A stretch of DNA of 64,000 nt from Protonemura montana. Lineage: Eukaryota > Arthropoda > Insecta > Plecoptera > Nemouridae. The stretch is from NCBI GenBank assembly GCA_947568835.1, contig OX387603.1, forward strand, positions 25,630,651 through 25,694,650. The letters are read 5' to 3'. The notes beneath the pieces were generated by a model. The model was not told where the DNA came from and ran no database searches. It saw only the letters and a list, made by a program, of their open reading frames with translations. The position numbers were made by a program, and so were the translations under genes. This document shows positions 1-64,000 of this stretch, one piece after another; the stretch's first letter is position 1, and every line of letters starts with the position of its first letter.

Positions 1-463
1 TGAGGGGAACAGCCGGGGCCAGGCTTTAAATCAATCTCGAGTTCAATTCATGATTCTAAGCCTTTTGAGATCAAGATCTTGGATTCCGTGAAAAGGCGAC
101 AGCCGGAATGTTAACTCAAGACTCAAAACTCTTGCAGCCTACCAACTCATCTCTACAGTAGATTTCATAACTATGTGTTTAATGACCTCTACCCTATACT
201 TGATGGAACTTGATTTGGACTAGCCAATGATTCTTATGTTTCTATAAATGAGGTAAAAATTTAATCGAAGCTTGATCCTGATGTTCTCTGTTCTAAAAAG
301 CTTCTATAAATGCAAAACCGATCCACAGAGATGGCCTTGTTACGACCTTTACCTGCTCAGCTCACTTTAATCTACTCTTCACTCTCTTGCTTACAAAAAT
401 CTGTTCGGTGCTGTATTTTTATCTTTTACGCACTGGCCATTACAGAAATTTTACATAACTCAC
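1..463. other. EXOC1 intron sequence
   Basis: This AT-rich stretch lies downstream of the GTGAGT donor of the last visible EXOC1 exon on the minus strand. I see no further EXOC1 exon here, so the intron runs off the window. Confidence 0.6.
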
Positions 464-2803
464 CAGGTGAATGAAGAGGTTGTTGAGGTGGCGCGACACT
501 GTCTGCGAAAACTTGTTCTTCCATTTGTCAAAGCGTTTGCGTTGCTCCTGCACGGCTGCCAATCGAACGAGCGCAGGATGTATCTCGGCATTCATTGCTG
601 CCTGCAACGCTTTGGCGGCTACCACCGCCGTGCGCAGGCCGTTGGCGCTGGCAAGGTCTGCGTCCGCCAACGCTGCCACACTTGCCGTTGGGAGGTCCAG
701 CTGGAACTGTATTGCACTCAGGTCAGGAGCATGTCGGCAAATGCGGGGGTCAATTGTTTTGCTGTGTTCATCGCCGCACTGTTTTGACAACGGGTCCACT
801 GATCTTATGTTGATGGTGAATGAGTGAATGATTATTAGGATATGATTATTTTAACCTAGCCTTAATGGCATGACCCAGGACTTCACATAGTTTCCAAAGG
901 ACAATACAAGTTGAATAACAGAATTTCTTCACCCATCCATGCTGTCAAGAGGCAGATAAGCTGTTAATTAGTTTAAAAAAAAATCAACCTCTTAGACCAC
1001 TCTCCTGAATAGAACTGGTCATCTTTAGAATTCATTATAAAGGCCACCCAAATAACCAACTCAGCTCAACGTTGCTTAACTTTGACCTGATCTCACGATA
1101 ACCAGTGTTTCCACAGCGCCCAAAAGTTCGGCATAAAGATTTGGTTGGTATCCATCAAAACTTGATTTTGCCCAACTTTGGTGATCTTTAGCATCCAGAG
1201 TTCCGGCATCCCAACCAGTTAGACCCAAGTCCTGAAACTTACAATGACCTGCTCCAGCTCAGCAAACAGCCGCTGGTTGTTTCTGTTTGCCACCTCGATG
1301 ACAAGGTTCTTGCCCTCCACCTTCTGGATAGCGTCACGGATGTGGCACAAGACCTCTTCGTAGGCATCGAGTCTTGCACTGACGGCTTCGGCCTCCGCGA
1401 CTGCGGCATCCATTTGTGCCATCAGCGTCGCCACTTGGCGTTCAGACGCCAGGACACTGTGCACGTTCTCCTGGGCAACGCACACAAAGAAGCTATTTTA
1501 TGTTTGGGAGCAAAATAACTCTGCTCCTATTATTGCAAATATTTGTAATATGGGAAGTTTCTAAGCAAACAATTATTTGTCTTTGGTTCCATAAAGATTG
1601 AATCAACTTGTTGTTCAAGAGTTAAATAAGCTTTGGCTGATGGAATGCATAGAATCGGAGGGGCATGTAGGAGAGAAGGTTGCAAAGAAGGGAATCTCAG
1701 CAGTCGAAACGTTAACACCTTTCGGAACCACCTTTCTTGTTCTCCTTAAGTTGCGTCTCCTGTTATCCTTTTCCCCAGTATTTAAAGAATTTTTTTGAAA
1801 TTAGTCTCAGAGTATGAATTTCCATTTTGGAGTTTACTCTACCATACATTTTCAAGGGTTGCATTTGACAAATGGTAATGATGAATGCACCAACTTACTC
1901 CGTCGAGGATAGACAAGTCTCTGGCCAGCATTTCCATGAACGCTTCCGCATTGCTGATACCAAAATCGCACTGTGCCATTAGCTTCTGCAAGTCTTGCTC
2001 CTCGCGGTCTGTCAACACGATGTAGTCTTCAGGCTCTGCCGTTTCAACATAGTCTGGTGCTGCCGTCACCTCGTTTTCCACAAGAAAGTTAGAATCCTCC
2101 ATCCACTCGGGCGGAATATTTATGAAGGTGGGTTTCTGCTTTGGCAGATGCTTGCAGCATTGCTAAACAAAAAACAAAAACAAAAATGTTGTGGTATAAA
2201 CAGTCAGATTACTATCAGATTAAAAGTCTAATAATGTTACATACCTTCCACAAAAGAATAAGAAAGTTTTGTCTCTCTTGCAAGCTGATCGCAAACCATT
2301 TATAGCTTTTGTCAAACTGCAAGTCAAATTCATGAATATCCCCGCCTAATCCTTTGCCATCAACAGCCTTTAGATCACTCAACAGCCAGAACCGTTTCTT
2401 CTTAAACGAGCTTTTGTCAGTTTTCTTTACCTGTAAAAAACAAGCAATAAAACATGAATTCCACGCTAGGGAAAATATAGGGGGAGAAATTATGTAAAAT
2501 ACACTACTCTTTAACAATGCACTGGCACTGGACATTGGATATTGCCTCTACAACCCCTCTCTTATAATCTGTCAGAAACAGGGCCTGCAGGTTGTCACTG
2601 TAGTAGTAGGTAATATACTTTTAATATTTAATACAGCATACCTGGGACATGTTCACACATGTAGGATTATCAGTAGTCACTGACAAACATAGGAAACTTG
2701 TTTTCTTCTTTTTTAGTAATTTACTGACGTTAACAATTGCGACAAGCCGCTCATCGTTTGGTTGAAACACTTCACGTTGTACAATGTGCCGAATAGCTGC
2801 CAT
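464..2803 (-). CDS. EXOC1: Exocyst complex component 1 (Sec3), N-terminal part, truncated by window edge
   Basis: Five coding exons are visible, in transcription order: 2803-2642, 2430-2245, 2162-1899, 1470-1243 and 706-464. All introns are phase 0 with GT-AG ends. They join into 361 codons, about 40% of the family's usual ~890; the rest lies left of the window. The ATG at 2803 has A at -3 and G at +4. The start (MAAIRHIVQREVFQPNDERL) and segments such as SNAEAFMEML, LASERQ and RHLNNLFIHL align with vertebrate EXOC1 as I know it. Residues ~1-140 correspond to the Sec3 PH-like domain that binds PI(4,5)P2 and Rho GTPases; the acidic linker and coiled-coil region follow. By family knowledge EXOC1 is an exocyst subunit that tethers secretory vesicles to the plasma membrane. 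No TATA box was seen upstream. Identity is very secure; the edges rest on splice consensus. Confidence 0.95.
784..970 (+). repeat. Degenerate copy of the 5S-SINE tail family in an EXOC1 intron
   Basis: The order of motifs (ACGGGTCCACTGATC, GTGAATGAGTGAATGAT, CCTAGCCTTA, then CCATGCTGTCAAGAGG) matches the 3' body shared by copies at 25.6-25.85, 38.54-38.77, 45.27-45.46 and 60.0-60.24 kb. It is old and diverged. The 5S-like head is missing here. Confidence 0.5.
1085..1215 (-). repeat. 5S-rRNA-like SINE head fragment
   Basis: On the minus strand the segment reads like the middle of 5S rRNA (…GATCAxxxxAAGTTAAGCAAC…), as in the clearer copy at 25385-25500. It is a diverged fragment inside an EXOC1 intron, probably of the 5S-derived SINE family. 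Confidence 0.35.
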
Positions 2804-4240
2804 TGTGCCACAAGCCTATTCCAAGCACGATTTATGCAAAAATCAGTTTACTGCGCTTACTCAAACCTTTACATTATTTTCTGTGGAAGAACCAGCGAAA
2901 GAGATGTAAACATCGATAGTTACTTTTTTGGGTTAGGTTTACTTGTTAGTCGTTCACAAGAATGAAATCAACTTTACAAAAATATATGAGCCGAATATAT
3001 TATATAAACCTGTATTTAATAGCTCACTTTAATAAGAAGAATGTAAAAATGACACCCTCTTCTAATTTACTTTGGCCTGAACCAGCCTGAACTGCCTCCT
3101 CGTTTGGACAATCAGATGTCAGTTGTCAGTTGCAGGTTTGGTTGGTAACTCCGAATAGTCAAAATAAAGGAGGGAACGGGAACCTAGCTTGAATACCACA
3201 GATTAATGAGATAATATATTAATTAATCTATGCCTGTACAACCACTATAGATGCCAATACCACTAAAACTATCGATAAAGAAGCTTAACATGTTTTTTTG
3301 CCAGTTGGTTCTTTGGTTAGGGTGGTTTTTTGGTTAATTGCTGAGGCTTACGTAGATCCTTACTTTAAATACCTTGAATTACTTGAAATACTTTCTATCC
3401 AAAGTAATTTTCTTTGGGTATCTTTTGCAAATTGTCGTTTTTTCCACTTCAGCACATGTTTGCATAGTAGGCAGAGAGATTTAAAGTTCTTGGATGAGCG
3501 TAGCGAACGAAGAGAACGAAACTAATACTCAATTTGATTACCTGGAAAAAAGTGCACAAGGTAAATTTTTTGTGGATGTGTGTGAATTTGTTGCTTTCTT
3601 CTGACCAAACAGCTGGAATTTTATTGTTTAGATTTGCAAAACATTCTCATAATCTCTGGGTCTAGATCTACTACGTTTTTGCTGTTTTTAGCAAGAACGG
3701 TTTGAACGTTTACTAGCCAATCAAGAATTACGAAAGTGTATATACATTTTAATTTTTATCAAACAATTCAGTTACAATATTAAAATTTGTAGAAATTGAA
3801 TCCATGGCAAAAGTTCGAAAATGTACCATTCAAAAGTACCAAACTAGGTTTTGGGGTGAGAGGGTGAAGGAATAGAAATGACCCGCTATGAGGCGATATG
3901 AGGTTATATATGGGTGCCAATGGGTGCTAAGGAGCGCAGCCTCCCATGTTCACGTCAGACCTACCACCTTTTTAAAAAGAAAAACATAGAAATTAAAAAA
4001 AAAGTAAATACACTTCTCTACAACTCAATTTAAATAGCGTTCAAAAGGGGATTTGTCATGGGAATCCAACGGACACTGGATTGAAATCCAATACGATATT
4101 GTTTCTCGCGGTCTTGGGCTTGGCCACGCTGCTGACATAGCATCATATCTTTTGACCGAGAACATTTCAGTCCTCCAAGTTCATTTTCCGTCTCTTTATA
4201 CGATGAAGAGACGAGTGTGCGTGCGTGCATTGCCAAAAAT
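2804..4240. other. AT-rich intergenic region upstream of EXOC1
   Basis: About 1.4 kb of AT-rich DNA with only short unsupported open frames. The part next to 2804 must hold the EXOC1 5' UTR and promoter. I see no TATA box and no divergent gene. Confidence 0.5.
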
Positions 4241-4245
4241 TTGAA

Positions 4246-4356
4246 GACCCGCCAAGAGACGACACTTTAGTAGAGGACGTCTTGGGAAAAGACAATTTGG
4301 GAAAGGCCACCTTAGGAGACGATGCCTTGCAAGCGGGACACCGTGAAGACGCCGTT
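4246..4356 (+). repeat. Degenerate 15-bp tandem repeat
   Basis: Successive units such as GACGTCTTGGGAAAA, GACAATTTGGGAAAG, GCCACCTTAGGAGAC and GATGCCTTGCAAGCG recur every 15 bp. One plus-strand frame stays open through the array but has no ATG after the preceding TGA. It is best treated as a small satellite or a decayed coding fragment. Confidence 0.4.
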
Positions 4357-4419
4357 CAAATGCCCACTGCATGGAAGGTAGCAACACCGAAGCCATAACA
4401 AGGGGATGTGCAGGGGTTT

Positions 4420-4435
4420 GGGGGGGGGGGGGGGG
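4420..4435 (+). repeat. 16-base G run
   Basis: An uninterrupted G16 tract, followed by A and G4, in a GC island. It could form a G-quadruplex and is also prone to sequencing-length error. Confidence 0.9.
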
Positions 4436-7400
4436 AGGGGCGGGTGATATGCCGTCGAGCCCTTTCATCGCCGCCGAAGAAAGACGGAGACGACGTCGGG
4501 TGTGTGCGATCGACGGAGACTGCGACGCCGTTGGGGACGAGCGTGCGCGAATCTATAACGAGAGTGCGGCGTGAGATTTGGCGCACTTGCGACGTCGGCG
4601 TCGGTCTAATCGCCGGGCGTCCGTTCGTCTCGCGCGCGCGCGCGCGTCGCGACGCCTAGCGTGACGCACGCCACGTGCCAGTACCCCCCCTCCCCCTCCC
4701 CTTCATTCACCCTCTCGGCGTCGAGAGAGCGTCCTGCCGCACGCGGAATCTTACCGGCAACAATGGCTTGGTGACAACATTTTCCCTGGTTGATGAGTGA
4801 GCGTAGAGAAATCTCAAATTTCACCAGCCCAAAATGTCCCTAGCCGCATGTGTTCGTGGTCTACCATTCTGATTTTGATGACACTTTCAGAATACCTTTA
4901 CCTGTTCTCAAATTTTACACCATGCGTGTTTTAAACAAATGTCATTATTTCTTCATTGAAGAAATGAATCCACTGTGATCCTTCCAACTGGATTTACTGA
5001 TCAAACTCTTGCAACACTTTAAATAACAAGTTATCTTCAATAATAGAGAATAGCTACGCAATTTAAATTGCGTTCGAGAAGCACAAGAAGTTAGTCTCAT
5101 TCTGTTCTAATTTAGATGTTAAGGAACCCACTGTCAACGTCACGGGGCTGTACAAGCATCGAGTGAAGATCTGCTGATATGCGTTCGATACTCGGGGGAG
5201 AAACGGTTTCAGATCGACCACACACTTCCTTAATGCCTTACGCCATTCTTCATATACCGTTTCGCTTTCAAAATCATGAAAGATTTTACCATGAAAGACC
5301 ACAGAAATCGGTAAAATTACAATATATTTTGGATCCAATAATCGAAAAAGTAGAAATTTTGAGGCGAAAGACTACAGTTCCAAAACTGTTCGTTTCCTGG
5401 AGAAATGGAAAAAAAAAGTTGCTCGTTGAAAAAAAAATAGAGAAGATTTGATAAAATTTTGGTTTTATCAAGTTGGCGGCTGTCCCATCCCCGTCACCAA
5501 CTCGCGCCATTGTAACAGTCTTATAGTTGGCCGCTCCACTACACGCCAGTGCCCTCTATGGGCCGGGCACGGCTTGTTGGGGATCTAGAGCTTCTCTTGA
5601 CGGCAGAACCCGTGCATTGCAGGACAGCTGCAGTTGACGCGTGGGAGGGGAGGGGGGGGGGGGCGTCACATGCAAAGGACGCCGTTGTCCAGAGCATGGC
5701 GTCGAACCTGCCACGATGGAACCGTCCGAGAGGAGAGAAGGTTCCTGGCATATATTGCATGACATTTTTTTCTTTGGTTCTTCATATATTTATACAAACA
5801 TATCTTTTTTTGCCATTTGCAAGAACACAACGGAGAATATCATACACGAAGTTTGCTAAAATCGGTGGTCCAAAAAAAAAATTTTCAAAAATTTTTTAAA
5901 CACAACCGGAATTTACTGGTTTTAAAGATTTTGAAACAATCTTTTGAAAATTTAAATTAAACATATTTTTTTAAGGCAAACTTTGTAAAAAATCAGCTTG
6001 TTAAACCAGCAAAGTAGCAATGACTTCGCCTTCCATTTGTATACCTATTGTTCCGTGGATTTCTTGCTTTATTTTAAATCACCATCAATGGCGAGCATCG
6101 ATCACAATTACATTTAGTTGCCAAGCATCAAAGAAGAAATAATCGCGATAAAACGCGACACTGCGACACGCCTCCCGTTTGCTAGCAAACTAGAAAAATA
6201 GTGCGTAAATTCCAAAAGCGTTCAAGCGTTGACATTGACAGACCCGCCATTTTGATGGCGGCCATTTTGTGCATAATCTAGACTATAATACCTCACTGCA
6301 TCTATGAACCACCCATCGGATCACAGTAGCATGACGCATGATCGAGAGGGGCGTGGAGAGGGTGCACTGCACCAGCAACGAGCGATCAAAGCAGCGCTGG
6401 GACCCGCTGTTCTCATCTCTGACAGATTGACACCTGTCACCGGCTGCGGGAGAGAATCCGCTCAATCCAATCGGAAATTATCCCCGGCCGGAAAGTCTGC
6501 TGCCACGTTTCCGGTCGCGCGAATAGATTTTAAGTTGGCCATTGGAAGCAAGAAAGGCGTACGCTTTGGCGACGACAGCCTGAAGGCGAGGTCGAGATAG
6601 TTTTCTGGGCGGCGCGGCAGTAGGCTTTCAGAGAACAAGGCGCGAAGCGTTCTTGCCTGGCAAAGCGTCGGCGTCGGCGACGGCGACGGAAGCGACGGGT
6701 CGGCGCTGGCAGCGCGGGAGCGTTGACGCTCGCCAGCGCGAGTCGAGAATTCGACAGAGTGGATGCGTCTCATGGGAAGGTCTCGTCGTTCTTGCCGTGT
6801 GCTTTGGGAGAGAAGGGGCGGCGTTGAAGCTGCAGCGAGAGGATCTCACTGTTTTACCGGGGTAACGGCTGCCCGGCATTCGATGCAGTTTACTGCTGGG
6901 ACTTCTCTGTGTTTGCAACGTCGACTTCGTGCGTTTTCAAACAAAATCTGTTACAGACATTAATCCGATCAAAAGTTAACGAACATTTCCAATACTTTCT
7001 GAAATTTACCACGTTCTGTAGAACAGGTTAAAAGTTTAAAATACAGGTCCTTTTAACTACATGGTCGAGTATGTCATCCGTGTTTGAATTTTTTCATTTA
7101 ATTTGGTACAATTATTGTTCCAATTTTTAGTGAAATTCTTTAAACATTTTTACATTTTATCCTTTAAAATTTTTATTTTAATTACACTTCCCCAGCTTTA
7201 CTTTAAATATTTGCTTTCAGATTTTTTCTTGATCTCGTAATTTGTCCTGGTCTTCACGTGGCCATGTTTTCATGTTTTCACAAAAAAGCCAGGCTCATCC
7301 ATCAACGCAAATAAAGTTTCGAACGCGAAGCTAGTTCAGGGAAAAATTAAAACTGTTGTTTTGTCTGAATTATCTTCGAACTTGCTATGGCCGGTATTTG

Positions 7401-7761
7401 AAGCCTCTGCGCCGTTCAGGAGTACTGAAAATGATTCACATATAAGAAGGATTTTGGATGGTTTATAAGCAAGATACCAAGCAAGTCAGGTCCCCTATCA
7501 GCGTCGCAGTCCAAAACCCGTACCGTTCCATTCCGAATCGACGAGACCTTCCACCTAGCCTCATCGACTCTGTTCCCGCTCGTGCACTCTCCCGCCACGT
7601 GCCACCCCCACCCCCGTCCCACCCCTCCACCCTGGAGCGCGCGGCGTCGGCAGCAGCTCGTTTTAGACGCCCCCTCCCGGGCACGCGTCGCGACGCCGAC
7701 CCTCTAATTACCGGCGCCACCTGAGCCGACGCCGACGCCGTGACGTCACGCTACGCCGACG

Positions 7762-7775
7762 CCCCCCCCCCCCCC
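7762..7775 (+). repeat. 14-base C run
   Basis: An uninterrupted C14 tract directly after (GCCGAC)-type repeats in the 7.5-8.0 kb island, about 75 bp before the G20 run on the same strand. The two runs could pair with each other as an inverted repeat. Confidence 0.9.
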
Positions 7776-7851
7776 ATTCCCTTGCCGTCACGGACACGGC
7801 CAGGCCGTTATCGCGGCGAGCACGCGACGCCGCGAGGCACGGTGGGAGGGA

Positions 7852-7871
7852 GGGGGGGGGGGGGGGGGGGG
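7852..7871 (+). repeat. 20-base G run
   Basis: An uninterrupted G20 tract, the longest homopolymer seen in the window. It lies close to the C14 run at 7762-7775. Confidence 0.9.
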
Positions 7872-8004
7872 AGGAAGACGGATGGACGCGTCCTGATTGC
7901 AGATCGCCCTCCCCCCACCCCCCGTTTCCCGGTCCTCGATTGCGATCGCCTTGAGGCGCCTTGCTCAGTTCAACTTGCCGTGCTCCGACGACGAAACCAC
8001 CTCT

Positions 8005-8222
8005 CTAAGTGCAAACTAAGGGCGAACTGAGGGCAAACTAAGGGCAAACTAAGGGCTAACTAAGGGCAAACTAAGGGCAAACTAAGGGCGAACTAAGGGC
8101 GAACTAAGGGCTAACTAAGGGCAAACTAAGGGCAAACTAAGGGCAAACTAAGGGCAAACTAAGGGCAAACTAAGGGCAAACTAAGGGCTAACTAAGGGCT
8201 AACTAAGGGCTAACTAAGGGTT
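8005..8222 (+). repeat. 11-bp tandem repeat, CTAAGGGCAAA type
   Basis: About 19 near-perfect copies of an 11-bp unit (CTAAGGGCAAA, with GCGAA and GCTAA variants) lie at the end of a GC-rich island. Confidence 0.95.
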
Positions 8223-8469
8223 ACTCCTAGTGTGCCTCTTACGGTGCCTTTTCCGAACTTCTTGCTCGAATTGAGAACCAAGAATCACGCCAAGACCAGC
8301 TACGGCCACGAAACGCGAGGCGATTTTCCGCAGCCTAGAAACTTTGATTGCATGGCGACTTGCTCGTTCAGAGAATTAAAGAAACATTTGAGAGAATAGC
8401 TTCTTACAGTCCCTTTGATCCTACATGTTATCATCAGTGGTCGCTACCGTCTCAGAAATTGGTGCAAAC

Positions 8470-8692
8470 ACTCGGTCTCTTGGTGCTACTCCTTGGAGAT
8501 CCGTCATTCTCATCAAATACACTAAAATCGTCTCAAAAAGCCAGTGTCCAAGTAGCTCACTTGGTTAGAGCAACACCAGCGACAGGTGGAGATCGGGGTA
8601 CGAGTCCCCGTTTGGGTATCAATTTTTGAGACGGTTATAGTGTTGATAATAATAAAATCACCCGCGCATTGCAAGCGTTTGCAATTTAAATA
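8470..8692 (+). repeat. tRNA-derived SINE copy, plus orientation
   Basis: A tRNA-like core contains an A-box-like GTAGCTCACTTGGTTAGAGC and a B-box-like GGTACGAGTCC, with pairing acceptor arms. It follows a head with CTTGGAGATCCGTCATTCTC and precedes the tail ATCAATTTTTGAGACGG … AATTTAAATAAGATTTCA. The same structure recurs at 9160, 23440, 29813, 34200, 34942 and 43355. The anticodon loop lacks the normal U33, so it is a retroposon rather than a tRNA gene. Confidence 0.85.
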
Positions 8693-9159
8693 AGATTTCA
8701 AATAAACATCCCGGCTCTTTCTAGATGGAAAGAGTGACGTCAGACAGGTAACTAGCAGAAGCAGTCGGGGAAAGTCTCGCGATAAATGTAAATAAGAAAT
8801 GATCGCGAAGACTCGTGAGCGTGGAATTGTCAGGCGTGGTAAATTTTATACGAAGTTGAAGTTTGATCGAGTTAAGTCAAAGACTGCGGCACTTACGAGA
8901 TTTTAACCGTGGAAAATAAGTCGAAGATTTGCATCGCATGGCAAATCGCATGCAAGTATGGGCTGTCGCGTCTCGCGTTAAAGGAGGAGCGTTTGCGAGA
9001 TTTGCCGAATTTTTTCAATGAGAGCGACACACAATATTTGATTCTGAACTACGCTGCGAAAAGATGCTACTGAGATCGATTCACAGTTGAATATAGCATA
9101 CAAATGGTCAACGCCACAAGGAAACGCCTGAAAAAAAAATGCCAGGCAATCATCGCACT

Positions 9160-9402
9160 TACTTAATTGATGCCCAAACGGGGACTCGAACCCCGATCTC
9201 CACCTATCGCGGGTGTTGCTCTAACCCATTGAGCTACTTGGACACTGGCTTTTTGAGACGATTTTAGTGTATTTGATGAGAATGACAGTTCTTCAAGGAG
9301 TAGAACCATGAGGCTGTGAAAACTCACAGTCACTCTGATTCTAGTGACGCTATATCACGTCACAACCTGTCAAACTCGAGTGACTCCGATTTGACGTCGG
9401 AA
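9160..9402 (-). repeat. tRNA-derived SINE copy, minus orientation
   Basis: The reverse complement carries the tRNA-like core with GGGGTTCGAGTCCCCG and the family head down to the GTTGTGACGTG and CTCGAGTTTGACAGG segments. With the plus-strand copy at 8470 it forms an inverted pair about 0.5 kb apart. Confidence 0.85.
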
Positions 9403-11099
9403 TCTAACGAAATCTAACGAAAACATCCTGATACGATAGGCTGGTTTCAAGTTTCAATGCCTTTATCAAGTTTTCTTATTTTGCAAAAAATAATTATTTT
9501 TAGTCAAAGTATCAAAGCGATTGTTTCTGAAAATGTAATCCATGACAGTTCAGCCTTGGTCAGAAGAGAGCAAGTAATACAGCAGAAAAAAATCCCATTT
9601 AGTAAAATTGAGCGTTCACCACGCTCATCCAAGTAACCTGTCAAAAAAAACTGTTCCCCAATCTTTGCCAGAAACTTCAGGGCTGCAAGGAGTTGAGCCC
9701 TTCCGTATAGCATGGGTCAAGTTTGTACCGGTTGTACCCCCCGCCCCTTTTAGGTTAGTAGCGGTTTATCATCGCCCTCATCACCCAACAACAGCGTGCG
9801 TCGCTCAACGGCGTGCGTCGTGCGCCGTCCTACGCACAAATCAATCACCCGTCCACCCAACTCCCAAGATAGCCTAGTGACGTCACGTAGCATGCAGATA
9901 GGCGCTCGGGTCGCCGGAACGCACATCGCTCTTCCCTTCATCGTCGTCGTCGCCGTCGCCGCGCGCGAGCCAGCAATCTCCGGCGGAAGCCACGCCGAGA
10001 CGCAGAGTGCCCCCCCAACTCCACGACGCTCCCCTGCCCCCTCCCCAACGCCTTCCCCTAGCGCCGCGTCTAATTGCCCGCGGCGGGCTCGCCCCTCGCG
10101 CGCGGCTCTGACACGGATGACTGCCCCCCTGTCTCCCCCCCCCCGTACCCCGCCCGCCCCACAAGACGCCGTCGACGCTCGCTTCGAGCCGCCCTCTCGC
10201 TCTCCCGTCGCCGCGACGCCGACGCCGACGTCGGCCTGGCCGTGGCATGCTCGCGATGATTGCCATCCGCTACGCACCGTCTCTCTCGAATGCAAGTCGC
10301 GACGGCATCGGTCGACTCTGTCGCACACACGGCGTCGCACATAAGAGCGTCTCTGTTTCACGAGCGGGGCCGCACTGCAGGCATCTCTGTCGGCTCGACG
10401 CGAGCGGCCCATTGTCATTTCTGTCACTCGCACACATTCGCGATGATCCCGGCAGGCTTTGTCTGCCGCACGCCTACGCCCCACCACCCCCAACCCCCAC
10501 CCACCCCCTCGCGCGCTGCCAACGTCGAGTCATCAATTACTTCGATCTCGATCGTCGCCCTCCGTGCGCCGTGGCTTGCCGTGCGCACGCGCGCTTCTAT
10601 CCGCACGGCACACGCACGCTCACCTCCCGCTATCCGCACGGCAGCGCGCGTGATCTCCGACAGAGATGTTCCTTTGTCTGTCATTACGTCTGGCCTTCGT
10701 CACTAGCGCTCTCTCTGTCGCAACTCCGGCGCCTCGCATAGCGGCGTCTCTGTCTGGCTACAGGCGCCTTGTGAAACGTGATCTCCGTCTTGCGCGTGGA
10801 GCGTCGAGTGGTAGCGTCCTTGTCTGGCCTCCGCGAGGCGAGCTGTCGAGCAATCCGTTGGCCGACGCCGAGTTGCCGCCCGGGATGGTAGCACACTGAC
10901 GTCTGGCGTCGTGCGCTCATCTTCTGAAGGACGCATCGAAAGGGGGCGGATTGGTTGGGTAGGACCATCGGAGTTTCAGACGGATCTGTACTTGCAATCC
11001 CTTGTCTTTACCGAAAATTCACGGGGATTTTCTGAACAGTTGAACGAATCCTTGCATGGATAAGCTGAGTGAAGCTACGTGGCCGTGTGAATCAAACTG

Positions 11100-11165
11100 G
11101 CTGTGTGCTCGACGGTCACCCAACCGACGCGCGACTCGATGCAGTGTTGCTTAACCCGCGTGTTA
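11100..11165 (-). repeat. 5S-rRNA-like fragment
   Basis: The segment GACGGTCACCCAACCGAC … GTGTTGCTTAAC matches the reversed internal part of the 5S-like SINE head (GTTAAGCAACAC … GGATGGGTGACC). It is short and diverged. Confidence 0.4.
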
Positions 11166-14156
11166 CCACGGCCATGCACGCAGCGGATGAAGCGAAGTGT
11201 GACCCGAGGCGTTTGGTCGGTATTACGAATCCTTTTGGAGCGTCGCTATTAAAATATAAATATATAGTAATAATTATCAGATTATTTCACAATCGTCCGA
11301 TTGGCATGCAAATTGCCACATATATGCATAATATACAATATATTATACAATACAAAAATTAGTCAATAATATATAAAACAGTTCAAATCATAAAATGCTA
11401 GGATGGACACCAATTTGTAGTCGTGAACTCGTCGATGGTGTCTCCCCGAGGCGATTGGAGTTAGCAAATATGTGTTCGAAACCCTCGCGCTTCGCGAACA
11501 ATGCACGTTTAAAATGTAAATGATAATACGGTAATACCCACTGGTCAACGAAACCTACTGGAGTGGAAACACAGTTCAAATACAAGCAGCCAAGCAGCGT
11601 TTTCAGGAATTTCTGATAAAACGGCTGACAAAAATGCAAATATGGAATACGTAGCTGCCTCCGTGTGCTCTGGATCAGCCCAACTCCAAGCAAGCCGTTT
11701 CCCTGCGTGCAAAGAGAGACTCGAAATACGACGCATAAAAAAGCGAGCGCCGCGACGCCGTCGACTTCAATGCAGTGTGCGACAGTCCACAGCGTCGGCT
11801 TCTCGTTATGCGCTAACCTCTTGAAGCTCGGCACCCCCACCCCCACCCCCTTCCGCGTCCCCGCCGCGGCGACCGCACCCGGTGGCCGGCTCGGAGCCGA
11901 CGTCGATGCTTCCCCCCGCCCCTCGCCCCTCAGCGCCGCGGCGCCCTCCGCTAATTGGCAGCCACGGCCGCCGCGTCTAATTACCTCGGGGGGGCCGTGG
12001 GCTGCGGAGACCGGGTGGGTGGGTGGGGGGGTGGGAAGGGGATTAGCACGGACGGGCACGTTCGTCACGGCCTCCGCCCGGGCGTCGGCGTCGTGTGCGA
12101 AACCCTAGTGCGTGCCCGCGAATCGACGCCGGGCTTACGTAGCGTCGCACTCTAGCACGCTCGTCGCCGGCAAAGGGCCGCGTGGGGTGGCGGTTTCCAC
12201 GCACAGGCTTCGTACTTTTTTCTAACTCGTTCTGCGTCACACTGCCCTCGGCTTGCTCGATCGTCTTCTTCGATCTTGGCGCTCGCCGAAAAGTCTGCCA
12301 GCTTTCGCGGCCTTGTAATTAGGCTAGAAATGCATCCTGCAGCATTGCGCATGAGCACGAGTACCAACTCTTGCAATGAGCAAACCCAGACATGAAAGAC
12401 CACGCGTGTGAGAATCCCTTCGCGTGTTGTGTGCATTTGACACGCACTGGCACGCAACCGTCACCCACGCAATCTCAAAACCCTGTCCTTACGTCGTTTC
12501 TCTCTTGAAAGTCTTACAGACTGTACTTTTCTTTCATTTCTTACTCAATTCCAAGTCAATTTTCATTTATACCGGGAAACCAATCGCTGGATGCCACCGT
12601 TTGTAGCGTCCCTTTGCGCTGCCGTTTGAGCGAGGATCTCTGCTCGGAACGTCGTTCTCCCCAAGTCCATGTCGTCACCGTGCCATTCGCGTGCACGTCG
12701 CGGCATTAGCGTAGGACGTCGGTTACCGAAGCCTGAAGGAACGGGCACACTGCAAGCCGCCACGGCAATCAAGCCGCCCCCCCCGACCAGAGCGTCCCTC
12801 GCTGAGCGCTAAGCCCGTGGGGCAGCCAGCCGTCGCCAGCCCCCTCCCGCCCCCACCTCCCCCCTCAGCGGGCGATCGACGCCCCCACGGCGGAACTTTC
12901 ACCTCGGCAGCCTGACGGCGACGGCGATATCAATTCCCGGCGCGCGCGGCGACGCTGCTGTCGTCGGCGTCGCGACGGGGGGCCGACGGGCGGCGAGGGG
13001 GGAGGTGATTAAACGCGTCGCTTGCACCCACTTGTAACACCGGGCGTCGCGGCGGGCGTCGAGTGGCGTCGGCTTTTGACATCGCGATTCGACGCTGGCT
13101 CGACGCTCGCTCTTTTGGCCAGGGATCGTGCGCCATGATATATCGCCTCCGTTGCCTGAAATCGGTGTACAAGTCATAGGGTGGCTAGGCGATCACCCAT
13201 CTAGTCCACAGACCGAACTGATCGCCCGCACTTTCCGTGCTCCCTATTTATACATGCCCATGTCTTTCTAATTAAAGATGAAGGTAACTTCAGGGAAAAT
13301 ATGCATGTGTTGGTGAATGATCGTTACTTGCATATAATATCTAAAGGATTGGAAAAATCATACCCCCTGAAAATAATCAAGGAAAAACACCGCAGTGAAC
13401 TTTTCCCGCATATCCAACGGTCGCGGCATGTTCCATAGAGGACAATCATGCCTCTGTACCGCTGCAGATGCGTCGGTTTCACGGCTGCTATAAATGCACA
13501 GCTCTAAAGGTGGAACTGCAGGCACCGCGCTCCGTCTATTCGACGCGAGAAGCACCGTCCCGACGCTCGTTATTCCCGGCACATGCAGCCAAACGACGCC
13601 GGGTGACGCTCGTATATATCGTTGGCACGGTTCGCCGCGTTCGCCCGGGCGTCGGCGTCGGCGTCGCACGTTGCGAGGCACCCTGTGCTGCGGTGAGTGG
13701 TGCGGACGCGTGGCTGCCGAGGGGGCCGACCGACGGTCGGGGGATGGGTAGGGTGAGGTAGGGGGCGTTGTGGGTGGCTGGGCGCCGAGCGAGCGCTCCG
13801 TCGGTGGCGGCACGCGACAGCCCCTGTCCCCCGCCCTCCCCCACCCACCGCTAGGCGGCGTCACGTGACCCGCGGCTTGTTGTCGGGACCTCTTCGCCGG
13901 CTTCAGCGTCGGCGTCGGCGTCGGCGGCGGCGGCGGCGTCGACGCGCCCGATCGGCCGCGGCACGCACTACCCGTGCGCAAAACATGCGCCCGTCACGGA
14001 CTTACGGAGGCTGCCGTTGCGACGGAAGGTCCGAGGTTTAAGTGCAGGGAAAACCCGACTGGTCTCGAAGCTACTGACATATCCTCACTAGCGCACTCTA
14101 CCGGTGCTTCCCACGCGAAGCGACCAATATCATGCTGTTGTAACATTGGGTTTACA

Positions 14157-14242
14157 GACTTAGTCAGAGTACCAGTGCTAATATTATACCTTCTGCCGAA
14201 AAAACTAGCCTCCTGCGAAGGTGGCCACCCGATGGCTTCTTA
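14157..14242 (-). repeat. Dispersed repeat of the 'CCATCGGGTGGC' family
   Basis: The segment GACTTAGTCAGAGTACCAG … GTGGCCACCCGATGGC matches other copies near 48.12, 57.04, 58.73, 60.36 and 62.89 kb (consensus features: GACGCCATCGGGTGGCAGCTACC, GTTGCCGGCTCG, TTAGCGCTGAAACTCTGACTAA). I cannot name the family. Confidence 0.55.
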
Positions 14243-15799
14243 ACAAATATCTACATTGAAAAAATCTAGTCTCGAAATATTAATAAAAGCATATCAATCC
14301 TTGGGGATTGCAACAAAGAATAATTGTGCGTAATGCGTGTATTGTGCGTAATGCAGTCTCAAATGCGTGAATTCTGCGAGAAAAACGGAACACAATATCG
14401 TAACTCAAAATGGCAGTGACTCTACATCTGAGCGAATTGATCAATCTGGAATACGAACCCGTTAACCGAATGGTCGTAAGATCCTACTCCAGTACGCAAA
14501 CTCGCAGCCAGAGCATTTCACGTGTGTCCGGTCAACGAGGCCGCCAAACGCCCTCCTCGTTTCGCCGCAAGTCGTTACGATTGCGGTGGACGAGTGAGAT
14601 CCGCATGGCAGTTCACGCCACGACGCCGACCCCGAAGATACCGACACCGGACGGGAATAGAAAACGCTTTGTTGTGATTATCGCACTGGAAGCTATAAAT
14701 TAAGCGTCGAAACGCGCCAGCCGATGCAACGAGCAAGAATGTCATGCTAAACACTCCCAGCTCAACGCCCCCATCTTCCCCAATCGGTGTCCTGGGCCTC
14801 TGACATCCAGGGCCACGCTACGACACGGCTGCATGACACGCACGTCGACGTTTCCGGCGAGAGGCTGCCAGGAGGGGGAGAGCGGCACGGCATTGTCGGC
14901 ACGAGTGTCGTGACGCCACCGGGGACCCTGCGATCCGGGGCCATTGCCTCAGGTGGAGCACCACGTCGGGGACTGCAGGCAAGACTGAGTGCCGCCGTGT
15001 AGGTGTGGTCTTGCTTATTTGGTCGCGACAAATAACGTGACAGGCGCTGTCCGAATTGCAAAGTGGGAGACCTCGCAAGACGACGCGGTCTTATTGACTT
15101 GGTTGCTAGATAATGGGAATGAACCGTAATTTTGTCAGATCAGGTACCAGTCTGAATACCTGTCTTAATTTATTAGTGACCGTCTGAAAATCTTTTGACA
15201 AAAATACGATCATCCTGACCACGTGTCCTTTCAACCGCGTCATTCAAGATGAAGTAATTTATCATAAATCTTCTGCCATCGGATTGATAGATATTCTAAA
15301 AACCTTTTAACCTATTTGTTCACATCTAAAGTGCAGGGTAGACCTAGGACCAACATGTAGCCTGCACCAACGAAGTAAGAGTGCACCTCGTTTAGCCCTG
15401 CGCGACGTCGACAGTCGGCCTCTACCCAAAACGTGGCGGACCGAATCGCTCGCCAGAGGTAAAGCCGACGCGGCGCCTTTGCTCGCCGCCTGCCAATCAC
15501 TCGGCGCCTTCCCTCCCTCCACCACCCACCCGCCGCTACCGGCACCCGCGCCGCCTGCGATCGGATCGCCCACCTAGCAGCGGCGAGCGCGCGACGGCTC
15601 GTGCCAGTTTGCCACGAGCCGTCGTCGAGAGAGCACCGCGTCACGACCGACGTCCCGACGCGAACGACGACGACGCCGCGATCTCGCAAACACGCGCGTC
15701 GCTTTGTTTCGACGCCTTTGTTGCGCGACGCCGTACAAGTGAACGACTACCGCCGCGGGTAGAAATTTCTGAGCGACACCAAAGTGCAGTTAAAAGACC

Positions 15800-16057
15800 G
15801 TCTTTTGTCAGTAAATCGCAGCGATCTTATTAGGACGACAGTGTCGAGTGCCTGGTGCGACTTCTTCAAGTCAGTTCTCTGAAGGCAAGTTCCAGGTCTC
15901 TCGTCGACTCTGCGACTGTCGTTGCCCGTGGACCTCTCGTTGGCTTCCCGTCCTTTGAAGCTTCCGACGCCCCCAGAGACAAACGCGGCCTCTTTGATCG
16001 GCAAGACGCTCCGGGATGCGGTCAGCCGCTCGCCTCGAGCGTCGGCGTCTCTAAGCG
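15800..16057 (+). promoter_or_regulatory. Presumed Hes 5' UTR and proximal upstream region
   Basis: GC-rich sequence immediately upstream of the Hes start codon. I see no TATA box. A TCAGTT near 15870 could be an initiator, but this is weak. Confidence 0.25.
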
Positions 16058-19000
16058 ATGACGGCGCGCCTCGGCTCCACGTCCAGCAGCAGCACGCGCA
16101 GCGCCGCCGCCAGGGACAGGCGGGCGTCGCACCAGAAGGCGTCGGCGTCCACGGCGTCGGCCAGGGGGGCGTCGCTCGTGTCGGCAGCCGTCGCCTCGAG
16201 GCCCAGTGAAGGCCGCAGGGTGAGTGATTGCCGTCGGCGTCGCTGCGCTGATTACCCTCTAATTGCTTGGGGTGTGGGACGGGGGACGGAGAACGGGGGG
16301 AAGGGGGAGCGCCGAGTCGATTGGAGGCGTCGCGGCGGTCGACGGCGCGTGACGCAGCCTCGCACACGCTGCGCCGAGACGCGTGTCGACGATCACGGTA
16401 CGACACGCGAACCGGCACGCGCCGAACGCAGCGGCCTTCGCGTCGCCGACTAGCGGAATGTCGCCGCGGGATTTGCGAGGGGTTCGCCCGCCCTCGGTCG
16501 CGTCCTCCCTAACAGACCGCAAACGCTTATGAAAAATAAATGACGTGCAATGAGGCGTTAAACTCGCCCGGGAGAGCGCACATCGGACGGCAACTCATTC
16601 ATACTCCGGAACGAGGGGACACGAGTTTGAAACGAGGTCTCTGAAAACAAACGTGCTCAGCTTGGTGCCGCGCGTCGGCGTTGGCGGGCTCGGCGAGGTG
16701 TCGGGCTGCGCGTGGCGGCGAAGGTCGCCCTGGTACCCACGAGACGATCGCCTCGAGCGCACGATGTTTACCACCTCGTCTCGCGCCGATGTTTGGCTTG
16801 CGCACGGAGGCGTCGAAGTGATGACGCAGCTGAGAGACGGCGTGCGGGAACATCGAGCTCATGGTCGCACGGCACCGTGACCGTCCGGGATTGACGGATC
16901 GAACGGTTGACCGATCGAATGGTTGACCGATCGACAGACAGACAGACAGACAGACAGACCAATAGTCTTATAAGACTATTTGGCATGAGGGAATGAAAAC
17001 TTCAGAGTCTGACCGAATCTAGAAGGTCTTGCCTACTTGTCATAAGCTATTCTAGATGATGTATGCATCTTTTCTACAGCCAAGATGGCTTTAGGTCGTT
17101 TGTTCCCTGTTTTTTCTTGGCAATCGAAATTTGCCAAGTTTCTTATAAGATTATTGGGAGGCTTGTCAAGTGGGAAATAAAACCCCTATATAGTTCGACA
17201 GACAAACAGATCGGTGCTCGGTAGTTGACCGCCCCCCCAAGTGGAGTCACGACGACTCCGATTGAGTGGTGGGGAAGGACGGGTGCTCGGATCACGCCAT
17301 GTCGGGACACCGTCCAAGACGCGATCGCAGGGGCGCGTTCATCGTCGCACTCTGCTCGCTCGCTCGCGTATCGATTGAGCGGATCGACGGATCTATGCAG
17401 ATAGCGGTCGACGCCGCCAAACGAGCGAAGCCCTGCGGCGACAACGACGACAACGACGGCGCCCAGATTGATTTTCCCGGCCGACTTGCACACACGGACG
17501 ATGCCAACGTCGACCCTAATCCCCGTCGACGCCGAAGCCGACGCCGCGACGCCGCTAATGAGCTTGATTAGGGTCGCAAGGCGCGCGAGGTGTGCCCATG
17601 GGAGGGGAGGACGGGAGCTTTTTTTGGGTCGGTGACGCAGTTAGCCGGCGGAGGGTGGAAGGGGGGGGGGGTCTCCTTGCCGACGCCGTTGTTGTTGTTG
17701 TTGTTGTTGCTTTATATTTAGCCGACTACGGCGTCGTGTGCTGCGTGCTGCATTGTGCCGCCCGACCCTGCGTCGACCCACGAGATTCACACAGGCTATC
17801 ATCGAGATCAGGGCTGTTATTGTGATCCGTTGATCTCACGAGGATTCAAACCGGGGACCTAACAATACATGCACATGACACTTGCACCTCGGGGGAAAAA
17901 TAAGTGCCGTCCTATCGATCCCCCCCCCCTCTCCAATTAACCGAGCCTGGCAATCGCCCTCACCCCTAGCGCGTGGCACATGTTTGATGGAACTCCCTGT
18001 TTGATTTCAGGCCAACAAACCATTGATGGAGAAACGCCGCCGTGCTCGCATCAACCAGTCGCTGGCCGTGCTGAAGACGCTCATCCTCGACTCAGCGCGG
18101 CTGGAGGTGAGTGTCAAACGCCCCCGGGTCTGAGAGGCGACGTAATGTGCGTCCCTGGGAAATATTGCCAGCCTAGAGTCTAAATACCTTTGAGAGCTGC
18201 CCTGTTGACGCTGTCCTAAGAGTGGACGTAGACCACGGCTTTCTCTGGTTATTATGGCTAAAAGTCCCAAAGCTCGAGAGTCGAATATTTCATTGGTTAC
18301 AGGGACTTAAATGCATGAAATGTCTCCAGCTTCAAGCGAATAACCGTATGTCCTCGTGTATGCGCGTGGTGGTGGTCGGGAGGTTGTGGATTTGTAAAGC
18401 GCTGTAAAGCATAATGCCTCGTTTAGTGCTACCTGGGCTTACGGCGATACGGAGGGTTCTGCACAAGCAAGTGGGGTGGAGGGAACGGGGACGCCGTGTC
18501 GCGACATCAGCCACAGATGACGGACATAACCTACAAATGAACGTTTTAGTTCAGTCGAAATAAATACAATTTAAAGCAGGCAGTATCACAGACAGATCTG
18601 ATGCACCACACACAGAAACGTAAAATTTAGTAGCTTTTATCTTGTTGTGGGTGTCAATTTGACTTCGGCGAAGGTGGCAACATATTGAACAAGAAGAATC
18701 ATCGCCGACCCTGTTGCTGCTGTTGCTGCAGTTGAAGGTGTCATAAGACCAAAACGAGCCCGTTCTAGGCCGAAAGGACTGAGACCTTTTCCGTAGCCGT
18801 CGTGGGATATAGAACTAAACGAGGCATGAGATAAAACGTCCCATCCCATCCCCTCCCCTAACCCCCTGGCGGCCGGCGACCCTCTAGGGGGTGTAACGAA
18901 CAAAGTTTCCCGACCTTGGTCGGTGAAGGACGACCGCCACCCCCTCCCGTCGGTCCCGTCCTATACACACGTCAGCAGCTTCCCGTCGCGGCGACCGGTG

Positions 19001-21715
19001 GAGAGGGCAGCACCGGTAGCTGTCAAACTCAAGGACAGGATAGAAAGGGAGGGCAGAGAAAAGTACTTCGGGAATAAGATTTTTTTTAGAGTGTGTCGTT
19101 TGAACATCACAGCTAACTATGATTACTATTACTATTAAAACTATTAAAGCTAACTATTAACAAATATGTGCGTGGAGCTAAATGAGAAGTTGGAAATAAT
19201 GATACGCCGGAGTTTTTGAAGGCAGTTCAAGTCTCGTTGTTGGTTAGTAGTAGGACAATACTGGTTATCATTATTTTCTAAATATCTTGTGGACTTTTTG
19301 ACAAGAATTGATTTAAAAAATGCTGTAACAATATGAAAAGAAAAATCTACGAATTTAACTTAAAATACAACTTAAAATACGACCAACGAAATGGAAATAA
19401 AGAAACGTCAGAGAGATTGTTTCTAATGATATACTTACTAACTTGTTAAAGCGGACAAATATTATAAATCTGTAATCAAAAACGTTGGAAAATTGTGAAT
19501 ATTTGAAATTTTAAATATTGTGAAAACTGTCAACTTGGCTGATAACCGTTGTGTGATTAAATTATAAAATGGCGTCAGACAGACTCCGATGCATGCTCCG
19601 ACTTGGAACAAATGAAGCACATCGCGCACAAGGCCTTCTGGACACACGCAATAGAATTCATCACATGCATGTTGCCAACAGCGTGGATGAAACCCAACAC
19701 CCAATAGAGCGTGACCCGACCCTCTCTTTTGTCAACAGCAAAACACGAAGCACTCGAAGCTGGAGAAGGCGGACATCTTGGAGTTGACAGTGCGTCATCT
19801 GCAGAGACAGCGATCGCTTGGCTCGGCCGTGCTCAGCAAGTACCGAGCCGGCTTCCAGGAATGCACGCGAGAGGTACGTGCCGTCGCTAGTCATTTGCTT
19901 TTCTCATCTGAACGCATCGGAAAAACGACCAAAGATCGGCCCCAAACAGCGAGGAGTCGGATGTCCCTTCTAAGAAAGTCCAGGAATTCCATAAAGCCGT
20001 GATACCGCTCCGCTCTAGCCGAGGTCTCTAGACTAGTTGTAGGTGGTCCCCTTCATGGGTTGGTTCACGTTCGAATGGGAACGTGCAACGGTAGTTGACC
20101 GCCGCGAGGCGTTTAAATGACACGCAGATCGCTAAACGCCCTCGCACCCAGCGACGCTTGGCGCTTCGATCGACGCCGACGCCGATGGCGCTGACAGATG
20201 CGTCGGCAGATAGTGCGGCTTATTCCCCCCCCCGTCCCCGTCCCACGAGCACTATCGCGCCCACGGTCGAGGGGGCAGACATCGTTACACCCCCCCCCCC
20301 CCCCTAGGCGCCGCGCCAACTTGCGTCAACGCTTGCCCGCGGTTTGCACAAGCACGGCCTCCTGATGGGTTTCATCGCTTCTAGCTCGCGGCTTCATAGA
20401 TCGCAAGCCACTCTCAGGCCTACGTGATCATTTGTGTGCGACGGGGGTTACGTATATTATACGGGATGCCAATTGCAGTTTTCCTCTCCCTAATTTAGAG
20501 AATTATAATCAGTTGCCTCCCTTAAAATTACCACAGACTGGCAAAGGACCACTTTGGTCGATATTGAACTCCTCCCTTTGAACACAACTCAAGCTCCAGA
20601 GACGATTAAACCTTGTGGGGTAATGTTAGTGTAATGATGAGCATGGCATGTTAATCGACCCTGGAATTGCATTCTGCAGTCGTCACCCGGCCCCCTGAAT
20701 CTCAAGTCACCCTAGTGGATCCAGGTCTCGCTGAAATCTGTTTTCTCTTAAAAGATGATCTGCCATCTTTCTCGAAACTTGGTTCCCAATTGCGTATGTG
20801 CATGGCGCGGCGAGCGCGCGGCACTTTTATTTCCGAGTTCAGACAATGGACGTCGCTCGTTTGCAGGTGACGCGCTTCCTGGAATCTTCCGACCCGATCT
20901 CGCCCCCGCCGTGTCTCGATCCGGCGGCGAAACAGCGTCTCCTGCGCCACCTCGACGCGTGCATCTCCGAGCTAGACCTCGATTTCCACCTGGCTGCCGT
21001 CAACGCGCCCGCCGTCGCGGCGTCCACGGCGTCAACGGCATCGTCGTGCGCCGGCGCCGACTCGCCCGGTGCAGCGACGGTTACCGTGAAGGCCGAAGCC
21101 GATTGCGACGGCGCGGGACAGCGCCCCGACAGCAGCACGGCGCCCTCCGATGACAACAACAACAACAACAACAATGACGCGCTCCCCGACAAGAGTCGAC
21201 CGTCAAGCGCCATCGACGCGATGCGCTTGCCGCCGACCTGTCTGGTGGCGACTCCTAGCGAGGACGCCAAGCCCGGGGGAAGTCCGATGCTGTCCGTAGT
21301 GCAGGTGATACCGTCGCGGCTCCCCGACGGCCAGGTCATCTTCCTGCTGCCGAGCCACTACGTGCAGCTCGCCGCTGCCGCCGCCTCCCAGCAGCGTGCG
21401 TCGGCGGCCACCTCCTCAACGCCCGCCTCGCTGTTTAGCGGGCCATCGCTTGGGGCTAGCCTCAGTCCAGGCCTTGCGTCCACTGTCCTGGCTTGCTACC
21501 CGAGCAGCACCCTCGTCGCCGGCGTCGGCGCGCCTTTCAAGATCAAACAGGAGGCCGTCGACGAGCCGATCGACTTCACGACGCAGCGCCGAGAGGACGT
21601 CGTTGAGCCGGACGACGACGTCGACGAAGAGATGCCCGGTCCTGAGGGAGGAGACGACGGTGACAGGTCGCCGATGGCGGGACGGGAAGAGGAGGGTGTT
21701 TGGCGACCGTGGTAG
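16058..21715 (+). CDS. hes: Hes/deadpan-type bHLH-Orange transcriptional repressor with C-terminal WRPW
   Basis: Four exons, 16058-16219, 18011-18106, 19739-19873 and 20867-21715, are all phase 0 and give 413 residues. The ATG at 16058 is preceded in frame by TAA at 16052. The basic region and helix 1 (residues ~49-86) contain [14 protein letters not shown] with the Hes-class proline; helix 2 is [15 protein letters not shown]. The Orange domain runs from ~114 ([20 protein letters not shown]) to ~168. A deadpan-like [18 protein letters not shown] motif follows, then an acidic tail ending exactly in WRPW, the Groucho-recruiting tetrapeptide. Two sumoylation-type motifs are present, VKAE at 205-208 and IKQE at 357-360. 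An Asn-rich run lies between the domains. By family knowledge it binds E- or N-box DNA in the nucleus and represses neurogenic or segmentation targets, often under Notch. No obvious poly(A) signal or TATA box was found. Confidence 0.95.
16930..16957 (+). repeat. (CAGA)n microsatellite in Hes intron 1
   Basis: About six CAGA/GACA units follow short near-repeats of TTGACCGATCGAA. Simple-sequence DNA. Confidence 0.85.
17685..17709 (+). repeat. (GTT)n microsatellite in Hes intron 1
   Basis: A run of about eight GTT triplets within a GC-rich island in the intron between Hes exons 1 and 2. Confidence 0.85.
20290..20304 (+). repeat. 15-base C run in Hes intron 3
   Basis: An uninterrupted C15 tract in the GC island between Hes exons 3 and 4, after GACGCCGACGCCGATGGCG-type repeats. 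Confidence 0.9.
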
Positions 21716-24700
21716 AGCACGCGACGTTACGACAAAAGCTCAAAGTGCTTTGGACAATAACCGTGACGTCACGAGACTTTGCGTGATATCCTTGACCCCA
21801 AGTGTTTGTGCACGTAGGACTTTTTGGCGGGAGTTTTGTCACAGTTCGAAAACATTCCGCGCTCTACGCCACTTGGATCGCTGCCCGGTCTCGCCATCAC
21901 GGTCCAGTGGCGTGCGCCTCGGCACCGTGACTTGATGTCACCGATTCTCTAGCGTGTGTTTGCCGGCTCGGCGGCGATGTCGCCCGCTTGGGAACGGCAC
22001 GTATCTCCCCCCGCCCCCCCTCCACCCCGTCCCACCCCATCTGTATATTGAACGTTACCATATGCAGTTTCTGTCAATAGAACTCTACTATCAAATTGCT
22101 GTGTTGTTTTCATTGCATCCTACACTCAAACGCCTCCATATCTTTACTGTTGACTCGTAGATCACGCGGGCTCGCCATCGCAAGCGTCGCTGAGCTGCAA
22201 GAAAGGTATGATTCACGTAAGGACATGGTACATCCAGCCTAGCAGGCAGTAGTGGGTAGGCCCGGTGTAAGCAAGTAGAACTTGGGGCAAAGGACGCCGA
22301 CGATGCAGTCGCAGTCACTGATTTCGGCAGCGATTTTGCTCTGATGCAGGTACAGGTCCGCTGTCGCCCTGTCATTGGGCCTTTTATCGTAGCATGAGAG
22401 AGATACGTTATAGAGAGAATAAGAGAGGAATAGCAAGTGAGCTCTGCAACGCAACAAGTGCGGCGGCGTCGGCGTGCGTGGACGTCGAGCGTCGTCGTGT
22501 GCGTCGTGCCTTGCAACTCGACGCGATGCACGGACGCCGTTTTAAGCCGTCGTTAAAAGTGGCGCGCGTAAAACCGCGCGGCGGGCGGCGGCGGGGAAAA
22601 CGGAAGGGAGGCGTTTTATTGCTCCTGTTTATCGGCGTCGCCATGACTCCGACGCTGGCACGCCGTCGCGACGGCGACCGCTTCATCAGTCTACGTCGTC
22701 TGTCGGTCGTCGGTTCGATTCCCATTGACTAATTATAGACAACGATCGGCCGCTTCGTCTGTTCTAGATCAACCTTGCCGTGCATTGCACGGTAATCGTT
22801 CTAATTTCATCGGTCAACGGGCAGCCAGTCCGTCGGAAGCCGGAGGACGCCGACGACGCATTGTGTTTGCGTGTTGTCGGTAGGGTGCGACGTGCGCGCC
22901 GAACTATGCAGAAATTAATTCAGAACGAAAAGCCCCGATGATCTATCTCCTTCGAAAGACAGAGCAATCCGACGCCTGAGCCGCGACGACCGCGACGCCG
23001 TGCAGCTTTGTGCGCCACGACGCCCGCGAGTGCGATGCCGAGGCAGTCACGTGATCGCCGCCCTCCCCCCCCCTCCCCCCTGTCCCCCTCTCCGACGCCG
23101 CCCCGTCGACGCCCGGCACGCGGACGCGTGACCCAGCATCGATAATTAGACGGGACGCCCCTCGACCCCAGCCGTCCCCCACCCAACCACCCAGCCACCC
23201 CCTGCGTGAGCGTGCGGTACCATGCAGACGACGTATAGGCTTTGAGAGAGAGAGAGTCTTGGTGGCATCGGGAGTGGCTATCTGCTTACAATCAATGTGC
23301 GCCCTTCTATCGTTATTTCAGAACTCGCCAGTCGGTTCTGGAGAGTTTGGAGATGTTGGAGAATGCCACTAATTTGTCAGTTTGCTGTACTTACCGATGA
23401 AAAGATTTCACAAGAAAATAACTGATAACTTAGAGAAAACACGCTTTTTTATTATTATAGACACTATAACCGTCTCAGAAATTGATGCCCAAACGCGGAC
23501 TCGGACCCCGATCTCCACCTATCGCGGGTGTTGCTCTAACCCATTGAGCTACTTGGACACTGGCTTTTTGAGACGATTTTAGTGTATTTGATGAGAATGA
23601 CGGATCTCCAAGGAGAAGAACCAAGAGGCTGTGAATACTCACAGTCACTCTGATTCTAGTGACGCTATACCACGTCACAACCTGTCAATCTCGAGTAACT
23701 CTAATTTGACGTTGAATGCGTTAAATTTCTAGATGAAATCTTATTTAAATTGCAAACGCTTGCAATGCGCGGGGTATTTTATTATTTTGAACACTACTAC
23801 CGTCTCAAGTCATGTCTTCTTACATCGACAATTGAAGTTCGCTTGTTATTTACATTTCAGGGAAATTGTTATTATTTTGGTGCGCTTCATGCGCTGAGCT
23901 CAACCTCAGGAAACTAAGCTTGGATTTGGTAAAATGAGGTAGCTATTGAAAGACGACTTTAGCAATTTCGGCTTCGAAAATGTTTCGCACTTCTAGCAAA
24001 GTTAGAGGAACTTTCTAACTTCCACAAAGGCTTGAATTTTTAGCGTTGCAACTTGTTATTTCTCATTTTGATCGCTTTCGTTGCGTTTTCGAATGCATCT
24101 TCTACCAATACATGCATTGCAATTCCATAGAATTGGGTGGGGGTCGTGCACGTGAGTTGGTAACATAGCGTTTTAGATGGTTAATTTGAAACGGGTCGAA
24201 TTGCTGACACCTGACAAGATCAACTTGAATCGAACAAAGACTCTACTGATTGTGAAATGTGATTTATTTTCAAAATGTTAGCAATGGACAAAAAATGTGA
24301 TTATTACGAACACAAATAACCACTCAAAAATTGGTGTCCAAATGGGGACTTCATTTTGCTACTTAAAAACGTTAAAACTTGACTCTGGCGGATGGATTTC
24401 AATATGTTGAACGAAAATATACGTCGTTGAAGCCTATTGCCTGTTTACACAACTTTATTATTCGGTTTCGGCATAAGAATCCTCCGTCATGGCGGCCATG
24501 ACAGGCAATTCGCCGAACGCCATTCCCTGCCTACCGGCGGCTCTCGGCTCTCGGCGCGAGCGAGCGTGGAGTTATCGGCGACGTGGTGTGGAAGTGGAGT
24601 CGTCGATCGATCACCGCCAGCTTGCCGCGGCTCACGACCACGTCGTCGGACGCCGACGCCGACGCCGCGTCGTGCTGGGATTTCCCGTCCGCGGCACGGA

Positions 24701-25380
24701 CCGCGGGGACGCCGCTAAGGGGGCCCGCTCTCCCTTCCCACACCCCAGGGAATATATCCCCTCAGGCCCAACCCGTGCTGGCGCACAGGCTTATTTACAT
24801 TATTTCTTTTTTTTTGCTAGTCTTGCAAACCTGAACGCAAAACTTGGGTTATCTTTGCGTTAGTTTTTTTTCTCCCGTCGTCGCATCTACCTTAGGCAAA
24901 GCGTTCGCTCTTAGCGGTACCCAAGCTTGGCTTAGTGGTTTGAAATGTAAGCCACGTTACGGGATGAGCGTGGCTTGCACTGGTGGTTTAAAAGCGAATG
25001 CATGGCAACGTAAAGAGTCCAAAGACTCTGAAAGAACGAATATTTTAACAAAAGTTTGAGAAGTGGCAGTATTTGGATGGAATCCGATTGGAATGTAGTG
25101 CGTCGGAGAAGTAGGGATGAAGAGACAATGGCAAAAGCTTGATAAGTTTTAAGTTTGGTACGAGAACCGTTTACGATGACACATTTTCGGACATTTTTAA
25201 TGGTTCACTGTAAGGCAGATTTTACTGAAAAGCGTAGGTGTCTAAGTTGAGAATATTGAAAGGTAGGCTGTAAATTTCATCAAAACCAAAGCGGCTTTGT
25301 TTGTGAGGTAGAGCGCGTGAATGAAATAAAAAACACTAATAAATAAGTCACTTTTCGGTGCAAGAAATATTGAAGTGTCC
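21716..25380. other. Intergenic region 3' of Hes with GC islands and SINEs
   Basis: Islands near 22.45-22.7, 22.85-23.2 and 24.5-24.75 kb resemble those upstream of Hes; the 23.0-kb block has TCACGTGA, long C runs and ATAATTAGA. The rest is AT-rich apart from the SINE at 23440. I found no exon that can be supported. Confidence 0.45.
23440..23820 (-). repeat. tRNA-derived SINE, tandem (dimer-like) copies on the minus strand
   Basis: On the minus strand a tail segment (CGGTAGTAGTGTT … GCAATTTAAATAAGATTTCA) runs straight into a complete second copy with head, tRNA-like core and GAGACGGTTATAGTG tail. Two same-orientation elements share the junction, as also seen at 34.94-35.04 kb. Confidence 0.8.
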
Positions 25381-25384
25381 GCTC

Positions 25385-25850
25385 CGCAAACCGAACGGTT
25401 TGGCGTGTTGGAAACACCGGTTCTCGTGAGATCACCGAAGTTAAGCAACACTGCGCTGGGTCAGGTATTGGATGGGTGACCATCATACGCACGGCCAGTT
25501 CTGTTCGGGAGAGAGATTGAAGGGATGAAAGTTAGTACAGCTTCTTCATTCGCCTTGCTTATCAACCTCTCGACAGCATATATTTGTGGAGGAATCCTGC
25601 TGTTTGAGATGTACCGTCCTTCGGAAGGGACGTTAAGCCGGTGGTCCCCTTGGTGCTCTTCAACAGGAGTAGGCTAAGTGCCGGCACCGGGTTTCCCCTC
25701 CTTCCTTCTAGGCTACTAGGTTCCTTCTAGGTTCATCATCATCCACTCATTCACCGACGCCATTAGACCAGTGCCTCACGGCCAGATGTCAAAACAGTGC
25801 GTCGTTAAACACTACAAACCAACCGCTCAAGACGAGTCACCCCTTGACCA
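25385..25850 (+). repeat. 5S-rRNA-derived SINE, fullest copy
   Basis: Positions 25385-25500 resemble 5S rRNA, with ACCGGTTCTCGTGAGATCAC, CGAAGTTAAGCAAC and GGATGGGTGACC, which include the internal pol III promoter elements. A body then has CTTCGGAAGGGACGTTAAGC and GTGCCGGCACCGGG, and a 3' end CACTCATTCACCGACGCC … AACAGTGCGTCGTTAAAC. Partial copies lie near 0.8, 35.4, 38.6, 43.9, 45.3, 53.95 and 60.1 kb. Attaching a 5S head to an unrelated body is the hallmark of 5S-derived (SINE3-type) retroposons. Confidence 0.85.
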
Positions 25851-25975
25851 TTCAGCGCTCCCCTCTTTAACCTCCCGGTGAAGGGGAGGGAGCAATTCCT
25901 GACGTCGTCCCGGAGCGCCGATCGGTGTCGGAACTAGGGTTGAAGGTCGGAACGTGGGTCGGTCGCGTCTGACAG

Positions 25976-26113
25976 GAATGTCTGGCCTGCGACCGGGAGA
26001 TCTCCGCCATGCAGCACGACTCTTGGAAGCGACACCCGATGTTGGAAGTACATCCCGTGGACATTGAATGCAACGCGTCGCGGTTCAGGGTGGCGGTCGG
26101 CACGCTTTCCATG
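25976..26113 (+). CDS. Orphan exon-like open frame, unassigned
   Basis: A 138-bp phase-0 frame runs from an acceptor (TCTGACAG) to a donor (ATG|GTACGC). It has GC-rich third positions, unlike its surroundings, and a TGA immediately upstream in the same frame. It encodes 46 residues with a Cys-x-x-Cys near the start and VHPVDIECNASRFRVAV near the end. That last segment faintly recalls the start of a ZP-N domain, but I do not recognise the gene. I found no partner exon with matching phase. Confidence 0.3.
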
Positions 26114-26114
26114 G

Positions 26115-28051
26115 TACGCGATCTTGACCGTATCTTTTGAGACAACCCTCATTGTTGCATAACTCAAGCGATACTGAGATCGCCGGGACAAGATGTTCTT
26201 TATTTGCAGTGATGACATTTTTTGCAGGATTTTAAGAAGCCAGATGTTTTATGAGTCACGTTCTAAGGCCTGGATTGTGGGCGAATGCGTAACTACTTTG
26301 ACCGCCCTCTCGACACCAGAAAAGAAACTTTTTTAGAATTTCTCTAAACAAATTAGTTGGTAAGTTGAGAAGAAGATAACAAAAACGTATCAAATATAAG
26401 TTTAGAGATTTTGAAGTTGTCGTGTAAAATTCATCCGAATTGGTCCTACCGCTTGGTCAGTAGAAACCGAACAAATTCACATAAAAAAAACATTCCGGCC
26501 CGGATGGTCAAATTGAGTCACCGTTAGAGTATACGTTCGTTCTTATTTGACTTAAAATTCAGAAGATTTTGACGAGGAAATATCAGAAATGTATTAGCAA
26601 TTAGGGTAATTAAATTTATTTTGAAAATTTTGCTGAATTTAACATCGGAAATGTCGCCCTACAAATAAAGTGCAGCCTAAAGCGGCCACCGACGTCGCTC
26701 ACGCCTTCATTCGCACACAGATGTTTTCTGAGTCATAACTCGTGACTGCCACATCAATGACCACTGTCAAAACTGTCGAGTTACATATGGAAAAGTATCC
26801 TTATTTATTTTTGCATCAGCAGCGAGCTGATAAAACAGTTGGTTCGTTGAGTCAGACGTTATTCGCGATTGGTTTGTATATTCTTCTCTATCACCATCTC
26901 TGCCTTCTTGAAATGCTGACATGTGAACTTCATGAATGAATCGCTCACCTCATACTCTCACCAGTAGCCGCTCCATGTGTGACATCACACCGCTCAGAAC
27001 ATGGTCTTGTAATCGACGGACTCGTGCCACAAGCTTGGTACATGTCAACGTGGTCCTCAATGCACGCCACGGCGGCGCCGCGACGCCGTCACTCCGTCGC
27101 CATGTCATATGTCAAATTATGTGGGAGCGAGGCTGGTTACATGTGCTACCTAACCGGGATCAGAATCCCTCCTTCTCTCCCCCACCGTTCATCGCTTGCT
27201 AGTTTGAGCTCATATGGAGAAGAAATCATATGGAGAGAAACCAAAATATTCTGTATATGTCGAATTTTTGCCTCCCCAAAAGCTAGCAACTCCGTTAGGC
27301 GGTGTTTGGGGAAACGTGTCTATGCTGCCATTGGATCTGAATATAGCTATGAGATATGAATGTCAAGGGCATCATCACGAACCTGAAAAGGATTCCAAAG
27401 AAACCCCTAAAGGTATGAAAATGTGAAGGTGAAGTGAAGGTATGAAGGTATGGCATATGAAAAAGTCACAATTTTCTGAAATTTTTGCCTATATAACAAT
27501 CAAGCCAGTTAAAGGATTCCGGATTTTTGCCGCCGCGCCTAGGCCCTAGCGGCGGCCCCTCGGTTCGACACGAGCGTTACGAGGAGGCGGCGAGTCGAGC
27601 GGCACTTCAATGGGATCACGGCGCGAGGAGGAGGCGGCGAGCGCATATCCCGGAGATATGCAACACCAGCGAACCATGGGCGTCGTGCAGCGAGCACGTC
27701 GGCGTCGTCGGCACACGCCGTTGCCCGTGTCGGCCTTGGCGCCGTCGGTCGCTCGTGACGGAGGCGTTGAGCACCCTTGATCCATTGCGTGATAGGTGAT
27801 TGACGCCATGGAAGTGTTTAGAAACCTTGATTTACTGCGTGGTGGTGGGTGACCAATGCCATGGAGGCGTTTAGCCATCACCGCCTCTGTGCGATGCCAA
27901 ACAGATGCACTAGCAATTTTCGTGTGTTTAGCAAATCTTGCCTTGGATTGTCCGCACGCCATGCGTGTGTATAGCTACTTTAGTCTTCATGTGTTTTCAT
28001 GTGCGTCCGGCTGTCAAATCTAGCTAAAAGGGTGCTTAGAATCACTTCGAC
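26115..28051. other. Intergenic region upstream of SMG8
   Basis: AT-rich DNA with a GC-rich patch at 27.5-27.8 kb. An open frame at 27214-27426 (70 codons, possible GTATGA donor after codon 67) has no recognisable domain. Positions 27770-27885 hold an imperfect ~55-bp tandem duplication (CCTTGATCCATTGCGTG / CCTTGATTTACTGCGTG). No gene is assigned. Confidence 0.4.
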
Positions 28052-31000
28052 ATGAAGTCGAAGAAATTCAAATTACCACAGAGTCCTCCTGGAACGTAAG
28101 TCGCGCTGTTCATCGCGAAATATACTTGGTTATAAGGAGTGAGAACAAGAAACAGTTCTCTTCTCATAATTCGAGGTTATGTTTCTGTACTCACATTTAT
28201 ATCTCATTGCAGAGGGCTCGACGACAAGAAGGTGCTGGTGATTTCGTTCTTCGGAAAATCTCCACACAACGCGGCGGGATGCAAGACGGGTCTCCTCGAC
28301 GGATTCCTCGGCCGCACAGTTTTCCAGTCCTCAATGCTTGATGACCCAAGCATCGAAGACACTGAGGCTCTATGCGACATCGAAGGGTTTTACGACGAGA
28401 GCCAAAAAATCATCTTTCTTCACCTGCGTGGGGTCTTTGACACGCATTCGATAGTCAAGATATACAAACAGTTTGAAACCAGGCTAGAGGAAGATGTAAG
28501 GCTAACAACATTGGCAGCACTAGCATCTTAAAACTTCCACTTCATAAACAGTCCGAAACATATTTTTGCTCTTTCTTTTCAGGGCTATTTGACTGTGTGG
28601 TCCGAGCTGAATTCTCGCTATGCTCGAGCTCTGCTCCTGCTCTTCTCGATTTCCCACATCCTCGTTCTGTCGCAGCCTTCACACACGTTTGACCTCGGCT
28701 ACCTGTCTTTGTTCCGATCGCTGGACAATATCCGGTGAGTAACACCAAAGTTAATGAAATCTAAAATATAGTCCTTGTCGCTGCCAAGTTTTTTGCTATC
28801 CTATAAAACTGTCCGTGCACACAGACAGAAGCTTCAGCCGGAGGTGGTAGAAGTGCTGTCGTCGTTGCCACGGCTTCCAAAGGATTGGGCAGCAAATGGC
28901 AGACCTTGCAGTCCTCGCGTTCTCTTCTGCTTTGAGACGTGCCCCGCTCTATATCGTCAGAGCAACGCCGGAAAATCTGTTGGCACCTTCACCAGCACCG
29001 GATTGCACGGGTAAACCTATTTATACCCGATTATTAGCTAGCCGGCTCTTGGCACAGAGGTAAGGCCTGTTTTTCTCTGCAAAACTTGAGTCATTTCTCA
29101 TAAATTTTCTATCATTGAATGGAGTCTATCATTGACTGCACTTTCCTACAATAAAGGAAAAATAACAATTCATATAAGAAAAGTTTACGATCGTTCCCCT
29201 TGACCTGCTTACACCCTTGAAGTCACTTGAGCTACGGTCCCATAGTGTTTGAATTGTCTCCGTGACGACACGAATGGTAACCAGGTGGAGCGGCGAGGAT
29301 GAGCTTGTGCGGCCCGCGTCTATCGCCGGGGACAACCGAGGGAAGCCGTCGATCAAGCGACTGGAGCACGCACTCGAGGATCAAATCTACCACATCCTGC
29401 GCAAGAGCAGGATCATCGCTAACGTCAGGTAAACGTCGCCGAAGACCGTCTAGTCCGACACTCGGTGAAATATTATCACAATTCAACGGACATTCATAGA
29501 CACCCTGAAATCTTCAAGCTTGAAGGAAAAGTTTATGGTTGAACTTCAAATTCAAATTGAACTTCTATTTGAACGGACTGCTAATTTGATATTTGCTTGG
29601 CAACAGCCAATCAGAAAATGGTTTTCTAATTATTTACGTTACGTTAACCACGTTATGTTATCTTAACAGGCCGCTGAAAAGCTGGTCCTTTATAAACTTC
29701 ATAAATTTTCATGTAGACTTATTGACAGACGATTAAAGATTTAGCGAGATAATGAAATATCTAAGAAAAGTACCTATTTTGTAAAGTCAAGCTAAGTCTG
29801 AGCATATTAGGATGAAATCTTATTTAAATTGCAAACGCTTGCAATGCGCGGGGTATTTTATTATTATGAACACTATAACCGTCTCAAAATTTGATGCCCA
29901 AACGGTGGAGATCGGGGTTCGAGTCCGCGTTTGGGCATCAATTTTTGAGACGGTTAAAGTGTTGTTAGTGGCTTTATTCACTTGTCTTTTTATGTTCAAA
30001 CTGCATTGCCTCGTGTCATTGTTGCTGCCGTAACTTGTATTGTTGTGTAAACTTTTATAATCTGGATGAGCTTTGTCTTGCATTTCACCGCTCATGACCA
30101 TCTTTCAAATTGTCTGCTCTGATTGGCCACAGCACCAACTCACTGTTCGCCATCCCAGCCAATCAGGAGTTTGTGTTTGTGAACTGCGCGGGATCGGACG
30201 CTGCTCGCGGTCGCCTTCACTTCCTAGCGCACTCGTTGGTGGAGTTGTGCAACCGTTCGGCCGCGACCACGGGGACTCGACAGGAGTCTGAACCATTCGT
30301 CACGGCGCCCACACATGCACCAGGCAACGGTAACCAAGCAACGGTAGCCGGGCGGTAGTTTCTGTCCATTATCAGCTCAAACCACCGCCTTGTTTTGGTT
30401 AGTTTCTACATATTTGACCACCAGTCCACACACAGCCTTGTAGATGTATCGTAGACTGACTCTGGATTGAAAATGCACTTTGATATGGGAAAGGGAATGG
30501 TACATAATACGCCGGTTGAACTCAAATATCTTCGTTTAATTCGCAGAGATATATATGCAATAACCAAGCACAATCTCTCAACTGCCGTTGCATGAAAACT
30601 GATTAAAAATTGACATTGATGAACTAGCTTTTAAAAGTCTAGTCAAAAATGTCTTAATTTTAATTTTTTTTATAATTTATAATTTTATTGTTTCACAATT
30701 CTATACACGTAATGCAGTTTAGGTTCATACAAAGAAAACAAAAATAAAGTTGTGAAAAATCCTAGATAAGTTACACTTGCGTGTGGGCTTCTCACAACCT
30801 TAAGGTTCTAGTAAGGTTAGGTAATCTACTAACAGATGCTTAAAATTCGAGAGAATTATTTCCTTTTTTGATTATCAACTCAAAAATGTTGGTTTTGAAT
30901 TTAATCCAGTCTCTTACAGTTCTGACTGTCCAACACTTTAATGTCATGTCCCATACCATGGTCAATCAAGACAAATAAAAATAGGTTAACTAAAAAAATA

Positions 31001-34000
31001 AATAATTAAAATATTTAATAATTTAATTAATTTGTTAAAGGAATAATAATTCACCGAGCGTTGCTTCGTGTGTTTCAGAACACTCGTTGCGGGCGTTGTT
31101 GCAGCAACACGTGGACCAAGCGTTCGGCAAGGGATTCGATGACAACGTGGGCCGCAATTCACCGCCTTCCTACTTTGAGGTGAAACTTATTCTTCTTTTT
31201 CTTATGAGATTCGATTAGCCTGCGACCTTGGGACTTGCAATCATGCCAGACTCTTGAAGTGCTCGTGTGTGACAGAGAATTCTTCTGGAATCAAACCACT
31301 AGGAACCAGAGGAAAGAAAACCAAGAATATAGTTTGTGTGCTTGGGAGCACAGTTAGAGTTAGAGCAGAGTTAGAGCAAAGTTAGAGCAGAGTTAGAGCA
31401 GAGTTAGAGCAGAGTTAGAGCAGAGTTAGAGCAGAGTTAGAGCAAAGCTAGAGCAAAGTTAGAGCAGAGTTAGAGCAGAGCTAGAGCAGAGCTAGAGCAA
31501 AGTTAGAGCAAAGTTAGAGCAAAGTTAGAGAAGAGTTAAAGCAAAGTTTTGGTATGAAAACAGGATCAATAATGACAGGAAACCCACACAAAACACAGAC
31601 ATCTTTCTGCTGCTCTGAACCAAGCTTACCTATTTGTGTATTCATAATTCAAGGAGATAATTTTGTATTTATATAGTTATTAGAGTCTTAAAATTCTCTT
31701 ACTGTAGGTAGGGCATACATTCACCAGAATGTACAGACTAGTTTCTAAACTGAACAAAGTATAATAATAATAATATCGTTTTTACTCAGCAAAGTATGCA
31801 GGTACTTGGGACCCTGGTATAATTACAAAGTATAATAAATGATAGTACCTAATAATAATAGTTAAGTTAAAGATAGGTTACATACCAGTAATAAAAATGA
31901 AGAAACGACTATTTGCGTAAGTTTGAGGCATGTTCTGACATCAGTTTGTATGGTAAGTACCAGATGCTGATTTATTGTCAGTGGCGATCTCTATGTCGAC
32001 TCCGCAGTAAGTCCAAGTGAGTCGGGAAAAGAGATTGAGATTTACAACATTGAACAGTGACAGTGAGAAGCGTGAACAAGGTTGACATAAAGGCTGCCAG
32101 CGTCGCCGACAAAGAAAGATGGAGACGGGAAAGAGACACAAGATATGGGGAGCTTTCAAGGGACACTACCCAAGGCAATCCAGGGGCTAGGGTAGATTAA
32201 AGTTGTCTTTAGGAAAGTATCTTTTATTAGGGATTTTGAACGGTGTGTTTGTTCTCAGTAAAAAGTACTCCATTATCAAAAAACATTCGTGTATCTACTG
32301 CCGATCACTGAGATCCTGACATCTGACATTGCAATTCTCTCAGGATTTTATCAGTCCCAACAATAGTATGTAATGAAGAAGAGGAAAAATCAGGGCAACA
32401 AAAGCTAGTTGCAATAGATGCACTTGCATACCTTGCCTTGCTCACTTAGGGTGCGCATGCAATTGGAAAATAATTTAAAATCAGAGACTCGAAAGCATAA
32501 ATTCAACATTTTCATGTTTCTCCTCCAGATGGCCTCGGCGAGCGTGTGGCACTCTGCAGCCGCTGCGCTTTACAATGCGTTTGTCGGGCCGTCGTCGTGG
32601 GAGACGGTCGGGTCGTCTATCACCGCGTTGCTAGGCACCGACGTTCGATTCAGCGACGCACGATGTGGCAAGGTGCTGCCCATCGCCACGGCAACCTACC
32701 AGGACAACCTGCCGCCGCACTACACCAGGGACTACCACCAGACCAGGGTTAGATCAGGAAGCCTTTGCATGTCAGAGTTAACCTGGATGGAATATCTGTG
32801 CAAGCTTTATCTGTGGTAGTCTTTGCCCCTTAAGGATGGTAAATCTTTGCAAGTTTTATCTGTGGTAGTCTTTGCCCCATAAGGATGGAATATCTGTGCA
32901 AGCTTTGTCTGTGTTAACCTTTGCCTCATAAGGATGGAATTTCTGTGCAAGCTTTATCTGTGCTAGTCTTTGCCCCATAAGGATGGAATATCTGTGCAAG
33001 CTTTATCTGTGGTAGTCTTTACCCCATAAGGATGGAATATCTGTGCAAGCTTTGTCTGTGGTAGTATTTGCCCCATAAGGATGGAATATCTGTGCAAGCT
33101 TTATCTGCGGTAGTCTTTACCCCATAAGTATGGAATATCTGTGCAAGCTTTGTCTGTGGTAGTATTTGCCCCATAAGGATGGAGGTTTTGTGCAAGCTTT
33201 ATCTGTGGTAGTCTTTGCCCCATAAGGATGGAATATCTGTGCAAGCTTTGTCTGTGGTAGTCTTTGCCCCTTAAGGATGGAATATCTGTGCAAGCTTTAT
33301 CCGTGGTAGTCTTTACCCCATAAGGATGGAATATCTGTGCAAGCTTTGTCTGTGTTAACCTTTGCCTCATAAGGATGGAATTTCTGTGCAAGCTTTATCT
33401 GTGCTAGTCTTTGCCCCATAAGGATGGAATATCTGTGCAAGCTTTATCTGTGGTAGTCTTTACCCCATAAGGATGGAATATCTGTGCAAGCTTTGTCTGT
33501 GGTAGTATTTGCCCCATAAGGATGGAATATCTGTGCAAGCTTTATCTGCGGTAGTCTTTACCCCATAAGTATGGAATATCTGTGCAAGCTTTGTCTGTGG
33601 TAGTATTTGCCCCATAAGGATGGAGGTTTTGTGCAAGCTTTATCTGTGGTAGTCTTTGCCCCATAAGGATGGAATATCTGTGCAAGCTTTGTCTGTGGTA
33701 GTCTTTGCCCCATTAGGATGGAATATCTGTGCAAGCTTTATCTGTGCTAGTCTTTGCCTCATGAGGATGGAATATCTTTGCAGCAGCTGTCAATCACTAC
33801 AAGTCTTGGCTTGTCCTTGCCTTGCAGTTGGGTCGTGCGCTGGCCGTGCTGGCCGCCCACGCACGAGGTCCTCTCTATGCCGCTACGTGTGCACGTCTTG
33901 CTACCGAATGCACGCGATGGTGGCACCAGGGCCGACAAGTGTGCGAGGTGCTGAGTCTCACGGGGCACCCATGCACGGCGCCGTTGCACCGCGGGGGCGG

Positions 34001-37000
34001 AGCTGGCGCTAGGTGCGGGCAGCTGCAGCTGGAACCCGGAGTAGACGCTGCGTGAGTTGTCACCGAGTTTCTGTCGAATCCGTTAATTCCTATGCCATTT
34101 TTCTGCGGTGTTGCACGTTGGGTAGATTATGTATTTTTACTTAACTGCCTGTGAAAGTTGGTTAATTGGTTTGAACTGCCCAATATTGTCAAATTGTATT
34201 ATGTTGTATTACTCGAGATTGACAGGTTGTGACGTGGTAAAGCGTCACTAGAATCAGAGTGACTGTGAGTATTCACAGCCTCATGGTTCTATTCTTTGGA
34301 GATCCGTCATTCTCATCAAATACACTAAAATCTTCTCAAAAAGCCAGTGTCCAAGTAGCTCAATGGGCTAGAGCAACACCCGCGATAGGTGGAGATCGGG
34401 GTTCGAGTCCCTGTTTGGGCATCAATTTTTGAGACTGTTTATAGTGTTGATAATAATAAAATGCCCAATGTTATCTTTTGCATAAACTAAATTTAACTTT
34501 TACTAAAAATAAAGCCTTATCAAGAATATTAAAAAAAAAAAAATTCAGAAAAATGCACAAAACTTGGAACACCATTTCACGTAGGTTTTCAATTGTTGAC
34601 ATCGTCACAAATTTCTCACGAACGGTGCTCGTTGTCTCAGGGCTCTCCCGTGTCGCGGACACTCGAGCGGCGTGCGCTACACGGCTGCTTGCAACTGCGG
34701 GCGCGCTCACGGGGTGCGTGAAGACCCGTTCTCCGCTCGCGCCGCTAACCACGAGTTCTACCAGCGTTTGGCTGAGGAATGCGGCTGCGGCGCTCTCGAT
34801 GCATTCCGCTTCCCGGTCTTCACCCCGAGCACCCAGGACTACAAGTAAGCACGGCGCCGCCGGATGTCTCTGAGTGACGGCTGGCCAACGCAGTTGGAAT
34901 AACAATAGGGAAATTAGCAAAGCTTTAAATATTTTATTTAAATGAAATCTTATTTAAATTGTAATTGCTAACAATTTAAGTAAGATTTCATCTAAATACA
35001 ACAACAAATCCAACGTCAAATTAGAGTTACTCGAGTTTGACAGGTTGTGACGTGGTATAGCGTCATGAAAATCAGTGACTGTGAGTATTCACAGCCTTAT
35101 GGTAGCTCAATGGGTTAGAGCAACACCCGCAACAGGTGGAGATCGGGGTTCGAGTCCCCGTTCGGGCATCAATTTTTGAGACGGTTTTAGTGTTAATAGT
35201 AATAATAAACTTTAAATGTTTGATTGGTTTGTGGTACTTAACAATGGTCTGTTGTGATAATGGGCCCTGTGGCACTGGTCAAACGGTTTTGGTGAGTGGT
35301 TGAAAATTACTGATACCTTACCAATACTAGAAGAGAGGGGGGCAACTGGGTGCTACAGGATTGGCATCCCTTCCAAAGTCATGAGTGTGATGGTCACCCA
35401 TTCAATACCTTACCCAGTGCTGTGTTCCTTAACTTTGGTGATCTCATAAGGACCATATTAGCTAAGTTTAAATTAATTTTAACTACAAAGGTATACACGT
35501 TTTGAGTGCCAGATTGATCCTATGCTCTGCCCTCTGCAAAGGTTGCCTTTCTCTGAGGCTTTCACGATTTCTCTGACATTCTCATTGGTTTGCAGGGCAG
35601 CTCAGCTGTTCAACGCCCGTCCCAGTGTGAAATCGGCACCAGCCGAAGTCGAGGGCCCGGTGTGTGAAGCCCACTCGTTCAGTCTTGGTAAGTGAGTCCT
35701 GAACGCTGGTCACTCGAATGCCTGGGGTGGCTCTGAATTCATTGCAGTTTGTAGAGAGTTCACCATGTTCACAACACATTGCCTAAATAGTTTGCAGGTA
35801 AAATTTAAAAGCAGGCCTTACACACGCTGCCCATGCAATCTTACAAGCTGACAACTTAAATTGAATACAGCAAACTTTGCAATCAATGAGCTTGGCTCAG
35901 TGTAATTTCTTATCATTCTTTGCTTCCTATCAATGTTAATCTTGGTTTCATTGAGGATAGATTGTTGGTAGCTGTTTAATAATGCAATAGACAATTGCAT
36001 TTTTCTTTCAATCCAAATGACCAATTAGTGTTTTTCAAAGATGATTTTATTTTCACTCTGGTCATGTAGATGTAATTCCGCTCAACACTGGCTATAATTT
36101 CTGCCAAGCCGAAATTGACTCTGGAAATTTTAGTTTGCAGTTGATTGCAATAAGTTGTGTTTCCAGCTGGCTTTGTCTCGGACGTGGCTTCCGCGTGCAG
36201 TGACCTTCTTGCCGAGGATGAACCAAGTCGCACGAGCCCTCCCCCTGCCTCAGCGCTCGTTTCGGATTGGCCAGCTAGTTCGGCTCTGGCCTCTGATTGG
36301 ACCACCAATACAACGCATGCGTCTGATTGGGCGGCTGGCTCAACACTGCCCACTGATTGGCCAGCCGAGAGCCACGACATCGTAATACAAGTGTCAGACC
36401 ATGCAGAAGCTGAACACACAAAGGGTGAGTCTAGCTAGTTTCTGTATCCATCTTTCGTTATCTACGTAGCTGCATACGTTTGTTTCGAGGCAAAGGGCAA
36501 CCTAACCTAGCTTTGTGTGCCTCCCGCCGCAGAGAAAGGTCTGGTGCGGCAGCCTTCGACCACCGAGTACCTGCCCGGCATGTTGCACACGGACTCACCG
36601 TCGGGCCTGTTGCCACGCTTTCCGTCGTGGGCGCTGACCAGCCTCGGAGCTTCCAGTCTCTACTCGCACAACCTGGGTCTGCAAGACCAGCCCAACCTGT
36701 TGCCCGGCTCGGCCTTCCTGCTGCCCTGGGATGTAGCCGTCCGACTACACGGGCATCGGTAGGTGGTCCCTCCCTCTTGCCGATCCGTGGCTGGGCCTTT
36801 ATTTCTTGCCAGAGTTGTCTACATTAGAGATGGAGATTATAATTTTTGTATGCTCCTGACAAACTTACCATCACCCTTTCGGTTTTCATCATCTTCTTTT
36901 TCCACCTCATTTTTTTTTTCAGCCATAGATACTCAATCCATCCGTCTATCCTATCCTACCTATCCTATCTCCACCTATCCTTCCGTCTATTTTCACTCTC

Positions 37001-39866
37001 AGTAATTCTTATCCTCTCTTATTCCTCTCTTCAAAATCTCAGGTTTGATTATTCCATCTCTAGCTTGATCTTCCTGCTTCTCTTATTTTGTTCACTAGGT
37101 TTATTGAAAGTTTGTTTAGGTAATGTCATATCATTCATTCTCTTCATAAGCAACGAATCTCTCTATGGTCTTGAATACCTCTATAAATATAACTAGTTTA
37201 CAATACGAAACAATGGGAGCAATAGAAGCAATAGGTGCATGCTCTTTCTTGTCGCTGCATGCCATGACCACATTGTTTCCTCGTGGTGCCCACAGAGAGC
37301 GCTGCTGGCCCGCGGTTGGTGACGGTCCTTCGTTTGGCGGTCGCGGGAAGTCGTACCTCAGCGCGAGCCAAGCAGCCGTTCGCGGTCGCAAGCCCAAGCC
37401 CCTGGCCAAAGGTGAGTGCGACTCGTCACCAAGCCATTGCATTGATTGGTTGACAACTAAACCCAGACATTTCACCCTGGGTCTCGCTACTGTTAAATGT
37501 AATTCCTCTCGACTGCAAGCTGGAGTAGTTGGGACCTTTTCCGGTGGATGAGTCTAATAGCAATTAAGTCTTGTCTCAGTAGTATTGCTGAGCATTAAAA
37601 CAGTATTTAAGCTTTGTTTATTGATCGTTTTCTCTGTTTCTCTGCGGTGGATTTCTTCCCTTCAGTAGCAGTTTATTTTGGTTCCCCCATAAGGATTGAA
37701 CATTTCACATTGGCAACTGCTTTATTGCTGGGGTCAGGGGCATTGATGAGATCTACATTGACCTTGGAAAATCTATTTTGACGCTAAAAAACAATCAAGA
37801 ATCTATTTGAGATAGAAAAAAATAATTCTGTGTAAAAACCCAAGTTGCATCATTTAAAAAATGCCACTCCTTTGATAATCCCAGACAATCAGTAAGAAAC
37901 TATCACCAATGCAAAGGGAAACTTGATATTCTCTTCCACAAGTGTAGCTTAGAGGGTTCTGTCTACCCCGCCATGTCCATCCCGCCATGTCCATCCCGCC
38001 ATATCCATCCCGCCATGTCCATCCCGCCATGTCCATCCCGCCATGTCCATCCCGCCACGCCTCCAGCTTTGCTAACCGTGCCCTCGTTTCTGCAGACTCC
38101 TCCGAGTTTGTCGTCAAGTTGTTCATCGGCGTGGAGTACGAGTGCCCGCGAGGACACCGCTTCATGTGCTCCGGGCCCGACAAGGTGCTGAAAGCGTCCG
38201 GCTCTGGATTGGTCAAGGACACCGGGAACCGCGTCGCTGCCAATGACATGCCGCTCTACTGCGCCTGTCCGTGCAGGTTAGCCAACACGCTTAATGCCGC
38301 TCGTGCCGCTTGGGTTGTCTTCGTTGATTTGCTTGAATAAAGGAATTATCAGTCACGGTCGTGAGAATTGCCTGCCTGTGAAATTTGGCAATCGCTGGCA
38401 AACAAGCACATTGATTTTCAGACTAGCTCGGAAGCTAATCAGGTTCCTGATCGTCGTATGATTCGAGTAAAACTAATGTTTGTTTATTGTAATCCTTGTT
38501 GTTTTCTAACAACAGTATACCAATTATTCTAACATTGATTCTTGTGGTTGATCTAATGACGTCGGTGAATGAGTGGATGATGAGGATGACGATGAAACTA
38601 GTCAATCCTGGAAGGGAAGATGGAAAATCTGGTACCAGCACGTAGCCTACTGCCAATTAAATAGCCACCGGTTTAATTGGGACCACCGGTTTAACTTCAC
38701 TTCCGAAATAAGGATTAACTCAAAATTGAGGATTCGTCCAGAAATCCATGCTATCAAGAGGTTGATTTGTATTTTGAATGAAGAAATTATTGCGATATTA
38801 TTGATCTATTTATTTAAAAATATAGTAAGTTATAAAATCTACCAAGACTCATTGCAAATCTTCTCCTAACCATGAAAACAGTAGCGCCAAGCGGCAACTA
38901 GCTGGATCCAGAGCCATGTGGATTCCCCTGCTGAATTCCCTGTTTGATTCCAACAGGAGCGCCAAGCCGCTGGTAGCACAGCTGATGCGTGTTCACGTTG
39001 TTACGCCCAAGCCACCGGTTTGTGTCACGATAACACCGCGCGTCCAGCCAGCACCAGCGCCCTGCGCCATCTTTGTGCCCGGCGCTGACAAACCCCTACG
39101 TCTGGCACCGTCTTCTTACTGGGTCCTTCGGCTGCCGTATCCTTGGCAACCATGTTTTGGTCTCGTTTTTATCACGTGGCTGGCGTGTTGGGACTTGGTT
39201 TTAATTCTTAAAGTTTATAAACCCTTCAACGATCTCAGGCCATGTCTTAATCTCTATTGTCTTTGAACTTTTGACTACAGAAGTATCCACCGGTAAAAAT
39301 AGTAACTTTCTTATCAGTTTGTCTAGCCTAGAGGCATCTTAGGTGATGGTACTTTCTGACATAACTGTAAATGTTTCTTCGACCCAGCTTAAAGTGGTTT
39401 GTGCAACGATCGTTATGGTAATATCCAATGAAGTGACATTCAAATTTTTCTTTCAGTTTAAAAGCTCTACTCAGACTTGGACCTGAGGTGGTCGTTTTTG
39501 CTGCCCACTTCGAAAACAATAGAAACAGCATACCATTGTAGGTTCAACGGTAAATTTGACTTTAGGCATCGAGATGCTGAAACTACAGATTTCCCCAATT
39601 CTACTCTCTGTTTTTAAGTGACCGTAGGTGGGTATAGCTAACTAATTTCAGACAAACTCAAGGTGTAAGCATTGTGTGTGATGTGTTTATCGTAAACTTG
39701 AAACAGTTGTGTTCTTTGTTTTGATGTTCCCTTGACTCCATTGGACAGCTTTGTGTACGTTGGCGACCACGGACCGCACGTTGCTCCCAAGGAGCCAGTG
39801 AGCCCGGGGTACGGTCGACTGCTCGCCGGCATGTTTAGCATCTCGGAACAAGCGCCGCAAGAGTGA
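28052..39866 (+). CDS. SMG8: SMG8, nonsense-mediated mRNA decay factor (complete, 17 exons)
   Basis: Exons: 28052-28095, 28213-28495, 28583-28734, 28825-29010, 29285-29428, 30133-30329, 31079-31179, 32529-32747, 33828-34051, 34641-34844, 35596-35687, 36167-36424, 36533-36758, 37296-37411, 38096-38276, 38957-39136, 39749-39866. Every phase joins, giving 974 residues against ~990 in vertebrates. The ATG at 28052 has an in-frame TAG 12 bp upstream; the stop is TGA at 39864. Family landmarks include [72 protein letters not shown] and [15 protein letters not shown]8 acts with SMG9 to hold and restrain the SMG1 kinase that phosphorylates UPF1. Exon 12 has four (S/T)DW repeats in a low-complexity acidic linker. 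Introns carry SINEs and minisatellites; the last is U12-like. Confidence 0.97.
29813..29962 (+). repeat. Hairpin-forming rearranged tRNA-SINE in SMG8 intron 5
   Basis: The tail in reverse orientation (GATGAAATCTTATTTAAATT … AACCGTCTCAAAATTTGATG) meets the same tail in forward orientation (CGTTTGGGCATCAATTTTTG …). About 25 bp holding the B box (GGTTCGAGTCCG) lies between them. The ~28-bp arms are near-perfect inverted repeats, so the element folds into a hairpin with the B box in its loop. Confidence 0.75.
31352..31547 (+). repeat. 11-bp tandem repeat, GTTAGAGCAGA type, SMG8 intron 7
   Basis: About 18 copies of an 11-bp unit with AAA/AGA and TTA/CTA variants. It has the same period as, but a different sequence from, the array at 8005-8222. 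Confidence 0.95.
32765..33780 (+). repeat. 49-bp minisatellite filling SMG8 intron 8, with 441-bp higher-order period
   Basis: About 20 copies of a 49-bp unit (GCCCCATAAGGATGGAATAT … TGTGCAAGCTTTATCTGTGG) occupy nearly the whole intron between exon 8 (ends 32747) and exon 9 (starts 33828). Variant units recur 441 bp apart (GTGTTAACCTTTGCCTCATA at 32911 and 33352), exactly nine units, so blocks of nine have been duplicated. Confidence 0.95.
34200..34470 (+). repeat. tRNA-derived SINE in SMG8 intron 9
   Basis: A good copy: head from CTCGAGATTGACAGGTTGTG through CATTCTCATCAAATACACTA, tRNA-like core with CAATGGGCTAGAGC and GGGGTTCGAGTCCC, then ATCAATTTTTGAGAC and TAATAATAAAAT. Confidence 0.85.
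34942..35200 (+). repeat. tRNA-derived SINE with internal deletion in SMG8 intron 10
   Basis: A palindromic segment (GAAATCTTATTTAAATT … AATTTAAGTAAGATTTCATC) runs into the head (GAGTTACTCGAGTTTGACAG), then jumps from TATGG straight to TAGCTCAATGGGTTAGAGC. The ~80 bp usually found between head and core are missing. The B box GGGTTCGAGTCCCCG is intact. Confidence 0.8.
35385..35460 (-). repeat. 5S-rRNA-derived SINE head in SMG8 intron 10
   Basis: The minus strand reads GGTCCTTATGAGATCACC … AGTTAAGGAACACAGC … GAATGGGTGACCATC, parallel to the 5S-like head at 25385-25500. Confidence 0.7.
37968..38057 (+). repeat. 14-bp tandem repeat just before SMG8 exon 15
   Basis: About six copies of CCATGTCCATCCCG (one with CCATATCC) end ~40 bp upstream of the exon 15 acceptor at 38095. 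Being C- and T-rich, the array extends the pyrimidine-rich tract of this 3' splice site. Confidence 0.95.
38540..38770 (+). repeat. 5S-SINE tail family copy in SMG8 intron 15
   Basis: It contains GACGTCGGTGAATGAGTGG, a TGATGAGGATGACGATG segment, CTGGTACCAGCACGTAGCC, GGGACCACCGGTTTAACTTC and CCATGCTATCAAGAGG in family order. Diverged but clear. Confidence 0.7.
39137..39748 (+). other. Probable U12-type (minor spliceosome) intron, SMG8 intron 16
   Basis: The donor after CTGCC is GTATCCTTGG, matching the U12 5' splice-site consensus RTATCCTT. The 3' end has TTCCCTTGACTCC, close to the U12 branch consensus TTCCTTRAC. Its branch A at 39735 lies 13 nt from the acceptor G at 39748, and there is no pyrimidine tract. 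The phase is 2, and joining the exons restores RLPFVYV as in the family. Confidence 0.8.
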
Positions 39867-40830
39867 ACCACGTTGACTGTCACGCAAGAAGTGACCCAAC
39901 ATAAGTGTGCTCTTGAGGAGAAAACATGCTCGAAGCAAACTACAACCTGCAACCTGAAAGCGTGGAGAGGCTTTGTGATTTATAGACTTCTTAATGTATT
40001 TAAATTGTTGCCAGTATCAGCATCAGAGCTGGTAAGCTTTGTAAATTATAAAAAAAAAAAACAGAAAGTTTATCAAAACGTTTGTTACATTTGACTCAAT
40101 GTCCTGTCCCCTATAGCCATGCCCTATAACGGATCTATTTGTTTGCCTTGGTAAATTTGGCCGCTAAGCACGGCCATAACAATTCTCTCACCTCGTGAAG
40201 GATCTTCAGTGAGGATACCTTGTTTTCAGGGTCCTTAAAACGTTGGAATTCAAGACTCTTTAAAGAGTGCTGCATCAATGTTTCCGGCTACAATTGTTCG
40301 CGACCTGCTTATGTTATATTTGATATTAATCTTTCATGTCCTGACAGATTATCGAAGTGAAAATTTGCAGTTCTGTGCAGTACATTTCTGTGCGGGCAGA
40401 CGCTTGCCCTGTGAATACGGTTGGATTTTATCATTGACACAACAAATAATGTTTACATATACATTTAGACTGCAATACCAATCAAAGGAAGGCGATGGTC
40501 TTCTACGTGGCCGTTATTTAGGACCTCTGGTACCATCGAAGATAGATTTAGCTAATCTCTCGTCCATGCCTCTTATGTGGGAATAGGCTTCCAGCGACTA
40601 GGAGGTATGACAGCCATTCGAATAGGCCCAGCCAAAGAATTGTGTAGCAATTTCGTTTCAAGGTAGCAGCTTTCACTGGGAATTGGGATGGGAGTTTCAT
40701 TGGTTACACAACTGCATGCACAAATCAATAGATTTCAGTTATAATGATTCAATTCAAGTTGTATTTTTATCATTTGTTGTCTGACATTTGCTGTGCAGTG
40801 CACATAATAAAAAAACTAGTAAGTAGGTAT
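39867..40830 (+). other. SMG8 3' UTR
   Basis: Non-coding sequence after the SMG8 stop. The first good AATAAA downstream is at 40806-40811. The length is inferred, since earlier variant signals could be used. Confidence 0.45.
40806..40811 (+). terminator. Poly(A) signal AATAAA, probably SMG8
   Basis: AATAAA on the plus strand about 940 bp after the SMG8 stop codon, just before the opposing signal of the minus-strand gene. Confidence 0.5.
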
Positions 40831-40925
40831 GTGTGTCTCCAAAAGCTTGCACATAACTACAGGTATACTGATAGAAGGCACTGATCGGCTTATTGTTCCA
40901 ACAATCTCACTTTGTTGTTGACACT

Positions 40926-40931
40926 TTTATT
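40926..40931 (-). terminator. Poly(A) signal AATAAA for the minus-strand serine-rich gene
   Basis: Minus-strand AATAAAAGTGTC lies 270 bp after the TGA of the 41201-41713 frame. Together with 40806 it places two convergent 3' ends within ~120 bp. Confidence 0.5.
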
Positions 40932-41200
40932 GTTTGACAATTGCACGGAACTATTATTTCTCAGTCTCTTGAAGTGTTCATCGCTCGAAATGTAACTAGT
41001 TGCTGAAACAGCGGTCGATCGCTAGCCCATAAACAGCTGGATCCCAAACACAAATGGAAGTCCCAAGAATCCACGAGGCATCAGATATTAACGGTTGTCA
41101 TTGAAAAAGTTCCATTCAAATCACAGAAAATGTTTGAGACTCTCACTTTTCTTTGTAAATTGTTAAACTCTTCACTGGCGCGTTAACGAGCGGACGACGT

Positions 41201-41713
41201 TCACCGCGAGAAGAGCGTGACCTCCCCTCGACAGCAGTTTGCCGGAACCCTCCTGGGCAGGCCAGACATGCCTCGAACAAACATGGTCGTGGTCGGCGCC
41301 CTTAAGATGCTTTTCGGCGCTACCTTCTTGCCGCTCTCCCTTGTCGCGAACCCAGAACCCAGCGTCGTCAGCACCCTCTTCACTTTGACCTTGAACGCAG
41401 TACTCTCCGAGCAGGAGTCCGAGGACGTTGAACCTCCCAGCGACGACGCCGACGACCACGATGAAGCTGATAGGTGCGGCGCCAGCGAGAACACACTGTC
41501 AGAACTGCCGGAGGATGACGACGCCGACGACGATGAAGATATCGAGAGGTCCGAGTCGGCCGGCGACCGCCGACCGGCGAGGCGTCGAGAGATCGACCGG
41601 AATAAGCGCACGCCGCGCAGAGGGGACGCCGTCGTGGCGGAGGCGTTTAACATGCTTGAAGCCGAAGAACAATGCTGGACGGTGACTTCGCAGTCGAGTG
41701 ATGATGTCGACAT
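41201..41713 (-). CDS. Single-exon serine-rich basic protein of unknown family (170 aa)
   Basis: An intronless 170-codon frame starts at an ATG at 41713 with A at -3. Residues ~1-50 are mixed, with RLFRSISRRLAGRRS near 42-56. Residues ~60-100 are a serine-rich stretch (SSSSSASSSSGSS). The C-terminal third is basic (FKVKVKRVLTTLGSGFATR, then KSILRAPTTTMFVRGMSGLP) and looks like a conserved motif, but I cannot place it. No signal peptide or membrane segment is seen. Support comes from a textbook TATA box (41912-41919) and TCAGT initiator (41885-41890) giving a ~175-nt 5' UTR, and from a downstream AATAAA. The antisense frame at 41217-41762 has no such promoter. Single exon, TATA, CRE-like and E-box sites suggest an inducible gene; that is inference. 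Confidence 0.6.
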   Translation of the reverse strand: MSTSSLDCEVTVQHCSSASSMLNASATTASPLRGVRLFRSISRRLAGRRSPADSDLSISSSSSASSSSGSSDSVFSLAPHLSASSWSSASSLGGSTSSDSCSESTAFKVKVKRVLTTLGSGFATRESGKKVAPKSILRAPTTTMFVRGMSGLPRRVPANCCRGEVTLFSR

Positions 41714-41884
41714 CTTGGTCTTGGGCTTGGAAATCAGTAGAACTGGTACTGCCTTGGAGTGAAGGTCGACAACGAAACACAATTATCTTCTGAAAACTCC
41801 ACAAAAGTTGCCGCGACTAGAAAGAACAGTTGTCTCGGCGTCGGTATTCAGGTGTCGATCGTTGCTAGGCGAGTAGTGAGCGTC

Positions 41885-41890
41885 GACTGA
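41885..41890 (-). promoter_or_regulatory. Initiator TCAGTC, predicted transcription start near 41888
   Basis: It matches the arthropod initiator TCAGTY at the canonical distance from the TATA box at 41912-41919. Confidence 0.65.
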
Positions 41891-41911
41891 CGGTTCGCTG
41901 ACGTCGCGACG

Positions 41912-41919
41912 CTTTTATA
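41912..41919 (-). promoter_or_regulatory. TATA box of the minus-strand serine-rich gene
   Basis: TATAAAAG on the minus strand, 31 bp upstream of the A of a TCAGTC initiator (A at 41888). A CRE-like TGACGTCG lies between them. Confidence 0.75.
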
Positions 41920-41998
41920 GAGCGACGTCGACGCTGATCACGCGGCGACTTCGATGGCTTCGCGCGCCTCGCGGCCGAAACGTGCACGGCCGAGGTGA

Positions 41999-42006
41999 TC
42001 ACGTGA
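41999..42006 (-). promoter_or_regulatory. Palindromic E-box TCACGTGA upstream of the TATA box
   Basis: An 8-bp palindrome (CLEAR/M-box type) ~110 bp upstream of the predicted start of the serine-rich gene. It is the kind of site bound by MITF/TFE or related bHLH proteins; use here is inferred. Confidence 0.4.
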
Positions 42007-43354
42007 CGGCGTCCTGGCACACGGCGCGTCACTTGTTTCCACCGCTTGTTGGTCGGGTAACGCTACTACGAGTTCCTTTTGTCGTCGTCGGTCGGCTGGG
42101 TGCAGAACTAGCACAGCAACTTATATGGCATTGAACTTTTCAAAACGTTTCCATAGAGTGAACTTTAACGTTTGTTTCGTTGATAATATGACGTGTTCAA
42201 CAGTTTTTCTCTGTGTTTGAGGAGCTTTTGCGGCCCTAAAAAGGGCGAGGCACGGCTCGTCATCTCCAGAAGAATGACCGCCTGGTTTTATGGCAGGAGG
42301 TGACAGCTGTTAAAAATTACCGGCTTATTTTCTCGGGATGCTGTAATGAGAGTTTCATCAACATTGTAATGTACCAGACCTCTTGCTGGCCATTAGCTAT
42401 TATTTAACTTCTGGACAGGAAGGAAAGGGAAGCAAGTTTTAAAATCAAAATGAATTTAACTGAATATAATAAAGTCAATTTGACAAATACAAGTAAACTC
42501 TTTTATCTTTGCCGTCTGGTAGCTAGCCGTCGGTTTCGATGCTGAACGACTATAGATAACAAATTAAATGCATTTTTGTTGAATTGATAAAAGAGCAGAA
42601 AACAGAATCAATGTAACGATAACAATGTATGTGCACTTCAAGTGTCCTTTGCCGAATGAAGTCGCGGAGAAGCGTCGGGAAAGCTCGTGTCACTCTCGGG
42701 CGGCGTTATGATGAGTAGCGTCGTCTTAACGCTCAGCGTCGTCTTGTTCACACAGTTTCATAATATAGCGTCGTAGAAGCTTAAACCAGTTCTATGTTCA
42801 GAACTCGTGGTCAAAGTTGAGTCGTTTAGATGATCACCTTCAGGAAGAAGACTGCTGCCTCACTTGCTCGTCGATTGACGGCCTGGACCGAAGTACCAGC
42901 TTCGTCCCTGGTGCCCGATCATCTTGGGGTGAACATCACCTTCCACTCACACACATACACTAACACACTCTGCTCTCTGCCATGAAAGTAAAGAATTACA
43001 TTGTTTTACAAAACCTCAAACTAAAGCTGGTGCTCTAAGTCGTGTTTACTTGTATAGGCATAAATGATGCATTGAAATTGATATGGAGAACTGCAATTAC
43101 AGTCATAACTTGCAATGGAAGGGATGATGGTACGGATATAGGTATCTGTAATGTCACAACATCAACAGTTAAAATGGGAACAATTGATTTAGTTCTATAG
43201 ACACCCGAGTTCCTTAGCCTTCCCATTAATTGTGGAAATGAGGGAACTGCCAGACTATTAAATAAATAATACGTGGGCTGCTTACACCCGCGTGCATTGA
43301 CCACTACATCACTGCCTGAAGGGTGCTCAAAAGATAGAACCACAGATTCCAAAT

Positions 43355-43515
43355 GACGGTTCTACTCCTTGAAGATCCATCATTTTTATCAATGTACTCT
43401 CAAAAATGCAAAGTCTAATTATCTCAATTGTTTATGGCAACAGCCGCGATTGGTGGAAATCGGAGTCCGCGTCCCCGGCTGGATACCAATTTTCGAGAGG
43501 TTATTATTGTAACTA
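43355..43515 (+). repeat. Degraded tRNA-derived SINE
   Basis: CTACTCCTTGAAGATCCATC, a shortened CTCTCAAAAATGCAAAG, then GGTGGAAATCGGAGTCC, ATACCAATTTTCGAGAGG and AATAATAAAAT follow family order with many changes. Confidence 0.65.
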
Positions 43516-43889
43516 ATAATAAAATACTTGGCCCGTCAGAGCCTTTCCTCATCGGTAAACAATCGCCTACGCCAACACAGCACAAAAACCCACCCCTTTT
43601 GAATAAAAGCAATCCGGCCTAAAAACAATCGCTTGTCAGAGAAAGTGGGCCCGGCCACCTGGAATTCGCCGAATTTTTGTTCTTCCTTTACGATACAGCA
43701 ATCTATTACCACGACCGCCGCCTATTTCCATCCTGTGGGGTGGCTATTCGCACGCGAGCGCACGTGAGGCGGCTTCACGTGATCCGCTCGCTGAAAGTTG
43801 CTCTGCTGTCACGTTTTGCGACCCGTAGAACTTGGAAGGGGATTGCGTCAGACCTCGTGCCGTAGAAGTCGCACTCGAGACAACGCAAT

Positions 43890-44080
43890 TTATCGACGAA
43901 CGATTTGCCTTGGCCTAGAAGAGAGTCGAGTGCGAACCCGGTGTCGACACTTCTTAGTCTTTTCCCCTTAGCTCTGTCCCTGTGTCAGTTGGTTGTCGGT
44001 GAATGAGAGGTTGGCGATGAAGCTAGCCGGACCTACAAGGGAGTGGCGGTCTCGGTGCCGCCTGCCCAGCACAGAAGCAA
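43890..44080 (-). repeat. 5S-SINE tail family, rearranged copy
   Basis: GCCTAGAAGAGAG, ACCCGGTGTCGACACTTCTTAG and GTCGGTGAATGAGAGG … GATGAAGCTAGCCGG occur, but in broken order relative to the 25.6-kb copy. Confidence 0.5.
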
Positions 44081-44895
44081 CCTCAGTGGTGCCAAAAATG
44101 CAGACCAAAACTCAGAATGACAACTGAACACACAAGAATAAATTAAGATGCCACAAGTTCTTCCGGCTCGTTCCGTTTCTGTATTTCGCTAGAAAAAAAA
44201 GTTGACAATCGAGCTTGTTTCAAACAGCAGAGACATTGTTACCTGAAAACAAATTCTGAAATACCTGAAAACAAAGATCCACTGTGAGCCACCTGGAAAC
44301 CAGCAAGCGTCGAAAATGGGTTTGTTATTGTGCCGTAATCAAGGCTTCAATTAATGACAGCTCTATAATTACCGCACACTGAGTTGGTGTAAATAGCCGG
44401 TCACCACAGCGCAGACGGCTATTTGCACTACGACCCACGTTATGCTGTTTTCCAGCAGGCGCTGGTTCCAGATAATCTAGGTAACCACTGCAGTGGCATA
44501 ATCGTAACGGTCAGGGACCATGATTGGTTCGATAACTGCAAGCGACGTTCGTTGCATGGCGACGCGTGCCTCAGTTACAAATAGCACTGGATTCAATTAA
44601 AATGCATCTGTGTGGCGCTGGACGTCGGGCACAGCATTTGTTTAGCACACCTGTCGCATGACAGTCGAGAGCGATGCTTGCAAGGGGTCAACTTGATTAG
44701 CACCGGCTGGAATAAAACAAATGACTGTGCTCAAAATTCTGAGGAGTAGAAAACCTATGATGCAGAGTTCATTTGGTTGGCTGGCTGCCAGTACTTTAGG
44801 GAAGTATAACACTCCCAAAACAAACAAAACTAAACGACATCATTACACTTTTGAATTCCAGAACCAAAAATTGCTACAATAGCGGTAAGCATGTT

Positions 44896-45215
44896 TTATT
44901 TCTCGTGTTTTTCCCGTTTACACGGTTGCTTGGACTGGACTTCGTAGCTCTTTAGTAACCAGCGAGTCTTGGGCACCTGGTGTTTGGTCGATGAACGGCC
45001 GCCGAGCCACACGACGGTGATTCGCACAAGCCACGTGCTTTGAGCTAGCAAGGCAATCTCCGTCGTAAAGAGTCCATGTGACAGCGCCTTGAGCGGGGGA
45101 CAAAAGCAGTGCGTCACAACCGTCACGTTGCGCACCCCAAGCACATGGCGCGCTTGCCAGTCATCCCCGCTTTCGATGACGCTCAAGGCGAAAGGTCGAA
45201 ACCAAGCGATATTTA
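44896..45215 (-). CDS. Possible coding exon, unassigned
   Basis: A minus-strand frame of ~105 codons is open from before 45186 to a TAA at 44896. It has GC-rich third positions and a peptide that is not low-complexity (for example NVTVVTHCFCPPLKALSHG and STWLVRITVVWLGG). The stop overlaps a minus-strand AATAAA (44895-44900), so it could be a last exon. No clear acceptor or partner exon was found. A nearby minus-strand stretch ending in CAG|GTGTGC near 44651 could be another exon, but the order would not fit. I do not recognise the protein. Confidence 0.3.
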
Positions 45216-45269
45216 TTTGATTTGTAATTTTAAAGACACACTACTTTGACAACGGATTTTTTGGCAATG

Positions 45270-45462
45270 GTCTAATAGCCCTCGGAAATTAGTAGATGAT
45301 AATGATGTTGATGCTGAGCCTTAACTAGCCTAGAAGAGAGGAGGTCAAGCCCACACCCGGTGCTGGCACTTAGCCTACTCCTGTCTATGAGAACCAAAGG
45401 GACCACCAGCTTAACGTACCTTTCGAAGGACGGTACAAGGACCTAAAAGGCAAGGGTTGAAA
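45270..45462 (+). repeat. 5S-SINE tail family copy
   Basis: CTAGCCTAGAAGAGAGGAGG, CACCCGGTGCTGGCACTTAG, CCTACTCCTGTCTATGAG, GGGACCACCAGCTTAACGTA and TTTCGAAGGACGGTACAAGG follow the family order closely. Confidence 0.8.
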
Positions 45463-46090
45463 GCATGCAAAGATCTTCGTTCCCTCGCCTAATAGCAGAC
45501 AAAACGGTGCCCTCGGTTCTGGTTTGCCATTCTCTAGTCGACACCTTAAACTCCTTAACGATGTTTTTACCCTTTGTGCAACTCGTGGAGCTGTTCAGTG
45601 AAACACGTAATCTCCCGCCTAAGTATAACCGTCAGAGTCCACCTATGCGCGCACGTAGGGCAGCCAGAACGGGGTGAACGTTACGACGCCGTGTGTACGT
45701 GACGTAGAGTGACGTGGCGTGCTATTTGAGTCCGGGTCGGGAGTTATTTCTGGCTCAGCTTCCTGGAAACCCGCGTGTTCGGCGACGTGCTGAAAGTGTC
45801 ACGTTGAGCGGCGACCGCGAGGTAGGCGCCTCAAACCATGGCTGGAGATAGATTGGCACAATAATTACATGGCAAGGTCAGTTACGATGACAGATAGGAA
45901 AACAATCGCGCTACAATAATAACAGGGATTATCACTTGGGCAGAGAAGCAACAAGATTTGGAAATATCAACAATTTCCCTGTTCACTTTCTTGGCGCTAC
46001 CCCTAATTACTTTTAATTTTATTTGATTACCTAACCTTTGTATTAGTTCCGATTACTTTTGATGACTATACTTTTGTTTTTCCTACGTAC

Positions 46091-47584
46091 AACCGTTGAG
46101 TGTGCAGGTTCTAGGTGGAGACAGAACGTTAATGTTAAACCGTTGAGTATGCAGGTTCTAGGTAGAGGCAGAACGTTAATGTTAAACCGTTGAGTGTGCA
46201 GGTTCTAGGTAGAGGCAGAACGTTAATGTTAAGCCGTTGAGTGTGCAGGTTCTAGGTAGAGGCAGAACGTTAATGTTAAGCCGTTGAGTGTGCAGGTTGT
46301 AGGTAGAGACAGAACGTTAATGTTAAACCGTTGAGTGTGCAGGTTCTAGGTAGAGACAGAACGTTAATGTTAAACCGTTGAGTGTGCAGGTTATAGGTAG
46401 AGACAGAACGTTAATGTTAAACCGTTGAGTGTGCAGGTTATAGGTGGAGACAGAACGTTAATGTTAAACCGTTTAGTGTGCAGGTTCTAGGTAGAGACAG
46501 AACGTTAATGTTAAACCGTTGAGTATGCAGGTTATAGGTAGAGACAGAACGTTAATGTTAAACCGTTGAGTGTGCAGGTTCTAGGTGGAGACAGAACGTT
46601 AATGTTAAACCGGTGAGTGTGCAGGTTCTAGGTGGAGACAGAACGTTAATGTTAAACCGTTGAGTGTGCAGGTTCTAGGTGGAGACAGAACGTTAATGTT
46701 AAACCGGTGAGTGTGCAGGTTCTAGGTAGAGACAGAACGTTAATGTTAAACCGTTGAGTGTGCAGGTTCAAGGTAGAGACAGAACGTTAATGTTAAACCG
46801 TTGAGTGTGCAGGTTCTAGGTAGAGACGGAACGTTAATGTTAAACCGTTGGGTGTGCAGGTTCTAGGTAGAGACAGAACGTTAATGTTAAACCGTTGAGT
46901 GTGCAGGTTCTAGGTAGAGACAGAACGTTAATGTTAAACCGTTGAGTGTGCAGGTTCTAGGTAGAGGCAGAACGTTAATGTTAAACCGTTGAGTGTGCAG
47001 GTTCTAGGTAGAGACAGAACGTTAATGTTAACCTGTTGAGTGTGCAGGTTCTAGGTAGAGACAGAACGTTAATGTTAAACCGTTGAGTGTGCAGGTTCTA
47101 GGTAGAGACAGGACGTTAATGTTAAACCGTTTAATGTTGTTTAACCTGCACACTCAACGGTTTAACTTTAACGTTCTGTCTCTACCTAGAACCTGCACAC
47201 TCAACAGGTTAACATTAACGTTCTGTCTCTACCTAGAACCTGCACACTCAACGGTTTAACATTAACGTTCTGTCTCTACCTATAACCTGCACACTCAACG
47301 GTTTAACATAAACGTTCTGTCTCTACCTAGAACCTGCACACTCAACGGTTTAACATTAACGTTCTGCCTCCACCTAGAACCTGCAAACTCAACGGTTTAA
47401 CATTAACGTTCTGTCTCTACCTAGAACCTGCACACTCAACGGTTTAACAATAACGTTCTGCCTCTATCTAGAACCTGCACACTCAACGGTTTAACATTAA
47501 CGTTCTGTCTCTACCTAGAACCTGCAAACTCAACGGTTTAACAATAACGTTCTGCCTCTACCTAGAACCTGCACACTCAACGGT
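46091..47584. repeat. 48-bp minisatellite arranged as a giant inverted repeat
   Basis: About 22 copies of a 48-bp unit (ACCGTTGAGTGTGCAGGTTC … CAGAACGTTAATGTTAAA) run forward from 46091 to ~47136. After a short turn (GTTTAATGTTGTTTAACC) about nine copies run in the opposite orientation to 47584. The two parts could fold into a hairpin of up to ~450 bp per arm, leaving ~600 bp of forward array unpaired. Confidence 0.95.
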
Positions 47585-48114
47585 ACAACTAATTACTAAA
47601 GCGTTGACATCTGATTGGTAAGGAAACAAGAAATTCCTAGAAATCGTGAAACGCTGTCATGCCTGCCTCTAACTGGACGGCAACCAGTTGCGAACAAATG
47701 TGATCCACTATTAATATTATCTGACCGAGCTCCGATAACTTGCAAGTTGCAAATAGCATCAAACAGATATCGAGCACGCTGCATGCCCCGTGCTCCAGTT
47801 TGTCGCTGAAATTACAAGAAATTACTGCGACAACCGAAACGAAATCAAATAAAATTTCTATCTACAATTGTTTGTGACTAGCATCCAGATTATCTTTTAG
47901 TCCGATCCCACTGAGACGACAAGTGGTTTGCCGCATGTTAGGTAGCCCTACCCCACTCGAGCACGTTGCTTGCCATGTGTGTGGGTCAGATTGGTTAAGC
48001 ACACTTTTCGACGGGGCTGCATTTTCCGAGTTTTAAATTCCCCTGTCGTACGACTTCAGTCGCATGGATTTAGAATTGGGTTGACGTGTGCATTATTCGG
48101 GGTCCCAGCGCAAA

Positions 48115-48190
48115 CGTTGAACGTTCTGCTGAGCAAACGAGGCCGGCAACACGTGGTGATGGACACTGACACCCGATGGCGCTTGTGATA
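48115..48190 (-). repeat. Dispersed repeat of the 'CCATCGGGTGGC' family
   Basis: CGTTCTGCTGAGCAAACGAG, GCCGGCAACACG and CACCCGATGGCGCTTGTG match the other copies in reverse orientation. Confidence 0.6.
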
Positions 48191-48340
48191 GTCCTTTGTA
48201 ACAAACCTCTACAATTAAATGATTGCGATAAAAAATATCGATACATGTAAACTAACCGTTGGGGTAAACAGCAAGTAAGATTATTTACGCGTAAACTAAT
48301 CTCAAATGCGAGTAGCTTGCGAGAAACAACGAAATAAACT

Positions 48341-48592
48341 TTAACAAAAACTATTTGAAATGGGTTTTGAATGCTAAGTGAAGAACAACTAAATTTCCCG
48401 ACGTTTCGTAACATGTACTAGTTACTTCTTCAATAGTTAGAGCTCTAACCCTTGAAGAAGTTACTAGTACATGTTACGAAACGCCAGGAGATTTAGTTGT
48501 TCTTTACTCAGCATTCTAAACCCATTTCAAATAGTTTTTCTTAAAACTAGTGCTAAGAATAAATCAAGTAGACATGAGTCTAAAAACCATCA
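48341..48592 (-). mobile_element. Foldback/MITE-like element, fullest copy
   Basis: Near-perfect inverted arms (AACTATTTGAAATGGGTTTT … ACATGTACTAGTTACTTCTTC and its complement) flank a short centre. Next to one arm is a shared segment, CTAGTGCTAAGAATAAATC … GACATGAGTCTAAAAACC. Copies lie at 52466-52612, 55207-55415 and 62628-62850. No transposase frame is present, so it would be non-autonomous. Confidence 0.75.
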
Positions 48593-49043
48593 TAAATAAA
48601 CTTGATTGACTTTTAAAAAGACGGTTATATCGAGTAGCAAATACCATTTTCGACTCTATAATTGTTCGGTCAGTATTTTCCGTAAGACAGTTTAGAATCA
48701 GCACTGAAACCCAATGACGCTGTTTCGTCTTCCAAGAACGCTCTGACCGCCTCAGTTTTTGTTCTACTTTCGACGTATTAACAAATCAATCCGTAAGACG
48801 AGTCGATGGAGAAAAACACAACACAAGAAAATGTTGGTGATTTCGATGAAATCCACATAGAAGGCGATTTGCCAAACAAACCCGACCTTATTTTCTCGGA
48901 AACGCGAAGACTCTTTCCTCGTTGACCACCGGCGTCGACGGTGACCCCGCCGGGGCGATTGGCGACCCTGGGCCATGGCCACGCGATAGCAAACCGGGAT
49001 AAGAGCGCTAGACACGACCGTGCTCGTCAGTAAGAGGACGGCG

Positions 49044-52000
49044 ATGTTTGCCTGCACGATTTTGACGCTCTGGGCGCTGTGCAGCCTGGCGGCGTCGGGG
49101 GTCGGCGTCGACGGTCATGCCATGTACGTCGCGGCGCCGAGGGGATCGCGCGTCGTTCGCGACGTCGCCAACACGGTCAGTTTCACCTCATGGATCTTGT
49201 CTCAGCGACAATTTGACAGTGCTACCAATTGCTAGATAATGTGACCCGTGGTAGTATATTATATAACCCCGACCTAGAGGGGCTTTTTGGTGGGGCTACC
49301 ACAGTGCTGCAGAATGCGAGACACTTTTATCGAGCGTAGCGAGAAAAACAAATCCTAACTTTTACCAAAATTTACCAAAATGTATGTTTCGAATTTGCTG
49401 ACTTAAGCACCACTAGCAACAGGTATTTCGAAAGAGTTACAACCGTAGCATTATCAAGAAGGCTTAGGTGTCTATTGATCAACACAGTTTCAAAACAAAA
49501 CAAGGCAGAAACTGAAAATGGCGCTAGTAAATAATGCCACTCAAGGTCGGGGTTACTGCTTGGTGCTATGGTGGTGCTAGTTAGCACGGTGCTACTGACA
49601 GTAATACCAGGGTAACTGCTTGGTGCTATAGTGGTGCTAGTTAGCACGGTGCTACTGACAGTAATACCAGGGTCACTGCTTGGTGCTATGGTGGTGCTAG
49701 TTAGCACGGTGCTACTGACAGTAATACCAGGGTAACTGCTTGGTGCTATGGTGGTGCTAGTTAGCACGATGCTACTGACAGTAATACCAGGGTCACTGCT
49801 TGGTGCCATGGTGGTGCTAGTTAGCACGGTGCTACTGACAGTAATACCAGGGTCACTGCTTGATGCTATGGTGGTGCTAGTTAGCACGGTGCTACTGACA
49901 GTAATACCAGGGTCACTGCTTGGTGCTATGGTGATGCTAGTTAGCACGGTGCTACTGACAGTAATACCAGGGTCACTGCTTGGTGCTATGGTGATGCTAG
50001 TTAGCACGGTGCTACTGACAGTAATACCAGGGTTACTGCTTGGTGCTATGGTGGTGCTAGTTAGCACTGTGCTACTGACAGTAATACCAGGGTTACTGCT
50101 TGGTGCTATGGTGGTGCTAGTTAGCACGGTGCTACTGACAGTAATACCAGGGTCACTGCTTGGTGCTATGGTGGTGCTAGTTAGCACGGTGCTACTGACA
50201 GTAATACCAGGGTCATTGCTTGGTGCTATGGTGGTGCTAGTGAGCACGGTGCTACTGACAGTAATACCAGGGTCACTGCTTGGTGCTATGGTGATGCTAG
50301 TTAGCACGGTGCTACTGACAGTAATACCAGGGTCACGAATCACCGCTCTAGGTCGGGGTCAATGCTTGGTGATATGGTGGTGCTAGTTAGCACGGTGCTA
50401 CTGACAGTAATACCAGGGTTACTGCTTGGTGCTATGGTGATGCTAGTTAGCACGGTGCTACTGACAGTAATCCCAGGGTCACTGCTTGGTGCTATGGTGG
50501 TGCTAGTTAACACAATGCTACTGACAGTAATACCAGGGTCACTGCTTGGTGCTTGGGTGGTGCTAGTTAGCACGGTGCTACTGACAGTATTACAAGGGTT
50601 ACGAATCACCTCTCTAGGTCAGGGTCACTGCTTGGTGCTATGGTGGTGCTAGTTAGCACGGTGCTACTGACAGTAATACCAGGGTTACGAATCACCGCTC
50701 TAGGTCGGGGTCACTGCTTGGTGCAATGGTGGTGCTAGTTAGCACGGTGCTACTGACAGTAATACTAGGGTCACTGCTTGGTGCTATGGTGGTGCTAGTT
50801 ACCACGATGCTACTGACAGTAATACCAGGGTTACGAATCACCGCTCTAGGTTGGGGTCACTGATTGGTGCTATGGTGGTGCTAGTTAGCACGGTGCTACT
50901 GACAGTAATACCAGGGTCACTGCTTGGTGCTATGGTGGTGCTAGTTAGCACGGTGCTACTGACAGTAATACCAGGGTCACTGCTTGATGCTATGGTGGTG
51001 CTAGTTAGCACGGTGCTACTGACAGTAATACCAGGGTCACTGCTTGGTGCTATGGTCATGCTAGTTAGCACGGTGCTACTGACAGTAATACCAGGGTCAC
51101 TGCTTGGTGCTATGGTGGTGCTAGTTAACACAATGCTACTGACAGTAATACCAGGGTCACTGCTTGGTGCTATGGTGGTGCTAGTTAGCACGGTGCTACT
51201 GACAGTAATACCAGGGTCACTGCTTGGTGCTATGGTGGTGCTAGTTAGCACGGTGCTACTGACAGTAATACCAGGGTCACTGCTTGATGCTATGGTGGTG
51301 CTAGTTAGCACGGTGCTACTGACAGTAATCCCAGGGTCACTGCTTGGTGCTATGGTGATGCTAGTTAGCACGGTGCTACTGACAGTAATACCAGGGTCAC
51401 TGCTTGGTGCTATGGTGGTGCTAGTTAACACAATGCTACTGACAGTAATACCAGGGTCACTGCTTGGTGCTATGGTGGTGCTAGTTAGCACGGTGCTACT
51501 GACAGTAATACCAGGGTCACTGCTTGGTGCTATGGTGGTGCTAGTTAGCACGGTGCTACTGACAGTAATACCAGGGTCACTGCTTGGTGCTATGGTGGTG
51601 CTAGTTAGCACGGTGCTACTGACAGTAATACCAGGGTCACTGCTTGGTGCTATGGTGGTGCTAGTTAGCACGGTGCTACTGACAGTAATACCAGGGTCAC
51701 TGCTTGGTGCTATGGTGGTGCTAGTTAGCACGGTGCTACTGACAGTAATACCAGGGTCACAAATGACCACTCCAGGAATGACGCCAGGTTGACCAATGAA
51801 CCAAGCATCGACCACCGCCTCCTTGTATCCGCAGGACGACGCTGCGTCGCCGACGATGAAGAGTTGGAGCGTCTCGACGGACGTGCTGTACCGCTACGCC
51901 AAGACGAGCGTCGCGACGCGCCTCGTGAACCCGGCGTCGGTCGCCCGGGAGCTCTCTTTTAGCGCCGTCCTGCCGCAAGCCGCGTTCATCTCGGCCTTTC

Positions 52001-55000
52001 ACATGTAAGTCTTACGCTTATTGGCTGGACGTACCCCTACCACCCCTGGGCTCTATGCAGCAAATGAGCGTTTCAAATAATCCATGTTAAATCGCATACT
52101 TCCTTTAAATTATTTATCGCATGATAGTTATTTCATCAAAATCCTCCAAACACCCTGGTAGCAATGGTGGTGAAACGCCCCCGTGTTTGTTGCAGCGAGA
52201 TGGACGGCAAGGTGTACGACGCGTACATCAAGGAGAAGGAGGCGGCGAAACAGGAGTACCACAACGCGCGCAACAGGGGATGGACCGCCGCCACCGTCGT
52301 CAAGTGAGTGGTAAACGCCCTCCCCACGGCACGTGTTTGAGGTCGTTTGGAGGATCGCGGTCAAGTTTTGTAGCTATAGGTCGAAGCCAGGAACGTAGGC
52401 CACCTTGAAACTCTGTAACCAGATCCACACAGGAGTATAAGCCCAGTCACTGTAAGTTCTGGAATACATTTTGATGGTTTTTAGACTCATGTCTACTTAA
52501 TTTATTCTTAGCACTAGTTTTTAGAAAAACTTTTTGAAATGGGTGTTGAATGCTAAGTAAAGGGCTACTAAATTTCCCGACTTTTCGTAACATGTACTAG
52601 TTACTTCTTCTAGTTAATTCCCTTTGTTATCGCCATGGTAACGAATCTCCACAATCTGGAAACACCGTCTATGATTGGGTCTATGGTTGGAAAAACTCTC
52701 TCTTTGGATGCTATTCCCACGCGGCCTTCTGGAAACGGGCTTGATTTTTAAGAGTAGCATTCTGCACGCTGCCTTCCAAGAGGCTTTGCGCAGGATCTAG
52801 AAGATATAATAATAATAATGCAGACATTAGTTCCGGTGTTTCTCGTGGGGAGTGCTGTAGTCGTTATTTAGCATCGTTCGTTAGCCAATGGCGATCGACA
52901 ACCTAGCCTAGCAGGAAGCAAAGTGTGAATCGCGGCCGGCCTGGTGGGGTAGCCCAGCCTAGCAGGGAACAGAGGGTGTTAACAGCGCCGCCGCTTCTGC
53001 GCAGGGCGCGTGACTCCAACGTCTTCACGGTGTCTGTGAACGTGGAGGCTGGCGGCAAGGTGACGTTCAACCTGACCTACGAGGAGCTGCTGACGAGGAA
53101 GCTAGGACTCTACAACCATATCATCAGCATCGATCCTGGCCAGGTAGACACGGGCCGTGCTGACTTTGTGGGTCCAGTCGGACACCGGTCGGACCGGACA
53201 TAATCTTGCATACAATACAAACTAATTGCATTTTGAACTCTTAAAGTCTTCTCGTAATGAGCGCAAGAACGACTTAGAAAGGCGAAAGCAATTATGAATT
53301 TGGTACCCGCTCACAAACGACGTATCTCGGATTGAAAAACAGCGAAAAGTCGATAAGCACTTCTTTTCTTGAACATTTTAGAATGAATAGAAGTAAATGT
53401 GTGTCACGATCGACTCTTCTGTGTCCTTCCAGTCTTTGTTCTATGCTTTGTGGACCATCGGTTTGTGTGCTTGTGCGCAGTGCTGCGCTTTGCCAGTCGG
53501 AAATAGAATAAAAAATTAATTTTCCTTGTCTCAGAAAATTGACATGAAGACAACTTGGCTAATTAAAATGTTCCTCATTCTTTTGGCGCCTCAGCTGATT
53601 GAGGCACCGTTGCCCCCTTGGTCGCACAGGTCTGCCAAACAACTAGCTTGAAAACCAGGAACACTGACCGCGTTGTTTCCACCAGGTCGTGCCCGAACTG
53701 TCCCTGCGCGTGCGCGTGGAGGACGCTCTGCCCCTAGTCAACTTCAGCGTGCCCGCTCTACGCATGTCCAACGAGATCGACGCCACAGGTGGGTGGCGTT
53801 GAACTTTATGCCGAGTCATGGTGCGCATATCGCAATCACGGCCTTCTCGAACTTACATCTCGGTGCTGTTTTGATCCCGGTCTCGGCGTGTCAAGGTTGC
53901 ATACGTTATCAACGACGGGACAGGCCGTGTGGATGATGGTCACCCATCCAATAAGTATCCCATAGCCAAAGTGTTGCTTAACTTCAGTGATCTCACAAGA
54001 ACCGGTGTTTCCGCCACGCCAAACCGATCGGTCATTGGCTTGTCATACGGCACGGGACACGTGAGATCGCTTCCCCCAACCCTCTACAAGCGTCAACGGC
54101 GTCCCCTTTGTTGCAGGCGTCGTGGAGGCCGAGACTGGCGCGTCGGGGCCGGCGACGATCACGCAACCGACGCCCGAGGTCGCCATCGTAGAGTGGTCGC
54201 CGTCAGCCGAAGAGCAGCGAGCCCTACGTAGCGAGGGACTGCGCGCGCAGCTAGTCGTGCAGTATGACGTGGAACGTGACAACCATCCTGCGCAGATACT
54301 GGTAAGAGCCCCAGTGGTGTAGTCGAGGGTATACGCCGTATACCCAAAAAAACTTTTTGACAACGAGCGTATACCCCAAAAAAATATACAGGGTATACCT
54401 ACGCCCAATGAATATTGAATACTCTTTGCAAAACATTAAATGCGTTTTGCAACGACAACCTGCACTTTAAAAACTCAAAAAGCAAGGTTTATTCCGAAAA
54501 GTGGGTAGTCCGTGTAAAGTAGCGGTTCGTATGATCTGGATGGGTATGCAATGGTTTTTCCAAGCAGTCAACGTACTCATTCAACCCACCCGAGGAAAGC
54601 ACGATTGCAGCTACCCCAACACCAAGCAGTAGTTTACTTGGTCATCTTGGGAATGATCGTTCTGAAATGACTGTTATTGGCACAGAGGATCTTACTCCTG
54701 AAGGTTGGTCAAGAAGTGAAGGTTTTGGTTGGAGATGAGAGAGCTATCACATAAGTTGACAACGAAGCCGATAGAAGAGTGAGGCGTCTGAAATCCTTGC
54801 ATTGAGATCCTCTTAGGGAGTAAAGACCTATACAGTGCTGCATGCACGTAATCGAGAAAGCTTTTAACCTCATCTCGAAACTTGCTAATCGCCCTTCTCC
54901 CTGCGACAGCTGGCCGACGGCTACTTCGTGCACTTCTACTCGCCGACCACGCTGACGCCCTTGCACAAGCACGTGGTGTTTGTGTTGGACACGAGTGGCT

Positions 55001-58000
55001 CTATGGATGGTTCCAAGATGCCTCAACTAAAGGAGGCGATGTCGACGGTGCTGAGCGACCTACGCGAGGGCGACTCCTTCTCTATTGTGCTCTTCGAGAG
55101 CGAAGTCTCGGTGAGCACAATGGGGTTCACTTAGGGCGTTCTCAGGGTGGTCAGCGTCGACTCCGATCATAACATGACGCCTGGGAGTCGATTTCTGCCA
55201 AACCACACAGATGATTGTTTTTAGACTCGTGTCTACTTGATGTAACCTTAGCACTAGTTTTAACAAAAACTATTTGAACTTGGGTTTGAATGCTAAGTAA
55301 AAAACAACTACATTTCCCTAAATACCTCCTCTAAAGACACAAGGGCGTGAGGGAATTTAGTTGTTCTTTACTTAGCATTCAAAACCCAGTTGAAATAGTT
55401 TATGTTAAATAATCTTCTGTGTAGATCTCTTTCAAAATAACTCTCAGTCTTATGGTTGCATGTAAGTTTTCAGAGCCGTGATTCTAAGTTAAGGTGTGCT
55501 TTTCGGTAATATGTTTTCACTATTAAAAGAATTGTTTATTCGCTTCTCCTTCTGAGCTCTCACTGCTGCTATCTCTGCAAAGTCCACCTGCCAGACTGAC
55601 CGACCACAAGGCGTTCTTGAAACATGAACCCACCAGGCGACGACGACTAGGTCGACTGTAGATTGTTGACCCTCATCGCCTTCCCTCGCTCACCAAGTTT
55701 CGTCTGTCGACAGGTGTGGCGGCCCAATGCCACGCCGATCGCAGTGCAGCTATACCACAATGAGGTGACGGTACCCGTCGAGGCGGTGGTGCTCGTCAGC
55801 CAGGAGAACGTCGCACAAGCCAAAGCGTTTGTCGCCGATCTGGTGGCCTCGGGAGGTACGACACGGATCCTTGCCTTTAAGCAGCGACTAGCTCGATATT
55901 TCACTCGGAGAGGCACCTGCTATGAAACTTGTTGTGAAGCATTCAATACATATTTCGGATGAGCTTTTCTTAAAAACTACACTTTACACAGTAGGTCGCT
56001 TGGTGGTCACTGTCAATTTCACTCGCCTTGCTTATCGCATGACCTGTTGACAAAACAGTGCGTCGTTAAGCACTAAAAATAAATCAATTCTTCTCCAGAC
56101 ACACGTGGGTAAAACGTATCTTGTTTCTGCGAGACGAAAACTAATCGTGTCCCACTCCCTGGCAGGTACCAACATCCACGACGCGCTGATGGTGGCGCTG
56201 GAGGTGGTCAAGCTTGGACGCCGCGTGCTACGCTCGGCCAAGGTCGGCGAAGTACCTGAACCGATGGTGGCGTTCCTGACGGACGGCGAGGCCAACACTG
56301 GCGCGCTGACAGACTCGCCGGGCATCGTGCGCGCCGTCACCGCCAAGAACAAACGACGCACGCCGCTCTTCTGCCTGGCGTTCGGTCGCGACGCCGACCT
56401 AGCGTTCCTCAAGCAGCTAGCGTTGGCCAACGCGGCCTTCGCGAAGCTCATCTACGAGGCCGGGGACGCGGCGCTGCAGCTTAAAGATTTCTACCGCCAG
56501 GTGGCGTCGCCTCTTTTGGCCAACGTCACCTTCATATACGAGCCTGGGCAGGTATACGCCTTACCTTCCCTCGCCTTGCAAACGCCCATGAAATCGACAA
56601 GGGGTCTTGTCTCTTTACCTTTATTCAACTCTTACAGGTTGACAATTCGTCGCTGACCACGCTGCACTTCGGCACGCTCTTCGCGGGCAGCGAGCTCGTC
56701 GTGGCCGGACGGCTGGTTGCAGGCGCTGACGACGTGACGCCTAGCTCACTCGACCGCATGCGTGGAGTTGTGATGGCTAAAGCGACTACTGGCAAGGCAC
56801 GCTTTGGATTCCCGGTCCCGACGGTGAGTCCTACCCTGATACCTTGGCATTCGTACGCCACGTATGAATTGGCTATTTTCACGTGACGTCGTTTAGCATA
56901 CCGACCAAAATCTGCACCGACGAACATTGCAGTTGCTACTGGCTACAGTACTTCCCTCCGATGACGCTCGAAACATTCGCATATGCTTTCTGAACGGTTA
57001 TACGAGATGCACGATGTTTTGAGTCGTAATTGCAGAGGTTTGTTAAAAAGGACGGGCAAGCCATCGGGTGGCAGTTCGACAGCTCGGCAAGACATTCAAA
57101 ATTAACGCTGAGAGTCTGACTAAGCGTGTAAACTCAATGCTGATAGTTAATGAGTGTAGTCCCATATTTTGATTAGACAATAAGGCTTAAATCCCCCCCC
57201 CCCCCACCCTTCCTCACACTAACACCACAAACGGCCTAAGATGGCGCCTTGCAAACGCCTTCCCTCTCTCACGGCGTAGCTATGTTATCTCCACGAACAG
57301 GTGGCCGTGCGCCCTGGGCCGTTGCCGCTGTCGACGCCGAACGAGGGGAACGAAACTCGACGCCAGGCGCCGTTCATGGAGCGTCTCTGGGCGCACCTCA
57401 CCGTGCAGCAGTTACTAGACAATGAGCACGCCGCCGGCGACCCTGCCAGTTCCGCCGGACGCACACGCGCTCTCGAGCTCGCCCTCAAGGTAGCTGTCAG
57501 ACATCTCTCTTCGGAACCAATCCATGGAATAAGGCGTGTTTATCTGGTAGACTAAGTGAAATTGAAGACCTCTGCATGTCACGGCAGAGTTTTTGATCGT
57601 CACAATCTTACTTTCGTGTCGGTATTTTTACTGCCTCTCTCTCTCTCTCTCTTCTCGATTCCATCTTGGAATGTCAAACCAACTAACTACCAAGCATGAC
57701 AGCATTATATCAGCCGAAAAGCTGAACAATGCATTCTACCTCCACGACATAGTTGATCCTTGCATGAATCCTTGCATGTCCGCACATCAGAGATTCCTGT
57801 TGCTTGCAACGGGCTGCAGAATCCTTGATAGTGTAAGACAGAGGCTATATAATGTGAGACGATCGCCATGCTGCCGGGGTGATATGGGGGCCACGGCAAA
57901 AAGAAAAGAATCGAAGACCCGACTGACTTCTGTGTTTGGAAGAACAGCTTCATCGGCTGCCGAATATCTTATTGGGGTGAACCGGAAACAAAGAGAAAAA

Positions 58001-61000
58001 CGCGACGTTCGGTCTAACACGTACAAGTTATCTTCCAAAGCGAACCGTTTCGGACCATTTTAGATATCGGCAAGTGGTTCTCCTATAGTTTTCACCACTT
58101 GACCAGTCGATGAAGCCTGATTAACGCTCTACTCCATGCCTGGCCTTTAGTACTCCTTCGTGACGTCGCTGACGTCGCTGGTGGTGGTCAAGCCAAACGC
58201 AACGTCGGCGGCGTCGGACCCGGTGGAGGCAGGGGCCGACGACGCGCCCAGGTATGGGGGAGGGGCGTCGTATTTATCCAGGGCGCCGTCTGCTGGTTAT
58301 TCGGGACATGCCGGCATCGTTGGGTACTCCGCAAACGTCGTGTCCATGAGTAGACCCTCTAGCTTGCAACACTCGAAACGTAAGTATCAGCTAATTCGTG
58401 TCCTGGTTTGATCGCACACTTTTCCAGTCTAGCCCCGTTTCCAATTTCGGCAAATTTCGACCTACTTCAATGATTATCACGATTGAGCATGTTTAAGAAA
58501 TTTGAGAAAATGTAAGACCACACAACCTAGAGACCAAAAAATATAGACCACAACCTAAAACCTCTTCTGATTGGTTGTTGTCAAGCAAATAACAAATTAG
58601 CGGACTGTCAAGTTTTTATCAAATAACTGGAAACTGGCCCTTAAGATATGTTTACATACATAGGCATACATACCTACACTTACACACGCCATGATAAGTC
58701 AAGTGCATGCTATCATTAGGTTTTTAGGTTTATTCAGAGTACTACTGCCAATATTAAACGTTCTGATAGGTCATGGTAGTAGCCACCTGATGGCGCTTGT
58801 GGCCGCTCTTTTTATCTAAGCTCTAAAATTACAAAAAAAATTCTCAAATTATAGTAATCTGCGACGAATAACGACAGTTTAGCATTTGCACCGAGGCTCT
58901 GACTAAACCCACCTGATAATACTAGTACATAACCTCTCTTCAAAGTTGCTTCTTGCTGACTCGACTTGATATTCATATTCCAAACATACACACATGAAAT
59001 AATCCTGATTTAAAAGACCTCCATGCAATTCTGCAGGTTCGCTCTCAATCTACGGTGCCGACTTTGCAAGGGTGCAGTGTCATTTCCTGTCGACCGTACC
59101 ACATCTTTGTCGTGCAAGCGATTGCTTCGTTAAACATCGTCGTAACTATAATTGACAACTTTCTATTGCACACAGAGGCGCCGACACCTGTCTGGAATCA
59201 CCGTATCTCCTCAGGGCACGTCCAGAGTAGTATCAGCCAGCCTACCATGGAGATGAACGTGTACGACACTGCGGATGACGAAGATTCAGACCTAGCAGGT
59301 ATACCAACTGTCGAGGGTCTTTCTTTTCTAGAACTTTATCTGCATCTTTGTCGTCGTTATGCGACGTTATGTCTTCGTTGTCAACATTGCTTGGTTTATG
59401 GTTTTCAAAATATCGGTGTTTTAAAGAAAATTATTGTGGTGACTAAATTCGCGGCGATTGCCATGTCACATGGCAATTGCCATAACTTGTTTTCTTTGGT
59501 AACTTGTTTTCCAGTGACATGAGATTTCATGAGATGTTTAAAGCTAAAAATGGAAAATGCCTCATCTTGTCTCATCTCATCTCATTTAAGTGGAAAAAAA
59601 GGGTACACAACACTACCTTCACAGACAACGCCTCGTCTAAACGCGCTGGCGTAAAGATATCGAATAGAAGCTTCCGGAGCTCCTAGGTCTGCGGTGTGGC
59701 ACCGAGCAACGATGGCCGTTATATTCCTCTAATCCTTGCCGTCGTGGTCTTGTCTTTTTCCCAGGTGTAGCTCTGTCGATGGACTATCGTGGTGGGCAAC
59801 CCCAAATTCCTCACCCACCGCCGCCACCGCCGCCACCGTCGACGACGCAGTCCCCACTGGACCCGCTATCAACAGGTAACACGACTCATCCCTCGTTTAA
59901 ATATAGGTTTCACACTTTCATGTTGAAATAAAAAATAACAAAAAATTACAACAATAAGGAACATGTCGTGGTTTGATTCTTAGTTCATTGATATGTGGTG
60001 CTATTTAACGCACTTTTTTGACGGCGGGTCCAGTGGCATTTGTTGAATCTATAAATTAGTGAGATGACGAGGACGATTCGGAAACAAGCCTAGACGTGAG
60101 AATGAGAAACCCGGTGCCGGCACGTAGGCTTCTCCTGTCCAAGAGTCCTAATGGGACCATCGGCTTAATGTCCCTTCCGAAAGAACAGTATTCCTTCACA
60201 AATCCATGTGGTCAAGAGGTTGGTAAGCAAGGCGAGTGAAAAATACCCACCGATACTACTAATTTACCGATATTTCGACATTTAAAATTAATTTGTCGAT
60301 CATTTGGGTCGTAATTGCTGGACTGCATATATATGTTTTTTTTTTATTTTTATGAAAGACGGTAAGCACCATCGGGTGGCAGCTACCATTACCCAGCGTT
60401 GCCGGCTCGTTTGCTCAGCAGAACGTTTTACATTAGCGCTGAAACTTTGCCTTAATCTGTAAGCCTGGTTACCTGGTTGTACTAACCCATAATCAACGGG
60501 TGGACCAAAGAGCCAAAGAACCAGACGCAGAAGTAACAAGTGGCTTTACTCCAAATGTTGTCCTGGCAGGTGCCAGTGCACTCGTTCGACTGACCTTGGC
60601 CGACATCACGTGGGACGACACCGTCATGAACGCGACCCACGTGTTCGTCGCTGCGTCCTTGCCTGGGTCGACAAACCAAACCTCAACCGCGTTCTTGATC
60701 GGCGTGGGACAGGCGAGTACTCTCCTCACAGCCTTCGTGTTCTGTACACCCGTGGTAACATAAGAAAGTTGAATTGAGAATCTCTGTTGGGAGATATCAT
60801 CATCTCTATGGCAAGCATTGCACCTCTTACGCTTGATAGTATGTTTGCTTTCATCGTTGGGAGCAAATTGGGCTATCATAAAAACACCGAAGAATACCAA
60901 CATATTTAAAATGGAATGCCACGCATGCTATACTATCTGCCGTGTTCATCCGTGTCTTATCTGTCAGGCCGTGATCGTCTGGTGGTGAAACCATGATTTA

Positions 61001-61443
61001 GCTGCACACGAGTAACGGCCGTGTCAAAGTACTTCGAAACTTGTCATGTCCACATAAATAAAATATCAGACCAAGAGTTTCAAATCCCCCGTGTAAGGAG
61101 AAAGACGAAGACGACCTCAAGGAGAAAAGACTACCTTAAGAGCAACGTGTTTTATCGCCCCATCCCTGCAGCCGGACGTGGACACCGGCATCTGTCCAAG
61201 CGTGGGCGAGGTCTCCCACTGCCGGTTCCTCCCACACTGCGTGCTGCCGGAGTTTAGCGACGACTACAACAGATACGTGACCGTCTACTTCTGTGCCATC
61301 GAAAGGTACGTGCCGTCCTCCTAGCTGCAGGCTACTCACCCGATGCTCAGTTTTGTCCACCAACGCCCACTTTTGTTCACAGCTACGCTGGAGTTTGCTG
61401 CCCAGCTTCGCGCCACACTGTGACTGGAGTCGACTTGCCCTGA
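49044..61443 (+). CDS. ITIH: Inter-alpha-trypsin inhibitor heavy-chain-like secreted protein with C-terminal clip-like domain (complete, 17 exons)
   Basis: Exons: 49044-49175, 51835-52004, 52196-52303, 53005-53143, 53686-53788, 54117-54301, 54910-55110, 55714-55855, 56166-56551, 56638-56823, 57301-57489, 58151-58379, 59176-59298, 59765-59875, 60570-60712, 61172-61305, 61383-61443. All phases join: 913 residues. A signal peptide (1-~24, MFACTILTLWALCSLAAS) precedes a VIT domain (~53-185; FHIEMDGKVYDAYIKEKEAA) and a VWA domain (~300-490) with intact MIDAS DTSGSM at 306-311 and FLTDGEAN. Many N-glycosylation sites occur. Vertebrate heavy chains bind hyaluronan and carry a DPHF site for chondroitin-sulfate linkage; no DPHF is seen here. 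Instead a proline-rich linker leads to a six-cysteine module (GICPSVGEVSHC … PHC … YFC … VCC) resembling an arthropod clip domain. Intron 15 is GC-AG. AATAAA lies at 61570. Confidence 0.92.
49545..51760 (+). repeat. 60-bp minisatellite filling most of ITIH intron 1
   Basis: About 36 units of 60 bp (GTGCTAGTTAGCACGGTGCT … CTGACAGTAATACCAGGGTC …) lie inside intron 1 (49176-51834). Each holds the near-palindrome GTGCTAGTTAGCAC. Variant units with ACGAATCACCGCTCTAGG appear near 50335, 50600, 50690 and 50835. The 60-bp period keeps long frames open on both strands (up to ~325 codons); these are a by-product. Confidence 0.95.
52466..52612 (+). mobile_element. Partial copy of the foldback/MITE element, ITIH intron 3
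   Basis: One arm only: GGTTTTTAGACTCATGTCTA, CTTAGCACTAGTTTTTAG, TTTTTGAAATGGGTGTTGAA and ACATGTACTAGTTACTTCTTC. Confidence 0.7.
53925..54035 (-). repeat. 5S-rRNA-derived SINE head in ITIH intron 5
   Basis: The minus strand reads GGTTTGGCGTGGCGGAAACACC, GGTTCTTGTGAGATCACTG, AAGTTAAGCAACAC and GGATGGGTGACCATC, a clear counterpart of 25385-25500. It lies ~80 bp upstream of exon 6. Confidence 0.8.
55207..55415 (+). mobile_element. Foldback/MITE element copy, ITIH intron 7
   Basis: Both arms are present (AACTATTTGAACTTGGGTTT … GTAAAAAACAACTACATTTCC and GGAATTTAGTTGTTCTTTAC … AACCCAGTTGAAATAGTTT) with a different ~45-bp centre. Confidence 0.75.
57035..57135 (+). repeat. Dispersed repeat of the 'CCATCGGGTGGC' family, ITIH intron 10
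   Basis: GGACGGGCAAGCCATCGGGTG, GCAGTTCGACAGC and TAACGCTGAGAGTCTGACTAA match the family order. Confidence 0.6.
57193..57205 (+). repeat. 13-base C run, ITIH intron 10
   Basis: An uninterrupted C13 tract about 95 bp before the exon 11 acceptor. Confidence 0.9.
57490..58150 (+). other. ITIH intron 11 with an unexplained 156-codon open frame
   Basis: A plus-strand frame is open over 57593-58063, and two minus-strand frames of ~80 codons overlap it. A (CT)n run sits at its start. The peptide has no domain I recognise. It may be a decayed insertion; I do not call it a gene. Confidence 0.4.
58725..58805 (-). repeat. Dispersed repeat of the 'CCATCGGGTGGC' family, ITIH intron 12
   Basis: TTCAGAGTACTACTGCCAATA, ACGTTCTGATAGG and AGCCACCTGATGGCGCTTGTG resemble the 14157 and 48115 copies. 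Confidence 0.5.
59995..60240 (+). repeat. 5S-SINE tail family copy, ITIH intron 14
   Basis: GACGGCGGGTCCAGTGGC, GATGACGAGGACGATTCGG, AACCCGGTGCCGGCACGTAG, GCTTCTCCTGTCCAAGAG, CTTAATGTCCCTTCCGAAAG and GTCAAGAGGTTGGTAAGCAAG give most of the family body. Confidence 0.8.
60355..60475 (+). repeat. Dispersed repeat of the 'CCATCGGGTGGC' family, ITIH intron 14
   Basis: AGCACCATCGGGTGGCAGCT, GCGTTGCCGGCTCGTTTGCT and TTAGCGCTGAAACTTTG form a clean copy. Confidence 0.7.
60713..61171 (+). other. GC-AG intron (ITIH intron 15)
   Basis: The donor is CAG|GCGAGT, with an otherwise ideal U1 match as expected for GC donors. Using it joins the GVGQ codons in phase 0 to the acceptor CCCTGCAG before PDVDTGIC. 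No GT donor in the right phase fits as well. Confidence 0.7.
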
Positions 61444-61569
61444 CTGCGCTCACCCATCGGATGTCTTCATGCAAATCCGCCAAACTGCCTCTGATTGGCC
61501 GCCAGTTGTCCATCGAGGCGCCCTCTTCATGTGCATTGTTGTAACTAGCCCATCGATTGGTGGAATTCT

Positions 61570-61575
61570 AATAAA
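61570..61575 (+). terminator. Poly(A) signal AATAAA for the ITIH-like gene
   Basis: AATAAA 127 bp after the ITIH stop codon at 61441. Confidence 0.7.
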
Positions 61576-61617
61576 AACGATACCAACTGAACTCGGTGTT
61601 TTTACACCTATAGACAG

Positions 61618-61930
61618 GAAACGATTTACTTAGGGCACTTTGTTACCAACTGTGGAAAAGAATGCACGTTTGAATCTGTACGAGATCCAAGAGCTGGCAA
61701 CCTTGAGGATGCCCCTTCCCCTCCGAGGTTCGGCATGTTGCCGCCAGGCGCGCTTCTGGCAGGCTACGCTACGTGAGTGATCCAGTGTGCATTGAGTAGG
61801 GGAGCCACAAAGCCGTGACAAGAAACCGTGTCCCTGTGCGTCAGATTGTCACCCTCCATCTGCGTTCGACGACGGCCACCTATGGCGTCGACAGCCGTGC
61901 ACGTAGCGTGCTTCCTTACGAATCTCATCG
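61618..61930 (+). CDS. Candidate 5' exons of the downstream lipase gene
   Basis: Two exon-like frames, 61618-61772 and 61845-61930, are phase-compatible with each other and with the lipase exon at 63205 (the second ends with one base, G, completing GAA). The first encodes FVTNCGKECTFESV and MLPPGALLAGYA; the second has a hydrophobic stretch (MASTAVHVACFLTNLI) that could be a signal peptide. The first begins within 50 bp of the ITIH poly(A) signal. It has no in-frame ATG between the upstream TGA and its acceptor, so it may instead belong to a different transcript. I do not recognise the peptide. Confidence 0.3.
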
Positions 61931-62627
61931 GTGAGTTTGACGGGGTCCTCAACGGTGTGGTTTTCGGCGCTACGACCATTAAGTGTAGCCAGCATCTGGT
62001 GACCTCTTAGGGACGTGCGAGACGCTCTGATGGTCCACGGTAACCTCCATGGCATGATGGGTTCGGTTTGTTTTTCGGTCACTAGGGGCCTGGGATCTAT
62101 AGTTCCTGGAGCACCAAGCAACAATTCCTCCGTGTTTGCCAATCATCTGGATCACAGACATGTCAGGTTCGCGCTATCGGCCAATGAGGGACGACCCTCG
62201 ACACGCAAGCTGTTCTTTGTCGCTTGTTTTCTGTTAGAAGGTTACTGATTGCAGTCGAAGGTGATGTCACAAGCAAAGATTTATTGGATTTTAATTATAA
62301 CTGACGTTATGTTGTGCAAATCCAACTCAAGGAATTTTCCTCGAGGTCAGATTAGTCATTGTGAAGGCGTTTGAGTGTCATTATGCCCGATATGCAAACG
62401 ATAAATCTTGATACAAATTACATTTTTCAAATTGCGGTGCTACCATTTAGTCGCTACCATTTAGCTTTGCAAAAAAGAAACGGACCGACCGACCACAATG
62501 CTGACAAAAATGGTAGTTGTTAAGAAATGAAATGTACTCATTTCTCAAAGATTACTCGGATTTGAAACTGGATTGCGTTGAATTAATCTGCATCGATGCT
62601 ATCCTGAACGATTGATAACGTTATGAT

Positions 62628-62850
62628 CGTTTTTATACTCATGTCTACTTGATGTAACCTTAGCACTAGTTTTAACAAAAACTATTTGAACTGGATAATT
62701 GTTATAATTTTTGTGCGTTTCTTTTGTTATCGGAAAATTGTCAGGACTGCTTTAACCCTTGAAGAAGTAACCGCAGTACAAGTTACGAAAAGTTGCAAAA
62801 TGTAGTTGTTCTTTACTTAGAATTCAAACCCCAGTTCAAATAGTTCTTGT
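62628..62850 (+). mobile_element. Foldback/MITE element copy
   Basis: ATACTCATGTCTACTTGATG, CTTAGCACTAGTTTTAACAA and AACTATTTGAACTGG, then AGTTGTTCTTTACTTAGAA and CCCAGTTCAAATAGTTC. The centre is AT-rich and diverged. Confidence 0.65.
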
Positions 62851-62884
62851 TGTTGATAAAGTTGTTTCGATATTGTGAGGCGTT

Positions 62885-63062
62885 ATTACGTCATTGTAGA
62901 GGCTTGTTTAAAAGGACGCCCGACGCGCCATCAGGTGGCAGCTACCATCATCTCGTGCCAAGCAGCTGACCCGAGTAACCATCATCATTACCACGTGTTG
63001 CCGGCTCGTTTTCTCAGCAGAACTTTTAACATTAGCGCTGAAACTCTGACTAAACCTGTTAA
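62885..63062 (+). repeat. Dispersed repeat of the 'CCATCGGGTGGC' family
   Basis: GACGCCCGACGCGCCATCAGG, TGGCAGCTACCATC, GTGTTGCCGGCTCGTTTTCT and TTAGCGCTGAAACTCTGAC. An ~35-bp insertion with ATCATCATTACC splits the unit. Confidence 0.6.
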
Positions 63063-63204
63063 TCTAATGGTGCTACTTGCATTCAACGAAACTCTCACAA
63101 GAAATGTTCCTAATTTTCAGACGGCACCCGAGAGTAATAAGAATTAATTCACTGTTTGGTAGCATATCAAGATCTTTATTCTCTCACCGTGCCTTTGTTC
63201 CCAG

Positions 63205-63949
63205 AACCTCCCGGCATGATGGTGTACGATGAGATGTACTTCCAAATACTTCCCATCGAACGTTTCCGCAAGGGATGCTCGGAAGTCAGCAAGTTCATCA
63301 AGTTCCAGCTCTACACCGAGTAAGAACACAGGGTCCAGGCTCAGTATATTAACACCGAGCTAACGCGCTAAGAGTCCCTGCCCATTTCCACTCTGCATTT
63401 GAAAATAGCCCACTCTTCACTTGCACTGTCCTCTACAACAAACTCCCCAGTAACATTAAAAACTCCCCAACAACGTCCTCATTTAACCACATCCTAAAAT
63501 CCTACCTCATAGATAACCCATTCTACACCTTACGTGAATACCTCGAAACCTTATCCACTTCTCTCCCTCCCCATCCCTTTTACAAACCATGATTTAAATT
63601 ATATAAAAAATGTGATCTTTGTGAATACTGTATATATATATATGAATAGATATATAACTGACGATCCTTACACAATTACTATGTAAATGCCTATAGGAAA
63701 ATAAAACAAATAACGAAACGTCTCTCATTGCCGCAGGTTGTCGACGCCAGGGACAAACTTGACGCTCGGCGACGTCGCGGCGTTGTCGGCGTCGCCGTTC
63801 GACCGACGCCGCCGCACGTTGCTCTACTTGCCCGGGTTTGCCGAGAGCAGAGACGGCACGACGACCTATGCACTGCGCGACGCTTTTCTGGCTCGCGGAG
63901 GGTACAACTTCGTGGTCGCCGACTATCTCAAGCTCGTCGCCGGCCCTTG
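63205..63949 (+). CDS. Pancreatic-lipase-family gene, 5' part, truncated by window edge
   Basis: Exons 63205-63319 and 63737-63949 join in phase (GA|G). They encode a cysteine and then KFIKFQLYTE, the usual first strand of the α/β-hydrolase lipase domain. NLTLGDVAALSASPF, TLLYLPGFAESRDGTTTYAL and YNFVVADYLKLVAGPW follow, matching the family pattern (h-h-hPGF…, NhhhxDW). The last donor is GTGCGT at 63950. The GxSxG nucleophile elbow would lie right of the window, so catalytic competence cannot be judged. The position usually occupied by DW is DY here. By family knowledge these are secreted triglyceride or phospholipid hydrolases; arthropods have many, and some are inactive yolk-protein relatives. 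The true start may use the exons near 61.6-61.9 kb. Confidence 0.75.
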
Positions 63950-64000
63950 GTGCGTTAAGGAAGCATGACACTGGTTTAATTGTGAAAATATTGAAAATAA

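Follow-up and report, generated by a model that had tools for sequence, protein, structure and literature searches.

Clip domains are small six-cysteine modules of arthropod clotting and immune proteases whose disulfides pair Cys1 with Cys5, Cys2 with Cys4 and Cys3 with Cys6, and in vertebrate heavy chains of the ITIH type the DPHF motif is the attachment site for chondroitin sulfate and serves covalent heavy-chain transfer. The clip-domain criteria in PMC1761132 are a Cys2-Cys3 gap of exactly five residues, with cSPH41 as the exception, Cys5 directly followed by Cys6, and 30-70 residues from Cys1 to Cys6; the paper also terms clip sequences hypervariable. ITIH-like proteins are found in the blood of insects: in one gel band of silkworm serum, ITI heavy chain accounted for 97.9% (PMC8367846). 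In the brown planthopper, RNAi of an ITIH-like protein reduced survival (PMC8951764). Here we describe a predicted gene of the plecopteran Protonemura montana whose product has a heavy-chain core of this type followed by a clip-like six-cysteine tail. The gene lies in a window of 64,000 nucleotides, by which we mean the whole stretch of DNA that was analysed, and positions are counted from its first letter.

Gene model and heavy-chain core

The gene (49044-61443, plus strand) was modelled with 17 exons, which were set manually from open frames and splice sites and whose phase fit was verified by script; spliced in silico and frame-checked, they give a protein of 913 residues. Splicing of this model is predicted from the sequence. 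All 16 introns preserve the frame and have AG acceptors, and the donors are GT in 15 of them and of the GC type in intron 15 (CAG/GCGAGT, at 60713). The features are as follows.

49044..49175, + strand: exon 1, which holds the start codon and an N-terminus resembling a signal peptide (called by eye); ORF start, GT donor, codon score 0.72
51835..53143, + strand: exons 2-4 (51835-52004, 52196-52303, 53005-53143), VIT domain, residues 52-162; Pfam VIT PF08487 (E 2e-27), splice sites and frame
53686..54301, + strand: exons 5-6 (53686-53788, 54117-54301), VIT-to-VWA region; phmmer alignment to PDB 9c4f (ITIH4) and 6fpy (ITIH1), splice model
54910..56551, + strand: exons 7-9 (54910-55110, 55714-55855, 56166-56551), VWA domain, residues 301-504; Pfam VWA PF00092 (E 1e-14)
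56638..58379, + strand: exons 10-12 (56638-56823, 57301-57489, 58151-58379), remaining heavy-chain core; phmmer to 9c4f
59176..59875, + strand: exons 13-14 (59176-59298, 59765-59875), linker of low complexity that includes an acidic stretch and a proline run; splice model
60570..60712, + strand: exon 15, 48-residue segment preceding the six-cysteine module, with the GC donor next at 60713; splice model
61172..61305, + strand: exon 16, Cys1-Cys4 of the clip-like module
61383..61443, + strand: exon 17, Cys5-Cys6 (VCCP) and a short tail, stop TGA included
61570..61575, + strand: polyadenylation signal AATAAA, starting 127 bases 3' of the stop codon

Codon scores were computed with exons 2-11 as the training set and introns 2-16 as the background. 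Exon 16 scored 0.27 per codon, compared to -0.36 and -0.34 in its two other frames, and exceeded all 140 overlapping 45-codon windows of the background introns (window maximum -0.24). Proline-rich exon 14 (-0.16) scored under both of its other frames, and its coding rests on splice sites and frame. The 20 codons of exon 17 (-0.34) were likewise under both other frames (0.31 and -0.13), and coding there rests on splice sites, frame and cysteines. In intron 1, tandem copies of a 60-base unit make up most of 49550-51760; a unit length divisible by 3 keeps long frames open on both strands (for example 349 aa on the plus strand and 351 aa on the minus strand), and these are no sign of a gene.

The ITIH-like VIT-VWA heavy chain proposed in the initial annotation was borne out by profile and pairwise searches. 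Both domains expected of an ITIH heavy chain, VIT and VWA, were recognised by Pfam with the E-values listed above, and the best PDB matches found by phmmer were ITIH4 (9c4f, E 1.7e-97, residues 53-675) and ITIH1 (6fpy, E 3.2e-70, residues 51-661; 6fpz, E 4.2e-69). These alignments establish a clear relationship of the protein to ITIH4 and ITIH1 of vertebrates. DTSGS, GGT and TDG, the motifs of a VWA metal site, are located in the VWA domain, and the NCBIfam model TIGR03788 matched the whole protein at 1.6e-39, under its cut-off. The ITIH4 alignment stops at residue 675, inside exon 12. Past this point follow a linker of low complexity (from the end of exon 12 through exon 14), the 48-residue segment of exon 15, to which no family was assigned, and the six-cysteine module; exons 15-17 had no Pfam match. 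The absence of DPHF that had been pointed out before was confirmed over the 913 residues, and ITI_HC_C (PF06668) showed no match to the protein at E<=10 in the Pfam search, a negative given without a positive control for that model. DPHF together with ITI_HC_C, as in the vertebrate HC1-3 type, was thus not found here, and ITIH4 presumably lacks both likewise. The missing DPHF makes it unlikely that the protein is joined covalently to chondroitin sulfate or hyaluronan in the vertebrate manner.

Several other elements were observed in the window. Two adjacent 47-base repeat arrays (46091-47131 and 47143-47584) have consensus units that are, by eye, mutually reverse complement. tRNA-Ser(CGA) was predicted three times, with both strands represented, and a fourth tRNA match was partial; these loci, at 9169-9244 (-), 23484-23559 (-), 34348-34423 (+) and 35103-35160 (+), are perhaps tRNA-derived short repeats, and a 5S rRNA match of 64 bits at 25391-25509 is perhaps a pseudogene or a 5S-derived repeat. 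An open frame at 28136-28528 has a Smg8_Smg9 match (2.9e-11), and a long open frame at 20759-21712 has a weak Hairy_orange match (E 0.0013, under the curated cut-off). Two exon-like stretches, 63201-63320 and 63732-63959, are lipase-like by eye and gave no Pfam match singly (E<=0.1) or joined (E<=1). A bacterial promoter/terminator scan of 61400-61700 returned nothing; such a scan has no bearing on an animal gene.

The six-cysteine C-terminal module

The module was recovered exactly where it had been annotated, in the last two exons (61172-61305 and 61383-61443). It reads C-x8-C-x5-C-x17-C-x8-CC, that is, a spacing of 8-5-17-8-0, and 42 residues separate Cys1 from Cys6. The protein contains nine cysteines, of which two (4 and 13) belong to the signal-peptide-like start, one (463) to the VWA domain and six (857, 866, 872, 890, 899 and 900) to the last 57 residues, where they form one 44-residue block. 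Cys463, the sole other cysteine beyond the signal-peptide-like start, aligns with a cysteine of ITIH4, and therefore the six could form three bonds among themselves. A six-cysteine pattern split by one GT-AG intron occurred at one place in the window, which is the module of exons 16-17, and in none of 25 dinucleotide shuffles, with spacing limits that were written after the case was seen. An intron divides the module, and AlphaFold, run on exon 16 only and without an alignment, gave a mean pLDDT of 49, uninformative on the fold.

With its six cysteines, a Cys2-Cys3 gap of five residues, neighbouring Cys5 and Cys6, and its Cys1-to-Cys6 length, the module falls within the published spacing criteria for clips (PMC1761132). 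The solved clips used for comparison (n=3; two of PAP-2, 2ikd/2ike, and one of Grass, 2xxl) have a spacing of 9-5-(23 to 29)-(8 or 9)-0; the module shares the five Cys2-Cys3 residues with all three and the CCP ending with two. The clip-type spacing noted in the initial annotation therefore stands, while clip identity found no support in the profile check: Pfam CLIP (PF12032) and CLIP_1 (PF18322) showed no match to the module at E<=10, though the same library recognised 3/3 solved clips (PF12032, 1.4e-12 to 4.9e-14) and a hand-typed consensus. Pfam was relied on since phmmer is a weak test in this family, where Grass and the two PAP-2 clips find one another only at E 0.16-0.29. A PDB sequence search with the module gave three matches (best E 0.3), none of which was a clip domain, and NCBIfam returned no family for it.

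Similarity outside the cysteines was compared with the same three clips. When the module was aligned globally with each clip in turn, the numbers of Cys-fixed shuffles, out of 2000, that did equally well were 305, 138 and 402, and 91/2000 for the sum, compared to 0 to 3 of 2000 when solved clips were aligned with each other. Segment by segment, with cysteines in register, the module was equalled by 61/2000 Cys-fixed shuffles and each solved clip by 0/2000. An HMM of the three clips gave the module 15.2 bits, which was reached by 0/997 shuffles and, in larger sets, by 0 or 1 of 1985-1996; it put Cys1 and Cys2 of the module onto Cys2 and Cys3 of the clips, and the core alone was also out of register. 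Because of this shift in register, the shuffle result was not counted as proof. Two-clip models scored the module at 4.2-6.9 bits, reached by 2 to 201 of 1962-1989 shuffles, whereas in leave-one-out runs of the same models the left-out solved clips scored 19.4-24.2 bits (0/1000 shuffles). hhalign gave the module a probability of 47% against the three-clip alignment, out of register, compared to 93% for the control, Grass against the other two clips. As far as sequence can tell, the non-cysteine resemblance to the three solved clips seems weak, and we grade the module as a clip-like scaffold and not as a proven clip domain.

Alternative explanations

The module could be another six-cysteine domain, for example of the beta-defensin or big-defensin type, or a disulfide cap peculiar to heavy chains of one lineage, which would have converged on clip spacing. 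Beta-defensin and big-defensin types have the same cysteine order and pairing as clips, and both the missing clip profile match and the weak in-register similarity outside the cysteines are what such a domain would show. However, the module has 17 residues between Cys3 and Cys4 and 8 between Cys4 and Cys5, longer than the ranges typical of beta-defensins, and no defensin family appeared among its Pfam matches at E<=10. The Cys2-Cys3 distance and the CCP end agree with solved clips as given above, which also argues for the clip side. We regard another kind of domain as possible but less probable than the clip-type reading.

It is also conceivable, though improbable, that some or all transcripts end before exon 16, with intron 15 read through to a stop and the transcript cut near the AATAAA at 61057, in which case the module would be absent or confined to an isoform. 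The frame is indeed open from exon 15 to the stop ending at 60763, the AATAAA lies inside intron 15, the donor of this intron is GC, and the codon score lends no support to exon 17. Against this, the GC donor matches the consensus at 8/8 positions besides the C, the best among the 16 donors, and an alternative GT donor at 60755 (5/9, weaker than any donor used) would keep the frame too. AATAAA or ATTAAA occurs 7 times in other introns (4, 6, 7, 8, 12 and 14), and the argument from the signal in intron 15 is therefore weak. Exon 16, in turn, codes better than every intronic window tested, and its open frame has no upstream ATG, so that it needs a 5' exon and fits only as a downstream exon.

Proposed function and comparison with known systems

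The reading that we prefer is an ITIH-like heavy chain, secreted into hemolymph or matrix, with a clip-type three-disulfide tail, and as a whole explanation we give it a probability of about 0.55. The VIT and VWA domains would be the ligand-binding core of the secreted heavy chain, and a linker of ~130 residues and the 48-residue segment would connect it to a clip-type module closed by three disulfides of its own. This module probably folds like a clip, with the clip disulfide pairing expected for it, and docking of a partner protein would be the likeliest role of the tail. A clip-like tail would point to concrete, testable partners, which are the serine proteases and homologs of immune cascades. 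Docking of such proteases or their homologs from clotting or melanisation cascades is, however, a speculative idea by analogy, and rather unlikely. No likelier is the bolder proposal that, in an invertebrate ITIH branch, a clip domain took the place of the C-terminal domain that links covalently to the matrix, holding clotting or melanisation clip-protease cascades at the extracellular matrix. The link between clotting or immunity and the matrix, suggested in the initial annotation, is kept here as a hypothesis.

No report of a clip domain together with a VIT domain was found in the open-licence literature searched, nor was the phrase clip-like domain, and database entries of arthropod proteins may already include this tail without comment. 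Pattern scans of viral contigs gave 10 matches for the module and 1 for the VWA-to-core part, and a scan of bacterial and archaeal genome contigs with the whole protein gave 8, none of which was a confirmed relative; the collections scanned were those of viruses, bacteria and archaea, and the negative outcome has no bearing on animals. Viral contigs held 0 matches to a degenerate DNA pattern of the CxFLPxC(V/I)LPxF core. The same pattern had 13 matches in genome contigs, which were rejected as chance, as a ~80-codon context held no clip-order module in 13/13 cases.

Compared to the clips of PAP-2 (2ikd/2ike) and Grass (2xxl), the module has the same six-cysteine order, five Cys2-Cys3 residues and adjacent Cys5-Cys6, and it differs in its shorter Cys3-Cys4 loop (17 vs 23-29), its lack of a Pfam CLIP match and its place at the C-terminus of a heavy chain. 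A clip-domain serine protease has an S1 domain C-terminal of the clip; here the module is itself the C-terminal end, and the Pfam search of the protein showed no S1 protease or protease-like domain. NlITIH4 of Nilaparvata lugens resembles the present protein in its signal peptide, VIT and VWA (~100 kDa there vs 913 residues here), and in the available passages of its description VIT and VWA are the only two domains reported (PMC8951764). With ITIH4 and ITIH1, the protein shares VIT and VWA, an alignable region from residue 51 to 675 and the DTSGS, GGT and TDG motifs, whereas in place of DPHF and an ITI_HC_C match it has the linker and the six-cysteine module instead.
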